A DNA stretch of 64,000 nucleotides, taken from contig KV419398.1 of the NCBI GenBank assembly GCA_001630475.1, positions 98,453 to 162,452 of the forward strand, read 5' to 3'. A program made the translations under genes and the position numbers. The notes under the pieces were generated by a model. That model was not told the origin of the DNA and made no database searches. It saw nothing but the letters and a program-made list of their open reading frames with translations. The stretch comes from Sistotremastrum niveocremeum HHB9708. Lineage: Eukaryota; Basidiomycota; Agaricomycetes; Sistotremastrales; Sistotremastraceae. How positions within the stretch are numbered: position 1 is the stretch's first letter; the number at the start of each line of letters is the position of its first letter. Below are positions 1 through 64,000 of this stretch, one piece after another.

Positions 1-176
1 GATGGAACCTAATAGATCGCTAAGGACAGGATGAGGATGACTGCCTGCGTATTTGAAGATCCAAGCACACCTTTGCTGCCGTAGTTGAAGTCTATGACCG
101 CATGCATCTTCATGAAGTACATCCAGGATCAGTGTTTGGTCGGTTTTGTGCCTACATTCGGGTTATTTCGGCCAAC

Positions 177-1018
<842 letters not shown>

Positions 1019-1367
1019 TTGATTTGATTGAAAGCTGGCTTCGATGAATCGACAAGGGAACTGTAGCTGAGAGTTGAATTGGATGGAGTAGTTGATGGAA
1101 TCAAATAGAGCTGGTGTCTTCTAAGGCGGAGCTCGTCTTGCTCGAGGTGACCAGAGACGGACGAGAAAAAATAAGCGAGAAATGCCGACAATGCCGAGCG
1201 CTTACGTCCTGAGTCCTCGGCTTTCGGAATTCGTTCGGGCTTCGGCTTCAACTTTTGCTCGCGATTTATTGGATTAAATCGTGATTTTCGACATCGAGGC
1301 ATCTTGACTTCAGATTACACCAACTTAATAATTGATCTACGTCCTTTCGTCATCAGGAAAGTTTTAA
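1019..1367. promoter_or_regulatory. Shared divergent promoter region
   Basis: About 350 bases separate the start codons of the leftward ferredoxin and rightward histidinol phosphatase genes, so both promoters must lie here or overlap. A leftward open frame crosses the first part but has no protein-like features and is not supported. No clear TATA box was seen. Confidence 0.5.
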
Positions 1368-2433
1368 ATGCCCCATAGCCACCATTCTCATTCTGGGCAG
1401 TTCTGTCGACACGCGAAGGGTACGCTCGAGGATGTAGTGAAGGCTGCTATCAATCAAAAATTTCGCGTATTTGGCATCTCCGAGCACGTTCCTCGTTATC
1501 GGAAAGAGGACTTATACCCTGAGGAGGTAGGTTCCGATCTCTACATCACCACACTTCCGTATCATGCTGTTGCCGGCATCCAGGATGGCCTAGAGATTGA
1601 AGAGCTCTCGAATACCTTCGAGAAATATTTGGACGAAGCACATCGTCTAAAAAAGGCTTATTCTCAAGAGATATCCATTCTTGTCGGTCTAGAAACCGAA
1701 TTCATCACACAGTTGGATCTGGAGCACTTATCGAGTGCCATCCAGCGACATGGCTGTGTGATCGACTATCTCGTCGGCTCGATACATCACGTCAATGGCA
1801 TCCCCATCGATTTCGACCGTGTCACCTATGAACGGGCCGTTGCCTCGTTTGCTTCCGCCTCCAACTCGTCTTCAACGCCGGACATCCTGGATCGGTTCTA
1901 CGAAGCGTATTTCGACGCGCAGGTTGAATTGATGGAGAAATTTCATCCCGAGATAATCGGCCACTTTGATCTTTGTCGCCTTTACGAGCCCTCAATACAA
2001 TTCCGCTCCCGGCCCAACATTTGGTCAAAAATCGAAAGAAATGTTACATTCGGAATCTCATACGGTGCTCTCTTTGAACTTAACGCGGCTGCGTTTCGAA
2101 AAGGGTGGAGAACACCTTACCCTGGAGAAGACATCTTCGAGGTATATCGGCTTTTGATATTCCCTAAAATCCGTCTCTCAATCATCTCAGCTCATCAGAC
2201 ACAAAGGAGGCCGATTTGCTCTGTCTGATGACTCGCACGGACCCCTTGTGGTAGGACAGAACTACGATCGACTCTTCCGCTTTCTCCGGGAAGTCGGTCT
2301 TCAAGAAATATGGTACCTCAAACAAAGCGATAGAGAGAACGTGGGTGGACGCAGGGTCGAGGCCATCAAAATGACGGGTGATGAATGGTTGAACGATGAG
2401 TTCTGGAACTTTGCTGCGGGCACTTCAGAATAG
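1368..2433 (+). CDS. HIS2: Histidinol-phosphatase (PHP family)
   Basis: Removes phosphate from L-histidinol phosphate in histidine biosynthesis, in the cytosol. It opens with the PHP-family metal-binding motif HSHHSHSGQ, followed by FGISEHVPRY and, later, GLETEF, GSIHHVNGIP and GRFALSDDSHGP, all typical of fungal His2. Three exons are proposed: 1368-1526, 1584-2141 and 2191-2433, giving 319 residues. The first intron (1527-1583) is 57 nt, a multiple of three and free of stops, so the frame reads through it. It has a GTAGGT donor and CAG acceptor, and its removal restores the family spacing between YPEE and the Glu-rich helix. The second intron joins DIFE to LIRHKGGRF. Confidence 0.88.
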
Positions 2434-2958
2434 ACGCCTCGGCATGCTATAGTCTAAACGCGTTACGTAATCCGCTGCGTGTTCCCTGATCAGCCATGCT
2501 ATGCTGCGCTTCACTTTTTGGGCGACCGGAGCGATTTTTTTGCTGTGTGGAGATATCCACGTCCACGACGGAGTGTCCATTCCCCTCTCCGGAGACCACG
2601 TTCCGGAACTGCGATGACGTCGAATTATATTCGTGGAAACACTCAGGACTCGAGGGTTCGCACGAGTCATTTATCATTGGCTGCTGCGGGTTTTGTTGTT
2701 TACTCAAACGAGAGAGTTCACGGAATGCCAATGTCTAGATCTGCTTTCAGACTCGTCTCTAAATTCCATGTTTGCATCTTACAGTTGCTACGACACACTG
2801 TTAACATGGCATCGATATCAGATAGCCTCGCAGCGGCTACCATTTCCAGTCAGTGAGCACAGCCACACTGATCGCGGACTCGGGAGTCCCGCTCAGGGTA
2901 AACTAACCCTCGCTTCTCCCCCTTAGAGTCATTCCAACAAAAGCTGACTACGACACAG
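2434..2958. other. Intergenic, 3' flank and promoter
   Basis: Stretch between the histidinol phosphatase stop and the CYP-A promoter. It contains several overlapping short open frames on both strands, none with recognisable protein character. Confidence 0.5.
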
Positions 2959-2966
2959 TATATAAT
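2959..2966 (+). promoter_or_regulatory. TATA box of CYP-A
   Basis: TATATAAT lies about 45 bases before the CYP-A start codon, with a pyrimidine-rich leader (CCCACTCCATC) between them. This is the usual fungal layout. Confidence 0.6.
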
Positions 2967-3007
2967 GCTCGCAATTCCCACTCCATCGACATTATCCAAT
3001 TTTCATC

Positions 3008-5129
3008 ATGTCTCTCATGTTCCACGTTCTGTTCTCGGCTTCAACTTTTTTGGCGTTTATTTGCTTAGTAGCATTTTATCATATCTGGTTCAGGCCTCGT
3101 TTTTCTCCTCTGTTGTCATTACCGGGTCCCAAATCACCTAGCTTTATATGGGGAAATCTTGGTGAGATTCTGGTATCGGGACCTGGAGAACTTCACGCTC
3201 GATGGCTTCAACAATTCGGAGCGGTCTTAACTTATAAGGTAAGTTTCTCACCTCGAAGAAGTTTGTTTACTGACATAGACTCAGGGCTTCTTGAACACGA
3301 ATCGGCTTTTCACACATGACACTCGGGTCATCGCACATGTACTTTCCCATCCGGATGACTTCCCGAAGCCTCCAGAGGTTCGGAGTGCACTGGCTCGCAT
3401 TCTAGGTCGAGGTAAGCTACCTATATTAGTAGTTGGGCGTCGCTGATTCGTTTTCTTCTTCCAGGACTTTTATCGTCAGAGGGTCACGATCACCGGAAGC
3501 AGGTAAATCTGATTCTCGAATCTCCAACCCAGACTTTGACTGACGTGAACATTACCTTGAAGCGCAAAATACTAGTATGTACCCAATTTTGCATCCCGAA
3601 AATAGTCTGAAAATGTTTTTGTTATCAGAACGTGGCCTTCAGCAGCCAGAATATCCGTGACTTCACCGAATTGTTCTTCGAGAGCGCTCTTGAGCTAAGA
3701 GACACTTGGCTCGACATGATCTCTGACTCCACGGATTCGTCTGATTCGGTCAAATTGGATGCGTTGGATTGGCTCGCTCGAGTGACTCTCGATGTCATTG
3801 GTATCGCAGGATTTGGATATCGATTCAATGCAGTCAGGTCTCCGGATGACGGTAAAGATGCTATGGCCGCTGCATTTTTTCTTGGAGCCGAGAGTGGACG
3901 CCCAATGCCCATTCTGCGATCACTTATCCCCATTCTGAGAATCTGGGTAAGTGTATTTTCTCTCCCTTGAGTATATACTGATAGCGTTATGCGAAGCCGT
4001 CTGAACGGGAACGTCGCGTTCAAAATTCGCTGAAAATTCTGCGCGATATAGGTCGAAGATTGATTACCGCCAAGAAAGACGCACTTCACAAGTCAGCAGA
4101 GGGGGGAAAGCTTGATAAACAATCCTTCCAGGGACGAGACGTACTGACTTTACTACTGCGAGCCAATATGTCGTCGAATGTGCCTCACGGAGCCCGCCTA
4201 AGTGACGAGGAAGTCTTGTGTCGTGAGTTTCCCTCGACATTCCGCATCGCAGCGCACTCAACGATTATCATATCTACAGAGGTCCCGACTTTCATGGTTG
4301 CTGGCCATGAAACGACCAGCTCGGCGACTTCATGGTGTTTATATTCTCTCGCCACCAATCCAGAAGTTCAGCGAAAGCTACGAGAAGAACTATGTCGAGT
4401 AGAAACGGACAGACCATCGATCGATGTCCTCAATTCTCTCCACTACTTGGACTGGGTCTTAAGAGAAACTTTACGCTTGCATGCTCACGTCCCTTCTTCG
4501 ATGAGAATAGCTGTGAAAGACACCGTCATTCCATTCGGAGCCCCAGTGACCGATAGAAACGGGACAGAAATTTCAGAAGTCAGGTAAGGACGCGGTTTAC
4601 AAAGTCCGAATACAGATGTCGGATCCTGACCAGATGAACATATCAGAGTTCAAAGGGGCGATGGCATCAACATCCCGATTATTACTCTGAATCGATCTAC
4701 CGAGTTCTGGGGCGAAGACGCCATGCAATTCAGGTACGACTTATTGCTCCACGTCGTAATTTCTCATCTTATCATTCACTCGGTAGACCGGAAAGGTGGG
4801 CGGATCTTCCAGAAGCAGTCATGAACATACCTGGCGTGTGGGGTGGATTGATGACATTTCTCGGTGGGTCGAGATCTTGCATCGGATATAAATTTGCCAT
4901 CGCAGAGTGAGTTGTGGTATTTCTTGGTCCAACCGACATCATTCTAACACCTCGTGCTGATAGAATGAAAGCCCTCATCTTCACCATGGTCAGGACCTTT
5001 GCATTCGAGATGGCCGATGCAGATATCGAAATTGTCAAAAGAAGCGGGATTGTTACAAGGCCTTTTGTGAAGTCACAATTAGAGAAGGGAAATCAGATGC
5101 CGCTCAAGGTATCGATTCTGCGTGAATAG
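3008..5129 (+). CDS. Cytochrome P450 (CYP-A)
   Basis: Membrane-anchored heme monooxygenase, probably of the endoplasmic reticulum. Ten exons (3008-3238, 3285-3411, 3465-3502, 3563-3574, 3629-3946, 3997-4222, 4280-4583, 4647-4733, 4787-4906, 4964-5129) stay in phase and give 542 residues. Residues 1-25 form an N-terminal anchor, followed by the Pro-rich LPGPKSPSF hinge. The I-helix oxygen-binding motif is AGHETTS, the K-helix ExxR is in LRETLR, the PERW motif follows, and the heme-binding loop is [13 protein letters not shown] with the ligand Cys. The fourth exon is a 12-nt microexon encoding RKIL. CYP-B at 57.5-59.7 kb is a close paralogue with the same microexon. The substrate is unknown. 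The arrangement resembles basidiomycete families such as CYP5150 or CYP5144, but I cannot assign one. Confidence 0.92.
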
Positions 5130-5527
5130 AAGGTATCAAATTAGATTTAGTAAGCGTGAGAGTTTGCGAGCACTTCACCGGCGGAAGGCAGAATAATTTA
5201 TTTTCTTGGTTCCAATTTTTTTAGATTGTCGTTAGTAAATAGTTGCATTTAATTCTCACAGTTCGCAATTACTAGTGCTACAATGGGTATATTGTGTAGC
5301 TTACTGCCAACTCCTTCCTTTCAGTAGAACTCAATGTCAGCGTTCCGAAAAGGTCCTCATCGATATCGTTGTAGCCAGCAATAGACGCCCACGTCATGAT
5401 TCCGCGAAATTAGCACTCAGACATGTCTTCGAATAGTACTACTACAGTTATTATGCTATGCTGACGGTACTCGTAGTTCGCTCAGTAAAGCATCGACAGA
5501 CTGCTGGCGCTCGAAAATTTCTAGGCT
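5130..5527. other. Convergent intergenic region
   Basis: Space between the 3' ends of CYP-A and the ABC transporter. It is AT-rich after the CYP-A stop (5200-5260), as expected for a polyadenylation region. No gene was seen. Confidence 0.5.
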
Positions 5528-8500
5528 CTAAAGTCCTGCAGCACTATACAACGCTTCCTTGTCCGAACTTTCGTCCACCAGGCCTTTGAAGAAACTTCCC
5601 TGTCGTTTTAGTAACGCTTTCGGAGAGTCCAACTCTTTTATTTCGCCAGCATCAAGGACCAACTAAGACCAGAATCAGCTTTGCTTCGCCAGAAAGATAC
5701 GAATGGACGCGTTGACATACGATTTTATCGGAGCCCATGATTGTCTGCAAGCGATGCGCAACGGTAATGACGGTGGCATCCTTGAACTCTGTTTTGAGGG
5801 ATTCTTGTATCACCCGATCAGTCTCGTAATCTGAAACGTTTCAATCAACATCTGACAGGCAAGGAACGGCAGTCGAAGGAGCGTACCAATTGCGGCTGTA
5901 GCCTCGTCCAGGATGACGACACGACTTCGCCGCAGGATTGCGCGTGCGAGAGCGATGATTTGACGTTGGCCTTGAGAGAAGTTTGATCCTCCAGATGCAA
6001 CTTCCGTATCAAGCCCTATTGTGCCAGACTCCCCGCTCTTCCCTGCGTTATCGGCTGGCGCTTCGCCGACATTTGCTCTTTGAGGAGCCCCTGTAGATGG
6101 CCCCGCAGTCGTGTTCGATGTTTGCGTCCGATTCAGGCCTGCTGCGTTCAATACTTCGTTCAACAGCGCGTCATCATGATCTCCAAAGGGATCTAAGTTC
6201 TCCCGCAGTGTGCCAGCGAGTAACTCAGGGTGTTGCGGGATGACAGTCACATTGGACCGGAGAGCACAAAGATTGATCTTGTCCGTGTCAAGGCCGTCGT
6301 AGAGGACGGTGCCAGTGGTAGGGATAGCTCGGAGGAGCGCCAGTGCGACCGTCGATTTTCCGGCTCCTGTTCGTCCAACTAATCGGTTGTGAATTAGATA
6401 GTCACTACAACCATAAGGAAACGGAGGCATACCAATGCCCATTCTTTCGCCCGATTTGAGTACAAAGTTGATGTTCTTCAACACCTCTGGACCGTCGAGA
6501 GAATATTTGGCGCTTAGATTCTCCACAATCAATTCCCCACTAGCTGGCCAATATGCAGGCGGTGACGCATCCTTAGTCGAAGGAGGTTCATGATCAATGT
6601 CCAAGAAGTCCTGAATCCTCTCCAAACTATTCAGGCCGACGTCAATTGCAATACCGAAGGACGAGAAAATAATGCACAAACCTATTACCCTGGACTTCGA
6701 CTTCATTGAAGAGGCGGATCCACACGAGAAGTTCGAATGAGAATCCGCTCATTAGCGCCAGAGTGAAGCCAACGTTCCCCGACGTCGTGGGTCGACCGTA
6801 TACGACATATGCCGCAACTATGCCCGTGAAGAGACCTCCGAGAGTGTCCATTCGTACTCCAATCCAACTGACAACAATGAGCGACACTCAGAGAAGAACA
6901 TGACAAATAACATACCGGTTGAGATTCCAATATACACGAGCCGCGCGAGTATATCTATCGATTCGGCGGAGAGACTCGTCGTGAAACGCTGCTTGAGCTC
7001 CATAAGCACGGATCGAAACTAGCGGTGAACGTTAAGCAGAGCTCTCTCAGTGGTGAACAAAGATGTACTCACCTAAACCAGTGAGAGCTGCGCCGACGTG
7101 ACTCAAAACCGGGCTTCGAGCATTGCTCATGTCTCTCTTGACAGGTAGCTGCGCTGCCATGTACAGCTGACCGCTGAGCATGCCCAACGCAACCACGACA
7201 AAGGCCGATATCAGTGCCGTCAACCCGGCTTGAGTTATAACAGCGATGATGGTACATATCAAGCCGGACGTAATATATAAGAAGCCGATGGACATCTCTG
7301 CGAGTGGTCCATCAATCATCTGACAATCTTGAGAGCAGCGGGAGAGGACACGAGAGATTGGCGTGGTATCAAGCCAGCTTAATAATCGATGTTACATAGC
7401 AATATTTGTGATGAGCTTAGAACGTACCGAAATGTCGATGTGAGAATCGAGTGAACTAGTTTCCGGTGAAGGGCTCTGGAAGCCCTCACAGACCCCCAAG
7501 CCCAATATCCATTTGCGAAACCAACAAATATCAGACCTGCCACCAGAATGCCGGCATAGATCGCGAGATATCTGTTCATAGTCAGTAAGCGCCCATGTCG
7601 TAGAACAAGGGGAAGTGAACATACTTCGGGACGGGCACTTCGGCGTGATCAATGGCGTCGTATTGCATTGCCCAGTATCCGAGGAACCACTTCGCGGCGA
7701 TACTCATGACACTGTCGGCGAAGATGCCGACCAAGCAAAGGGTGAAAAAGAACGGACCCCCGAATTCGACGAGCCACATTTTCACTGTAAGGACAGGGCG
7801 TCCGATGAGCGAGGGGATGATCCATGACAATAATCACGTACTGGCTCTCCAGCTGAGGTGGCCCTGAGCCATCTCCTCGGGGACAATCAGCTTTCCTGCG
7901 GCCTTCGACGCGTCCTTATCCTCGTCACTGGCTTCACTCTCTTTATGGTCCTCGCCAAGATAACCCTCCTTACGCGCTTGAGCCTCCTCCAATTCGATTT
8001 CGGCTCTTAATCGATCATTTTTCCTCAGGGCTTCAGCGACCGTACCCTGGCTAACGATTCTTCCATCCACACTGAGAGAAATGACGTAGGCTGCGTAGGG
8101 CTCGACGAGAAGGACGTTGTGCGTGACGAGTATCGTTGTCCGGCCTCTGAGAAGGTCACCGCCGAGGCATTTGTCTGCCACCCATCGGGCAGTGTGGACG
8201 TCGAGGGCTGATAAGACGTCGTCGAGTAGTAGAGTCTGCGCGGAGGAGTACACTGCTCGTGCGAGTGTCAGCCGTGCTTTCTGTCCTCCACTAGCGTGAA
8301 ATTTCCATGAGAAAAGGCAAGATTCGGTATGTAGATAGGCCGGTTACCTAAGCGTAATTCCCTTCTCCCCCACTTCGGTGAGGTCGCCGGCTTCGAAGAG
8401 ACTCAGGTCACGCGTCAATGCGCATTGATAGATGACTATAGAACCAATGAACATCATGCGGACGAAGAATCCAGATAGCACAGATACCTTTGTCGAAGCG

Positions 8501-11500
8501 TTCCTTGTCGTACTTGGCTCCGAAAAGTATATTATCCTATCGGCAAAATCAGTCAGGATAGCACTATAGAACGCGAAAGATGTTTACCCGAATAGTCTCA
8601 TTCAATACCCAACTCTCTTGAGCGGCATAAGCGACGCCTTGTTCCCGCGGAAGACTCCACTGAGAATCCGGCCCCAACGGTTGATAATACATCTCTCCAA
8701 GCAACGCCATCAACATGCTCGTCTTTCCAGATCCGGTAGGGCCACAGATGATGTTGAGCTCGCCGTGCTTGAAGACCAGATCTCCATCGATCTGAAGCTT
8801 GAAGTTCCGTCTTCCGGTAGATGGTGTCTGGGCTCCGGTGGCAGAATCAGATTGCTTCTCCCAGGTGAAAGCAGACTTGCAGATCTTGATACCAGAGGAT
8901 TCTTCTCCTGCTCCGGTGGACACAAGAGCTTCTTTGCCACTTTCGCTGTATAGTTCGCCCTATGCAATACGCCGCGTCATAGGTGGACCGACAAGGGAGT
9001 ACGGAACGTACATTATTGACAAAATCTCCAACGCGATTAAGAGACACGATAGCTGATGCCCAGGTGTCAATAGACAAGTATGTAAGTCGCTTATCTCTGA
9101 AATCGGCGCACCTCGAAGCATATTCGGTAAGTAATGGAAGAGACCGAATAGATGCTCTTGAAAGATGTTGAACACCTAGAGGTGGAGGTGAGGAGGACGC
9201 TCCAAGATCCAACCGAATTGCAGACTTACAGCGATAGAAGAATAGATGGTAGAAGCAGTAAGCGACTTCTTCAGGATGAGCGTCTAAATGACCGGAAGTT
9301 CAAGGTGCGCGAAAACCGAGAGAAAGAGGCAGTACGGACGTAGGTGGCATATGTCGCAATCATAGTCATGAGCGGGAAGATCGAGCTGAGTCACACCGAA
9401 ATCAGAATCCAGATGTATCCGAACGATGGAGGGCGCACGTACTTCAACATCCACGTTCCAGTGCTCAGCCATTGCGTTTTGAGTATGTACCCGAGTTCCT
9501 CTATAGATCCAGGTAGACCTCGTCATCATCGATACATTATCAAAGAAGATGAAGGACGGACCTTCTCGCTTCTCGGAGAGATGCTTTTCGACTTTATCCT
9601 CCCACGCGAAGATCTTGATCATCCGGAGGACATTCATGACTTGATTGATGGCAGCAATACGAGCATCACTCTAGATTGAATGTCAGAAGTCTCGATCTTG
9701 TCTTCCTTATCGCAAAGTACCGAAAGAGCCCACCTTCTTCATTTTCGTCGCCTGAAGCTTCATTCCAAGTTTGGCCAACCATCCCGGAACAGGGATCATA
9801 CAGATGAAGATCGCCATACCGACGAAGGCGCTCCATCCAAGAATGATGTACAACAACGCAATACAGATGCCAAGACGAACAACAAGGAAGACTAGCATAA
9901 CAACTGCGTGAGTTTATGCTCGACAATGGATACCGAAGCACTAACCAGGTGTCAACCAATCTGCACCTCCCTGGAGGATTCTCAGATCCGACGAGATCAT
10001 GTTGGTGATCTTCCCGATCTGATCTTGACTCTTCTCTTCAGGCTTCTTCTCCTCGACTCTCAACTCCTCTTTCGGCTTATTGGTCTCCGCAGCCTTGACG
10101 GCAACCTCGGTCGCAGCGACTGAGCTCGGAGCGGTACCAGCAGGATCTGCACCGTCCATCATTTCGGCCGGTATCCCAGTAACATGAGCTGCGTCTGCTG
10201 CGTCGATCGCTTGTGATTCGACAGGGGTAGGCGCCGGTGATTGGATGGCTTCCAAAGGTGCTGCGGGAGCTTTCTTCGTCTTCTTCGAAGAAGGGGCATC
10301 TTCTTTCTTCACCGCAGTGCTCAGTCGTACGCGGAGCGAATGCACGAAGACGAGGTGCGTAATTATTGCTGATCGACGGATGACGACTTTGGTCTAACAT
10401 GTATTTGAGGATAAATAAACTCATCGTTGAGATAAGAAGAACGACGTACGGAGAAGTATAGATAGGTTTGTTGACAAATGGAGTTAATGATCGGGCCAAC
10501 TGTGAGCCATACAATCCATACCCAAGGCCTAAGAGCGTCGTGATCGCCTTCCAGATATCTTAGGAATCGCAGTCAGCGTTGAGCGCTGAGTAGTAACGAA
10601 GGACTCACGATAAGATACGGTTAATGGCGACAGGTGATGCGAATTCATTGATAGCCTGAAGGGAACAGTCGCAATTAGTTAAAGATGTCCCGTCTCAAAG
10701 ACTTGACAAACGGACTTGAACGATGCTGAGCGCCGACATCACGGCATATTGTTTCTCTACATTCATGGCAAGGATCAGCTAGCGAAAAGGAAGCCGAAGA
10801 AGATCATACTGAAATAGAAAATTGTTGCCCAGATGAAACTCCATTGCTTCCGTCCCAATTGAACGGGATCCAAAGTCTAAAATCACGATTAAATCTCGAC
10901 ACGATGAGCTAACGACAGGCACGCTTACCTTAAAGCCAGACTTTTCGATATAACCTGCTGTATCGTCATCCGCGAGCGTCGGTAGATCATCGATCGTCAG
11001 AGTCGAGTTTTTGAAAGCCTTGTAAATGAGCGGATCTAGGTGCGAGAAGAAGGCGAGGGACAGATATGAGGCTGTCTGAGTAATCGTTGGTGGGATAGGA
11101 TTCTACAGATCGATAAGAATGTCAAATTCGACAATATCGTCCTACTAAGGATAGCAGTACATACTTCCGGATCCGCAGGGATGTATCTCCGCGGAAGATT
11201 AGCGGGAACAAAGAATCCCGTCAGAATCAAGACCGCAAATCGCGTCCAACCTAATGCGCCTTCTTGGTAATCCAACGGTAGACGGCCAGCGGCGACAGGG
11301 GCGATATCGCGGAGGACGTAGATGAATAGAATGATAAGGTGGAGGAAGGAAAGATGCGAAGATACTAGGTATTTCCATTTTGATGTACCGAAGATAGGTA
11401 CAGGGGAGAGGAGGGCCGTGTAAGCCTACCAGTGGGTAGATGTAAGCCATTATCTCGCATGTGGAGGTGGCAAAGGGCACGTACGAAGAATGCAAGCAAT

Positions 11501-11905
11501 GTTAAATTGATAACGTTAAAGTTTTGATTGATGAGTACTAGTTGGATAGCAAGTAACGCGAGTGACGCGACTATCCGGACGCTTTGGAGAATAGACCATG
11601 CGATGGATTCTTTGTAGGCCGGATCTTGCAGTTCTTTGACACGATAGCTCACGTCTACGAAGAAGGAGTAGAATCTCCGCAGCCTCGTTTCTGGTATGAT
11701 GGCATGTAATCCAAGTAGGAAGAGAGAGATGGCGGATAGGTAGACAGGAATTATTCGGGGGTCAGTCCAGATGCTGCCATTGGTCGCACTGCGGAGAGGC
11801 TAAGCAATATCGTACCGGCGGGCAGAGAATGACGAACACGGGGTAGTTAGCGTCGAGAAACGGGTGAAGTAAATTTTGGTAAAGGAGGATGGGCTGCTGT
11901 TCCAT
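5528..11905 (-). CDS. ABCC (MRP-type) full ABC transporter
   Basis: ATP-driven exporter of the multidrug-resistance-associated family, expected in the vacuolar or plasma membrane and often handling conjugates or secondary metabolites. The gene has many short introns. The N-terminus (11905 leftward) carries an extra block of hydrophobic helices (TMD0-like), then TMD1, NBD1, TMD2 and NBD2. NBD1 shows Walker [10 protein letters not shown] (about 8.71 kb), the signature LSGGQ split by an intron (about 8.3 kb) and Walker [15 protein letters not shown]2 shows Walker A RTGAGKST beside an intron (about 6.37 kb), the variant signature FSQGQRQ, Walker [13 protein letters not shown] and the H-loop VAHRL. 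The protein ends ...LYSAAGL. A long Ala/Pro/Glu/Lys-rich insertion interrupts TMD1 (about 10.06-10.32 kb). The position beside CYP-A fits an exporter role, but this subfamily also has housekeeping members. Confidence 0.9.
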
Positions 11906-13544
11906 ATTCGGCGTCGTGAATGTGATAACTGTTACGAATTTTTGGTAGAAGAACGGCGCGTGGATCTATTACTTATCTTCAATTGGCATGAAGTATGAAA
12001 GCAGATGGAGTAAATAACGCACTAGGAGAGTCTAAGCAGACCTAACGTCCCAAGAACCCTTGCGCGCGCGTCGCCTCGCGAGAAGCCAAATGGTTATAAC
12101 CTTTTCTGAAGACCTGATAAGCCTGTAAGGACGACGTGGAAGGGAACAAGAAACCAGAATCGACCTTCAAGCGCAGCGCTGTCCCCTAAAAGCACGACGT
12201 TGTGCGCAAGAATAGTTCTGCATCCCTTCTCAGGCTTCCGAGTAGCTTATCAACATCAATTGATTCGGCGCCTAATCCGTTCCATGAGGGACGTGAGCTC
12301 GCCATTGATCGAATACACAGCCATAGCAACTAACCTGGCTGCGGAAAGGTTGTAATGCGGTCGTAGTGTATTCAAGAGGCGAGTCAAGGCATTTGAACAT
12401 CAGGTGTCCTGCATGTCGGAGCCGCGCATGCCCGAGAAAGGCAAACCATTCTGTATCACCAACGCTAGTATCTTCTCTTTCGGTCAACAAGCGAAAACGG
12501 GTTTTTGCATCCGTGAAACATGGCATCCAGCGGAATAGTCCAGAAGACGAAGCGCAAGCGAACTCGAGTCGACAGAGGGCCCGCCATGATCAGCATCGGA
12601 GTTCTAATATTGAAACACTAGGTATAGCGCAAACGCATCAATATTCATGCGAATTCGGACACCAACCGAGACAAAAGCGCCATACCGGTTACTTGGCTGA
12701 AGCAATATTTTTCCAGCAAGACCTGTCGAATTCCACTTGCAAATTCATTTTTCACGCTTATCTATGAACGCGCTGTGTCACGCGTTGTCACACAGAGGGT
12801 CCACGAAAAGTATTGTTAGTGCAGAATTGGATAAGGTTTGTGTATATCTCGGACATGAGATAAAGACGTCTCATCCCATCCTGTAAGGCAATCCTGCTGT
12901 CCATCCCCAAGTGTGCAACTTATCGCCTTCTTCATGCAGCTAACGGACGTAAATTCTTTATCGCCGATCCTTGTTTTGATATTGTGATTACGTGATACTG
13001 TCTTCTCTCCTTCAGCGACCAAGCCAGCGACTGTCTATTTGAGACAATTCAGTCAGATTCATCTTTTAAGAGCCACTGTGACTCTCTATCAAGGTCGACA
13101 TTGAGCGATGTCAGGGTGAATTACTCGTGTATTGTGCTCTTGAGTTTTGACTTATCCAAAGGTTAATACATCGACGTCGACAGTACTATAGTCTATCCAG
13201 GCGAACCGTCCAGTTGTCCCAACGTTCAATGAGGCCATGTCGCTACCAATCAAGCTATTGTATCCAATGTTCATGACGACGATTCAAGATCTGCACCTTC
13301 TTGTGGCATTTCCTTCATCTTTTGTCTCGTCTTGTTCCGAAATCCGGGTCTCCAGGCGATAAACGAATACGATGGATACGATGCCACTCACTTTCCACAC
13401 CATGAATCAATCGCTCTTAAACTCTTCATCGTCAGAACCTTCACTCCCTCTTAGTCCTCCCATTAACCAGCTCTTCAGCTCCCCCGCTTCCCAACACTGG
13501 CATCTCGCCTCCTACGCTTTCTCTCCTCATCATAACACATTCCA
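11906..13544. other. Long intergenic region
   Basis: About 1.6 kb between divergent genes, the ABC transporter and the RNase III-domain gene. It must hold both promoters. A GC-rich CGCGCG patch lies near 12062. Short open frames at 12.27-12.77 kb and 13.37-13.65 kb have no domain features; the latter could instead be an upstream exon of the next gene. Confidence 0.45.
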
Positions 13545-15574
13545 ATGCCTCGCGCACCATCCCATACAAGACTTCAACACCGCGTCACAAATGCAAAGGA
13601 CTGTCCCCCTTGGCCGCCTCTCCCTGTCCATCTCGCAGAGATCGTCCTAAACCCCATCCGAGGCACACTCGCCAACAACGACCTCCACGAATTCCTAGGC
13701 GATCGAGTTATGAGAGTATTCGTTGTAAAAATATCGGAACAGTATGCCAAATCCGTCTCTCATCTCACCGTACGTTCCATCCCTATCTCCTCGCCCAACC
13801 TCGCGTGTCCTAATGCAAGACTACGTTATGAATAGAGAGTGACGCAGACTTTATGCACGAACGATACTTTCGGACGACTTGCGTACTCGTTGGGCCTCCA
13901 TACCCACGCAAAGCTCACTCCCTCCCAACAAGAATCCATCAAAGCCTGGAATCCTTCCTCCTGGGAATCCCCTCCAAAAGTCCTCGCAGATCTCTTCGAA
14001 GCTCTCATAGGCGGTATATATTCCACGTATGGTATGCGTGGCATCCGAGAATGGCTTGAGGCATTCTTCGATTCGCTCGATTCGGATACTTGGAAAGATC
14101 TCTCTCTACCCGTTCATGTCGTCCCGGTGCAAGAACCTCGCCCCAAAAGTAGGAAGGAAACATGGATCACCTCCGTTGAACAAGATCTTCTCGTTAATTG
14201 GATACGGGCGAACAGCTCTTCTATATGGGTCCAAGCTACGCACTTTCTCGATGAGTTACGTCCCGGATTCTCCGTCCATTCGACTACATATCCTCTAAAG
14301 GCCGAAGTGGGAGATGCGCATTTGAGACTCTTCATTTGTAATGAGATCATCCGTCGATATCCTTGGTATTTGCAAGCAGCAAGCGGAGCATCACATCTCG
14401 CTACGGTTCGTTCATCCTCTTAAACCTTCTTCGACGACTGTTCACGGAGATGTAGTGCATAACCAACCTTATCATGTCCGACACCGTCCTCGCATCCATA
14501 AGCCGTATCCTATCTCTCGACAAGTTCCTTCCCAGAACCCAGTTCTCGACCAAAGACTACGCGACTATCCTGAAAGTCGCTATCGGAAGCCTAGAAACCT
14601 CCATAACCGACATCACCGGCAAATCAAACATCGTGCAAAAATTCCTAGGAACGGTCGTAAACCTCGCACATGCAGTAATATACGACACGTACGTCATCAC
14701 ATTTTGTCTTTGTTGCTTTGAACGAGGCTGACGCGGGTTGATCAGAAATTCGCCGTTCATTCCTGCTATAGCGCTTCCGCTAGAATGGAAGCAATACGCT
14801 ACAACGCGTCGCCAGCTATCCAAACTCTTTACTCCCTCAACCGACTTCTCGTCCTCCTCCCCTCCCCCTCCCTTCTCGACGGAGACAGATGCTCATATTC
14901 GCCGAGTCCACTCTCTCCAAACTCCTCATGCACCCCGTCGCATACCTTCCTCCCTCCGAACACCTATCGCTCAACCATCTCCCCTGGCGCACAAATCAAG
15001 TCAAAGCCGCAAGCCCAATGTCCGGCCTCCTCCAACTCGGACCGCTATGAAGCGAGTCGTGTTCGAGTCTCCCCTCCAGCCTGAGAGCAAGGAGGGACAG
15101 GAACCGTCCAATGATTCCGACGACTCCTTTTCTATCAGTTCGACGCCCAGATCAACACTCTCTGTAGCTGACGAGCTAGACAAGTTGACCCTCAAAGATC
15201 GGCCCGAATCTTCTCCCGCTGTACGCGGCGATCATGTCGAAAGAGACGAATTTGGACCCAGGCCGGCACCTCCGAACTTTACCACCGTCGCCGAAGCCGC
15301 ATCCAAAATCGCTACAACGAAAACGCGTCAGAACGCGTCAGAAGCGACCATCCGCGAGTCTACAGACCCTCGATCAGAGTCTGAGGCCGATATGGACATA
15401 TCGGAATCAGAGTCCGAGGAAGTTCCTCCGCTCGATACTCGCGTACGTATTCAGTGGAGAGCCCATTTGAAGGAGAAGACGCATCTCTTTAATGAGCCGC
15501 AACCTTTGCGACATGCAATATCTACTGTTGAAATCAGGCGGAATGCGATTCGACGCCTTGCGGGAGGAAAGTAG
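13545..15574 (+). CDS. RNase III-domain protein with disordered tail
   Basis: Putative double-strand RNA endonuclease or a ribosome-associated relative. Four exons (13545-13769, 13836-14405, 14456-14688, 14746-15574) join in phase to 618 residues. The two RNase III signatures are present: HEFLGDRVM with E49 and D53, and PKVLADLFEALIGGIY with D127 and E130, so the acidic metal-binding set appears kept. Residues after about 340 are Ser/Pro/Glu-rich and probably disordered. There is a single RNase III domain and no Dicer helicase or PAZ. The start at 13545 is the first Met after an upstream stop in frame; an upstream exon is possible. The third intron is confident, but the join at 14405/14456 uses a weak GTTCGT donor, so the second half could be a separate gene. 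Confidence 0.65.
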
Positions 15575-15914
15575 CAATGAGACATTGAGACATGTACTGT
15601 ACATCGATGAAGTGTACATTCTATTACTATCTATGCTTCTTCGTCTATTTCGTATACGTATCATTATCCTACCACGCTCCACAGTCATCTCTTCCTGAAG
15701 CGTCAGGATAGCGTAGTACTATCATGCCATTACGAATGTGAGCTCATGAAGTTCTCAGACAATTGTGCATACTGGACTTCCGACACAATTGTCGCATTGT
15801 AAGCATCAGCACGATCGCCAGATAGGAAGGGACCCACTCCGCATTCTGTTCTAAATGAGACTCTGCGGAAAGAGCTGTTCTTGTACAGGACTTCGAGCCT
15901 ACTTGACAGACAGA
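15575..15914. other. Convergent intergenic region
   Basis: Space between the 3' ends of the RNase III-domain gene and the adaptin-like gene. It contains T-rich stretches near 15620-15680. The adaptin-like gene could extend into it through an alternative last exon ending near 15860. Confidence 0.4.
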
Positions 15915-18900
15915 TCAGCCACGAGTCGTGCGAAATCCGAGGAATGAACGCACCTTGAACCTGTCCTTCTTCTTCGGAGTCTCACTGCCTACAACGAGAG
16001 CTAATTCGCCTGCGCTCATGCTCGGAACTCCGAAACCCTCTCTCATGTCCTGGTCCTGATCGCTATGAGAGGCCGCGTCCTCGTCCGGATCGTCGCGAAA
16101 GGGATTGATATCAGAGCTCCGGGTCCTCAACGGTGAAGCAGGTGTAGCTACGAAACCGGATTGGCTCATGAACTTGTGAGGAACGATCGGAGGAGCTTCG
16201 TATGCGGCATAGCGAAGCTGAGTAGTTCGAGGTGAAGTTGGCGGCAATGATGACGACGCGGGAGACGAAGGAGACTTATGTGCGTCGGAGGGTGACCGTG
16301 GCGATGGCACAGTGGGTGTAAGTGAATTGGTTCGAGATGCCGAGATGGCAGTAAGTGGTGCTGGAGCTGGAGGTGGCGATTCAAGAGACATGAGGAAGTC
16401 GGGTAACTAAGGAAGATCGATGTTAACGGGGTATCAGAGGGGAATGTAGAGTCACGAACAGTTGGCGATTTTGCCGCTTCGATGACAGCGCGCAGATGTG
16501 TTCGTTTATTCATACTACTCCATTCGAAATATTGTTCGCATCTCTGTGACTCTGTCAGTATTGAGGGATGAAGGTACACAATAGACAGGCTTGCCTTGCG
16601 TATGAACCTGCCGGATGATGCTTGCAAATGCCGGATGACGTCTCGTACATACTGCAGGGCCTGATCTGCTTCATCCGCTTCCTCTCCTAACAGTGCAGAG
16701 ATCCGGATGATGATAAGGACGATCAGCTCTTGTAGAGACGCTAGAAATCATAAGACGCCTCAGATGAAGTAGTTCGATGAAAATACGCTATACTGAAACC
16801 CACCTGTCAAGCTTTTGAGCAGAGTCGCAAGGTCCTGCATGATTTCGACAGCGTTCAGGGAGGGCGCTATAGAGTCGCAATATTCGCAGAGAACAGCGCA
16901 GATGATGACGATGAAGGTTGGCATCGAAGCTATCGACGGAGAGTCTGGTATCCTGAGTTGGACAGATTCGTCCGGTATTGAAGGAGGTGATGGAGGTGAT
17001 GGACTCTCTGAATCGTCCACGGAGACGAACGGAGAAGAGGCAGATTCCCTGACAGGTATTCCATTGCGAAGGAGATTGCTGGCGTGGCTTGGCTTGAGGA
17101 ATTGAAGGGATGCTTGGACGAATGTGGCATGGAAATTGTTATCGCCTTGAGGTGGAGCGAGAATCACACAATCAGATGCTGGTAACAGATCAAGGATAGA
17201 GAAAAACACACGAGTTTTCAGATGAATCAATACGGTCTCCACCAGCTTCTCGTCAACGGCATTCACACGTTTCCTATCGACTTCTTTCCCTTTTCCTTTA
17301 TCTTTCGACCTCGACACCGCAAGCGCAGTCAATACGTCTCTCATTCTCTGCGCATAACCTCCCCCCTCATCCTCCAACACGCCCGCGACCTCTAGTGCTT
17401 GATGAAGTCTCCGTTCATCCAACGATTTAGTGATACCATTATTGACGCTGCCCACAGAGGATCCGGCGCGACTTCCATTTCTGGAGCTGCTTTCGACAAC
17501 TCTTGGGCGTGACTTTGGAAGTCCGGAGAGCCCTGAAAGACGGCTCGGGGAGTCGGGGAGAGAACGCGCCGGCGACCTTGGCGATCGCACAGTCGGCGTC
17601 GAAGAGCGACTTGCAGGAGGACTTGATAGATTTGGAGGGAATATAAGCGACGTGAAATATGTATCCAGAATACTCGGATCCACCTTTCGCAGTACTATGA
17701 AGGTCTGGACGAAACCGACGAGTCAGGATCGGGCAGAAGCGATGAGTAAAGTCTCATTACCTTGTGACGTATCCCAGAATCAGTAGAGTATACGCCTTGC
17801 ATGATCTTCCCGACCTCCTGCTCGGTGAAGGAGTCCAAGTAGTTAGGCAACACTTCGCCTATGCCTGTTCTCGGAAGCGTGGGTTCGGAGGTTTGTGCGC
17901 CTGTCCACAGGGTTGCATCGAGAAGTTGAAGGCAGGTCAAGATTGTCCAAGCACTATTTGGGTTCGTGCCGATGGTGGGTAGAAGCGCACGAAGAGGGAG
18001 CAGGACGGAAGCCGAGGCACGGAAGAGCAGGGCTGTAGGGAGAGCTGAAAGGCACCTGTATAGAGGAACGAATATGACCGAGGGGAGCGGATGCTTGGCG
18101 GGTTTGAGGAGGACGGAAATGTTTCTTGAAAGAATATCTTCCTGGCTAAATATATGTATAAGAGGGAAGAACTCTGTATCGGGGGATAAGGCTGACCTGG
18201 ATGAGGATATGCGCGGAAGCAATCGAGCCAAGACCTCGAGAGCGCGATGACGTAGAGGCGATTTTGGATCTGACAGATACGGTACGATCGCGTCTACAAC
18301 CTCTTGACTTGCGAGTGAGCCCGACTGATGAGCGTTAGCCTCGCGATGCAGTGTGAGGGGGTTCAACCTACTTCGACGAGATGAGCAGCCAGGCTGAGAG
18401 CGGCTTTGCGTACACCCAGATCCTCCGTAGCCAGTTTGAGGCGTTTAAGAATCTTCGGAGAGGCCCTCATTTCAAGATGGGCGATGATATCTTCGTTTAA
18501 CCCGTCCTGACTGCTGGTTACTATAGTGGAGAGGGCACATATGGCCCGCTTTCGGATTGGTACACTGATATCTTCATATCAGTCACATCGAAACACGAGA
18601 TTTGTCGCATGAGCACGTACGAAGAATGCTTGAGGAGCGACACGAGGATATCTTGAATTGCTGGGAGGGCATCGGTGAGATCATCATGGCGATTGATCAG
18701 AAAGGATAACGCTAATGCGATATAGGGAGGATGAGAGCTCTCGAGGTCCTATCGAATGATTAGCCCGATAGCAATGCGTACCCAGACGATGGCCCGACCT
18801 TGCGAAGCATGTTCACCAACATCAAGAATAATCCGCTTCCCTTTGGTAGGACCTCAGTGCAAAACAAGTACTGAACGGAAAAGTAATCAGCCTTGAATGC

Positions 18901-19283
18901 AAAACTGGTTATTGATGGGAGGATTAACACCGATGCGCTTCTGCTTCGTGGATTGCCCAGCTGATGCAACATCAGCAGCTAGCCTGAGGATGGGATCAAG
19001 CATGACCGGGGCCAAAGGTGTCGTTGCATAATTCAAGGCGTAGAGAGTAGAGACCAAGATTTCTGAAGCACTTGACTGGAACGTGTCAGCGAAGTTGCAG
19101 GCTACGAGCAAAATGGCATCTCACCAAAGGCGGCGGGCTATGTGCTAGCCTGTAATTTATTGCACGTATGTGTTCACGGACTATTGCATCTTCTTCCTCG
19201 GCAGTATTGGCAGACTCCAGACGATGAGCAAGATTGTATTGAGCTCTGCTCAATGCGCCAGACGACGAGAACGTAACGTTCAT
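15915..19283 (-). CDS. Adaptin-type large subunit (AP-4 epsilon-like)
   Basis: Likely large subunit of a vesicle-coat adaptor complex at the trans-Golgi or endosomes. The N-terminal exon (from 19283) starts MNVTFSSSGALSRAQYNLAH, followed by RLESANTAEEEDAIVREHI, matching the helix that opens adaptin large subunits. The downstream exons continue with KQKRIGYLFCTEVLPKGS, LMLVNMLRKDLES and VPIRKRAICALS, which are the conserved helical repeats of the adaptin N-terminal domain. The middle (17.7-18.4 kb) has further HEAT-like helices. The C-terminal half (16.8-17.7 kb, 15.9-16.4 kb) is Ser/Pro-rich with short hydrophobic helices and no ear domain I can recognise. AP-4 epsilon is my best guess from the opening motif, AP-1 gamma or another adaptin the alternative. 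The last exon may be read differently because a GTGCGT donor sits 50 bases before the stop. Confidence 0.7.
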
Positions 19284-19568
19284 CGTAGTTACGGAACGAC
19301 CCTCCGATATCCCCGAGACGCCAGAATTACCTTCCGAGCCGAACGCCGACGATTTCAGTCATCTCTCCTTCTTCTCTGCGAAGCTCTTCAACCGTCACTG
19401 CTATTCTGGACCAGTTGTTTCTCCCGTTGCACTTTTTTCAGTGTAATTCTTTCGGTGTCCAGTCGTTCCTGGACATCAGTGGAGCTCTACACAGGGCTTC
19501 ATCCTTATTTTGAATACAACCGAACCCGTGTCTTCTAAATAGCCATACTAACAATACCCCAATCACGA

Positions 19569-20823
19569 TCAAGGCAATGAGAGCTTATCTATCAGTACGT
19601 TCTCCTTCAATATTTTTTCTTTCAGCTTGTTGACGTCATCTAAATCCCAGTTCGCCGAAACATATCTGGAAGGACATTCATAAGTATATATTCATGCTTC
19701 ACCATTTCGACAGATCCTACCGTCCAGTCAACCAGTCTTCAGAACCAGAGGTCAATCGAACCAGGACGCTAGCTGGAAGAGCGACAGTGTCTTCTTTCAT
19801 CACACCTGCATCGACGAAACCTTGAACCTCCGGCGTATTCGTCCCGAGTTCCGTGCTGTTCCACGGTCATGAATCGAAAACAAAACCACTTTGATATGCA
19901 AACTTACAGCAGACAGCCGGGATGAAATGCGAAGGACTTGACCCCTTGGTCACCATACTCTGAGGCAAGAGATAATTTATATTCATTCGGCACTCTCGAA
20001 GAAAATAAGTAGCTTCTCTCACCGAAATCGATGTACTCCGCAAACCGATTGAGGGCGTGTTTACCTCCTAAATAGGCACTTCCTCCGAGCCATCTCAATT
20101 GTGCCCCTATAGAAGATACCACGACGAAGTATCCTTTCGAAGCCACCAATGTCGGCAGAGAATAGTGCGCTAGATTGAAGTTGCCACCTGGTGAATTTAT
20201 CAACATCTGTTGATTGGATTTGTATGGATGAACTGACGTATGTTGGTTTCCTAGTAGAACAAGATGATGATGGAGCTGTGAATTATAAACCGAAAAGATC
20301 GTACCCAGGTTTTCCACCAAAGTTCGGGGTCGTGTTCTGCAATCGGAGTCCATCGAGATAAAAATCCGGCATTCGAAATGACGATGTCCAGTGTCCCGAA
20401 TTTTTGAAGACAAAACTCTACCAATGCTTGTACTTGCTTAGGATCGGAGATATCCGCTGCGAAAGTTTCTACTTGTAGCTCGGCGTCATATTGCCCACTT
20501 GCGTCCATCTTCGCTTTATCTAAGATATCTTCACGCACGCGAGCCAGGTCTGATAATGTCCTAGAGGTGATGAGTATGCCTTTGGCTCCTGCTTTGGCAT
20601 ATGTCCTTGCGGTTTCTGCTCCGACGCCTTTGCCAGCCTTCATGGCGATCAATCAGCCATTCTGGTGGAAAGAAAGAATGCATACCCCAGTCACGAGGAC
20701 GATCTTCCCTTTCGCAGCATCTTTCAGTGCTCCATTGACATCGATGGAAGGATACACATCGTGTCTCTCCCTTGCGTCGATGATTGCTTCCGCTGTACCG
20801 TTGTAGCGTGACGAAGGGGGCAT
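19569..20823 (-). CDS. Short-chain dehydrogenase/reductase (SDR-A)
   Basis: NAD(P)-dependent oxidoreductase acting on an alcohol or ketone; substrate unknown. Seven exons (20686-20823, 20305-20637, 20238-20250, 20023-20187, 19908-19959, 19721-19855, 19569-19665) give 310 residues in perfect phase. The cofactor-binding TGAGKGVG, the NAG motif (ISNAG), the catalytic Ser in VVSSIGAQ and YxxxK in SAYLGGKHA are all present. The third exon is a 13-nt microexon. The start MPPSSRYNG was preferred over an upstream Met because SDR-B and SDR-C start equivalently (MAPYDG, MAPYNG) and share the following HDVYPxIDVxGALK. It lies beside the halogenase, on the same strand, and is a plausible partner in that pathway. 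Confidence 0.9.
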
Positions 20824-22531
20824 CGCTAAACCGGGCTGACAGACGTCTTTAGCTGCCTTATAATCCCCTGTGCATGCATTCAATCTCCACGTCGGCAAAA
20901 TGATCCCGTGGGGAAGATGATGGCGTGAGAGATCTGCATACGTCTACTCGGCCCTTTGCTTGAAAGATAGTCATCGTATTAAATCCCGGCTGTTCTATCT
21001 ATCGTGCCTTGGTACTCCATGTGGGTGGCGTCTATAATACGGTCCATTGCCCCTAGTTGCAGGAGTTAAGACTGATATCTGATGTCGTAAAGAGACAACG
21101 AGTACGTCTTCAGTGCAATGGTTCAGTAATTCGAAAACATAAATCGTAGTCTTCCAAATATTACTTCTTCATTGACCTCGGCATTCCGTGACGCATTGGC
21201 CACGACTTGTTCCTCTCCTCTTCATTTTCTACTAGATTTTTTTTAAGACGCTATCTAATCCAGATCGTTCATTCCAGGCGAAGGCGGTGAGAATCCGGTT
21301 GTTTTTCAAGAAGCCTATATGGTCCGATAGTCTGGCGCACTTCAAGTATTCTCCTTTAGGTTATATAGCCTAACCTGGCAGATACTTACAGTCGTAACAT
21401 GGTTATTGCGTGATAGTCTTTGGAGTGGATCGCGATGGCATCTCATCTGGGCTCTCTGCGTCATAGAACCTCATGCCGTGGATTTTTGTGCAGTGAGTTC
21501 TGCACCAGAGAGCATTTTCCAACAGCAGGGCACTTCGTTCTGGAAGTTCGGAAAATATTCCGTATATCATGTTGTATTCTTGTCGGATCCAATAGGATTA
21601 TCACTCCCAAGGCATTCTGAGTTCTCAAACAAACAATGGTCTCTTGCTGACTAATCACGCCGCTTCACATGCCCCCAGCACAATGTCGATGCACAAACCC
21701 ACTGTTCGAAGGAAGATATGCTATCATCGTGACCACGATATTACGTGCTTGATGTAATTAACTATCGACTAAGAAGGATGGCTGGGCTAGTTCAACGTTG
21801 CATGTTGCTTCCTATTGGCCAAATCCATCAATGTTCAAAGAACCGTAGTATGTTCACACGGGTCATCATCCAATGCTTGCAATCCTGGGGGTGCAAACGG
21901 GACACCTGACATTTAGCCTTTGTCGGATTCGATGCTCAGCCCGTTGAAGAGGAACCAGAAGTAAGGGAGTCGCTCGCCCTCCCATTGTTCGGGTCCAGCG
22001 GATCATATCCAAGCCATATATATCCGATGCGCCACCATTGCTGAGGATGCACCTAAGAAGGATGCATCAGTTCTTCACGTAAGATCCGTTGTTCATGTGG
22101 TGTACTCGGGACGCTGGAGACTAAGGCGGAAGCAAATGCTGGATGCGGCGATTAAGGTGGATTACGCGCTAAAGCTAGCGCTGGTAGCTCGCTATCGATG
22201 ACGTTCTCGAAGGCTAAGAGTGGAAATTGTGGCGGAAGCAGAACTGGATCGATAAGGAGGAACAATCCCGTACCCGCGAGTAGAAATGTACAACGCAACG
22301 AGATAAAAGAGATCTGTCAGAATTTTTTATTCTTCAGAAATGATACGATATGATAGAATTGTGGTTGTTTAGACAAACATGTCGGATGTAGCTTACGACC
22401 AATATTAGAACCCAACGCTAAGTACCAAGCAGAGAGAAACCAAACACGAAAAACAAATAAGAGTTACAATGTACGAGCCGAAAGCGAAAGCGAACGAAAG
22501 ATAAAAAAGCACAAAAACCCAAACAAAAAAT
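20824..22531. other. Gene-poor spacer
   Basis: About 1.7 kb between SDR-A and the halogenase 3' end. It carries only short unconvincing open frames. The SDR-A promoter must lie in its left part. The A-rich stretch 22270-22530 is probably the 3' untranslated and termination region of the halogenase gene. Confidence 0.45.
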
Positions 22532-24703
<2,172 letters not shown>

Positions 24704-27700
24704 GTGGGATTAGGTCAGGAGGGGAGAGGGGTTAGTGTTTAGAAAACGCTGGGGATAGGCAGGGTGGTGTCGATGAGGACAAAGACGATGTGAGCAGGGA
24801 GAAGTGCGTTCGTATTTATACACGAACGAGACATAGGCATTAAACGCTTATCGAATAGATCCCCCTTGACGGGAAACGAGTGGCCTCTCCTTTCGAGACA
24901 ATAATCCGGGATCTATCTTGTGCTGGCATCTCGTTACCTGTTCCGTAAACCCCAAGATCGATCTGGTGAATGTTCACGAGCCCACCATGGCCTGGCTTGA
25001 TCGGATGAAATAAGCATACCAATTCTTTATTCTTGTTCTTCTATGCCACCGTCAAATTCTCTGATATAAAGGGTCGCCAAGTTCCAGATCTGAATTCAGG
25101 GTTGAGGTGGAATGTTGGCTTTATTGCCCCTGAAAGCGCACCTTTGGGTCTTCTGAACTGCCGATAAGCTGCAGCGACATGCCTCCAGTGATGCAAAAGC
25201 GATCCCAGATCTGAGGCGGAGGACGACGTGCGCTTGTTTTTGCAGGAAAATTTCCCCCTTGCCGAATGGAAGCTTCTGCGTCCGAAGCGATTTCAGGGGT
25301 CACTTGATCCCTAATATTCTAACTTCCCCCCACTTTCTTCCAAGGTTTCCCACGTTCCAGATCTAATCTCATTCATGAATAAACTCAGACAGATCCGCCT
25401 CAAAGCGCGAGTAGTTGAAGCTCTTCCACTGTCATCAAAATATCATGCATTTGAGGACTGAAAGTTGATGCCGACTGATAGGAAAGCATTGCGCAAACTT
25501 GACGAGAGGAAAGGCTATCTATGGTTCTAGGTTCTGTCAATCAGGGAAGCTCTAATTGTTGACAGATGATTCGGCAGCCGTAACGAAAGCCAGAAAACAG
25601 GGATGTCATCGAGGAACTGTCAGAAAAATCCAAGTTTGTCTCCCATCATACTCGATGCCACCGAGATCCCAGTGGAGATAGACTGCAGACCTGAATGCGA
25701 TACATTTGCTGTAGGATCGCTTGGCAAGAAGACAAAGCAATGCAACAGCTTCGCTTAGGTCGTTCGCGCCGCCATTCCGGGGCGCGCAGACGACTTCAAG
25801 ATCGTCGGCTTCGCGATCGTAGAAGTGCAAAGAAGTGAGCAAGTCATCCCAGTGTAGAAATCAAATCCTGCCAGCCCCTGGCGAGTGTGGAGCGTCCTGC
25901 CATGATTTCAGGAACCAGAAAAAAAGCACTCGAGATGCGCTTATTAATTGTTCATCTCGAACCGATGATTCCTTCGCCTAATCTGACCAGAAGCCACCAT
26001 TTTTGCGAACAGCAGAGAACACGAGAGCCGATGCGGATTTTCTTCACCCCAGTCTTCCCCTCGATCAAGTATTGCTGGAAATTAAATGCTTCCAGGCGCA
26101 TCAGACCTGCTTCGCATTGATCGGGCTCCATTTGCAATTCACGAGGGAGAATAACGAGAGTTGTCTAGGGCCACGAGAGCAGTCGCCAGAGAAGCACAGT
26201 ATATCGTAGGCATGGAGTCCAAGCGTTGGTTCCGGCTCCGACAGTCGCCCCCGACTCGCCGGGCTCGAGTGGGGGAGTTCAAATAATCTCTTTCCCATGC
26301 AAATTAGATGGAAAATGCCATCATTGGTGAAATTCAGAGCCTCAGACCATCTCCTACGATTGTTACAATATGACAGAGTGCTCAGAATACAAGGTTAAAA
26401 AATTAAACAAAAGATTTGGGCAGCTCCGAGGTTCGATCTCCCGTCCTCGCTGGCCGCACAGGGTGCCTTTTCGGCAGATGCAGCCGAATGATGTCATCCC
26501 CAAACTCGGCACAAAGCGGGAGTAGCATAGGGACAACTAGTGCTAAAATATATTTAGCAATCTCTACAAACTGCTGAAATCACTATATCTTCTATTGCCA
26601 AGCCTCTTAAAAATGGGAGTCCGTGGTGCTCGAAACGATCAGCGGCGTGACAGTCGGCTTTCTCCGTGAATCGGCTAAATCAAGCGGAGTTAACGTCAGC
26701 CCCCGGCTATCTCGGCTTCAGTGGGCCTCGGAGATATCGGAGTTATCCCCGACTTTCTCCATCCTCGTTTTCTCCCGTTTATTCAAACATTTTTCGCGAA
26801 TATAAACCCACTATATGTACTGATATGCTCGATACAAGTGCGTTCTATGCAGTTAGAATCAGATAAGAACTTTGGTAATCCGGCAGATCGCCGGATTCGT
26901 CCGTCGGATTCGGAAACCAACGCTTGGACTCTATACCCACCGTACACAGTAAGCGAAGCGAAGAATCTCCTCACTGCCCTGAATTTCCAAGAACGGCAAG
27001 CGATGTGGCCACCAATCAAGACCGTCGAGACAATGAGAGGGATCATAGATGAAACGGAAAACTGTTCATGCCCTTCTGCTTTCGCCAACGACAGGGCCAA
27101 TTCGTCCCGAAACCCGTATCAACAAAAAGTGTTCTGTTGTCTCGCTGCGGACTTTCGAAGTAAAATAGATCCGCATCCGCATTATTCGGCAGGCTGCTCG
27201 AAAGACTGAACCCGAAAACACTCGCTATTTCTCGATGATCCGCTTGCATGCTCAGCTCAGCTCTGTGTCATGATCAAGGGGAGTAAGACGGAGAGTCACT
27301 CGTCACGGCTGCGTTTCCGGTCGAGTCAGGAGTGTTTAATCAATCATGCTGATCAGCCAATCGTTCCCTGCATGACGAAATACAATCATAGCGGCATCAG
27401 ACCCCGAAACACGGCCCTTTTATTGGAAACACGTACCATTTCTTATATTTTGATAGTTTAGGAATATCTCATGTGCTATCATTCAGCCAGAAATAAGCCC
27501 CAGATTACAATCTCAGCGTGATAAGCCATGGAAATTGCTGCATCAAATCTTGCACCAATCGCTCGTTCAAAAATCCCCACAAACGTGTGGAGATATTTTA
27601 GCCGAGCCGGGTAGCGTGCTTCGACCTAGACCCTTTTCGCTTAGGTTATAGCCGAACCTCCCCAAACTGTTCTCGCGAGGACCAGTGACTGAAAGGCTGT

Positions 27701-28498
27701 CTGTTTAGATTTCTTTCTTTCGCTCAGTCAGATCATTCTGACTGTATCAGTTGATAATCAGAATTCGGTCAACGCTCCATGCTTTGAAACCTGAAGGTCT
27801 AGGTCTCCGGAAACTTGAAGGATGGCCATCAAGGCCTTATTGTCTGCTGTCATAATAGGAAGCAATATACCTCGAAATCGAAGTCCTCGATATTCAGGTC
27901 TCCAAGCGCTCCTGCTCTAATTCACGGCCATCCGCAGCCTCACGGACTCCAAGTCTCGTTATCAATTTACCTCATGGCTCATGCTCTACGCCGTTAATAA
28001 AGTTACTCTTGTCATGCGCTCTCAATAACGAGATGAAATGCTACATGTGAATTGACAACGCGGAATGCCGCTCTCAGCTGTGCCATTCTACACCCCGGGT
28101 GTCCTTGCGGTGACAACAGGTGCGGTTCCCGGACGACTTTGGTGGGCTTAGCGTGGTATTCTAATTGTCTAATTAAGCGAACTGCGTCATCAAGTCGACC
28201 ATCTCTTTTTGTTCTCGGGAGTACGCGGACGATGAAGAGGCGGAACTTACAATCATATGCGCTAGGGCTATAGCTATCCGGATGTCAGCGTTTGTAATAG
28301 ATTAACTGTCACTCAGAATGAATGCGTTAGTCTACGATTTATTCAGTAAAACGATATAAAGTACGTTAGATCACCAAGAACAAACAAAGGAGAATAGCAC
28401 CAAGAAAGCCCAAAATTAGATAGCGAAGAGGAATAGAACGAAAACCAGATCCCGACAACGACTTCCTATTGCACAACTAGCATGAGCGCAGCAAAACT
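24704..28498. other. Long gene-poor spacer
   Basis: About 3.8 kb between the halogenase start and the O-methyltransferase end. It holds the halogenase promoter (just right of 24703) and one weak small-gene candidate at 26847-27209. No transposon ends, long repeats or RNA genes were recognised. Confidence 0.4.
26847..27209 (+). CDS. Weak candidate small protein
   Basis: Single open frame of about 120 residues starting MQLESDKNFGN. A TATAAA at about 26803 sits some 45 bases before the start codon, like CYP-A. The protein has six Cys, mostly in the second half, no signal peptide and no known domain. An open frame also exists on the opposite strand across the same bases, so either or neither may be real. 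Confidence 0.25.
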   Translation: MQLESDKNFGNPADRRIRPSDSETNAWTLYPPYTVSEAKNLLTALNFQERQAMWPPIKTVETMRGIIDETENCSCPSAFANDRANSSRNPYQQKVFCCLAADFRSKIDPHPHYSAGCSKD

Positions 28499-30527
28499 CT
28501 AGGCCGCAGTAGGCTTAACGTCTTCTGCCACGGTCGATGCTACAACCTGGGGTTCGCCGACCTCGAGTTCCATAATAGACACCCATGACCTCAAATGATG
28601 GACTTTCCTCAATTTGAGTCCAGCACCATCGAAAATCCTTTGGAATTCAGAAAGAGTACGTTCACAAGCTACCAAACCACATTAGCACAGTATTCAATTC
28701 GACGGAGAGGAGTTCAAGACGTACCATTCAATGCAGCCTCCATTGATACACCAAGCTGAAGAGGGAACAGACTTGAGACGCCGAAGTTCGCTGGTACGAA
28801 AGGTGGAGGTGCGATGGGCGTGTATGTTTTCTTGCCGGATAAAGCTTCGAGTTCTTTCACGATCACGGATTGTTCTTCTTCATCGGAAGAAAAGGAAGCA
28901 GGGGTAGCGGATCCGTTTTGCGTGGAGGTGTTGGCGGTGTGGACAGGGGTGACGATGTTGTCGATGACCAAGATGCGCGATTTCGGGCCGGCCGCTTTGG
29001 CGATTTGACTGAGAATTTCGATCTGAGGGTGGAAGGGACTATGAGTAAGTTATCTGGAAATGTAGGAGAGTGGGTGCGTACGCTTTGCTGCTCGGGCCAG
29101 TCATGACTACAGAGGCTCGTCAGGCGATGAGGGCGGTAAGAAGGATATAAGAGCTCACATGACCCATTTCAAAGTGTACACATATCCATCTCCCATGAGA
29201 GGCTGCTCGGTGAAGAAATCATGAGGCATCGCCCTAATGCGACCTTGTTGGAAAGCTTCAGGTAACGACTCCGCCATATTGGCAGCAGTGAATTTAACAG
29301 TTCCCGGGCGATCTTGAACGACGAATTTGAGTGAAGGAAGTCTATTTGCGTCCTTATTAGAAGCAGAATGCGGATCAAGGACCAAGCTTACGATTTGGCG
29401 AGTGCGACGGACATGCCACCGCGTCCTCCGCCGACATCGACAACGGTAGTGCCAGGTTCCAGGTCGTTCCAAGGATAATCGGCGACAATGGAATCCAAGA
29501 CAGAAGCTTCGAGGGCCTGCGTTAAGAGCATGGTGAGATTCGGTTGCGATACAATGAATGAGAGTAATATACGTACGTGGATCGCATGGGTGAAGCTGTG
29601 AAGCATGTCGGGATTGGAGTGAACGAGTTCGAAGAGATGTTTATCGGTATTGTTGCCAATCTGACATCCAGTGTGCAACGGTGACATGGAATATTTCCAT
29701 TCGGGTTTGACAACGGCTTCCGCTAAACCGCAGGCGTTTCGCAAGTAGAGATCGCTAGATGCAGAGTCAGATAAAAACTCAAATCGACATTATTCAAGGG
29801 AAACGCACGCGTGGTATCCGAAGTAGAAAGCAGAAGAATCCTTTCTCAAAACCTGCTCCATCTTCGTATTCTTAAAACGAGCTTCCTCCGTCTCCTCGAA
29901 CCAGCCGATGGTGCTCAACAATCTCATGGGAGCTGCGAGTTTTCTGGCGTCGACGTCGAGGACTTTTTGGAGTTCGGTGAGGGAGAGACCACGTTCGGGA
30001 TTTTCGCATTCGTGCAATGCGTCGACTACGCCGGTGCGAGCGATGACTTGAAGGGAGGCAGTGAGAGTTCCGGCATGGGTGATTTCGGTGAGTCGTTCGA
30101 AGGGAGATTGGAAAGTCGATTTGAGAACGCCCTGCAATTCAAGAAACCATTAGCTTCACCAATGCCACATTTTCGAAAGTCGAAGAATAATCACCAAAGT
30201 TGCTGAACTTGATGTCAGAAAGATAAGATAATCGCATCATGCAATAAGCGCCTACCTAGGATGGTTCTTTTGGCTTCGAAGAGTTTTGGTGAGGGTAGAC
30301 CGGACGTACTGAGGCAACGACGGGAACGATCAGCTGAGGCTCTGGAATTGAGAAAGAGAGGGTACAACGTACTCCAAGGGGTGAGAATATCTTGCGCTCG
30401 GAGGAGGAAGACCGCATTCAGCAGCTTCTGTTCGGAAAATTTTGATGGAGGATTCAAGGGTGTTAAGCAGAGAGTCAAGCTCTGCATCTGCGACCATGTC
30501 AAAGTGACCGTTGGGATAAGGTGCCAT
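28499..30527 (-). CDS. SAM-dependent O-methyltransferase (COMT-like)
   Basis: Transfers a methyl group from S-adenosylmethionine to a hydroxyl, typically phenolic, in the Methyltransf_2 family. The N-terminal dimerisation domain begins MAPYPNGHFDM and includes winged-helix-like sequence around 29.8-30.1 kb. The SAM-binding motif I is VVDVGGGRGGMSVALAK, and LKWVMHDWPEQ carries the conserved catalytic His of this family. The C-terminal part is SRILVIDNIV then LRKVHHLRSWVSIME. Exons at the 5' end are 30373-30527, 30256-30308, an 8-nt microexon 30196-30203, then from 30131; together they keep the frame through ILGATLGVLKSTFQSP. An acidic Ser-rich loop interrupts the last domain near 28.85-28.9 kb. 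It lies between the halogenase and the NRPS-like reductase, fitting O-methylation of a halogenated aromatic. Confidence 0.9.
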
Positions 30528-31502
30528 ATTGTACAGTGTGTAGGTGGATAGTCGCAGTGATCACTGGCAACGAGAACCGAGGGAAGGAAGTGGACGAGCG
30601 GTGAGATATTGACGTTATAAGGCCTGCGTAGCCGAAACATAGCGGAATTAAGAGAAGGAGCTGGGGATGCTTCTTTTTGCCCTGTTGTTCCCCTGTTGTC
30701 AGGGTGAGCGCGTAGTCCGATTTCGTTATGGTTATGCCCGAACATTCGCCTCGTAATCCTGACCCTGAACAAAAAGACATCAAACCACTATTGTCTTTTC
30801 CTGACCCAGACGCACAGTTGAATGTTTCAGGAAAACCCCTTCAAGTTCTAGGGCTTTGTTCGCTATCTGTTCGCCAGCGATGTTCACGAAATCGTAGAAG
30901 TTTGAAGGTGGCGCGTCAGGCACTGAGATTGCCCGGCCCGGCTTCTCGGCTTCAATCTGCTTATATCGATCACATCTTGCCGATCTAGATCTCGGAGATT
31001 AGCGTTTTAGGGACTATCCTGGGACAGCGAGACTATCCCAGGCCAGATTCGCTTACTGCAATAGCAGCTGTCATCACCCCAAGAAAGAGACATTCAAAGC
31101 ATCCTGCACTCGGTATTTCTAACCTCAACGTCGGATTTTGACATTGGCGATTTGGTGAGAAAGAAAGTTTTCGAACGATCTGAATCTCAGATCACTTGCA
31201 TTGTTCTATGAACAAAAAGAAATCAGGATCGGTCGTTATTCTAAGCGACAACTGTTGAACTGTATACCCACGAATGCGAAATTGACAATGAATCATCGTC
31301 GAAAGTAAGAAACGGAGTAGAATGCAAGTGCCTTGTGATTACGTGGAAAACAAGTGTGATCGAGTTCACAACGCCGACTTGGCCTCTTTCAATTGTCTTA
31401 GCTTGTCTTGTGACGACGCGCAGATTACGTGTGGCGTTCCGCTAACCCTGATCTGCTCTCCGTTAGTTCTTCAACGCGGCCAACGGCGACAGACCTTCCC
31501 AT

Positions 31503-33059
31503 TCATAGCGTAGTACGAATATCCAGTGGCTCGATGGTGGCTCGATGCGGCGCCGCCGCAGTTTGGGGAGAACCGGAATGAACGTCGGGTTGGAGAATCA
31601 GATAATCGCGTGTCGATCGACGGCCGGGGAGCAGCGTCATGGCATAATGAAAGATAAGCCCAATCGAGCGATGAGGCGGATGCCAGAATAATAAATTGCA
31701 TGTCAACAACACAGTCATCAGTGTCGAGTGAACAAGGTCAGCAACAGTGAGAACACCAGTAACCACGGTAGTAAGCCACTTCCGCGTACAAAGTTCAACA
31801 CGAGAAGCATAAGAATCGTGTCTTGTTTTTCGCCGAGATGAGCAGTTCAATTTCCAGAACCAAAGATAGAGTTTGATCATGCCACGGCGATCGCGAAGAG
31901 TATAGCAATAATTTTCCGAGGCACAGGAATTGATCAATCGCCCAACAGCGCCACAGGGGGCAGAGCGATGCATGACCAAAACGCCACAGGAGGTAGCACG
32001 AAGAGGGAGGGGAGGAATGCCGTTCTGAACGCTGAGCATGGTGCTGGGGGTGAAAATGTGGCGTTTCTCGGGCAGAACCGTGAACCGCACGCGCGGAGGA
32101 ATAGCGAGCCACTGAGTTGTTTCCGAAAGCGTAACTTCCTTCTCAGTGGCGCATGCCATTCTCGTCGAAATGATGAGAGAGATGAACTTCATACGCATGA
32201 GCATTAGCAGAAGCAGCGTTTTGCTGACGCGGCTGATTTCGGGCAATACGACTGAAGCATGGATTTCAGAACTGGACGGAATTCCGTAGGAGAAGATTGT
32301 AGGATTGTGTGAGAGGATAGGTGTCGCGGAAGGAGATCAGGACCGTCGAGGGGAGAGCTAGAAGCAGTGTGGCATGAGTGTCATGGTATAGTCTCATTTG
32401 GATGGAGGGACAGTAAGGTCAGCTACATCAGAGTCGAAGAGGAGTGAGAAGAATGCGGGATAGACCAATCAACGACGAGATGTGGTAACACCTCAAAATG
32501 CAAGCACATATCAGCACTAGTTGACCACGTTCAAGTGCCTAGACAGTGTTCGATGCGATGAGGCGCTGGGGCGTAGTCGAAGTCATGAGCCCAGAGGTCG
32601 TCAAGATCACAGGGTGCATAGTAAAGTTGACCGCATCGATTCTGAATTGTACAATCCGCGCATCCGGACCCATACCTTGCGATGATGCCAGCGCTTTCTG
32701 GAGTCCGAAGAGGTCGAACGATGATTGGGCGACCTGATCAAGCAGTCAAGCAAGTTGACTTATGGAGTTCTCAAGCACACAAGGTCATGATAAAGACAAT
32801 AATTCAGAGTGAATCGCATCTTCAAGTCACGAGGTACGCCTCAGAGGCTCAGGCTGGCCAAGGGTAGAGGAGGGTCGACTTTGCAGGACCTGGATGCACA
32901 CGATATCAAGAGATAAGAATGACTAAGAACATCCTCGTCGAGGGCCTCTTTCGATTCAAGCCTTTGGGACAACGGATTGTCGACCATATGTTTTAGAAAC
33001 CCAACGAGCCCTGAACGTTGGCCTGAACGCTGCGACGACGAAAGAAATGATTCCGACAT
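31503..33059 (-). pseudogene. Possible decayed membrane-protein gene
   Basis: Leftward coding-like pieces are scattered over this stretch. The best is near 31.6-31.8 kb, a hydrophobic run with WLTTVVTGVLTVADLVHSTL that resembles one helix of the basidiomycete seven-helix DUF6534 type. Further pieces lie near 32.55-32.74 and 32.84-33.06 kb. I could not connect them into one plausible reading frame with good splice sites. It may be an old gene remnant, or an intron-rich gene I failed to splice. Confidence 0.25.
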
Positions 33060-33425
33060 CCGATCCCGAGCCAGCTCTCTCCGAACCTGGCAGTAAGGCT
33101 CACCCTTACTGCAAGCTTGCTATCGACTTATTGAGGACCAGGTCTTCATTCATCCGTTCGGCTGTCCTTTATGACTTTTTAGATGACTTTGAGCCTCTCT
33201 GAATATTTATAAATTTATTGAGGCTCACCGTCGATGTGCGGCTCCCTGCTTGCGTCGAAATCATTCAGCCTATAGTATGTATTCCCGCTATCCATTATGA
33301 CTGATATGCAAAGAAATAGGTGACTATTTACTATGTAGCTTATACTCCTGACGCCTCTTCTGAAATGACGACTGGTCATTTTCCCAGCTCGTGAGTTTTC
33401 TTCAAAACATTCGTGCTACCAACAT

Positions 33426-34069
33426 ATGCATCCCATCGATCCGGAGAGATCCCCTCGTAGTCCACATCATCACCATCACGCGATCAAACCGATTCATCTC
33501 TCTTTCTTGACTCCGTCAGAAGATGATCTTCTATGGGCTCGTCTCTCCTCTGGAATCCTATGTCCTCTGAGACAATATTCTCCCGATCGACTAGCAGAGT
33601 TCCGTTCACTAAGACTGGCAATAACCAAGACTGTAGCATCTCGCACAACTGATAACCTCCGATCTTGATTCGTATGTCTAGAACACAGCCCCCACCTCTG
33701 TCAAGTCCACCTCCACCACCTCCGGTTCCCTGTCCCTTCTCTGCACCCCCAGCTCACACAGGTTAGCTGCGCTAGATCTACACGAATGCTCATCAGCTTC
33801 CTGGCTGTTATGAGTTTCAGTCAAGCGTTCATCGATTAGTCTCTCAGGCGCTATCCGATGACTCCGCGCTGTTCACTCTACTTGTTCATTCGTCGTCGTC
33901 AGATTCTCTGCCAAATCATGTACAAAGGTGCACGGATTGTGCTCCCGAGCCTCTGAAATCTCACCTTGTCAATGCGCAAGATTGGATAGAATTTCTGAGT
34001 GCCGCTCCTGGAACTAACTGTCGAGTCTCTTTGTCGTCGTCCTTCATACATGCGCAGTTCAAGGCATAA
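33426..34069 (+). CDS. Weak candidate multi-exon gene
   Basis: An 80-codon frame starts MHPIDPERSPRSPHHHHH and a second coding-like frame of about 75 codons ends at a TAA at 34069 (pieces SSVHRLVSQALSDD and NAQDWIEFLSAAPG). An intron such as 33633-33681, with GTAGCA donor, CTGAT branch-like site and TAG acceptor, could follow the first part. The middle join is unresolved: no single pair of introns keeps the frame. Function unknown. Confidence 0.3.
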
Positions 34070-34496
34070 TTATGTGACGATGGCTCAATCCGATATCACC
34101 AAGGAATCGAGACTGGCATCAACTTGTTCTCTAATTCTCCAACGGCGAAGTACGAATTAAAAAAAAATGTGACGTCGGCCCCTTCTCCGAACTCTGCACT
34201 CGGAGCTTGAGATTCCTTTCGCCTCTGCTGTCCTCCCACTCGCTTCATAACCTACTCCAACATATATTCTCCAACTACGGATCTATATGCATTACAGTAA
34301 CGACACTGTCAACGACACTCAGACTCTTCTTTCAGGACATTCGCCACTCGGACTCAGATTTTTCATTGACAGTACTGTACTGTATATGCTATCGAGGAAG
34401 CTGTTTCTAAATCGGGCCCCCGTACAATTCATCACCCCGTTTTTGCGAGGTCTCAGATCTCAGGCTGAGCATGAGGCTCGAGCGAGTTGAGCTTCT

Positions 34497-34520
34497 GCCT
34501 GAGCCTGAGCCTGAGCCTGA
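34497..34520 (+). repeat. GAGCCT hexamer repeat
   Basis: Four near-perfect copies of the six-base unit GAGCCT (read as GCCTGA) lie in a row in intergenic DNA; a simple microsatellite. Confidence 0.8.
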
Positions 34521-36199
34521 TGCATGTATGCTCGACGTTCAATGCTTCCATCCAGCCCTGCGTCGTCGATATCAACACTGGTACACAGTGCTCAGTGTTG
34601 AGTCGGATTTCGATCCGAGTTCTAATATGGTCGAATTTTATCGCGTTGAAGACAGCTCTTCCATCATACTCGTCTAAGTAGTCGTCAGCCCTGTCAAATC
34701 ATTTGTCTCATCTTCTGCTATGGTACTCTAATACTAATAATATATGCGTTGAAAATCCCAACCTCGGAGAACTGTCAAGATAGACGTGTCGTCTCGACGA
34801 TCCACAAGGCACCAAGCCCGCAAACAAACGATCCCCAACTCCTGACCCACACGACGTTCGCCAACCGAACCGACAGAACCGTCAGAAACTCAAAGAGAAG
34901 AGAACAGAAGAGAACCCGACGATCAGAACAGGCACAAACCTCACGTCACCCCAGCACCCTCCTCAGGGCCGTCGCGAATCCCAATTTCCAAAGAAATTAA
35001 TCTCGGCCGAAGCACCCGCTTGATTTATTCGATCGCGTTTCACATTCTCGCTTGGAGGAGGACCTAGATTGATGTCTGATGCATCGAACAGCCGATAAAT
35101 CGAGCGAGGGGATGGATTCGAGATCCGCACCCTTTTTCTCGATACACCAATCAATATATTCATGAACCGGTTTTGGGGGGTTTGAGGGTTTCTGATTGGA
35201 AATTCAGCAAATCAGCAACTCGAGAAATATCCGATTCGCTAGCATTTTAACGATATCGTGGAGGCGTTGGGATCGAGATTGGAGCATGCAGAGAGGTGGA
35301 GCATCGGATGTATCGTATATTTCCTAGATTTACAATGAGATCGGATGTATTTTCACCCCACAGATAGAGTAGAGATAGGAGCAGATAGGTCCCGAGCCCG
35401 ACTCCCGACCCCCGCCTTGCTGTGATATGATGCCGACGCCATATAAATATAGATCCCGCCCCCGTGATCATTTGCTACCGATGGGGGGACGGGATTCCCA
35501 CGCCCTTCGCACTTCGCTCTTCTACCGGGAAGAATCCGCGATCAGCAGCGAAGCTAGTGAGGGTAAAGCGAAGGTAATGCGGCATTGAAAGTGAAGGTAA
35601 GGAGGAGATTACGAGTCAGCTTACAGTCATAGTAGGTGTCATATCTCACTTCTAATTTCCTTCTGCGTTCGCTGCATGCATACAGTAGATTTGCTCGAGG
35701 TCGGAAGCAGGTTCGGGCGTTCGGCGGATCGGCATGGAGGTGTTTGGCATGTGCTGGGCCTGCTGCGCCACGTTTTGTGCTTCGACAGCGGGAGTTATTC
35801 CGAGTTCATCTCAAGCTACCGCATCCAACTATTATAACTGTAATGCTCTACATAGTACACATTCTCCTCAACGGCCGAGCATACATGAGCGTACAGATGA
35901 CACGAAAGCTGGATCGACGACGTAGAAGGATAGTAGTATCAGAAGAGAGAGAAATGTGGCCATGATGGTGTGGATGGATGGATGGAAAGGGAATAAAGGG
36001 ACCTTGATTCGGTTAGCGGTTAGCGATTTCTTTCTTCGTTCCTTTATTCCGCCGCTCGCTTGTCTTTCTTTACTTGATACCACTTGATACTTATCAAAGC
36101 ACTGTACTCACTAACTCTATCACAGTCACTCTCCTTACTTCACCGTTCGCCGTCAACGCGTTAACCTTTGTAGTACTCACTTCGTTCGTCGTCACCGCG

Positions 36200-39100
36200 A
36201 TGTCGCCCATCTCATCGCCCGACGCGCCCGACTCACCTCCTCAATCCCAAGAATCCACCAAGACGACGATGTCCCCCTCGCAACTAAAAATCCTCCAATC
36301 CTACCCGCACACAAAATTCCCGCACGCCTACCAAACGACTCAAGGTCTCCTCCTCCACCCATCCTTCATCCTCCCCCCACTCGACGGCTCAAAAGTCATG
36401 AACGAATTCATAGACTGGCATATGGATAATTCACCGGGTCATACATTCGCTTTACTCACTCCTGAGGGTGTTGAGAGTTCGTCTTTGATCAAGATTACTT
36501 ATGAGGAATGTAAGCCCCCCTTCCTCTCCTCTTTTGTGGTTTTGGAGGGATGTTGATGATGTGGTAGTGGGGAGGGCGGTACACTCTCTTGGAGCACAGT
36601 TTTTAGAACAAATCCCCCGCCCCGCGGGTGGACACCCGTTCGAAAATCCCAACGCGAAGCCCCAGATCGTAGGAATCCTAGCAAACATCGATGCACTCCT
36701 ATACGACCTCCTAATCCTCTCCCTCTGGCGCGCAGGATACACCCCATTCCCTCTCTCCCCTCGGAATTCCGTCGCTGCTCTTCGTCATCTCATGATAAAG
36801 ACAGGATGTGACGTTCTCATCGGAAGTATACCCGACGACGAAGAGGGAGGGAGGGGAAGCGCGTTGGAGATTGTTACGGAGAGATTGGTGGAGAGTTTAG
36901 ATGTTGATATCACACTTGTCCCAATCCCCGATATATTCGACTTCCTTCCTTCTCTCAATCCCTCTCTCCCCTCCTCCCCTCCAACTCTCGCGAATCCCCC
37001 TCCTTCTACCCCTTCTACCGATCCCGCGATCAACGGAGGAGAAGCAGAGGTTGAGAGACTTCCACCGATCCCGTATCCTCAGGCTCAATCCTGGACATCC
37101 ATAATAATCCATTCCTCAGGATCGACATCATTCCCTAAACCTATCTCATTCCCACAAAAACATACGTTGCAGTGGAGTCATTTTACGTGGTTTGGTGAAC
37201 AAGATCTCGGTACTCCGAGTCCTGCTCCTATCCTTCGCCAGAAGGATCTTGGGGACTCTGTCACCGGATTACGTGCTGACGGAGTCAAGGGCGACGCTGA
37301 GAATGAGAGTGGAGGAGGAGATGGAAATGGGGGAGGAGAAGTTGATGGTGGATGGAGCGGAGGAGAAGTAACGAGTTCTGGGATGAGTCTTCCAGGCTTT
37401 CATGCGATTGGCGTAGGGTGTCAAATCGGCGTTCCGTTCACTAGTAAGTCGACCGCAGAGAGACTTCCTTCCCCTCTCTCTTCTCCCTCTCTTATATTCC
37501 TCGTGTTCCTTCACCCTTCGTATCTCCTTTTTTCACTTCCTTTCCTCAACTTCAACATCATACTAACACCCTATCCCAGCCGGCGCCGTAGTATCCTATT
37601 TCCTCCCCACTAGGGGCAAAGGCCCAGTACCCCTAACAGCCCCCAACGTACTCGCAGGCATGGTCAATACGGGTGTCCGATACTCCTTCGGTCTGCCTAC
37701 TCATTTCGAGGTGCGCCTTCCTTTTTTTGTATGGAATGGAGGGGCTGATTGGGTGTGGTGGGAAGGAATGGAGTAATAGTGTTGAATGTATGGATAAGCT
37801 TCTTCCTCAAAAGGGAATGGTACGTATTCTTCCTATCTATCTCTCTTCGTCCTCTCCCCCGTCTTTCCATATTCATTCCACCACTTATCCTCCCTATCCC
37901 GCTATAATCCCATATCCATGTCCTTCTCCCGCTCTTTCCCCATGTCGGGCCCGCCCTTCATCCTACTTTCATCTTTCATACGCTTCTTCCCTCCTCATTC
38001 CGTTCGAGTCCCAATACTGACGACGCAAAATAGATAGTAGGCGGAGGCCCCCTCGCAGCTCCCTCCGGATCCCGCTTAATCCAGCATGGGGTGAACATAA
38101 TAACAGGCTACGGACTCACCGAAACAGCACTCATATGGACGAAATTCCCTCGTCGAAACCTGGGAGAGGACTGGCAATATGGATCATTCGCTTCGTTCGT
38201 CAAGGCTCGTTTCCGATTATTCTCCGCCTCCGAAGGGACCTACTTGGTCGATCTATTCGACGAGACCGAGTCGGGCGAAGGAGGGAAGGGAGAGGGTGGA
38301 GGTGAAGGGATAAAGCGAGGGTATGAACCGCCCGTCCGCAACGTGGAAGATGGCGGGAGAAAGGGGTTTTGCACGAATGATCTTTTTGTTAAACATCCCA
38401 CTAAGGAGGGGTTGTGGAAGATTGTAGGGAGGGCGGATGATCAGATCGGACATGCGAATGGGGAGAAGACGAATCCTGTTCCGATGGGTGAGTATTTTTC
38501 TCTACTGTCTCAATTTGTTTGTTTCCTTTCCTTTTCGCCTTTACTTTTCGGTTCTACTCTCCGTGGGTGCGGTGCGCTTTACTCCATTCGTTCAGTCGTT
38601 GTCTTCATTCCTTTTCTCTTCTCCTTTGCCTTTTCCTTTTCTGAATTCTTCATTCGAACTCTTCAGTTTCACGCTCCGTGCGTTGAGAGTTGTCTTTTCT
38701 TCTTTCCATCTCCTTCTTTCCTTCATTCCTTTCGATTTCTTGATTGCTTCTGACTCTTCTGGCGACTCTGGACACTGCGTTAAACTCAATTTCGATTTCG
38801 ATTTCGATTGCGATTGCGATTGCCATTGGGAACTTCATGCAGTCTGATGGGGTCCGACATGCGCAGAGGCTCTCAAGGCTCTGTCTTCGCCCCTATATCT
38901 TTGCTTTCCGTTCCTTGTTAGTTGGCAACCTCGCGAGCCGAACTTCTCCCTCTTTCGTCTCTATCTCCCTTTCTACTCGTTTTCGTAGCCCCAAATCGCG
39001 AGGATGTTCTTCATATTCGTTATCATACCACTTCACACTCGCCTCTTCCTACATTCCCTTCCTTCCTTCCTTCCTCCCGCCTATCTAAACCGAAACACAC

Positions 39101-41860
39101 GCTAACGAATTCTGTTGATAATTGCAGAAAATATCATACTGGGCCATCCACTCGTAAAAGGCGCAGTAATGTTCGGTGCAGGCCGCAACTCCTGCGGAAT
39201 AATAATCGAACCTGCATCTCCCCTCCCCTCCTCCTCACGTCCCTCCTCCCCTCCCCTCCCCTCCCCTCCCACTACATCCTCTCCCGCCGCCGCGTCATTC
39301 CCATCTCGCGCCTCCGCGAATCCAAACCCCGCGCTCGATCCTCTCGCGGATCCCCAATCCGCCCAAAAGCAGGCGTTCTTAAACGAAATATGGTCTCAGA
39401 TAGACCTCGCAAATACCCACGCACCCTCCCATTCCCGGCTCTTCCCCTCCATGATCCTCATCACCGACCCCACCTCAAAACCATTCGCGAGGACACCTAA
39501 AGAAACTGTTCTTCGCGGTCGAGTTCTTGAAGAATTTAAGGGGGAGATAGAAGCTTTGTATGCGAGATTGGATGCGAAAGACGCGATGGCGAAAGAGGGA
39601 GATGAAGATGAGAGTGTGGAATGGGGCGAGGAGGAGAGTGTCAAGGCGTTTGTTAAAAGTGTTGTGGAGAGCATCCTTCCTCCTCGAGTCGGAGGGGTTG
39701 ATGAGGAGGGTGATCTGTTCGCACAGGGATGCGATAGTCTTCAAGCTTCGTTCATCCGGAATAAGATCCTCAAAGCTCTCGATGCGTTCTTCTCTGCAGG
39801 ATCCGCTGGCATTTCCATCAGAGGGAAAGTGGGGACGAACGTCGTATTTGAGTATCCGAGTGTGGGGAAGTTGAGCGCGTACCTCGTTGAAGTCGTCGCT
39901 TCCACCGGCGGATATTCTACTGGATCCGCAAATGGTGTTGGGCACGTCAATGGCAATGGCCATCTCAACGGATACGCCGTTAATCACGCCAACGGATCTT
40001 CGATGAAGACGAATGGAGCCAACAGCCATCTCAACGGCGTGAACGGGCATGCGAACGGGGTGAACGGGATCAAGAAGGAGGGAGAGACGGAGGTTGAGAA
40101 ACGCGTCCGAGCGATGCGCGCGATGCTCGATAAATACTCTTCGCCCTGGCCTCCATCACTCCCGTCTTCATTCACCCGCCCCACACCCTCCGTCGATAAA
40201 GCCGTCAACGGAGTCACCTCCAAAGGAGAAAGAGGGCATGTTCTCGTTACGGGAACCACAGGTGCATTAGGCACATACATCCTCTCATCTCTCATCCTCT
40301 CTCCTCGTATCAACAAGATATGGGCTCTCAATCGTCCCTCCCCACCTTCTCCTTCATTTCCGTTTTCAACTTCTCCTTCGTCCCAAGCTTCGACGAAACC
40401 GAAGACAAAAAGTCTGCTGGAGAGACAATCCGACGCGTTCGACGAGCGCGGAATCGGGCGCGGCGTATTGGAAGCCGCGATAAGAAGTGGGAAAGTCGTC
40501 CTACTCGAAGGCTCTCCCTCCCCCCTCTCTTCTTCTTCGCAATGGGACCTCCCCTCCGAGACATTCACCGAAGTAAGTCCCCCCTCCATATTGATCAGAG
40601 AAGAGAAGATGCTGATGTTTGGTTGTAGATTGTTGAGAGTGTGACGACGATCATACATAATGCGTGGAAATTAGACTTCAATCAGTCCCTCAGCTCTTTC
40701 GAGAATAACGTAGCGCAGACGAGGTATATCCTCGATCTCGCGCATCTCGCATCCACCTTCACCTCCTCCGATGCAACTGCGACGAAGAATGTGCATGTGA
40801 TGTTCACGTCGTCAATCTCCACTGTGTCGAATTACTCCGGGAAGGGCAAAGGAAGAGTCCCAGAGGAGTTTATCGATGATCCGAGTATAGCCGTTGGAAG
40901 TGGATATGGAGAGTCGAAATGGGTCGCTGATGCTCTTCTTCATCGTATCGCAACCTCCTCTTCCTCCTCCTCCTCTCCTCCTCATATGAAGACCGATGGA
41001 GGGATTAAAGTGACGAGTTTCAGGATCGGACAACTTTGTGGATCTACGATGAACGGAGCGTGGAACGGGAGTGATTGGGTGCCTATCATTCTTCGATCTT
41101 GTGTCCCTCCTTCCGGTGCTGGGGCTGGGGCTGGTGAAAGTGGTGTCGTAGTACCTGTATTCGGAGAGGATAAGAGAGTGTGTTGGGTCCCTGTGGACGT
41201 TGCTGCGAATTCTGTACGTTTGTTTCTTTCTGATTTGATGAGTATGAAGCTGATTGAGAGTAGATCGTCGATTCGATGTTCGTACCCCATTCCGCGGGCG
41301 GAGGCGAAGGCAAGAAAGGATATAGAACGTTCAACATCGTTCACCCCAACCCAACATCATGGAACACCATCTTCCACTCCTTCGCCACATCCCTCTCCCC
41401 TCCTTCTCCATCGAAGTTAGAGTCGAATGGGAACGCGAGTGGGAAACTGAAGGGAATCAAGACGGTGGAGATCGGGAAGTGGGTTGAGGAGTTGAAGGAA
41501 GATGCTGCGAATGAAAAGGAAGGAGAAGAGATTATGAAGCGAAGACCTGCGATTAAGATCCTCTCATTCCTCCAACACGGGATCGCCTCGTCTCCCTCGG
41601 GACCTCCAAACGGGCATGCCACCGCAAAATCCAACGGGCATGCCAACGGCAACGGACACATCAACGGCTCTGCAAAGCCGACCATCAACGAAGAAGAAGA
41701 GAAAGAAGCGATGGGAATGGCACGTCTCGAAACGTCCCGAATGGAGAGCGCGAGTGAGGCGTTTAGGGGTATGAAGAAGATTGACGAAAAAGACGTCGAG
41801 AGGTGGGTTGGGTGGTGGAAGGAGAGAGGTATCGTTGGTGCTGGCGCAGGCAGCCTTTGA
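36200..41860 (+). CDS. NRPS-like carboxylic acid reductase (A-T-R)
   Basis: Activates a carboxylic acid with ATP, loads it on a phosphopantetheine arm and reduces it to the aldehyde with NAD(P)H. Eight exons (36200-36509, 36568-37443, 37580-37710, 37766-37819, 38034-38487, 39128-40572, 40629-41213, 41264-41860) join in phase to 1483 residues. The adenylation domain shows IIIHSSGSTSFPKP, YGLTETA, GRADDQIGHANGEKTNP and the A10-like TPKETVLRGR. The thiolation domain has the phosphopantetheine Ser in FAQGCDSLQASF. The reductase Rossmann motif is VLVTGTTGALG, with the catalytic YxxxK in GYGESKWVADAL. Asn-Gly-His repeats fill linkers before and near the end of the reductase domain. The fifth intron is 640 nt. 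Basidiomycete relatives reduce aryl acids; L-aminoadipate reductase (Lys2) is the alternative but fits the motifs less well. Confidence 0.93.
38789..38824 (+). repeat. TTTCGA/TTGCGA hexamer repeat in an intron
   Basis: Inside the 640-nt intron of the NRPS-like reductase, three TTTCGA units run into three TTGCGA units. The surrounding intron is strongly pyrimidine-rich. Confidence 0.8.
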
Positions 41861-41976
41861 AACCCTCGTTCACTCTGATTCGCAGTGCGTAGGAAGAATG
41901 GAACAGCGGGGCTGTTCGTGGCATTTTTGGATTTTTGGTGATCTTGCGATTATTTTTGGGCTTTGGGATTTACATT

Positions 41977-42010
41977 GGATTTTGGATTTTGGATTTTGGA
42001 TTTTGGATTT
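41977..42010 (+). repeat. GGATTTT heptamer repeat
   Basis: Four perfect tandem copies of GGATTTT plus a partial fifth lie about 115 bases downstream of the reductase stop codon, in a GT-rich 3' flank. Confidence 0.9.
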
Positions 42011-42780
42011 GGATGGGGTATGGGTTGGTGGATAGGGTGTGGTATAGCGGTGTGGATCGGATTGGATCTGTTGTGCTTTTAGGATTGAGACGGTTTAAAT
42101 ATTTTGTTGTACTGTAGAAGGGTGAAAAAAATGTTATCGGATCGGAGTTTGGCAACTTATGCTTACGTGTACTTGCTTAGTCATTGCTCATCGGACTTTT
42201 GTACTTGAACAAGGATCCGGAACAGTTGTGTTGGAACAAACAATGCATGCTTGTCGAAGGGCTACGCCTTCTTGGATATTCATCACTCGGAAGAGAAATG
42301 CTTGAATTATACCCCAACATAGTACTTGCCAAATAGTGAAACGCCGCTTCAAGCAGGCGGTTCAGTGGCTGCTCGACACCGACGCAGCACTTGCGTGGAT
42401 TACAACGTAGGCCAGACGAAGCACTGCGGTTTCACATTGTACAATGATTTCGCCTGCTCCTCGACCCCGGTCATATTCCAACATGGTGTTTAACTATCGG
42501 CGGTTACCCGAAAGACAAGAAATCCAAGAACACATCAAACATTGTCAGATAACCAGCCCTTTACTCAACACTACTAGAAATTCTGGTCTGCGTAGACGGA
42601 GAAATACTACGGAATCGAGGACATTGATACGCCTCGTATGCCGTCCACGAAGGCCATAAAAGGACACGGTTTCTTAGTAACGTTGTTACGTATTGTAACT
42701 TGTAGTCTATTCGCCAAGTCAGCACAAACTCGTACGATACGTCTCAAGACTCTTCAAAAGTCCGAGAAGTACTTACCAGC
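42011..42780. other. Intergenic region
   Basis: GT-rich DNA follows the heptamer repeat and then ordinary mixed sequence with stops in all frames. No gene or structured element was seen. Confidence 0.45.
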
Positions 42781-43020
42781 TCAGCGGCGATGCCAGTTAT
42801 AGGAGCTGTTATGGAAGCGATAATGGTAATGATAATAGGAGTGTTGATGTCCACGATGCATATGTCCTCCCGAAAATCCGCCACCCATATTAGCCGGGAA
42901 GAAAGGGGGCCGAGGAACGAGAGCGCCATGGTGTGGTCCATAGCCGCCACCGCCGCCATGATGATGACCATGGTGGGGTCCGTGGTGGGGTCCGTGGTGA
43001 GGTCCGTGATGGTGGTTCAT
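42781..43020 (-). CDS. Small His/Gly-rich protein
   Basis: A 79-residue open frame starts MNHHHGPHHGPHHGPHHG, continues through a Gly-rich patch and ends with a Tyr/His-rich tail (HSYYHYHYRFH). The first third is built on a 12-base DNA repeat encoding His-His-Gly-Pro. No signal peptide or known domain. Such compositions bind transition metals in other proteins, so metal buffering is possible, but nothing else supports it. A GTAAGT right after the stop hints that an intron may trim or extend the end. Confidence 0.5.
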   Translation of the reverse strand: MNHHHGPHHGPHHGPHHGHHHGGGGGYGPHHGALVPRPPFFPANMGGGFSGGHMHRGHQHSYYHYHYRFHNSSYNWHRR

Positions 43021-43977
43021 ATAGATGACAGTACGAGTGGTATTTTAGAGCGGATTTGTGCAGACTGTTTTGAATGGTCCTGGCGTGAAGCTTGTCTTGC
43101 CTTTTAACCTCTCTGTTCTCTGTGAATCCCTGGATGGACCCGGCGGTTATAGCCGGCGTTAAGCGCCCTCTCAGTGGCAGTACCACCTCCCGCTCCCACA
43201 GCCACACCCTTTGCACCTACACGTATGGCATTGAATAATACCATAGCATGTGATCCATGCTGCATCATGATGGTCAAGTGAAATCCGAACTCAGTATGTG
43301 TTGCAGTACCAGGTCGATAGCAGGGAACGGTACATATTCGCGAGATATCGGCGATTCGAGAAATCAACAGACGTTATCGAGGCGCCGGACATTCTGACCG
43401 ATCAGGATACGGCGAGAGGTTCAACAGCGCATACCTTGATTTTTCAACGGCTTTGTTGACTGGATCACGTTCGAAAGAGAAGAGACTGTCCCTGAATAGG
43501 GTAGCATGGGTTCAGAAAAGGATGTGATTGGATTTCGAACAGATGCATTGATGAGTCCTTGATGTCCATCAACATTTAGTAAAGGGTCTAAAATTTGCCA
43601 AAACAAACGATAGAAGCAAGCTCAACCGCCAATCACGTCTGAATAGGTATTTTTGCTATCACACTCAATGGTGATTTGAGCTCCCTAACTTCTCTTGAGC
43701 TTCTATGTGGATCAATATTGAGAATTTATTTCGTTGACAGTTGATCATGATACCATCAGTACAGTCGTTGGCTGGACCGGCACGCTCTTGTTCCTGTGTG
43801 GCTCTGCCCCTCAACACAGCCAGAAATGAGTCGAGAAAGAGGTAACCACATGAAAATGACGTTGACAAGTTCCTCTAGATACTAGAGTCATCACAGCAGA
43901 GTTCTGATCCTGTATGCAAAGCTTACCCGCGTGAAGATAACACGTAGCATCCCTGAGAGCGATCTGTCGACTGCGCC
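43021..43977. other. Intergenic region
   Basis: Only short frames without protein character were seen. The leftward frame at 43.10-43.37 kb is Gly/Ala-rich but has no further support. Confidence 0.4.
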
Positions 43978-44368
43978 TCAAGCTCCTGTGTCCGGATGTA
44001 TAGCTTCCTCTAGAGTTCCAAAGAAAATCTGTCTTGAGCCCCTTCCCCACCTTATCGGCCTATAATCCAGGGCCCTCAAACTATTAGCGTGATATTTTCG
44101 GGACCACGTCCCGATTCAATATAGTTGGTCGAGGATGTTACCTTCGACCCCCCACGCTGACTTGAATCCAGATATCCCCACTCAAGGGTTCCTCCAAATC
44201 TCCAGGTGCCGGGACCCCAGACACACGGACCTGTCGCTCATTATGATAGGTATGACATGATGTATGCTTCGAATTCGTGCGTATCACCGGTTTGAAAGCG
44301 CATCGCACGTATTTCAGCCTTTCTCCATTTACGACTCGTATGCGACCATCATCGTCGGACCTACTCAT
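43978..44368 (-). CDS. Candidate two-exon hypothetical protein
   Basis: A leftward frame starts MSRSDDDGRIRVVNG and includes YVRCAFKP, CHTYHNERQVRVSG and GDIWIQVSVGG. An intron with donor GTAACA and a TAG acceptor (about 95 nt) would join it to a second exon ending LEEAIHPDTGA at a stop at 43978. The composition looks protein-like, but no family was recognised and the donor is weak. Confidence 0.35.
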
Positions 44369-44618
44369 TGTTGATGTTATCAATAAGGGTTGTCTGCTGG
44401 ATAATATGCGATTATAGGTAGGAAAGGGATATCAGTAGCATGACGAAACCTGAGTTAGACTTTGGAGACATTCTTTGGAAAAGCTTGTTTATCTGGAAAA
44501 TACTCACAAGGAAATATATCATCCGCAGGGTTCCGGATTCAAGAATAATGTTAGTGTTATGTCGCGAAGATTAGTACGAACATACGTTAAAATATTTTTT
44601 TTCGTTCGAGCTGGCCTC

Positions 44619-45088
44619 ATGGCGTCTCTGGAAAGAATCGAAATCAGGTTCCGAACATCCGATCCGACCGTGGTCAAGTTGTACAAGCATGTCGAGACCC
44701 TGGCTCACGAACACCCTAACGGACTAAGTGTGCAGATGGGTATGTAATTATCCACGCCCGAGCGAATACTAGAAGCTGAATCTCGAAAAGTAGGGGATGA
44801 TCACTAGAAATCCAAGATTACGGCAAACCTTTCGGCGCCCCATCCTCCAACAACCCTCAAGTGCCAATATCGAAGGATGTTGAGACCCTCGAACACTCTG
44901 GCACCATCAGAATCACTAGCTTTCGCAATGGATTTCCCTTTCTTTCATCACCAGCGGCTTCCTTGATACCACTTTCCTCAAACTTCCTCACTGGATCATA
45001 CCGTGCACCTCGCACAGTCGACGTACCCAACGCATTCCAATCTTCTAGCAGAGGTGCAATCTGGGCAACTCCGCCATCAAGCGCGTAA
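44619..45088 (+). CDS. Candidate two-exon hypothetical protein
   Basis: Exon 1 (44619-44739) starts MASLERIEIRFRTSD and exon 2 (44808-45088) continues EIQDYGKPFGAPSS; the intron has GTATGT and TAG ends. The opening looks like a small globular domain. A leftward open frame of similar length (from 45117) overlaps exon 2, so the coding strand of that part is uncertain. It diverges from the candidate gene at 43978-44368. Confidence 0.3.
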
Positions 45089-46348
45089 TCTAGAGCATCT
45101 ATCTCGCCAGAACCCATGATTTGGATGATGATTCAAATTCATGCGTGTCCGTTGAGACAAATCGGCGACTGGATCCGATGGACTGGTCAGTTCTTCAAAA
45201 CCTGAAGGATATCGAGCTTAACTGATGGATACATCGATATACAGATGGACGTGATGTCGTCGAAGCTCTGAATTAAATATTTAAGCAATGCCACGTGTCG
45301 CATGCTCCGCAAAGATCAGATCGGATCATCGCTGGCTTGCTCTAAACTAGGCGTACGAGCCTGATATAACTGGAAGCTGTAGTTCAGAGCAGAGGATAGG
45401 CAAAGACGACGGCCATGGGATGGGCTACGCTCTATCTGGCACAACAACTGTCTTGAAAGTACAGTGGCCTGGAAATATCGTGGATTGCCCGTATGTCGCC
45501 TGACTTGCCATCAGAGCTCTCCCGAACTAATCCTCAACATTCCTGAAGATGGATCTATCGATCATTGCGCACGATGTACGACGTTAAGAAACTTGCCGAA
45601 CTTGATGCATTCGTTCGCCTGCAAGTTACTTCTCGCTCAACATTCGATATCAACGATAGTCTCTTTCTCTGACAAGGGCTTCAAGGCAACTCGTACATTC
45701 GAACGGAGTTCCTCACAACACGGTCGCTGAACTGGAACCCCGCGCGCGAAGACATTGCGGAGCAGCGCTATGAGTCACTGCGCAGCATGTCTCATTTGGA
45801 AGGATCATTTCGCATTCTTCCTTCCCCTTCCTGAGCCACCATCCTTGTCATCGATGTCATCCCCCATGCATCCGTGCTCTTTTCTGCCTTCCGCGAAGCC
45901 ACGACCGTATCACAGAAGACAACGTGATACACCAAGAATTCTCGTCTTCATTCTCTCCGACGAGCGATACTTGGCGCAGGATCACTGTGGCGTCGTCCCC
46001 CATTCAACGAAAGAAATGACATCCATGAATGAAGCCGAATTCGGTCTCTGCCATTCGAAATGGGCGCTAGATGTCCTTGACTTCCAGGCTTCATTGTGCA
46101 CATGACCCTCAATCCTCTTCACGAGCAGCGATCAACTGCCTTCCCACATTATCTTCCTCCCTTTATCAATTCTTGACGAATCCGAAGTCTGTGATTTATG
46201 CAGAGCGATGCCTTGACACATACATGTGTCTAGGCGTAATCCGTAACCGAGGCTGAAAGGAGCACCCCTTTTCCGTGTCCTCCGCCCCTTTCTCGACCTC
46301 GACCTCGACCTCGTTCTCCGTGCATCGCTCATAGGTCTCCAATACCGC
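45089..46348. other. Intergenic region
   Basis: About 1.25 kb with several rightward short frames near 45.46-46.1 kb that lack domain features. A CGACCTCGACCTCGACCTCG tandem lies near 46300. I see no firm gene. Confidence 0.4.
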
Positions 46349-46699
46349 TCATAAACTCATGCACATCTGCAGTCGAATCTCCGCCGCTCTTCGATCATGG
46401 TCAGAGCCCTGGATACCGTCGCGACGAAAACGCGGATCAACAGTCGATTGTCGATCAAAGAGGATATCCACGGCTCCGCCGAGTCGTTCACGTACAGCAA
46501 AGGACTCGTATTGGATGCACATTCGACGACCCTGGATATTAATCGCACATCGGGGATGACCAGGAAATGAGAATGATTGGTCGACAGAGATCCGCCCCAG
46601 GGACTCTTCGTGAGGGAGATTGCGAAGCACTAGTTGCTCGAGCTTTGGTTGTCTTACTTCAATACGATTCGTTCCATGATAATGTAGTGGATGAGACAT
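46349..46699 (-). CDS. Weak candidate gene or fragment
   Basis: Leftward frame from MSHPLHYHGTNRIEVRQP, including FSFPGHPRCAINIQGRR and AVDILFDRQSTVDPRFRR. It reads like a piece of a globular protein, but I cannot name a family. Other exons may lie right of it, between here and the DUF6697-like gene. Confidence 0.28.
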   Translation of the reverse strand: MSHPLHYHGTNRIEVRQPKLEQLVLRNLPHEESLGRISVDQSFSFPGHPRCAINIQGRRMCIQYESFAVRERLGGAVDILFDRQSTVDPRFRRDGIQGSDHDRRAAEIRLQMCMSL

Positions 46700-46984
46700 A
46701 ACGACCGAATGATTCCACGATATACAATTACAATGCGAGTTGAAAAGTAACGATGAACCCGGGCCCCACAATTAGACCCTGTATGAGACTTGAATTACAA
46801 AGAAGAGAAGAGAATGACTCCGAGGTGAACTCTATGACAGACGTGATCAATGGATGAATGAAAGAGAATGGAATGACGAGAAACGAAGAACCATGATGAA
46901 GTGAATGAATGAATGAAAGGGAAGGAACGTAACGTTAAGCAAGCAATCGGGCATCGCGAATGATCAGGACTCAGTACTCCAGCA

Positions 46985-48978
46985 TCAGAACTCAGCGATA
47001 AGCCCCTTTCCTAAGACCTCCAACTCCCTCTCTCTATCTTCCTTATCTTCGTCGAGAACGCCCGTAGCTGTATTTCCGCGTGCATCGTCGCTTCTAAGTT
47101 CAGGGCTCAGAGCAACCGAAGCATCATCGTCCCACGTCCGTTTCCAGTCTCCTTCAGCTTTGGCTTTGACAGCTTGTCCGACGAAAGCGTCGTAAAAGTT
47201 CTTGTTGAACCCGACACATTGTAGTCCGATGCAAGAGATTTTCAAAGCGCCACAGGCATAAAGTTGGCCGGTCTCGTAGATGTGCTGCGGAGCGGTGTTG
47301 CGTCGACCCGCGAGAGTCTCTTTGAGTAGCGCGTTCATGGTCTAAATCAACGTCGGTCAGAGTACAAAAGAAGACTTTGAGAAAGTGACGCACATCTTTC
47401 TCGAGACCTTCCCATTCCTTCGGAGAGAGATCGGCGAGTCTGAATGTACGATATTGCCCGGCATAGTACCATTTTCCTTCCTTGTGATAGAAATATTCTA
47501 TGCGGGTTGAATTAGCGCCGGCGATGACGAAGGCGTAGTTGACATACCAAGAGGCTTAGGGGAGTGTGTAGGGTTATGAAGAACTTCGGTCTCATTCCAA
47601 CGATGTGTCGTGGCGAGGCGCGGATTAGTCTTGCACTTGAATACAGGTGTGAGCATGTAGCCGTGTTCTTCCGGTTCAGTGCACCAGACGGTCGTAGCAT
47701 CGGGAAGGATGCGATAACCTGCAAGACTGTTCCGCGTCAGAAGGAATGATTCTCGGAGAGCTTTCAGTAACGTACGTTGCACGATGTACCTGAACGAAAT
47801 CATGGGTGAGCATCCCGAACCAGTAAAATCAAGGGCAAACGCACTCCGGTAGCTCCTGCGAGATAGTCATAGATAGAGAACGGAGGTGGTATGATGATGG
47901 GATTGAGAACTTCGTCGGGTATGCTCTTGGGAACGGGGAGGGCGGATAGTATTTGAAGGCGCGCGGCTTGCATGTCAGAGGGACTTGGATATTCGGTAAT
48001 CTATGAAGGACATCAGCATATACCTCGAATGAGAAGAGAACATTGCGCACCTTAAGCTGAGGGAGTTTGTTAAGATAAAGCGCCAATGCATTAGGTTTGA
48101 GATTCGCTAAATCGGGTACGCCAATGCTGTCTATGCTGTTGGCCGATACGCTGGTAGATGGAGTAACGCAAGAATTCTGTTTGTGACGACCGGGAAAGGA
48201 GGAGAGCAATGACAGGTGACGAAAGAACCGCGCATACAAGGGAGGCACAGACCTTCCAATCCTCAAGGCTCGAAAGATCACTGTTAGAAGATATTGATCC
48301 TGTTGCGGTACGTCGAAGAAGCGATAATTCATGCATAGCCCGATCTCTCTGTTGTTCCGCCTGCTCCGTCCTCTTCATCAAAGCCTGTCGTTCGAAGTCT
48401 CTCTGTTCGCTGGCTTTCCTAGTGTCTTCGAGCATTCGACTCAAGTCACGTTTTTCCATCTCGGAGCAGAAGGCGGCTTCTTGAGCTTGATGAACAATGC
48501 TGATGTATTCTGCGAGACGTTTAGACGCAAGATGTTGACCTTCCTGAGCATCCTTCAGCTTCAGACGTTCCATCTGCAACTCGAGGCTCAAATGCCGCTC
48601 CATCTCCTGGGAAACTGGGGTAGCGCCGGCCGACCTCGGTACACCATCGCCAATAGCACCTAGAGGAGACGAAAGACCGCCTTCGCGAGATACAGGAGAG
48701 TTTCGACTGCTGTTGACGAGCGAGGATGTGGGCGACCTAGCGATCAAGGTTCGGATGCTTTCGAGATGAGGTTTCTGCGTGAGACCGAAAGCGAATCTTT
48801 GATCTTCGGAGACGGGAGAAAGGGCAGGAGATACGATTTTATCAGTAGTCAGCGAAATTTTGAAGTCTTGAGTGTTGAACGGCGGCTGCATGAATAGGGG
48901 CTTTTCGATTGCCTTTGAGGACGTCATAGGGGATGATGGACGAACAGAAGCAAGAGGCGCCAAACAACGCGTAAACAA
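46985..48978 (-). CDS. Coiled-coil protein with DUF6697-like C-terminus
   Basis: About six exons read leftward from 48978. The first, starting MFTRCLAPLASVRPSSP, has a Ser/Pro-rich N-terminal part and then a long heptad-type coiled coil rich in Glu, Arg, Gln and Lys (about 48.27-48.6 kb). The next exons give LPDAT, EEHGYMLTPVF and the aromatic stretch KEGKWYYAGQYRTFRLADLS, then CIGLQCVGFNKNFYDAF. This C-terminal region resembles a domain found in mushroom-forming fungi (DUF6697, from memory). Role unknown. The last exon ends at an acidic tail with its stop at 46985. Confidence 0.68.
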
Positions 48979-50872
48979 ATGACGGGCTATGTCACGCGTT
49001 TTGGTTTTCCTTTCTTGCAGTCACGGTCACACAGCACATGGCCATGAAAAGTTCTCTCGTGGTCTAATGTTCTGATAGCTTCGGAGGCCTCTCCATCGGC
49101 TTTATTCCTGAAAGTCTCTGGTATTCTTGGTCTACATCGACTCTAGTCAACCAGCACATCCACTTCAAACCCGATAGAAAACTACTTCTCGGCACACTAA
49201 AACGAGTGCATCTGAATCCGAGTTGCTCGCTCTAAACATAGCTCACAATCAAGGGCCTTTCGAATGCATCCACTATCGCTGAGGGCTTTTAATTGTTACT
49301 GAACATTCTCACACTTCGACTGGCAGGGCGACGGCTCACTAGTACTCCTTTGTGATGCTCCGAGACTGGACCGAGACCCTACCTTTATCACGAGAAGGGG
49401 TAGAGAATACAATGACTCGTTATCTCTCCTTTCTAGACCTGGTATCTGATCTAAAAACCGCTGCTGATATTCCGTATCAGTTGCTTTATCTACCGTCTCG
49501 AGGTCTAAGCGATATCGACATTTGGGACCAGGAAAAATCGCATCGGCCTAGTCGTCCGATAGCGCGAATACCTAGGATAGCCTGCGGCTTGCAAGCCCCG
49601 CTTATCCCTTGATGTCTCCTGGTCCACTGATTCTCATGACTGTCAAAGGAGATCCACTGACAGCTCAGAAGCTTCCGGAGGGTGCTGTTCGTTGGGGTGG
49701 ATGAATAAATTCTCTCTCTCGCTCTTGCTGTTTTCTTCAGTTTTTCTTTGGCGTCGGTTACACTGATGGTCGCACTTTGCAAGGTCCGCCGAACCGTTGG
49801 GGATCGGATTCGGCTTGCAATACTAACCCGTTCCCCAGCCCCGAGGAGACATTTGCCGACAGGGACACCCGCCAACCGACGTCGGTCACAGAAAAAAAGG
49901 GAATAAATTCAATGCGCTTGGCACGAAGCGCGCCTTACTGAATTGTGATGTCGATTATCTGGCCGAGCGTCCGGTCTCGATTCTCCCGTTCGGAGTGGAA
50001 TTGACGACAGCGACCCTGATTACAAAGCAATCAGAATTCCGATATCTCTAATTACCGCTCCCCCAGATCTTGCGCTTCGTCCTCTCATTTCCGGCGGCGC
50101 TATGTCTCTCGCTTGAAAAAAGTCGCATGATGAAGCTTCCGTAGTTCTCAAGTTCCTATGAGATCATGCTTCGTGGCCTCCACAGTTTGAGCCGCTGTCA
50201 AAGCTCGCGAAGAGTACGCTCAAGCTCATCGTTTTGCTATCTGACCGTCTTGTTGCGAGGCTTGGACCAGTAAGTGCTAGTATAAGGCCTCGGTTCCTAG
50301 TACGTTATAACCTTCCGTAATACTAGGTACACCCCTTTTGCTTCCGGTACCTGAGAAAAGATCGGATCGGCAACGCTCACACGATTCACGCACTAAACTC
50401 TCCACGTGTTGTTTCCCCTTTATATCTGAAGACAACAAAGCATCCAATCGCTTGCATCGGCAACCACGGCTCCAAGTCGAAACGCGACTCTTTTAGTTTC
50501 AAGAACTTCTAGGAGACTTGTTAGTTCCAGCTACTTTGACTCCGCTCTGGATAATCCTTCAGCTCACTTCTAGACGTACGGCGGTCCTCCACGGGTTGAC
50601 AGACCTAATGTTGTGCTAGAAGGTCGGCGAAAATAGCCGAAGGTAGGTCGTCTGGCGGCGATCTTTTCCGACTAAATCTCGTTCTAGCCGACGCTTTGAG
50701 TTTGAAATTACTGACCCTACCCAGGGTCGCAGCGACTTCTCTTCTCCTTTGTACGACACAACACAAAATAAATTAAACGCTTCATATACCGCTCCACTTC
50801 TGCTGTCTTCTAGTCCCCACCTCCCCGCCTTCCCTTCCTTACACCCCTTCAAACCATCACGTCTCTAAGGCA
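48979..50872. other. Promoter and spacer region
   Basis: About 1.9 kb between the divergent DUF6697-like and seven-helix genes. No gene seen. The last 150 bases before 50873 are pyrimidine-rich with an AT-rich patch (AATAAATTAAA, about 50765) that may act as the core promoter of the seven-helix gene. Confidence 0.45.
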
Positions 50873-52417
50873 ATGGCGCCCTTTCCTCTCGACAAGGCTG
50901 AGCTAGTCTCCCTGTTTGTTGAATCAGTTCTTGCTGGTGAGCACGTTTTGTACAGCATTGGCGAGATCTGCCAACGCGTAAAGTCGGTACGCTAATGTTC
51001 CCCGCCTTCCTCAGGTATTTTCGCCGTTCTTTTCGTCACCACCATTTACGTTCTGCTTCAACGGAGATCCAATGGCCGATTGAACAAGCCTATGTTCATC
51101 GCCGCCATCGCAATGTTTGTGATTGTCCAATTGGTGAGCAGAGTCCTTTGTCCGCCTTCCCTGACCCCACCCTCGCCTGGAAGAATTGTGACTCACTTCC
51201 ACGGCGTAGCACGTCTCCTTCAACTTCGCTCGCATGGTGGATGCCTTTATTACATACCGCGACAATAATGGTACCATCGCCTACCTCGGCGATCAACCAC
51301 GCGCGAAGAACATGGTCAAGAGCACGCTTCTGAATATCCAGATCTCATTGGGAGACTCTCTTCTTGTGCGCCGTTCCCTAGATTTTTGTCCGACAACCCT
51401 GACGGCGCCGATGTGCTTCTGTAGGCCTATAGATGTTGGATTGTGTGGAGAAGTTGGAAGATCGTTGCCTTACCCGCTACGCTTGCCGTTGGCTCAGTTG
51501 GTACGTGATGATCCGGATGATCCGAAGGCTGAGCGCTGACCCTTTATTGTCTTCAGTCACTGGTGTCGGCGTTCTGGTTGGTCTTCACAACTTGGGTAGC
51601 GGAGGCGCTGTATTCCGTGTGGACTTGTCGCACTGGATTTACGGAGAACTCATCGTCACATTCCTTAACAACGTCATCTGCACTGGTGCGTCGTTTTGCA
51701 TTGTCTCTCAATGACTCGAACTCACGCTCCTTTCGTGTACTATAGCGCTCATCGCTTACAAGATCTACAGCGTGGAACGTCGTGCACACTCCCGTGTTGA
51801 AGGTCGCTCATTGGTCCCCCTTATCAGAATCTTGGTGCGGTCGTCTGGTCTGCCCGACAGAATCAGTTATCTGACTTTTCCGACAGGCTGAATCTGGTGC
51901 TTTGGCCGCCGCCGCCTCCATGACCACTCTGATCTGCTACGCTGCCGGAAGCAATTCCCAGATCATTGTTCTCGATTCGGTGAGTAGAAAAAAAAACTTC
52001 ACAAGACTGATCGTGTCTGACGTCATTTCTCGCGTGACTCAAGATGGCGCCTATTTCGGTAAGTAACCTTGACAATCAGGAACGTTCTTCTCTTCACATT
52101 CGATCGCACAGGCTATCGCCTTCACTCTCATCATCGTCCGCGCCGGTCTTGTCTCTACTTTCGAGTCCTCGACTGGACCTAGCGGTCGTCACCACCCCAT
52201 CAGCCGAGGCGCGGATCATACCACCGCCACCGCCGTCTCTCGCAATAACTACCCCTTGCAACCCGTCGCCGTCCAAATCACTCGCGTCCAGCATACCGAC
52301 ACCGGAAGCATGGATAAGATTGAATCACACAGTCCGTCGTCAACCTATGGAGAATCTTTCCTTCCTAACGCTTCAGGCAAAGATTCGCACAAGTGGAATT
52401 CCGATTTGGATGACTGA
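50873..52417 (+). CDS. Seven-helix integral membrane protein
   Basis: Predicted multi-span membrane protein of a type abundant in Agaricomycetes. Eight or nine exons give roughly 350 residues. It starts MAPFPLDKAELVSLF and successive exons supply hydrophobic helices: IFAVLFVTTIYVLLQRR, MFIAAIAMFVIVQL, a conserved RCWIVWRSWKIVALP loop, VTGVGVLVGLH, LIVTFLNNVICTGALIAYK, SGALAAAASMTTLICYAAGS and AIAFTLIIVRAGL. The cytosolic tail is Ser/Pro/His-rich and polar. A 15-nt microexon, 52044-52058, encodes MAPIS between IIVLDS and the last helix. The topology resembles G-protein-coupled receptors, but ligand and partner are unknown. It stands between the DUF6697-like gene and the SDR pair. Confidence 0.85.
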
Positions 52418-52830
52418 GTTATTTGATATATTATCGTATCATGTGGCATAGCGGACGTGGCATAGCGCAGGGTATTATGGTGGGGGGTGATTATATGGGG
52501 TCGTGGTATAGCAGTAAAAGCATTCATGGGTTTCATTGACAGCGATCTCGAGTTTGGAGGTTGCACAAGTATAACTATTCAGTACATAATTGGTTGGGAT
52601 TTCTTGGTGACACGTTCTTTGGATTTGGAGTGTTGTTGTGTAGTTGCATTGGTGACTGTCTCGTTCTTTTCTTCCTCTCATTTGGAATCATTTATAGGAG
52701 CGTAGTGTGTTGTTGGTCATTGTATCACTCTCCACTAAAAATATTATCTGGTACTTCTTGAAAATGCAGTCGGCGGACTACAGTATTGTACCCAAGACTA
52801 AGACCACAGCTACCGCGTCTGTAGCTAGAG
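52418..52830. other. Convergent intergenic region
   Basis: T- and GT-rich DNA between the 3' ends of the seven-helix gene and SDR-B, as expected for two facing terminators. Confidence 0.45.
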
Positions 52831-54044
52831 CTACACTACTGCGAGTTTGTTGATGAGTAGCTCTTCGGACAGAATTTTATCTTTCATGCCGTTCACGTCA
52901 TCGAGATCCCAATTTGCTGCAATGTATCTGATCTCTGATCAGCGATGTCATCTTTTGTGCTACAAAAAATTGAGACTCACCGGCCACTCAGCCAATCTTC
53001 CGTTCCAGACGTAAGCCTCACGAGTGCATTCGCCGGCAGGGCCAGCGTATCCTCGACTACGTGACCCCCTTCTACCAGTTCCACTACTTCAGATGCACTG
53101 CGTGCTAGGTCTGTCAAGATGGCCCCAGGATGGAATGCAAAGGATTTGACGCCTTTCTCAGCGTACTCTGTTGAAAGGATCAGAATTGTGAATATTCGAA
53201 GCCATCGAGTCCATCAGGTACCTAGGGTGACGAGCTCAGCTAGGCGATTTGTAGTATGTTTGCTGCTCGCATATGCAGAGCTACCGTACACTCTTAGTTG
53301 GGCTCCGGTAGAGGACAAAAGAACAATATGGCCCTTGGATTCAACCAACTTCGGAAGAGTGTAGTGAGCGACGTTGAATGCTCCTCCTGAACCGCGGTTT
53401 GAGACGGGTGAGCAGAACCTTGTATTCATAGATCATGCTCACTAATATTGACTTCCTAGAATTTGAGAAAGTCAGTACGTGGACATGGATATGAGTATCT
53501 GTCCTAGTCAACTCACATAAGTGTACCACCACGTTTCAGGATCGTGATCAGCAATCGGTGCCCAAGACGACATGTATCCCGCATTGTTGATCACAATGTC
53601 GAGTCTTCCAAAGACTTCAAAGGCCTGATCGACCATGCTTCGGACTTGCGATACTGAGGAGACGTCGGTAGTGTACGTCTCAATTCGTAGGTTTGGATCG
53701 TATTGACCGCTCGGATCTGACTGGAGTTCCTCGAATATCTCTTTCTTGATCTGCTGCAAGGCAGGAAGCGTTCTCGAAGCGAGAATCAGGCCCAATGCCC
53801 CAGCTCTGGCAAATGCCTTAACTGTCTCCGCCCCGATGCCTCTACTGGCCTGTGATCAAAGAAGTGTTCAGAGAATCGACGAACTTTGAGGGCAGGGAAA
53901 GATACTCACACCGGTGATCAAGATAACCTTGCCTTTTGCAGCACCTTTCAGCGCACCCCTAACATCAATCCCCGGGTAAACATCGTGGTGTTCTTTGAAA
54001 GTTGGAGGAAAGACGGTCTCTTTCCATCCGTCATATGGTGCCAT
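52831..54044 (-). CDS. Short-chain dehydrogenase/reductase (SDR-B)
   Basis: NAD(P)-dependent oxidoreductase, paralogue of SDR-A and SDR-C. It starts MAPYDGWKETVFPP and has the cofactor motif TGASRGIG, the NNAG motif (VINNAGYMSSW), the catalytic Ser in LLSSTGAQ and YxxxK in SAYASSKHTT. Its third coding exon is a 13-nt microexon (53443-53455) encoding most of EVNI, as in the other two paralogues. The C-terminus SEELLINKLAVV matches SDR-C almost exactly. It is the left member of a tandem pair on the minus strand; start and stop follow the paralogues. Substrate unknown. Confidence 0.9.
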
Positions 54045-54662
54045 ATTGATTCCAGAAGATTTTATCGACGAGAAGAGTGGCAAAGCAGTCGACGGTCGAA
54101 GTCACGGACAATGCACCGATGTGCCAGCAGATCCGTGCTCTTGTGGGAACAAATGATAGCATTTTCAGTGGACTCTCGATAAGAGTCGCTCTACCAATCG
54201 GACTCGGAGCAGTGGCCGCAATGACCGGATTTGACGCTTTGGATTTCTCTTGGCAATTTAGATTGACGTTAGGTCGATACTATGATAGGAGTATATGGTC
54301 AGTCAGAGGGGATGTGGATCACTGATCTGGAAGAGGAAGCAAACAAACACGCTCTGATCGGCTCGGCTTTTGCCCTTGAGAAGATCCCGCTCTCCGCGAC
54401 AGCGTCAAAACGAACCTTGATGACAGAGACGAAGGCTTGAAACTCAGCCAGTATAATTGGGAGTCTCAAAGGAGTCACAATCGATCCAAGAAAAAATTAA
54501 CCGGTAGCTCATATAATGTGAATTTTGCTTTGCTTGGCAATTTGTGAACGATACGGTTCGGACTGTCGGATCACCGAGGAGCGATGAAATACTCATGCCA
54601 GAGTGTAATGTCCATGGCGGCTGTGGAGCTCGAGTCGAGAATACAGTTGAAAGTATGGGTAC
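54045..54662. other. Spacer between tandem SDR genes
   Basis: About 620 bases with no gene. It holds the SDR-B promoter and the SDR-C 3' end, so each gene of the tandem pair probably has its own promoter. Confidence 0.5.
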
Positions 54663-55867
54663 ACTAAGGGACTGCGAGTTTATTGACGAGCAGCTCTTCA
54701 GACAATATTCTGTCTTTCATCTGGTTCACATCATCAAGATCCCAATTAGCAGCGATATACCTAGAGTAAAATCAGTGTTGCTCGCCATGCACGTGAACAT
54801 AATCATTCTCACCGGCCACTCAGCCAATCCTCAGTTCCCGAGGTCAGGCGAACAAGTGCGTTCGCTGGGAGAGCCAGTGTATCTTCGATCACATAACCAT
54901 TCTCTACCATGGATACGATTTCCGTCGACTGGCTAGCCAGTTCTGTCAAGATACACCCTGGATGGAAAGCGAAGCATTGGACTCCTTTCTCAGCATATTC
55001 TTAGAGGGTGATAATAAGCAGGAAATTTACGATGGATTTTATATCATCACTTACCCAAGTTGATGAATTCTACAATTCGATTGATGGCATGTTTGCCACT
55101 CGCATAGGCGGAATTTCCGACGTTTCGCATCTGGGCTCCGAGGGAAGACAGAAGCACGAGGTGTCCTTTTGTCTCAACCAATTTTGGGAGAGTGCAATGA
55201 GCGACATTGAAAGATCCTCCTATTATTGAATTTGGTCAAGAGATGGGGTCAAGAAACACGATCCAGGGAGCTCACTGATGTTGACTTCCTAAAATTCAGG
55301 TTGAGACTTCGCTCAGCTCCCGGAAATTCCTGGACTGAAAACTCACATAGGTGTTCCACCAGGTTTCCGGGTCATGGTCAGCTATTGGAACCCAAGACGA
55401 CATGTAAGCCGCATTATTGATCACAATGTCTAACCGTCCGAAAACTTCGAAAGCTCGCTCGACGGTACCTTGCACGTCGGATAAGGATGCGACATCGGTC
55501 TTGTACACCTTGATACGCATATTTGGGTCAAAATGTCCGTCGGAATCAGATCGAGCCTCGTCGAGAATTTCCTTCTTGATCTGCTCCAACTGAGGAACTC
55601 GACGAGCAGCAAGAATTAAACCTAGCGCCCCAGCTCGTGCGAAGGTTCTCGCCGTCTCTGCGCCGATACCCTGACTGGCCTGTGCTCGGTAGAGGGATTG
55701 AGAGAAGTAGAACTCGACAGCTATGCGACGGTACTTACGCCTGTGATCAAGATGATTTTGCCTCTCGCGGCATTTTTCAGAGCGCCGTTCACGTCGATCC
55801 CCGGATAAACATCGTGGTGTTGGTGGAAAGGAACTACGAGTTCTGCCTGTCCGTTGTAAGGTGCCAT
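54663..55867 (-). CDS. Short-chain dehydrogenase/reductase (SDR-C)
   Basis: Paralogue and tandem neighbour of SDR-B. It starts MAPYNGQAELVVPF and has TGASQGIG, the catalytic Ser in LLSSLGAQM and YxxxK in SAYASGKHAIN. The usual NNAG reads NNAA (INNAAYMSSW), a common substitution. The 13-nt microexon lies at 55276-55288. It ends SEELLVNKLAVP at the stop at 54663. SDR-B and SDR-C are more like each other than either is like SDR-A, so they probably duplicated more recently. All three keep the active-site residues and look functional. Confidence 0.9.
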
Positions 55868-56252
55868 TATCTGTGAGTGTAGTTCGACGCAGAGATAGTC
55901 GAAGACAGGTCAACGACAGATCTAGAGACAGTCCACGAGCCTCGGCACGTCGAATTGATAGTGGGAAATCCGAAACACGAGTCACCTTGTGAGAGCGACA
56001 AATCCGATTTAGAAGTTTCAGAACTTAAAGAAGGCGTCGGATACTATATGGATAATAGATAGAAGCAACATTCTTCGGCATATCTCGGGGTGGGACCATC
56101 ACCCTCGTTGTTTCGGGACCGAAAAGACGCTCGACAACATCGCCGTGACGAGTTGCATTGCAGTTCGAACTGATATAGAATTTACTTGAAGGTTGTCAGA
56201 ATCAGAAGCGTAGTACATTAATAACAGCAGGACAGACAAAAATGCGTCAGAG
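55868..56252. other. Spacer, SDR-C promoter side
   Basis: Bases between SDR-C and the downstream end of the Lys-rich protein gene. A frame reading into SDR-C exists here but is the reverse reading of its first intron and promoter, not a gene. Confidence 0.45.
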
Positions 56253-56894
56253 TCAAGCTTTACCAGGACCATCGGTTCGCTGAATTGTCCGAGATTTTGA
56301 TTTTCTTTGTTTGTGGCCAGCATCCTTGTTACGTCCATGTTTCTTCACCTCTCGTTTCCCCTTCACTTCAGTCTTCCCCTTCAACTTCTTCTTCTTATCC
56401 CTTTTCTTCTGATCTTTCCGCTTGGCTTTGTTTCTCGATTTCTCCTTCTTCTTAGGTTCAATAGTGGGAGCGGGATCGGAAACCTGAGAACCTATTGGAC
56501 TCGAGAAGGTCGACAATTCCTCGGCGGCCTTGTTGAGGGATTGTAAGACGGTAGTGAATTTATGAGGCACCGAGTCGGGTATCTGAGGAAAGATGAGCCC
56601 TCGAATGATAGAGCACGGGGTGCATGAAGCGGATGCATTGGCGGAGTTCAGGATGAGTAGCAGGAAAGCGAACATCATTCCTGCGAGGAATGCGCTCGCG
56701 AGCTCCAGAAATGCTAATCGCGACTGATGACCCTTTCTTGCTGCTCTTCGAGTGAGGGGAGACGCATCAGAATGAGCGGGTTGGGTGGTCTCGTCGTTAA
56801 CCTTGATGCGAGATAGGAGAGCTTGGAACTGTTCTTCCTGAGATGTAGAGCATGCTTCTGAGGGATCACCCTCAACTTGTGGGCGAAGATTCAT
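56253..56894 (-). CDS. Single-span membrane protein with Lys-rich tail
   Basis: Intronless 213-residue protein of unknown function. Residues 60-85 contain a hydrophobic span (FLELASAFLAGMMFAFLLLI) followed by a Cys pair (SCTPC). The last third is extremely basic (KKKEKSRNKAKRKDQKKRDK). The tail resembles nucleolar or RNA-binding sequence but is membrane-tethered here if the span is real. No homologue recognised. Start at MNLRPQVEGDP. Confidence 0.65.
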   Translation of the reverse strand: MNLRPQVEGDPSEACSTSQEEQFQALLSRIKVNDETTQPAHSDASPLTRRAARKGHQSRLAFLELASAFLAGMMFAFLLLILNSANASASCTPCSIIRGLIFPQIPDSVPHKFTTVLQSLNKAAEELSTFSSPIGSQVSDPAPTIEPKKKEKSRNKAKRKDQKKRDKKKKLKGKTEVKGKREVKKHGRNKDAGHKQRKSKSRTIQRTDGPGKA

Positions 56895-57517
56895 CTCGGT
56901 AAACGTTCACAACAAGGTCTCCTAAGATTTCTTGGTTCAGCTCGAGTCCAAAGTGTTCCATCGAACGACGGGGACTCACCTCCTATCGACGATGAGAGAC
57001 TGAGTGAAAGGAGATGGTGCATCCACCGCATGCCTGAGAGCAGGTGCTTCCATTGATTAGCTCAACCCAAAGCGCTCGAGGGTTCTTCATAATCTAAATA
57101 GAGATCGAGTTCTGGAGCCGCTTTTGGCCGCTTTTCGACGGATTTTGTTTGTATTTCCAATGGACTAGTCGTGATCAGAATAAGCCGTGAGGCAACCCTA
57201 CGAGTTGACGAGTTCAGCATATTTAGCTGAACTTGTCTCGAGAGAGCTGCTCACAGCCAAAACACAAAAGTATTAGTCACCATTCCCAAACAAGGCGTGT
57301 CGGAAGCCCTACCATTCCGATGGCTCTGCGAAAGATTCGGCATGTTACGTAATTCAACCTGCCGAAAATCAGTCTCTTCGAAATTAAGGAGTAGTTATAT
57401 TGTCCACCTAGACACTTCATGACAGTGCCATCCAGATTCTCATATGCCCAGACATGAGAGCGTTATGGTAAGATAAGCGTCGCTCGCAACGGTCCGTCAC
57501 ACCAGTACAACGAGGAT
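56895..57517. other. Intergenic region
   Basis: About 620 bases between the Lys-rich gene start and the CYP-B stop, no gene seen. Confidence 0.45.
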
Positions 57518-59671
57518 TCAGGCAGTCGGAAGGAGTCTGATCTTCAACGGCAGCTGGCTGCCCTTCTCCTCTTCTCCCACAACGACGGGCTTCGTAATAA
57601 AAGTCGTCTTTGGCAGAATCTCCACGTCCTTTTCGGGAGGCTCGAAAGAGAATGCGCGTATCAGAGTGAAAATCAACACTTTCATCCTGAACGAGTGCGT
57701 TAGACTTCGTACTCAAAGATGTAGAGAGACAGAGCTCACTCGATGATAGAGAACTTGTATCCAATGCATGATCGTGGACCGCCGAGGAATGTCATAAGGT
57801 CGCTCCATACGCCGGGAACTTCATGTGCGATTTCAGGCACATTCTCCCATCGTTCAGGACTGATAAGCCATTCCTACTTCAGCAGAAGAGCGAAGTGGTG
57901 AGTGGGAGTTCTTACCGATATTGGTCGGCATCATCTCCCCATATATCTTTCGATCGATTCAGAGCGATAATCGGAATATCGACGCCTTCTCCTTTTCGAA
58001 TCCTTCACATCGAAGAATCAGCGAGTCTGTTCAAAGACAGAAGTGTACAATACGCACCGAATCTCACTTAATGACCTCCCTCTCTTATCCGTTACGGGGG
58101 TTTTAAATGGTACATTGACATCTTCGGAGGCGATCCTCATAACCATAGGAACGATAGGGAAGAAACGCAAGGTTTCTCGCACCACGGCATCAAGGTAAGG
58201 TAGAGAGTTGAGGACGTCCATAGTAGGACCATCTGTGTCGACGGAGCCGACTTCGTCACGCAATTTACACTGAATGTCGGTATGTCGAGTCATAGCGTAA
58301 AGGCACCAGGCAAGTGCAGCCGCGGTAGTTTCGTGACCTGCCAGTATGAAAGTGGGGATTTCTGATTGACTCCAATCAATTTGGGCACAAGAAGAATGAG
58401 CGGTGGCATGCGTACGTGCTAAGATATCCTCGTCGCTCAATCGAGCAGATTCGGGGACTTCTGACGACATATTCGCGCGGATAAGAAGCGAGAGGATATC
58501 CTTCCCCTCGACGGTGGTTTTGGTGATCTTTTCGTCTTTGTCACTCAAAGACTCCAAAATCGTCTTCTTCTTGTCCGCGATCAGCTTCTTCCCAAGTCGG
58601 CGCATGGTAGTCTGAGCTTCTTGGATGTCACGCTCTCGCTTCGATGGCTTCCCGATAACGAAAGTCAGCATTACTGTTGACGAATAGGCTAAGCCGATGA
58701 CGTCACTCACGAGCTTTCGCAAGATAGAAAACCGAGCGGTCAACAAACTCATCAGGCTGAACTTCATTGCGCCATTGAAAGCCGTCTCGAAAGCCTTTTG
58801 AAAATCATCCGCCGGGCCTTGTGGATTTGTAGCCTTGAATGCGTGATCGAACCCTGCTAGGCCGATGATGTCGAGCGTGACTCTAGATAGCCATGACATT
58901 GCGTCGATCTCGCAAGCAGTAGTATCAAAAGGAGATTCTTTCTCGGAAGCCAGTGCGATCCACGCATCGCGCAATTCAAAGGCTTTGGAGAAGAATATTG
59001 GGGTCATTTGGCGAATGTGTAGATTGCTGAAGGCCGGATTCTTATTATAGCATGAGTAGAAGCGGGGAAGTGATGTGAATGAACATACGAGAAGGCGACG
59101 CTACCAGAATCGTTAGGACATGTATCCAAATGCCAGTCATTGACTCAGACGAACCTGTTTACGATGAGGGTCTCCGTCAGCGAAGATGAGGCCTGCAAGC
59201 ATATAGCCTTGTCAGAAAGTAGGAAACGAGTACGAGCACCATATCCAAACCTTTGCCAAGAACCCGAGCTAGGACAAATTGGAATTGATCTGGCTTGCGG
59301 AAGATGTCCGGATGGCTGAGGACGAACGACAAGGCCCGGGTATCATGAGTGTATAACCGTCCGCTGTTGAAAACACCCTGATAGTGAGAAGCCGAAGTAT
59401 GGTCAGAATACGATCGTCGTGATTTTAACGCGCGACAGCGTACCGTGTAACTCATAGTCGGCCCATATTCTTCGATCCACTTAGCATGTAGCTCTCCTGG
59501 CTTCGAATGCTTGACTTCTTTGAAGTTTCCATAGAGCAGACTCTTTGATTTTGGACCTGGCAATACTCGTAGATTCGAGAGGCGTGGTTTGATGAAAAGT
59601 CGATCAACGAGTCGGATGATCTGGATCGCTATGAAAGCGAGAGTCCCGAAGATGATGACTCGGAGAGACAT
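57518..59671 (-). CDS. Cytochrome P450 (CYP-B)
   Basis: Close paralogue of CYP-A. Exons read leftward from [20 protein letters not shown] (membrane anchor) through [18 protein letters not shown]. The I-helix is [17 protein letters not shown], ExxR is in VRETLRFFP, and the PERW motif precedes [13 protein letters not shown] with the heme-ligand Cys. The last exon ends [11 protein letters not shown] 12-nt microexon at 59089-59100 encodes RRLL, at the same point as CYP-A's RKIL. An intron at 58648-58710 is 63 nt, in frame and free of stops, so a direct reading includes 21 extra residues; CYP-A lacks that insert. Substrate unknown; it lies beside the methyltransferase on the same strand. Confidence 0.91.
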
Positions 59672-60342
59672 TGGTTGTAGATTTGGATGGGTCCTTTGGC
59701 AATTAGACATCCAGTAGGAAGACCTATTTATACGGTTGGTTTTAGATATCTCAATGCAAAGGAGGAACATGCGTGTCGCAGCGGCATCCTCAAGTTCCTT
59801 CGCAAAACTGCCGCAGGGCACTTAGATGCCGCAGAGATGCGTCACTCAGGAACAGTGACTGTGGCATGGAACGTGCCAATTCAAAATGCCACAATGATAG
59901 CGAAAGAAGTCGCAGCCAGCGGCGTAGCTAATTCAAGCTGGCTTGGAAGCCGGACTCTGATGTGAGGATTTGGTAAAAGCATGGAAATAATGTTGATTAG
60001 TAATCAGCACTGCAGTCAAGATTCTTGCAAATATTCGTGACCTTGAATTTCGCGAGTGACTCGACAATGCCATTACTGGTGTGAGATTCAACAAAATAGA
60101 ACGCTATATTGCTTGTACTATTTTAAAATAGCCCAGGAAGTTGCCCACCTTCGCTCGCTTCCTCCTCGCCCAATATTGTTGTCAATTTGTGCGCACTCTC
60201 GCCAAAACCAATTACTGACCAGTACTCTGGCCAAACCTTTGGACTCCAGGCTCCTTGATCCGTGAGTTCTTTCACTAGAAAGTTAAAATGTGGTTTCAAA
60301 GTGAAAATCGCATCATCTGATACTTCATTATCAGCCTTTGAG
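59672..60342. other. CYP-B promoter and spacer
   Basis: About 670 bases between CYP-B and the methyltransferase stop, with no gene seen. It must hold the CYP-B promoter. Confidence 0.45.
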
Positions 60343-61692
60343 CTAAGTCGAACCAGTTTTCCGAGCCCAAGTGGAATGCCATCTATGAATAAATCGCGTC
60401 CCAGTCCCCGTGAGCTCAGGGGTTACATTTCTTCCCCACACTTCGATCACGTCTTCAGAGATCCCTCGCTTCCTGAACGCTCCTTTGAATCTCTCTAATC
60501 CGTCCTAATCAGTTTTGTCGTCAGATATATCGGATATCAAATATCAACTGTAGGAAACGTACCATGAAATCTAGACTGGCCATCTTTCCTAAGAGCGCCC
60601 CATTCTCATCATTATACCCTTCCCACCCAACAGGTACTTCATACAAAGCCGTACCCAGCGTTGTCTGATCAATTTCAGGATCATCCTGCAAAGCATCTCG
60701 GATCTTGAATCGAAGAATACTGTCGACGGGGTCTTCCTGGCGGAATAGTTCGCATCTCAAGCGGGCCATCCATGAGACTCTCTTCTCCGAAGCGTCATTG
60801 TCTTGAGCTGCCGGAAGTCTTGTCCTATGCTCGTCCAAGAAGAGTTCATCGAAATCGGAAAGAACGACAAGGCCGCCTGGGATAAGAGCTGTTATTAAGA
60901 GAGGATGCAAGATTCAATGAGTACGAGACATACCCGGTCGAAGACATTTGACTAATTCTCGGACCGCCCAATTCTGTTTCGCCGGTTCGACCTGCAAAGG
61001 AGCACAGTCTTGTGACAGGGAGCGCAAGATAGCAACTTTTACGCACGTGTATAATAACAGCTCGACAGTGAACTAGGTCGAACTGTCCGTAGCACTGCTC
61101 TAAGCCGTCGAGTAGATTGCCTTGAATAAAGCTAGGATGTTGAGAAGAAAATCCAGTCCAACAAATCATAAGGCCATACCTGCAGTTATTCGGCGGATCT
61201 CTATCGTAGGCTGTGGGTCAGCTATAGGGGCTAAAAAGGATAGAGTAACCGACTTTGGGTCGCATTTCGCCACGTCAAGCCCAATCACTTTGGCGAGTGG
61301 ATAATTTTGACCAATCTCCGAGCACCTTATGACGAGAAATTGATCCTCACATAACTATCAGAAATGCGAAAAGCTCACCAAATCCCAGAGCCGCAACCGA
61401 CATCCAGAATCGCAGCTTCGGGCCCAAGCACAGTATCCAGCACACCTTCCGGTATTGGGGTTACACCTCTCATGAGCATCTTCCATATCTCATGTTGTAG
61501 GTCGAGCCTCTGAAATTCATGCGAGAAGGATCAGAACGACATCGTCCATATATAATCAAATGAGAATTTTACATCGTAGTCGTTTTCGCGCTGATCGGGG
61601 GCAACAAAATATTCATCCGTGGTCGGGTTCGCATTGCTGGTCTGATTATCTAAGCTGTGCGGATCTTTGGAATCTGTGTGTGTCGAAGCCAT
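60343..61692 (-). CDS. Class I SAM-dependent methyltransferase
   Basis: Methylates an unknown acceptor using S-adenosylmethionine. About eight exons give roughly 330 residues. It starts MASTHTDSKDPHSLDNQ, and SAM motif I is AILDVGCGSGIW, then VIGLDVAK for the adenosyl-binding acidic strand. The following motifs are FDLVHCRAVIIH and GGLVVLSDFDE. The C-terminus has a Trp-rich end (FIHRWHSTWARKT). An HxxExW-like start (LDLQHEIWKMLM) resembles the fungal LaeA/UMTA-type methyltransferases; a role in regulation as well as tailoring is therefore possible. It differs in family from the COMT-like enzyme at 28.5 kb. Confidence 0.85.
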
Positions 61693-62086
61693 TTCAGCGT
61701 CCGTGGTGGATTGTGATAGCAGTGCAGACCATACGTCTCGATATTTCTCCAGTCCTTATCTGCCTGATTTCTCTATCTTTTCAGGCACCCCATCATGACG
61801 GCGTACATTGATGGCTCTGTGGGGTAAAGCCCCCGAACCCGAGTTGGGAAGTTGAAGCCTAAGAGCTCAGACCGATAAGCTGAAAGAAGTTAGCTTGAAA
61901 ATTCGTCCAAAAACCCAAGTCCTACCTGATATCGATAAGAAGGATAGCGAAAAAATCATCGGCGCTGCGGAAATCATCGCTCATAGCGTTATACGAAGTC
62001 TCCAACAGCAAAGCAACGAGAAAACAGAATTACATGTAAGTTAGACTGAGGTCCGAAGCTTGTTCCGAAGGGCTTACCGCTCAAAG
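61693..62086. other. Methyltransferase promoter region
   Basis: Sequence upstream of the leftward methyltransferase, ending at the MITE candidate. No gene seen. Confidence 0.4.
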
Positions 62087-62352
62087 TAGGGGTTCCCACG
62101 CACGAGATAACATGCGAGATAACATGAGTTATCTCGCGGACCTCAATCACGCTCTTTTGTAGGGCGTCTAAAATCTTCTCAATATTATCGTAGGAAGATA
62201 TGAATATAAATGATTATCTACCGTCTTTATGCGATTAATTAATCGGGAGAGAAGCGCCAGGTAGCCCACTGCGAGATAACACGAGATAACATGTGACTGT
62301 GACCGCGCGTGACGCGTGCAAGGGCCGAGCTTGCTGCCCTAGTGAACCCCTG
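62087..62352. mobile_element. Possible hAT-like MITE
   Basis: Short inverted ends TAGGGGTTC (62087) and GAACCCCTG (62344-62352) bound a 266-bp block. Both subterminal parts carry the unit [AG]CGAGATAACATG in two or more copies, with an inverted copy (AGTTATCTCGC, 62127). Repeated subterminal units and TAGGGGTTC-type ends are seen in fungal hAT elements. No coding capacity, and I see no 8-bp target duplication (GCTCAAAG versus CGTGCGAG), which lowers confidence. Confidence 0.4.
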
Positions 62353-63310
62353 CGTGCGAGCTCTCAACGTCCAAGGTGCTGTCAAAAGTATATCGAGTCG
62401 TCTATAGTATCTACCCTGTTCACTTTAGAAATTTAAAGCAGATTTATAGCCCATTAGCAACTGTACAAATAAAGAAATCAGCGATGGCTGGTCGAATAAA
62501 TCCCGGAAGCATTACACCAGTGTGTTATGGGCACGAAGAACTCACCACAAGATCGCTCAATAAGTGCTTGTCAATTCAAGCAGAGCGCGGGGCTACCAGC
62601 TTCCTGTCGTACCGACGCATGTGGCGAAAAGGCTCCGAAAGGGGTCCGGGGCAGCGCCCCGGGCGAAAAATGATAATTTGAGAGGACTAAAAGACCGGAA
62701 TCACGTCAAATCTCTTTCGATGAATCTCCTGGCCCAGTTGGAGTCCATCCATGAATTTATTGAGCTTGAATTTTCCGCATATAGCCCATTCGAGCCTTCC
62801 TTGAGCTAGTCTTTTGGTGTATTCAAAGCCGCAAATGATACAATTTATTCTACGAAGAGATTAATGAGGTTTGGCTCATATAAAAGTGGTGAACCAACGC
62901 AGTGACGGTAAGAAGATATAATGTTTACCTCCTTCACATGTTGAACCGCGCCGATAGGCGCGCGCGCGACAGCGTTTTAACTCCAAAAATCACTCCAGAA
63001 TACATTCAAAACCATGTTTGAATTCGCATAATTATGTATGATTTGATAATGATCTTCACAGAAAATGCTACCGAAGTTCCCTTTATCTCTCTCCCTTTTC
63101 TTTCTTTTCCTTTCTTTTTCTCTTTCTTTTCGGGCCGAAATACCCCCTTCTTTGAGGGGAAAACCTTCCGAAGTTCAGCAGACCAGACTCAGGCGGGCGT
63201 CTATTTTTCAGTTTCGCCTTCAAGTTCAATTTAGCGCTCTGCTCTGCTCCGAGTCATCGTCCCTTTTATGCATTGCATCGTTATCGGCGGCCCTTTCTGA
63301 TACATCCAAG
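62353..63310. other. Intergenic region with GC hairpin
   Basis: Holds a perfect 7-bp stem with 3-nt loop (CCGGGGC-AGC-GCCCCGG, 62646-62662), then AT-rich DNA and a long pyrimidine tract (63090-63135). A rightward frame of about 100 codons crosses the hairpin but has no protein character. Confidence 0.4.
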
Positions 63311-64000
63311 ATGGTTTCGGTATGAGTAATTCTCAGCAGCTTCCCAGACACTTGTACTCACGACTGCTTGTTTGAATTCTCTATCCACAGATTTTGCGCG
63401 GCTCAACTCGTCAACTTGGATACTTGGATGTGGTCCAACCCTCACGCTATTATGCGTCCTCTTCGTCTCAAGGATCTGTGATAGACAAAATCCTGGATTT
63501 ACATTGAGCATCACTCGACAGATCTTTACCCCTTTGCGCATGGTACGTGGGCTGAGCTCTTTTCTCAATCTAGATCTTCGCTAAGACATTTCTTTCCATG
63601 TCTGCAGGCACTTCGTCCGGTTGCCCGAGGAATAATAATATCCATCGTTGTCTTTTAACACGTTGTGGGGTCTCTCGACCTCATGAGATTCCGTTTCCTG
63701 GCCTGGAAGGTCGTCACCGAGTCCCTACCTCAGACCACACTTCGTTCGGAATCCCGCGCTCTGTAATTCAGCGGTGTCAAGCTACCACTTCAAACCGTCA
63801 ATCGCTGCTAATGGGGTTGCAAAATGAATATTTTCGGGTTGCGGGCAGGGCGGGGAGGTTGGGCGAGCGACATTCAACATTTCTCATCAAGTAAGTACGC
63901 ATCTCTTCTACCATATGCCGGTGTCTTATCTCAGCCGCCTGTCCATAATAGCCCTTAATATCGGAGACATTTGTCCCCTAATACAGCAATATCTCTGCTG
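63311..64000 (+). CDS. Possible 5' end of a gene cut by the window edge
   Basis: ATG at 63311 gives three codons, then an intron (GTATGA to CACAG) and an exon from 63391 reading ILRGSTRQLGYLDVVQ and PSRYYASSSSQGS. This is Arg/Ser/Tyr-rich and acid-poor, like a mitochondrial leader. Later exons are not resolved. It follows a pyrimidine tract at 63090-63135, common in fungal core promoters. Confidence 0.22.

Follow-up and report, generated by a model that had tools for sequence, protein, structure and literature searches.

A possible biosynthetic neighbourhood for chlorinated, O-methylated small aromatics, with RadH-type halogenases, an O-methyltransferase and a divergent carboxylic acid reductase

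Wood-decay basidiomycetes give off large amounts of chlorinated aromatics, and chlorinated anisyl metabolites are known from white-rot fungi. Among the titles and abstract openings of the open-access papers surveyed, none names a gene cluster for chlorinated anisyl metabolites, nor any basidiomycete cluster that combines a carboxylic acid reductase (CAR) with a halogenase and an O-methyltransferase. Among the closest described systems is Rdc2, a homologue of the fungal halogenase RadH, which according to a review needs Lys74 and, in all three cases tested, places the chlorine ortho to the hydroxyl (PMC9144378). The same review locates the Armillaria mellea halogenases ArmH1-5 outside the melleolide cluster, with 5/5 chlorinating free melleolide F. 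Fungal A-T-R carboxylic acid reductases fall into clades I-VII in Li et al. (PMC9605436), where PnlA, one such enzyme, takes 4-hydroxybenzoic acid as a substrate and also the 4-methoxy form of this acid. Several basidiomycetes reduce p-anisic acid to anisaldehyde (PMC10784365). CARs stand beside tailoring genes, including an SDR, in the PKS-CAR clusters herA-herB (Hericium) and asc/stb (PMC11643632). The wood-rot fungus Fulvifomes siamensis has 1,2,4,5-tetrachloro-3,6-dimethoxybenzene as its signature volatile (PMC10181603).

Here, we describe a locus in a window of 64,000 nucleotides (the whole stretch of DNA that was analysed) on contig C5 of a 34.7-Mb genome. Our reading, offered with a little less than even confidence, is that in this organism, probably a wood-decay basidiomycete, it represents a biosynthetic neighbourhood making a small aromatic that carries chlorine and an O-methyl group. 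The likeliest product would be a chloro- or dichloro-anisaldehyde or the corresponding benzyl alcohol. The preliminary description had placed four genes between positions 19569 and 41860, encoding a halogenase, a COMT-like O-methyltransferase, an A-T-R reductase and an SDR. These limits prove to be the last bases of the stop codons of SDR1 and CAR respectively, spliced models and Pfam matches were obtained for each of the four genes (Table 1), and Pfam and motif evidence together support the enzyme classes proposed. Since none of the four spliced models contains an internal stop and all motifs sought in the predicted proteins were present, a pseudogene reading for any of SDR1, HAL1, OMT or CAR is ruled out. 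The account of the neighbourhood was nevertheless incomplete, in that a second halogenase lies just outside the window and extra SDR and P450 genes lie inside it. Unrelated genes, for PHP, RNase III-like and DUF6697 proteins, are interspersed in the region.

Table 1. Features of the locus, in window positions unless a contig is given. The models of SDR1, HAL1, OMT and CAR have hand-corrected splicing with GT..AG introns; the other window models were built region by region or corrected by hand, and one is marked as automatic.
Feature	Position	Strand	Details
P450a, cytochrome P450	3008-5129	+	561 aa; PF00067 E 3.1e-64
ABC transporter	5528-11905	-	automatic model; named by eye
SDR1, classical SDR	19569-20823	-	310 aa, 7 exons; PF00106 E 2.6e-36
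SDR1 microexon (13 nt)	20238-20250	-	splice model
HAL1, RadH-type flavin-dependent halogenase (by sequence)	22532-24703	-	547 aa, 9 exons; PF04820 E 1.3e-28
OMT, COMT-like O-methyltransferase	28499-30527	-	525 aa, 9 exons; PF00891 E 3.6e-16
OMT microexon (25 nt) encoding the HDW motif	29082-29106	-	splice model
CAR, A-T-R NRPS-like carboxylic acid reductase	36200-41860	+	1483 aa, 8 exons; intron lengths include 214 and 640 nt
SDR3	52831-54044	-	SDR1 paralogue (56% identity); named from 75% identity to SDR2
SDR2	54664-55867	-	PF00106 E 1.2e-39; 54% identity to SDR1, 75% to SDR3
P450b, cytochrome P450	57518-59671	-	581 aa; PF00067 E 2.9e-61
HAL2, second halogenase	contig C5:166145-168256		3.7 kb beyond window end; 82% identical to HAL1

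The sequence of HAL1 identifies it as a RadH-type flavin-dependent halogenase. It aligns with RadH itself (8gu0) at 52% identity over 449 columns (E 3.3e-139) and keeps the features of that type, namely the FAD GxGxxG loop (GGGPGG at residue 21), the GWxWxIP motif (GWAWYIP at residue 244, which bears out the WxWxIP motif reported beforehand) and an equivalent of Lys74, the lysine in HGFTLKPGAA that aligns with this residue of RadH. The HAL1/HAL2 pair is under purifying selection (dN 0.135, dS 1.82, dN/dS approximately 0.07). A protein-query search of the genome revealed two further halogenases on contig C10, away from the locus, and multiple halogenase copies per genome are common to Armillaria, with its ArmH1-5, and the present genome. 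Unlike the known RadH/Rdc2-type systems, however, HAL1 has a COMT-like O-methyltransferase and a CAR as its neighbours, and a polyketide synthase (PKS) was not found nearby.

The best solved relative of OMT is GedA (7wh9, E 6.8e-41), and the protein possesses both the SAM GGGxG loop and the histidine of the HDW motif, which we take to be catalytic. No OMT paralogue was found in the 34.7-Mb genome with a protein query. A Methyltransf_2 stretch does occur on contig C20, making at least one besides that of OMT. SDR1 has both the TGxxxGxG and YxxxK motifs.

CAR contains an AMP-binding domain, a T domain with GxDS and an NAD-binding R domain with YxxxK (PF23562 3.4e-35, PF07993 2.5e-15 and PF00501 4.3e-12), and among solved structures its closest match is 8aep, named 'Acetyl-CoA synthetase-like protein', with the similarity covering the R domain. 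Its A4-like motif is PGFHAIG, which presumably resembles those of acyl/aryl ligases. A grouping of the A domain with Lys2 had been named beforehand as one of the findings that would refute the proposed locus. An identity as Lys2 was rejected: the TIGR03443 score of 36.6 bits falls far under the cut-off of 1030.1, with the best stretch in the R domain, and the genome has a separate Lys2 on contig C4, to which the only BLAST match covers CAR 946-1327 at 21% identity. CAR shares its A, T and R domains and their motifs with the fungal A-T-R reductases of Li et al. Unlike the five other CAR-like proteins of the genome, which are 45-74% identical among themselves, it is divergent, with 24-27% identity to them in the best pieces (up to 33% elsewhere), and carries long low-complexity insertions. 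A protein query of the 34.7-Mb genome returned no close copy.

The absence of PKS and terpene synthase genes had been claimed previously, and in agreement with this neither domain was present among the 13 window proteins scanned against Pfam, a set that leaves out SDR3, the ABC transporter model and smaller ORFs. This separates the locus from the her, asc and stb clusters, which include a PKS, although a CAR beside tailoring genes including an SDR is common to all of them. Genome-wide, the only ketosynthase match found lay inside a probable fatty-acid synthase (named by eye) and the PKS-specific PF16197 gave zero matches, in searches that are insensitive; as far as they go, these results fit a non-polyketide acid. 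They represent weak evidence for the genome as a whole because the same kind of search missed known genes: PF04820 gave no matches, though a protein query recovers several halogenases, and PF00891 matched only the C20 fragment, missing the window's own OMT.

The proximity of a halogenase, OMT and CAR is unlikely to arise by random placement. The probability of finding the three within 20 kb of the 34.7-Mb genome was approximately 1.3e-5, 2.8e-5 or 8.3e-4 under three assumed sets of family sizes, the 20-kb span having been picked after seeing the locus, and that for a halogenase and CAR alone was 1.4-5%. Weighing against a shared pathway are the 3.8 kb between HAL1 and OMT, the 5.7 kb between OMT and CAR, and the position of CAR on the opposite strand. 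Repeats were considered as the origin of these gaps and rejected, using a search that ignores highly frequent words as well as simple repeats. In 24800-28400 a single low-copy repeat turned up (743 bp, 81% to contig C34, with a shorter 73% match to C36), and 30600-36100 matched itself alone. No 7- to 10-mer shared among promoters rose above shuffles in sets of 9 or 5; AGGGGCAAT occurs in 3/5 core promoters and was equalled in 23/200 shuffles.

Around these genes the contig is rich in duplicated families. SDR1-type genes occupy four places on C5, from 89 to 154 kb, as well as six other contigs, and SDR2 and SDR3 are possible members of the pathway. The two P450s of the window, which are 48.7% identical to each other, may also belong, but P450b and its relatives are concentrated on this contig (seven places, 44 to 288 kb), and since the family is expanded along it far past the four genes its membership of the pathway is uncertain.

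We infer a route that would start from a free phenolic benzoic acid, for instance 4-hydroxybenzoic acid supplied by the shikimate pathway or by the metabolism of lignin. HAL1 and HAL2 would chlorinate it adjacent to the hydroxyl and OMT would methylate the phenol; CAR would activate the acid with ATP, hold it as a thioester on the T domain and reduce it with NADPH to the aldehyde, which an SDR could interconvert with the alcohol, whilst the P450s might provide hydroxyls on the ring or introduce further ones. Such a reaction set would yield a compound of the chlorinated anisyl kind known from white-rot fungi. The ortho chlorination by Rdc2, the substrates of PnlA, the reduction of p-anisic acid by basidiomycetes and the chlorinated volatile of F. 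siamensis are in keeping with this reading. A more specific proposal, which we advance as a tentative possibility, is that twin RadH-type halogenases, a COMT-like O-methyltransferase and a divergent CAR form a PKS-independent cluster that converts a simple phenolic benzoic acid to an anisaldehyde or alcohol bearing one or two chlorines. It would then be the first genetic locus linked to the chlorinated anisyl organohalogens that wood-decay mushrooms produce. If confirmed, the origin of these natural organohalogens could be tested gene by gene, and the halogenase pair, OMT and divergent CAR could be used for making chlorinated benzaldehydes.

Two halogenases near one OMT might also be expected of a pathway to chlorinated hydroquinone methyl ethers of the drosophilin A or tetrachloro-dimethoxybenzene type, the latter being the signature volatile of F. 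siamensis, with HAL1, HAL2 and OMT acting on a hydroquinone and CAR being an unrelated neighbour, as its 5.7-kb distance and opposite strand would allow, or acting upstream. We consider this unlikely: it leaves CAR and the SDRs unexplained, and no decarboxylase or hydroquinone-forming enzyme was recognised in a general look through the gene models. Another reading, modelled on ArmH1-5, has the halogenases and OMT as free-standing tailoring genes whose scaffold comes from a different part of the genome, and we consider it similarly improbable. The activity of all five Armillaria enzymes on free melleolide F, from outside its cluster, and the additional halogenases on C10 favour such an arrangement, whereas the presence of OMT and CAR near HAL1 exceeds the random-placement expectation and a PKS for an orsellinic scaffold was not found by the insensitive search. 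That there is no pathway at all, merely unrelated catabolic or detoxification genes in a region of duplicated SDRs and P450s, would suit the local expansion of both families (seven and four C5 places for P450b relatives and SDR1-type genes), the interspersed unrelated genes and the lack of a common promoter word above shuffles, but is quite unlikely given the low random-placement probabilities for HAL, OMT and CAR (approximately 1e-5 to 8e-4) and the selection acting on HAL1 and HAL2.

Returning to the neighbourhood for a chlorinated anisaldehyde or benzyl alcohol, the putative ABC transporter is possibly its exporter. A GH7 cellobiohydrolase, named by eye, is also encoded nearby and fits wood decay.

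All four genes that the preliminary description had placed at 19569-41860 could be rebuilt from the sequence as open spliced models, in which every intron is of the GT..AG type and no internal stops occur. Exons of the window itself served to train a simple gene finder, whose models were then corrected by hand at the splice sites, and it was in the hand-corrected model of the COMT-like O-methyltransferase (OMT) that the KWVIHDW stretch was recovered, through a 25-nt microexon (29082-29106). A 13-nt microexon occupies a position common to the three short-chain dehydrogenases of the window, SDR1, SDR2 and SDR3 (20238-20250, 53443-53455 and 55276-55288), and the reductase gene carries long introns of 214 and 640 nt that look pyrimidine-rich by eye.

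Spliced models of the four core genes (window positions)
Gene	Position	Strand	Protein	Exons
SDR1	19569-20823	-	310 aa	7
HAL1 halogenase	22532-24703	-	547 aa	9
OMT O-methyltransferase	28499-30527	-	525 aa	9
A-T-R reductase	36200-41860	+	1483 aa	8

Pfam assigns the RadH-type flavin-dependent halogenase HAL1 to PF04820, OMT to PF00891, SDR1 to PF00106 and the NRPS-like carboxylic acid reductase (CAR) to PF00501, PF23562 and PF07993. HAL1 carries an FAD loop, GWAWYIP and a lysine aligned to RadH Lys74, OMT a SAM loop and HDW, SDR1 TGxxxGxG and YxxxK, and the reductase SSGSTSFPK, GYGLTE, NGEKTNPVPME, GCDSL, TGTTGALG and YGESK. Among solved structures, HAL1 is closest to the fungal halogenase RadH (8gu0, E 3.3e-139; 52% identity over 449 columns), OMT to GedA (7wh9) and the reductase to chain 8aep, the last match running across the reductase domain. 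Rdc2, a RadH homologue, is reported to chlorinate ortho to a phenol hydroxyl and to require Lys74 (PMC9144378).

Grouping of the A domain with Lys2 had been named as an outcome that would refute the proposed reading of the locus, and the window reductase proved not to be Lys2: the Lys2 model TIGR03443, with a cut-off of 1030.1 bits, gives it only 36.6 (best stretch, the reductase domain), the genome has its own Lys2 elsewhere (C4:576739-581242, in six pieces), and BLAST aligns the two over residues 946-1327 only, at 21%. The window protein was also compared with five other CAR-like proteins (three on contig C37, one on C30 and one on C11, with two additional C37 places left out), taken from automatic models of which some are incomplete. 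It represents a class distinct from these, because it shares 24-27% identity with them in the best-scoring piece, and up to 33% in other pieces, while they share 45-74% among themselves; it has long low-complexity insertions that the modelled paralogues lack. Clades of fungal CARs have been defined by Li et al. 2022 (PMC9605436). About five CAR-like places lie at 278-351 kb of C37, where the three modelled share 58-74% and are very unlike the window reductase.

The window spans C5:98453-162452 of the assembly. A second halogenase, HAL2, lies on the same contig 3.7 kb beyond the window end (C5:166145-168256) and is 82% identical to HAL1 (446/545 aligned). The dN of 0.135 against a dS of 1.82, the latter near saturation, shows that both copies have been retained by purifying selection. 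Two further halogenases on C10 are 63-64% identical to HAL1 over 483 and 389 columns (partial models), and C51 holds a fragment. The C10 pair sits close together at about 338-351 kb, adjoined by a Peroxidase_2 (chloroperoxidase/peroxygenase family) protein, and HAL2 has an SDR and an MFS-like gene next to it.

The locus is best read as encoding a pathway whose product would be a chlorinated, O-methylated aromatic. HAL1 and HAL2 would chlorinate adjacent to a phenol hydroxyl, OMT would O-methylate, the CAR would convert acid to aldehyde in an ATP- and NADPH-dependent step, and an SDR would exchange aldehyde and alcohol; we infer both the order of these steps and the anisyl identity of the product. 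This reading is supported by reports that the fungal CAR PnlA takes 4-hydroxybenzoic acid as well as the 4-methoxy form of it (PMC9605436) and that several basidiomycetes convert p-anisic acid to anisaldehyde (PMC10784365). A main rival is that the genes may instead serve a chlorinated hydroquinone ether pathway, a type to which the volatiles released by Fulvifomes siamensis point (PMC10181603). Another is that the halogenases may act on a scaffold made elsewhere, as described in Armillaria (PMC9144378).

As to the source of the ring, the preliminary description saw no polyketide or terpene synthase, and Pfam likewise showed no such domain in any of 13 proteins of the window, a set made up of gene products other than SDR3, the ABC transporter model and smaller ORFs. 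Genome-wide, ketosynthase PF00109 matched one place, inside what was named by eye as a fatty-acid synthase, and the PKS-specific PF16197 had no match, which weakly favours a non-polyketide acid precursor, since the same type of search missed known halogenases and the window OMT. The strobilurin cluster, for which a halogenase is mentioned, differs in having a polyketide synthase according to the abstract (PMC6158276), and PKS-CAR clusters such as herA-herB are known (PMC11643632). Among the mainly open-access papers surveyed by title and opening of the abstract, none named a basidiomycete cluster uniting halogenase, OMT and CAR, which is no proof of novelty.

The remaining main rival is a chance neighbourhood. 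Under random placement in the 34.7-Mb assembly of 111 contigs (20-kb span, 400,000 trials per setting), halogenase, OMT and CAR came together with a probability of 1.3e-5 for assumed groups of 3 halogenases, 4 CARs and 1 OMT, 2.8e-5 for 5, 9 and 1, and 8.3e-4 for 5, 9 and 20, and for halogenase and CAR alone the figure was 1.4-5%; all these values are optimistic because the span was picked after seeing the locus. A protein query found no further OMT copy in the genome at E<=1e-3. When 500-base upstream regions were compared for sets of nine and of five genes, they shared no words beyond those in shuffles. Interspersed in the window are also genes unrelated to the others, which encode a PHP-domain protein, an RNase III-like protein and a DUF6697 protein. 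Abundant repeats were ruled out as the makeup of the intergenic gaps: that at 24800-28400 holds one low-copy repeat, and that at 30600-36100 matches only itself in the genome. The repeat (26202-26944, 743 bp) has a counterpart on C34 with 81% identity and, over part of its length, one on C36 with 73%.

The window also holds a putative ABC transporter, named by eye, and two cytochrome P450s, P450a and P450b, with 49% identity to each other. Whether the P450s belong to the pathway is unsure, because their family has expanded locally over seven places at 44-288 kb of C5, P450a and P450b among them. Beyond the right end of the window the contig carries an SDR, an MFS-like gene and a putative GH7 cellobiohydrolase, the last named by eye. 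SDR2 and SDR3 are 54-56% identical to SDR1, whose three best-scoring relatives genome-wide are all on C5 (89-154 kb); lower-scoring relatives occur on six further contigs. At 106-130 kb of C57, many SDR1-related pieces form a run resembling a tandem array.
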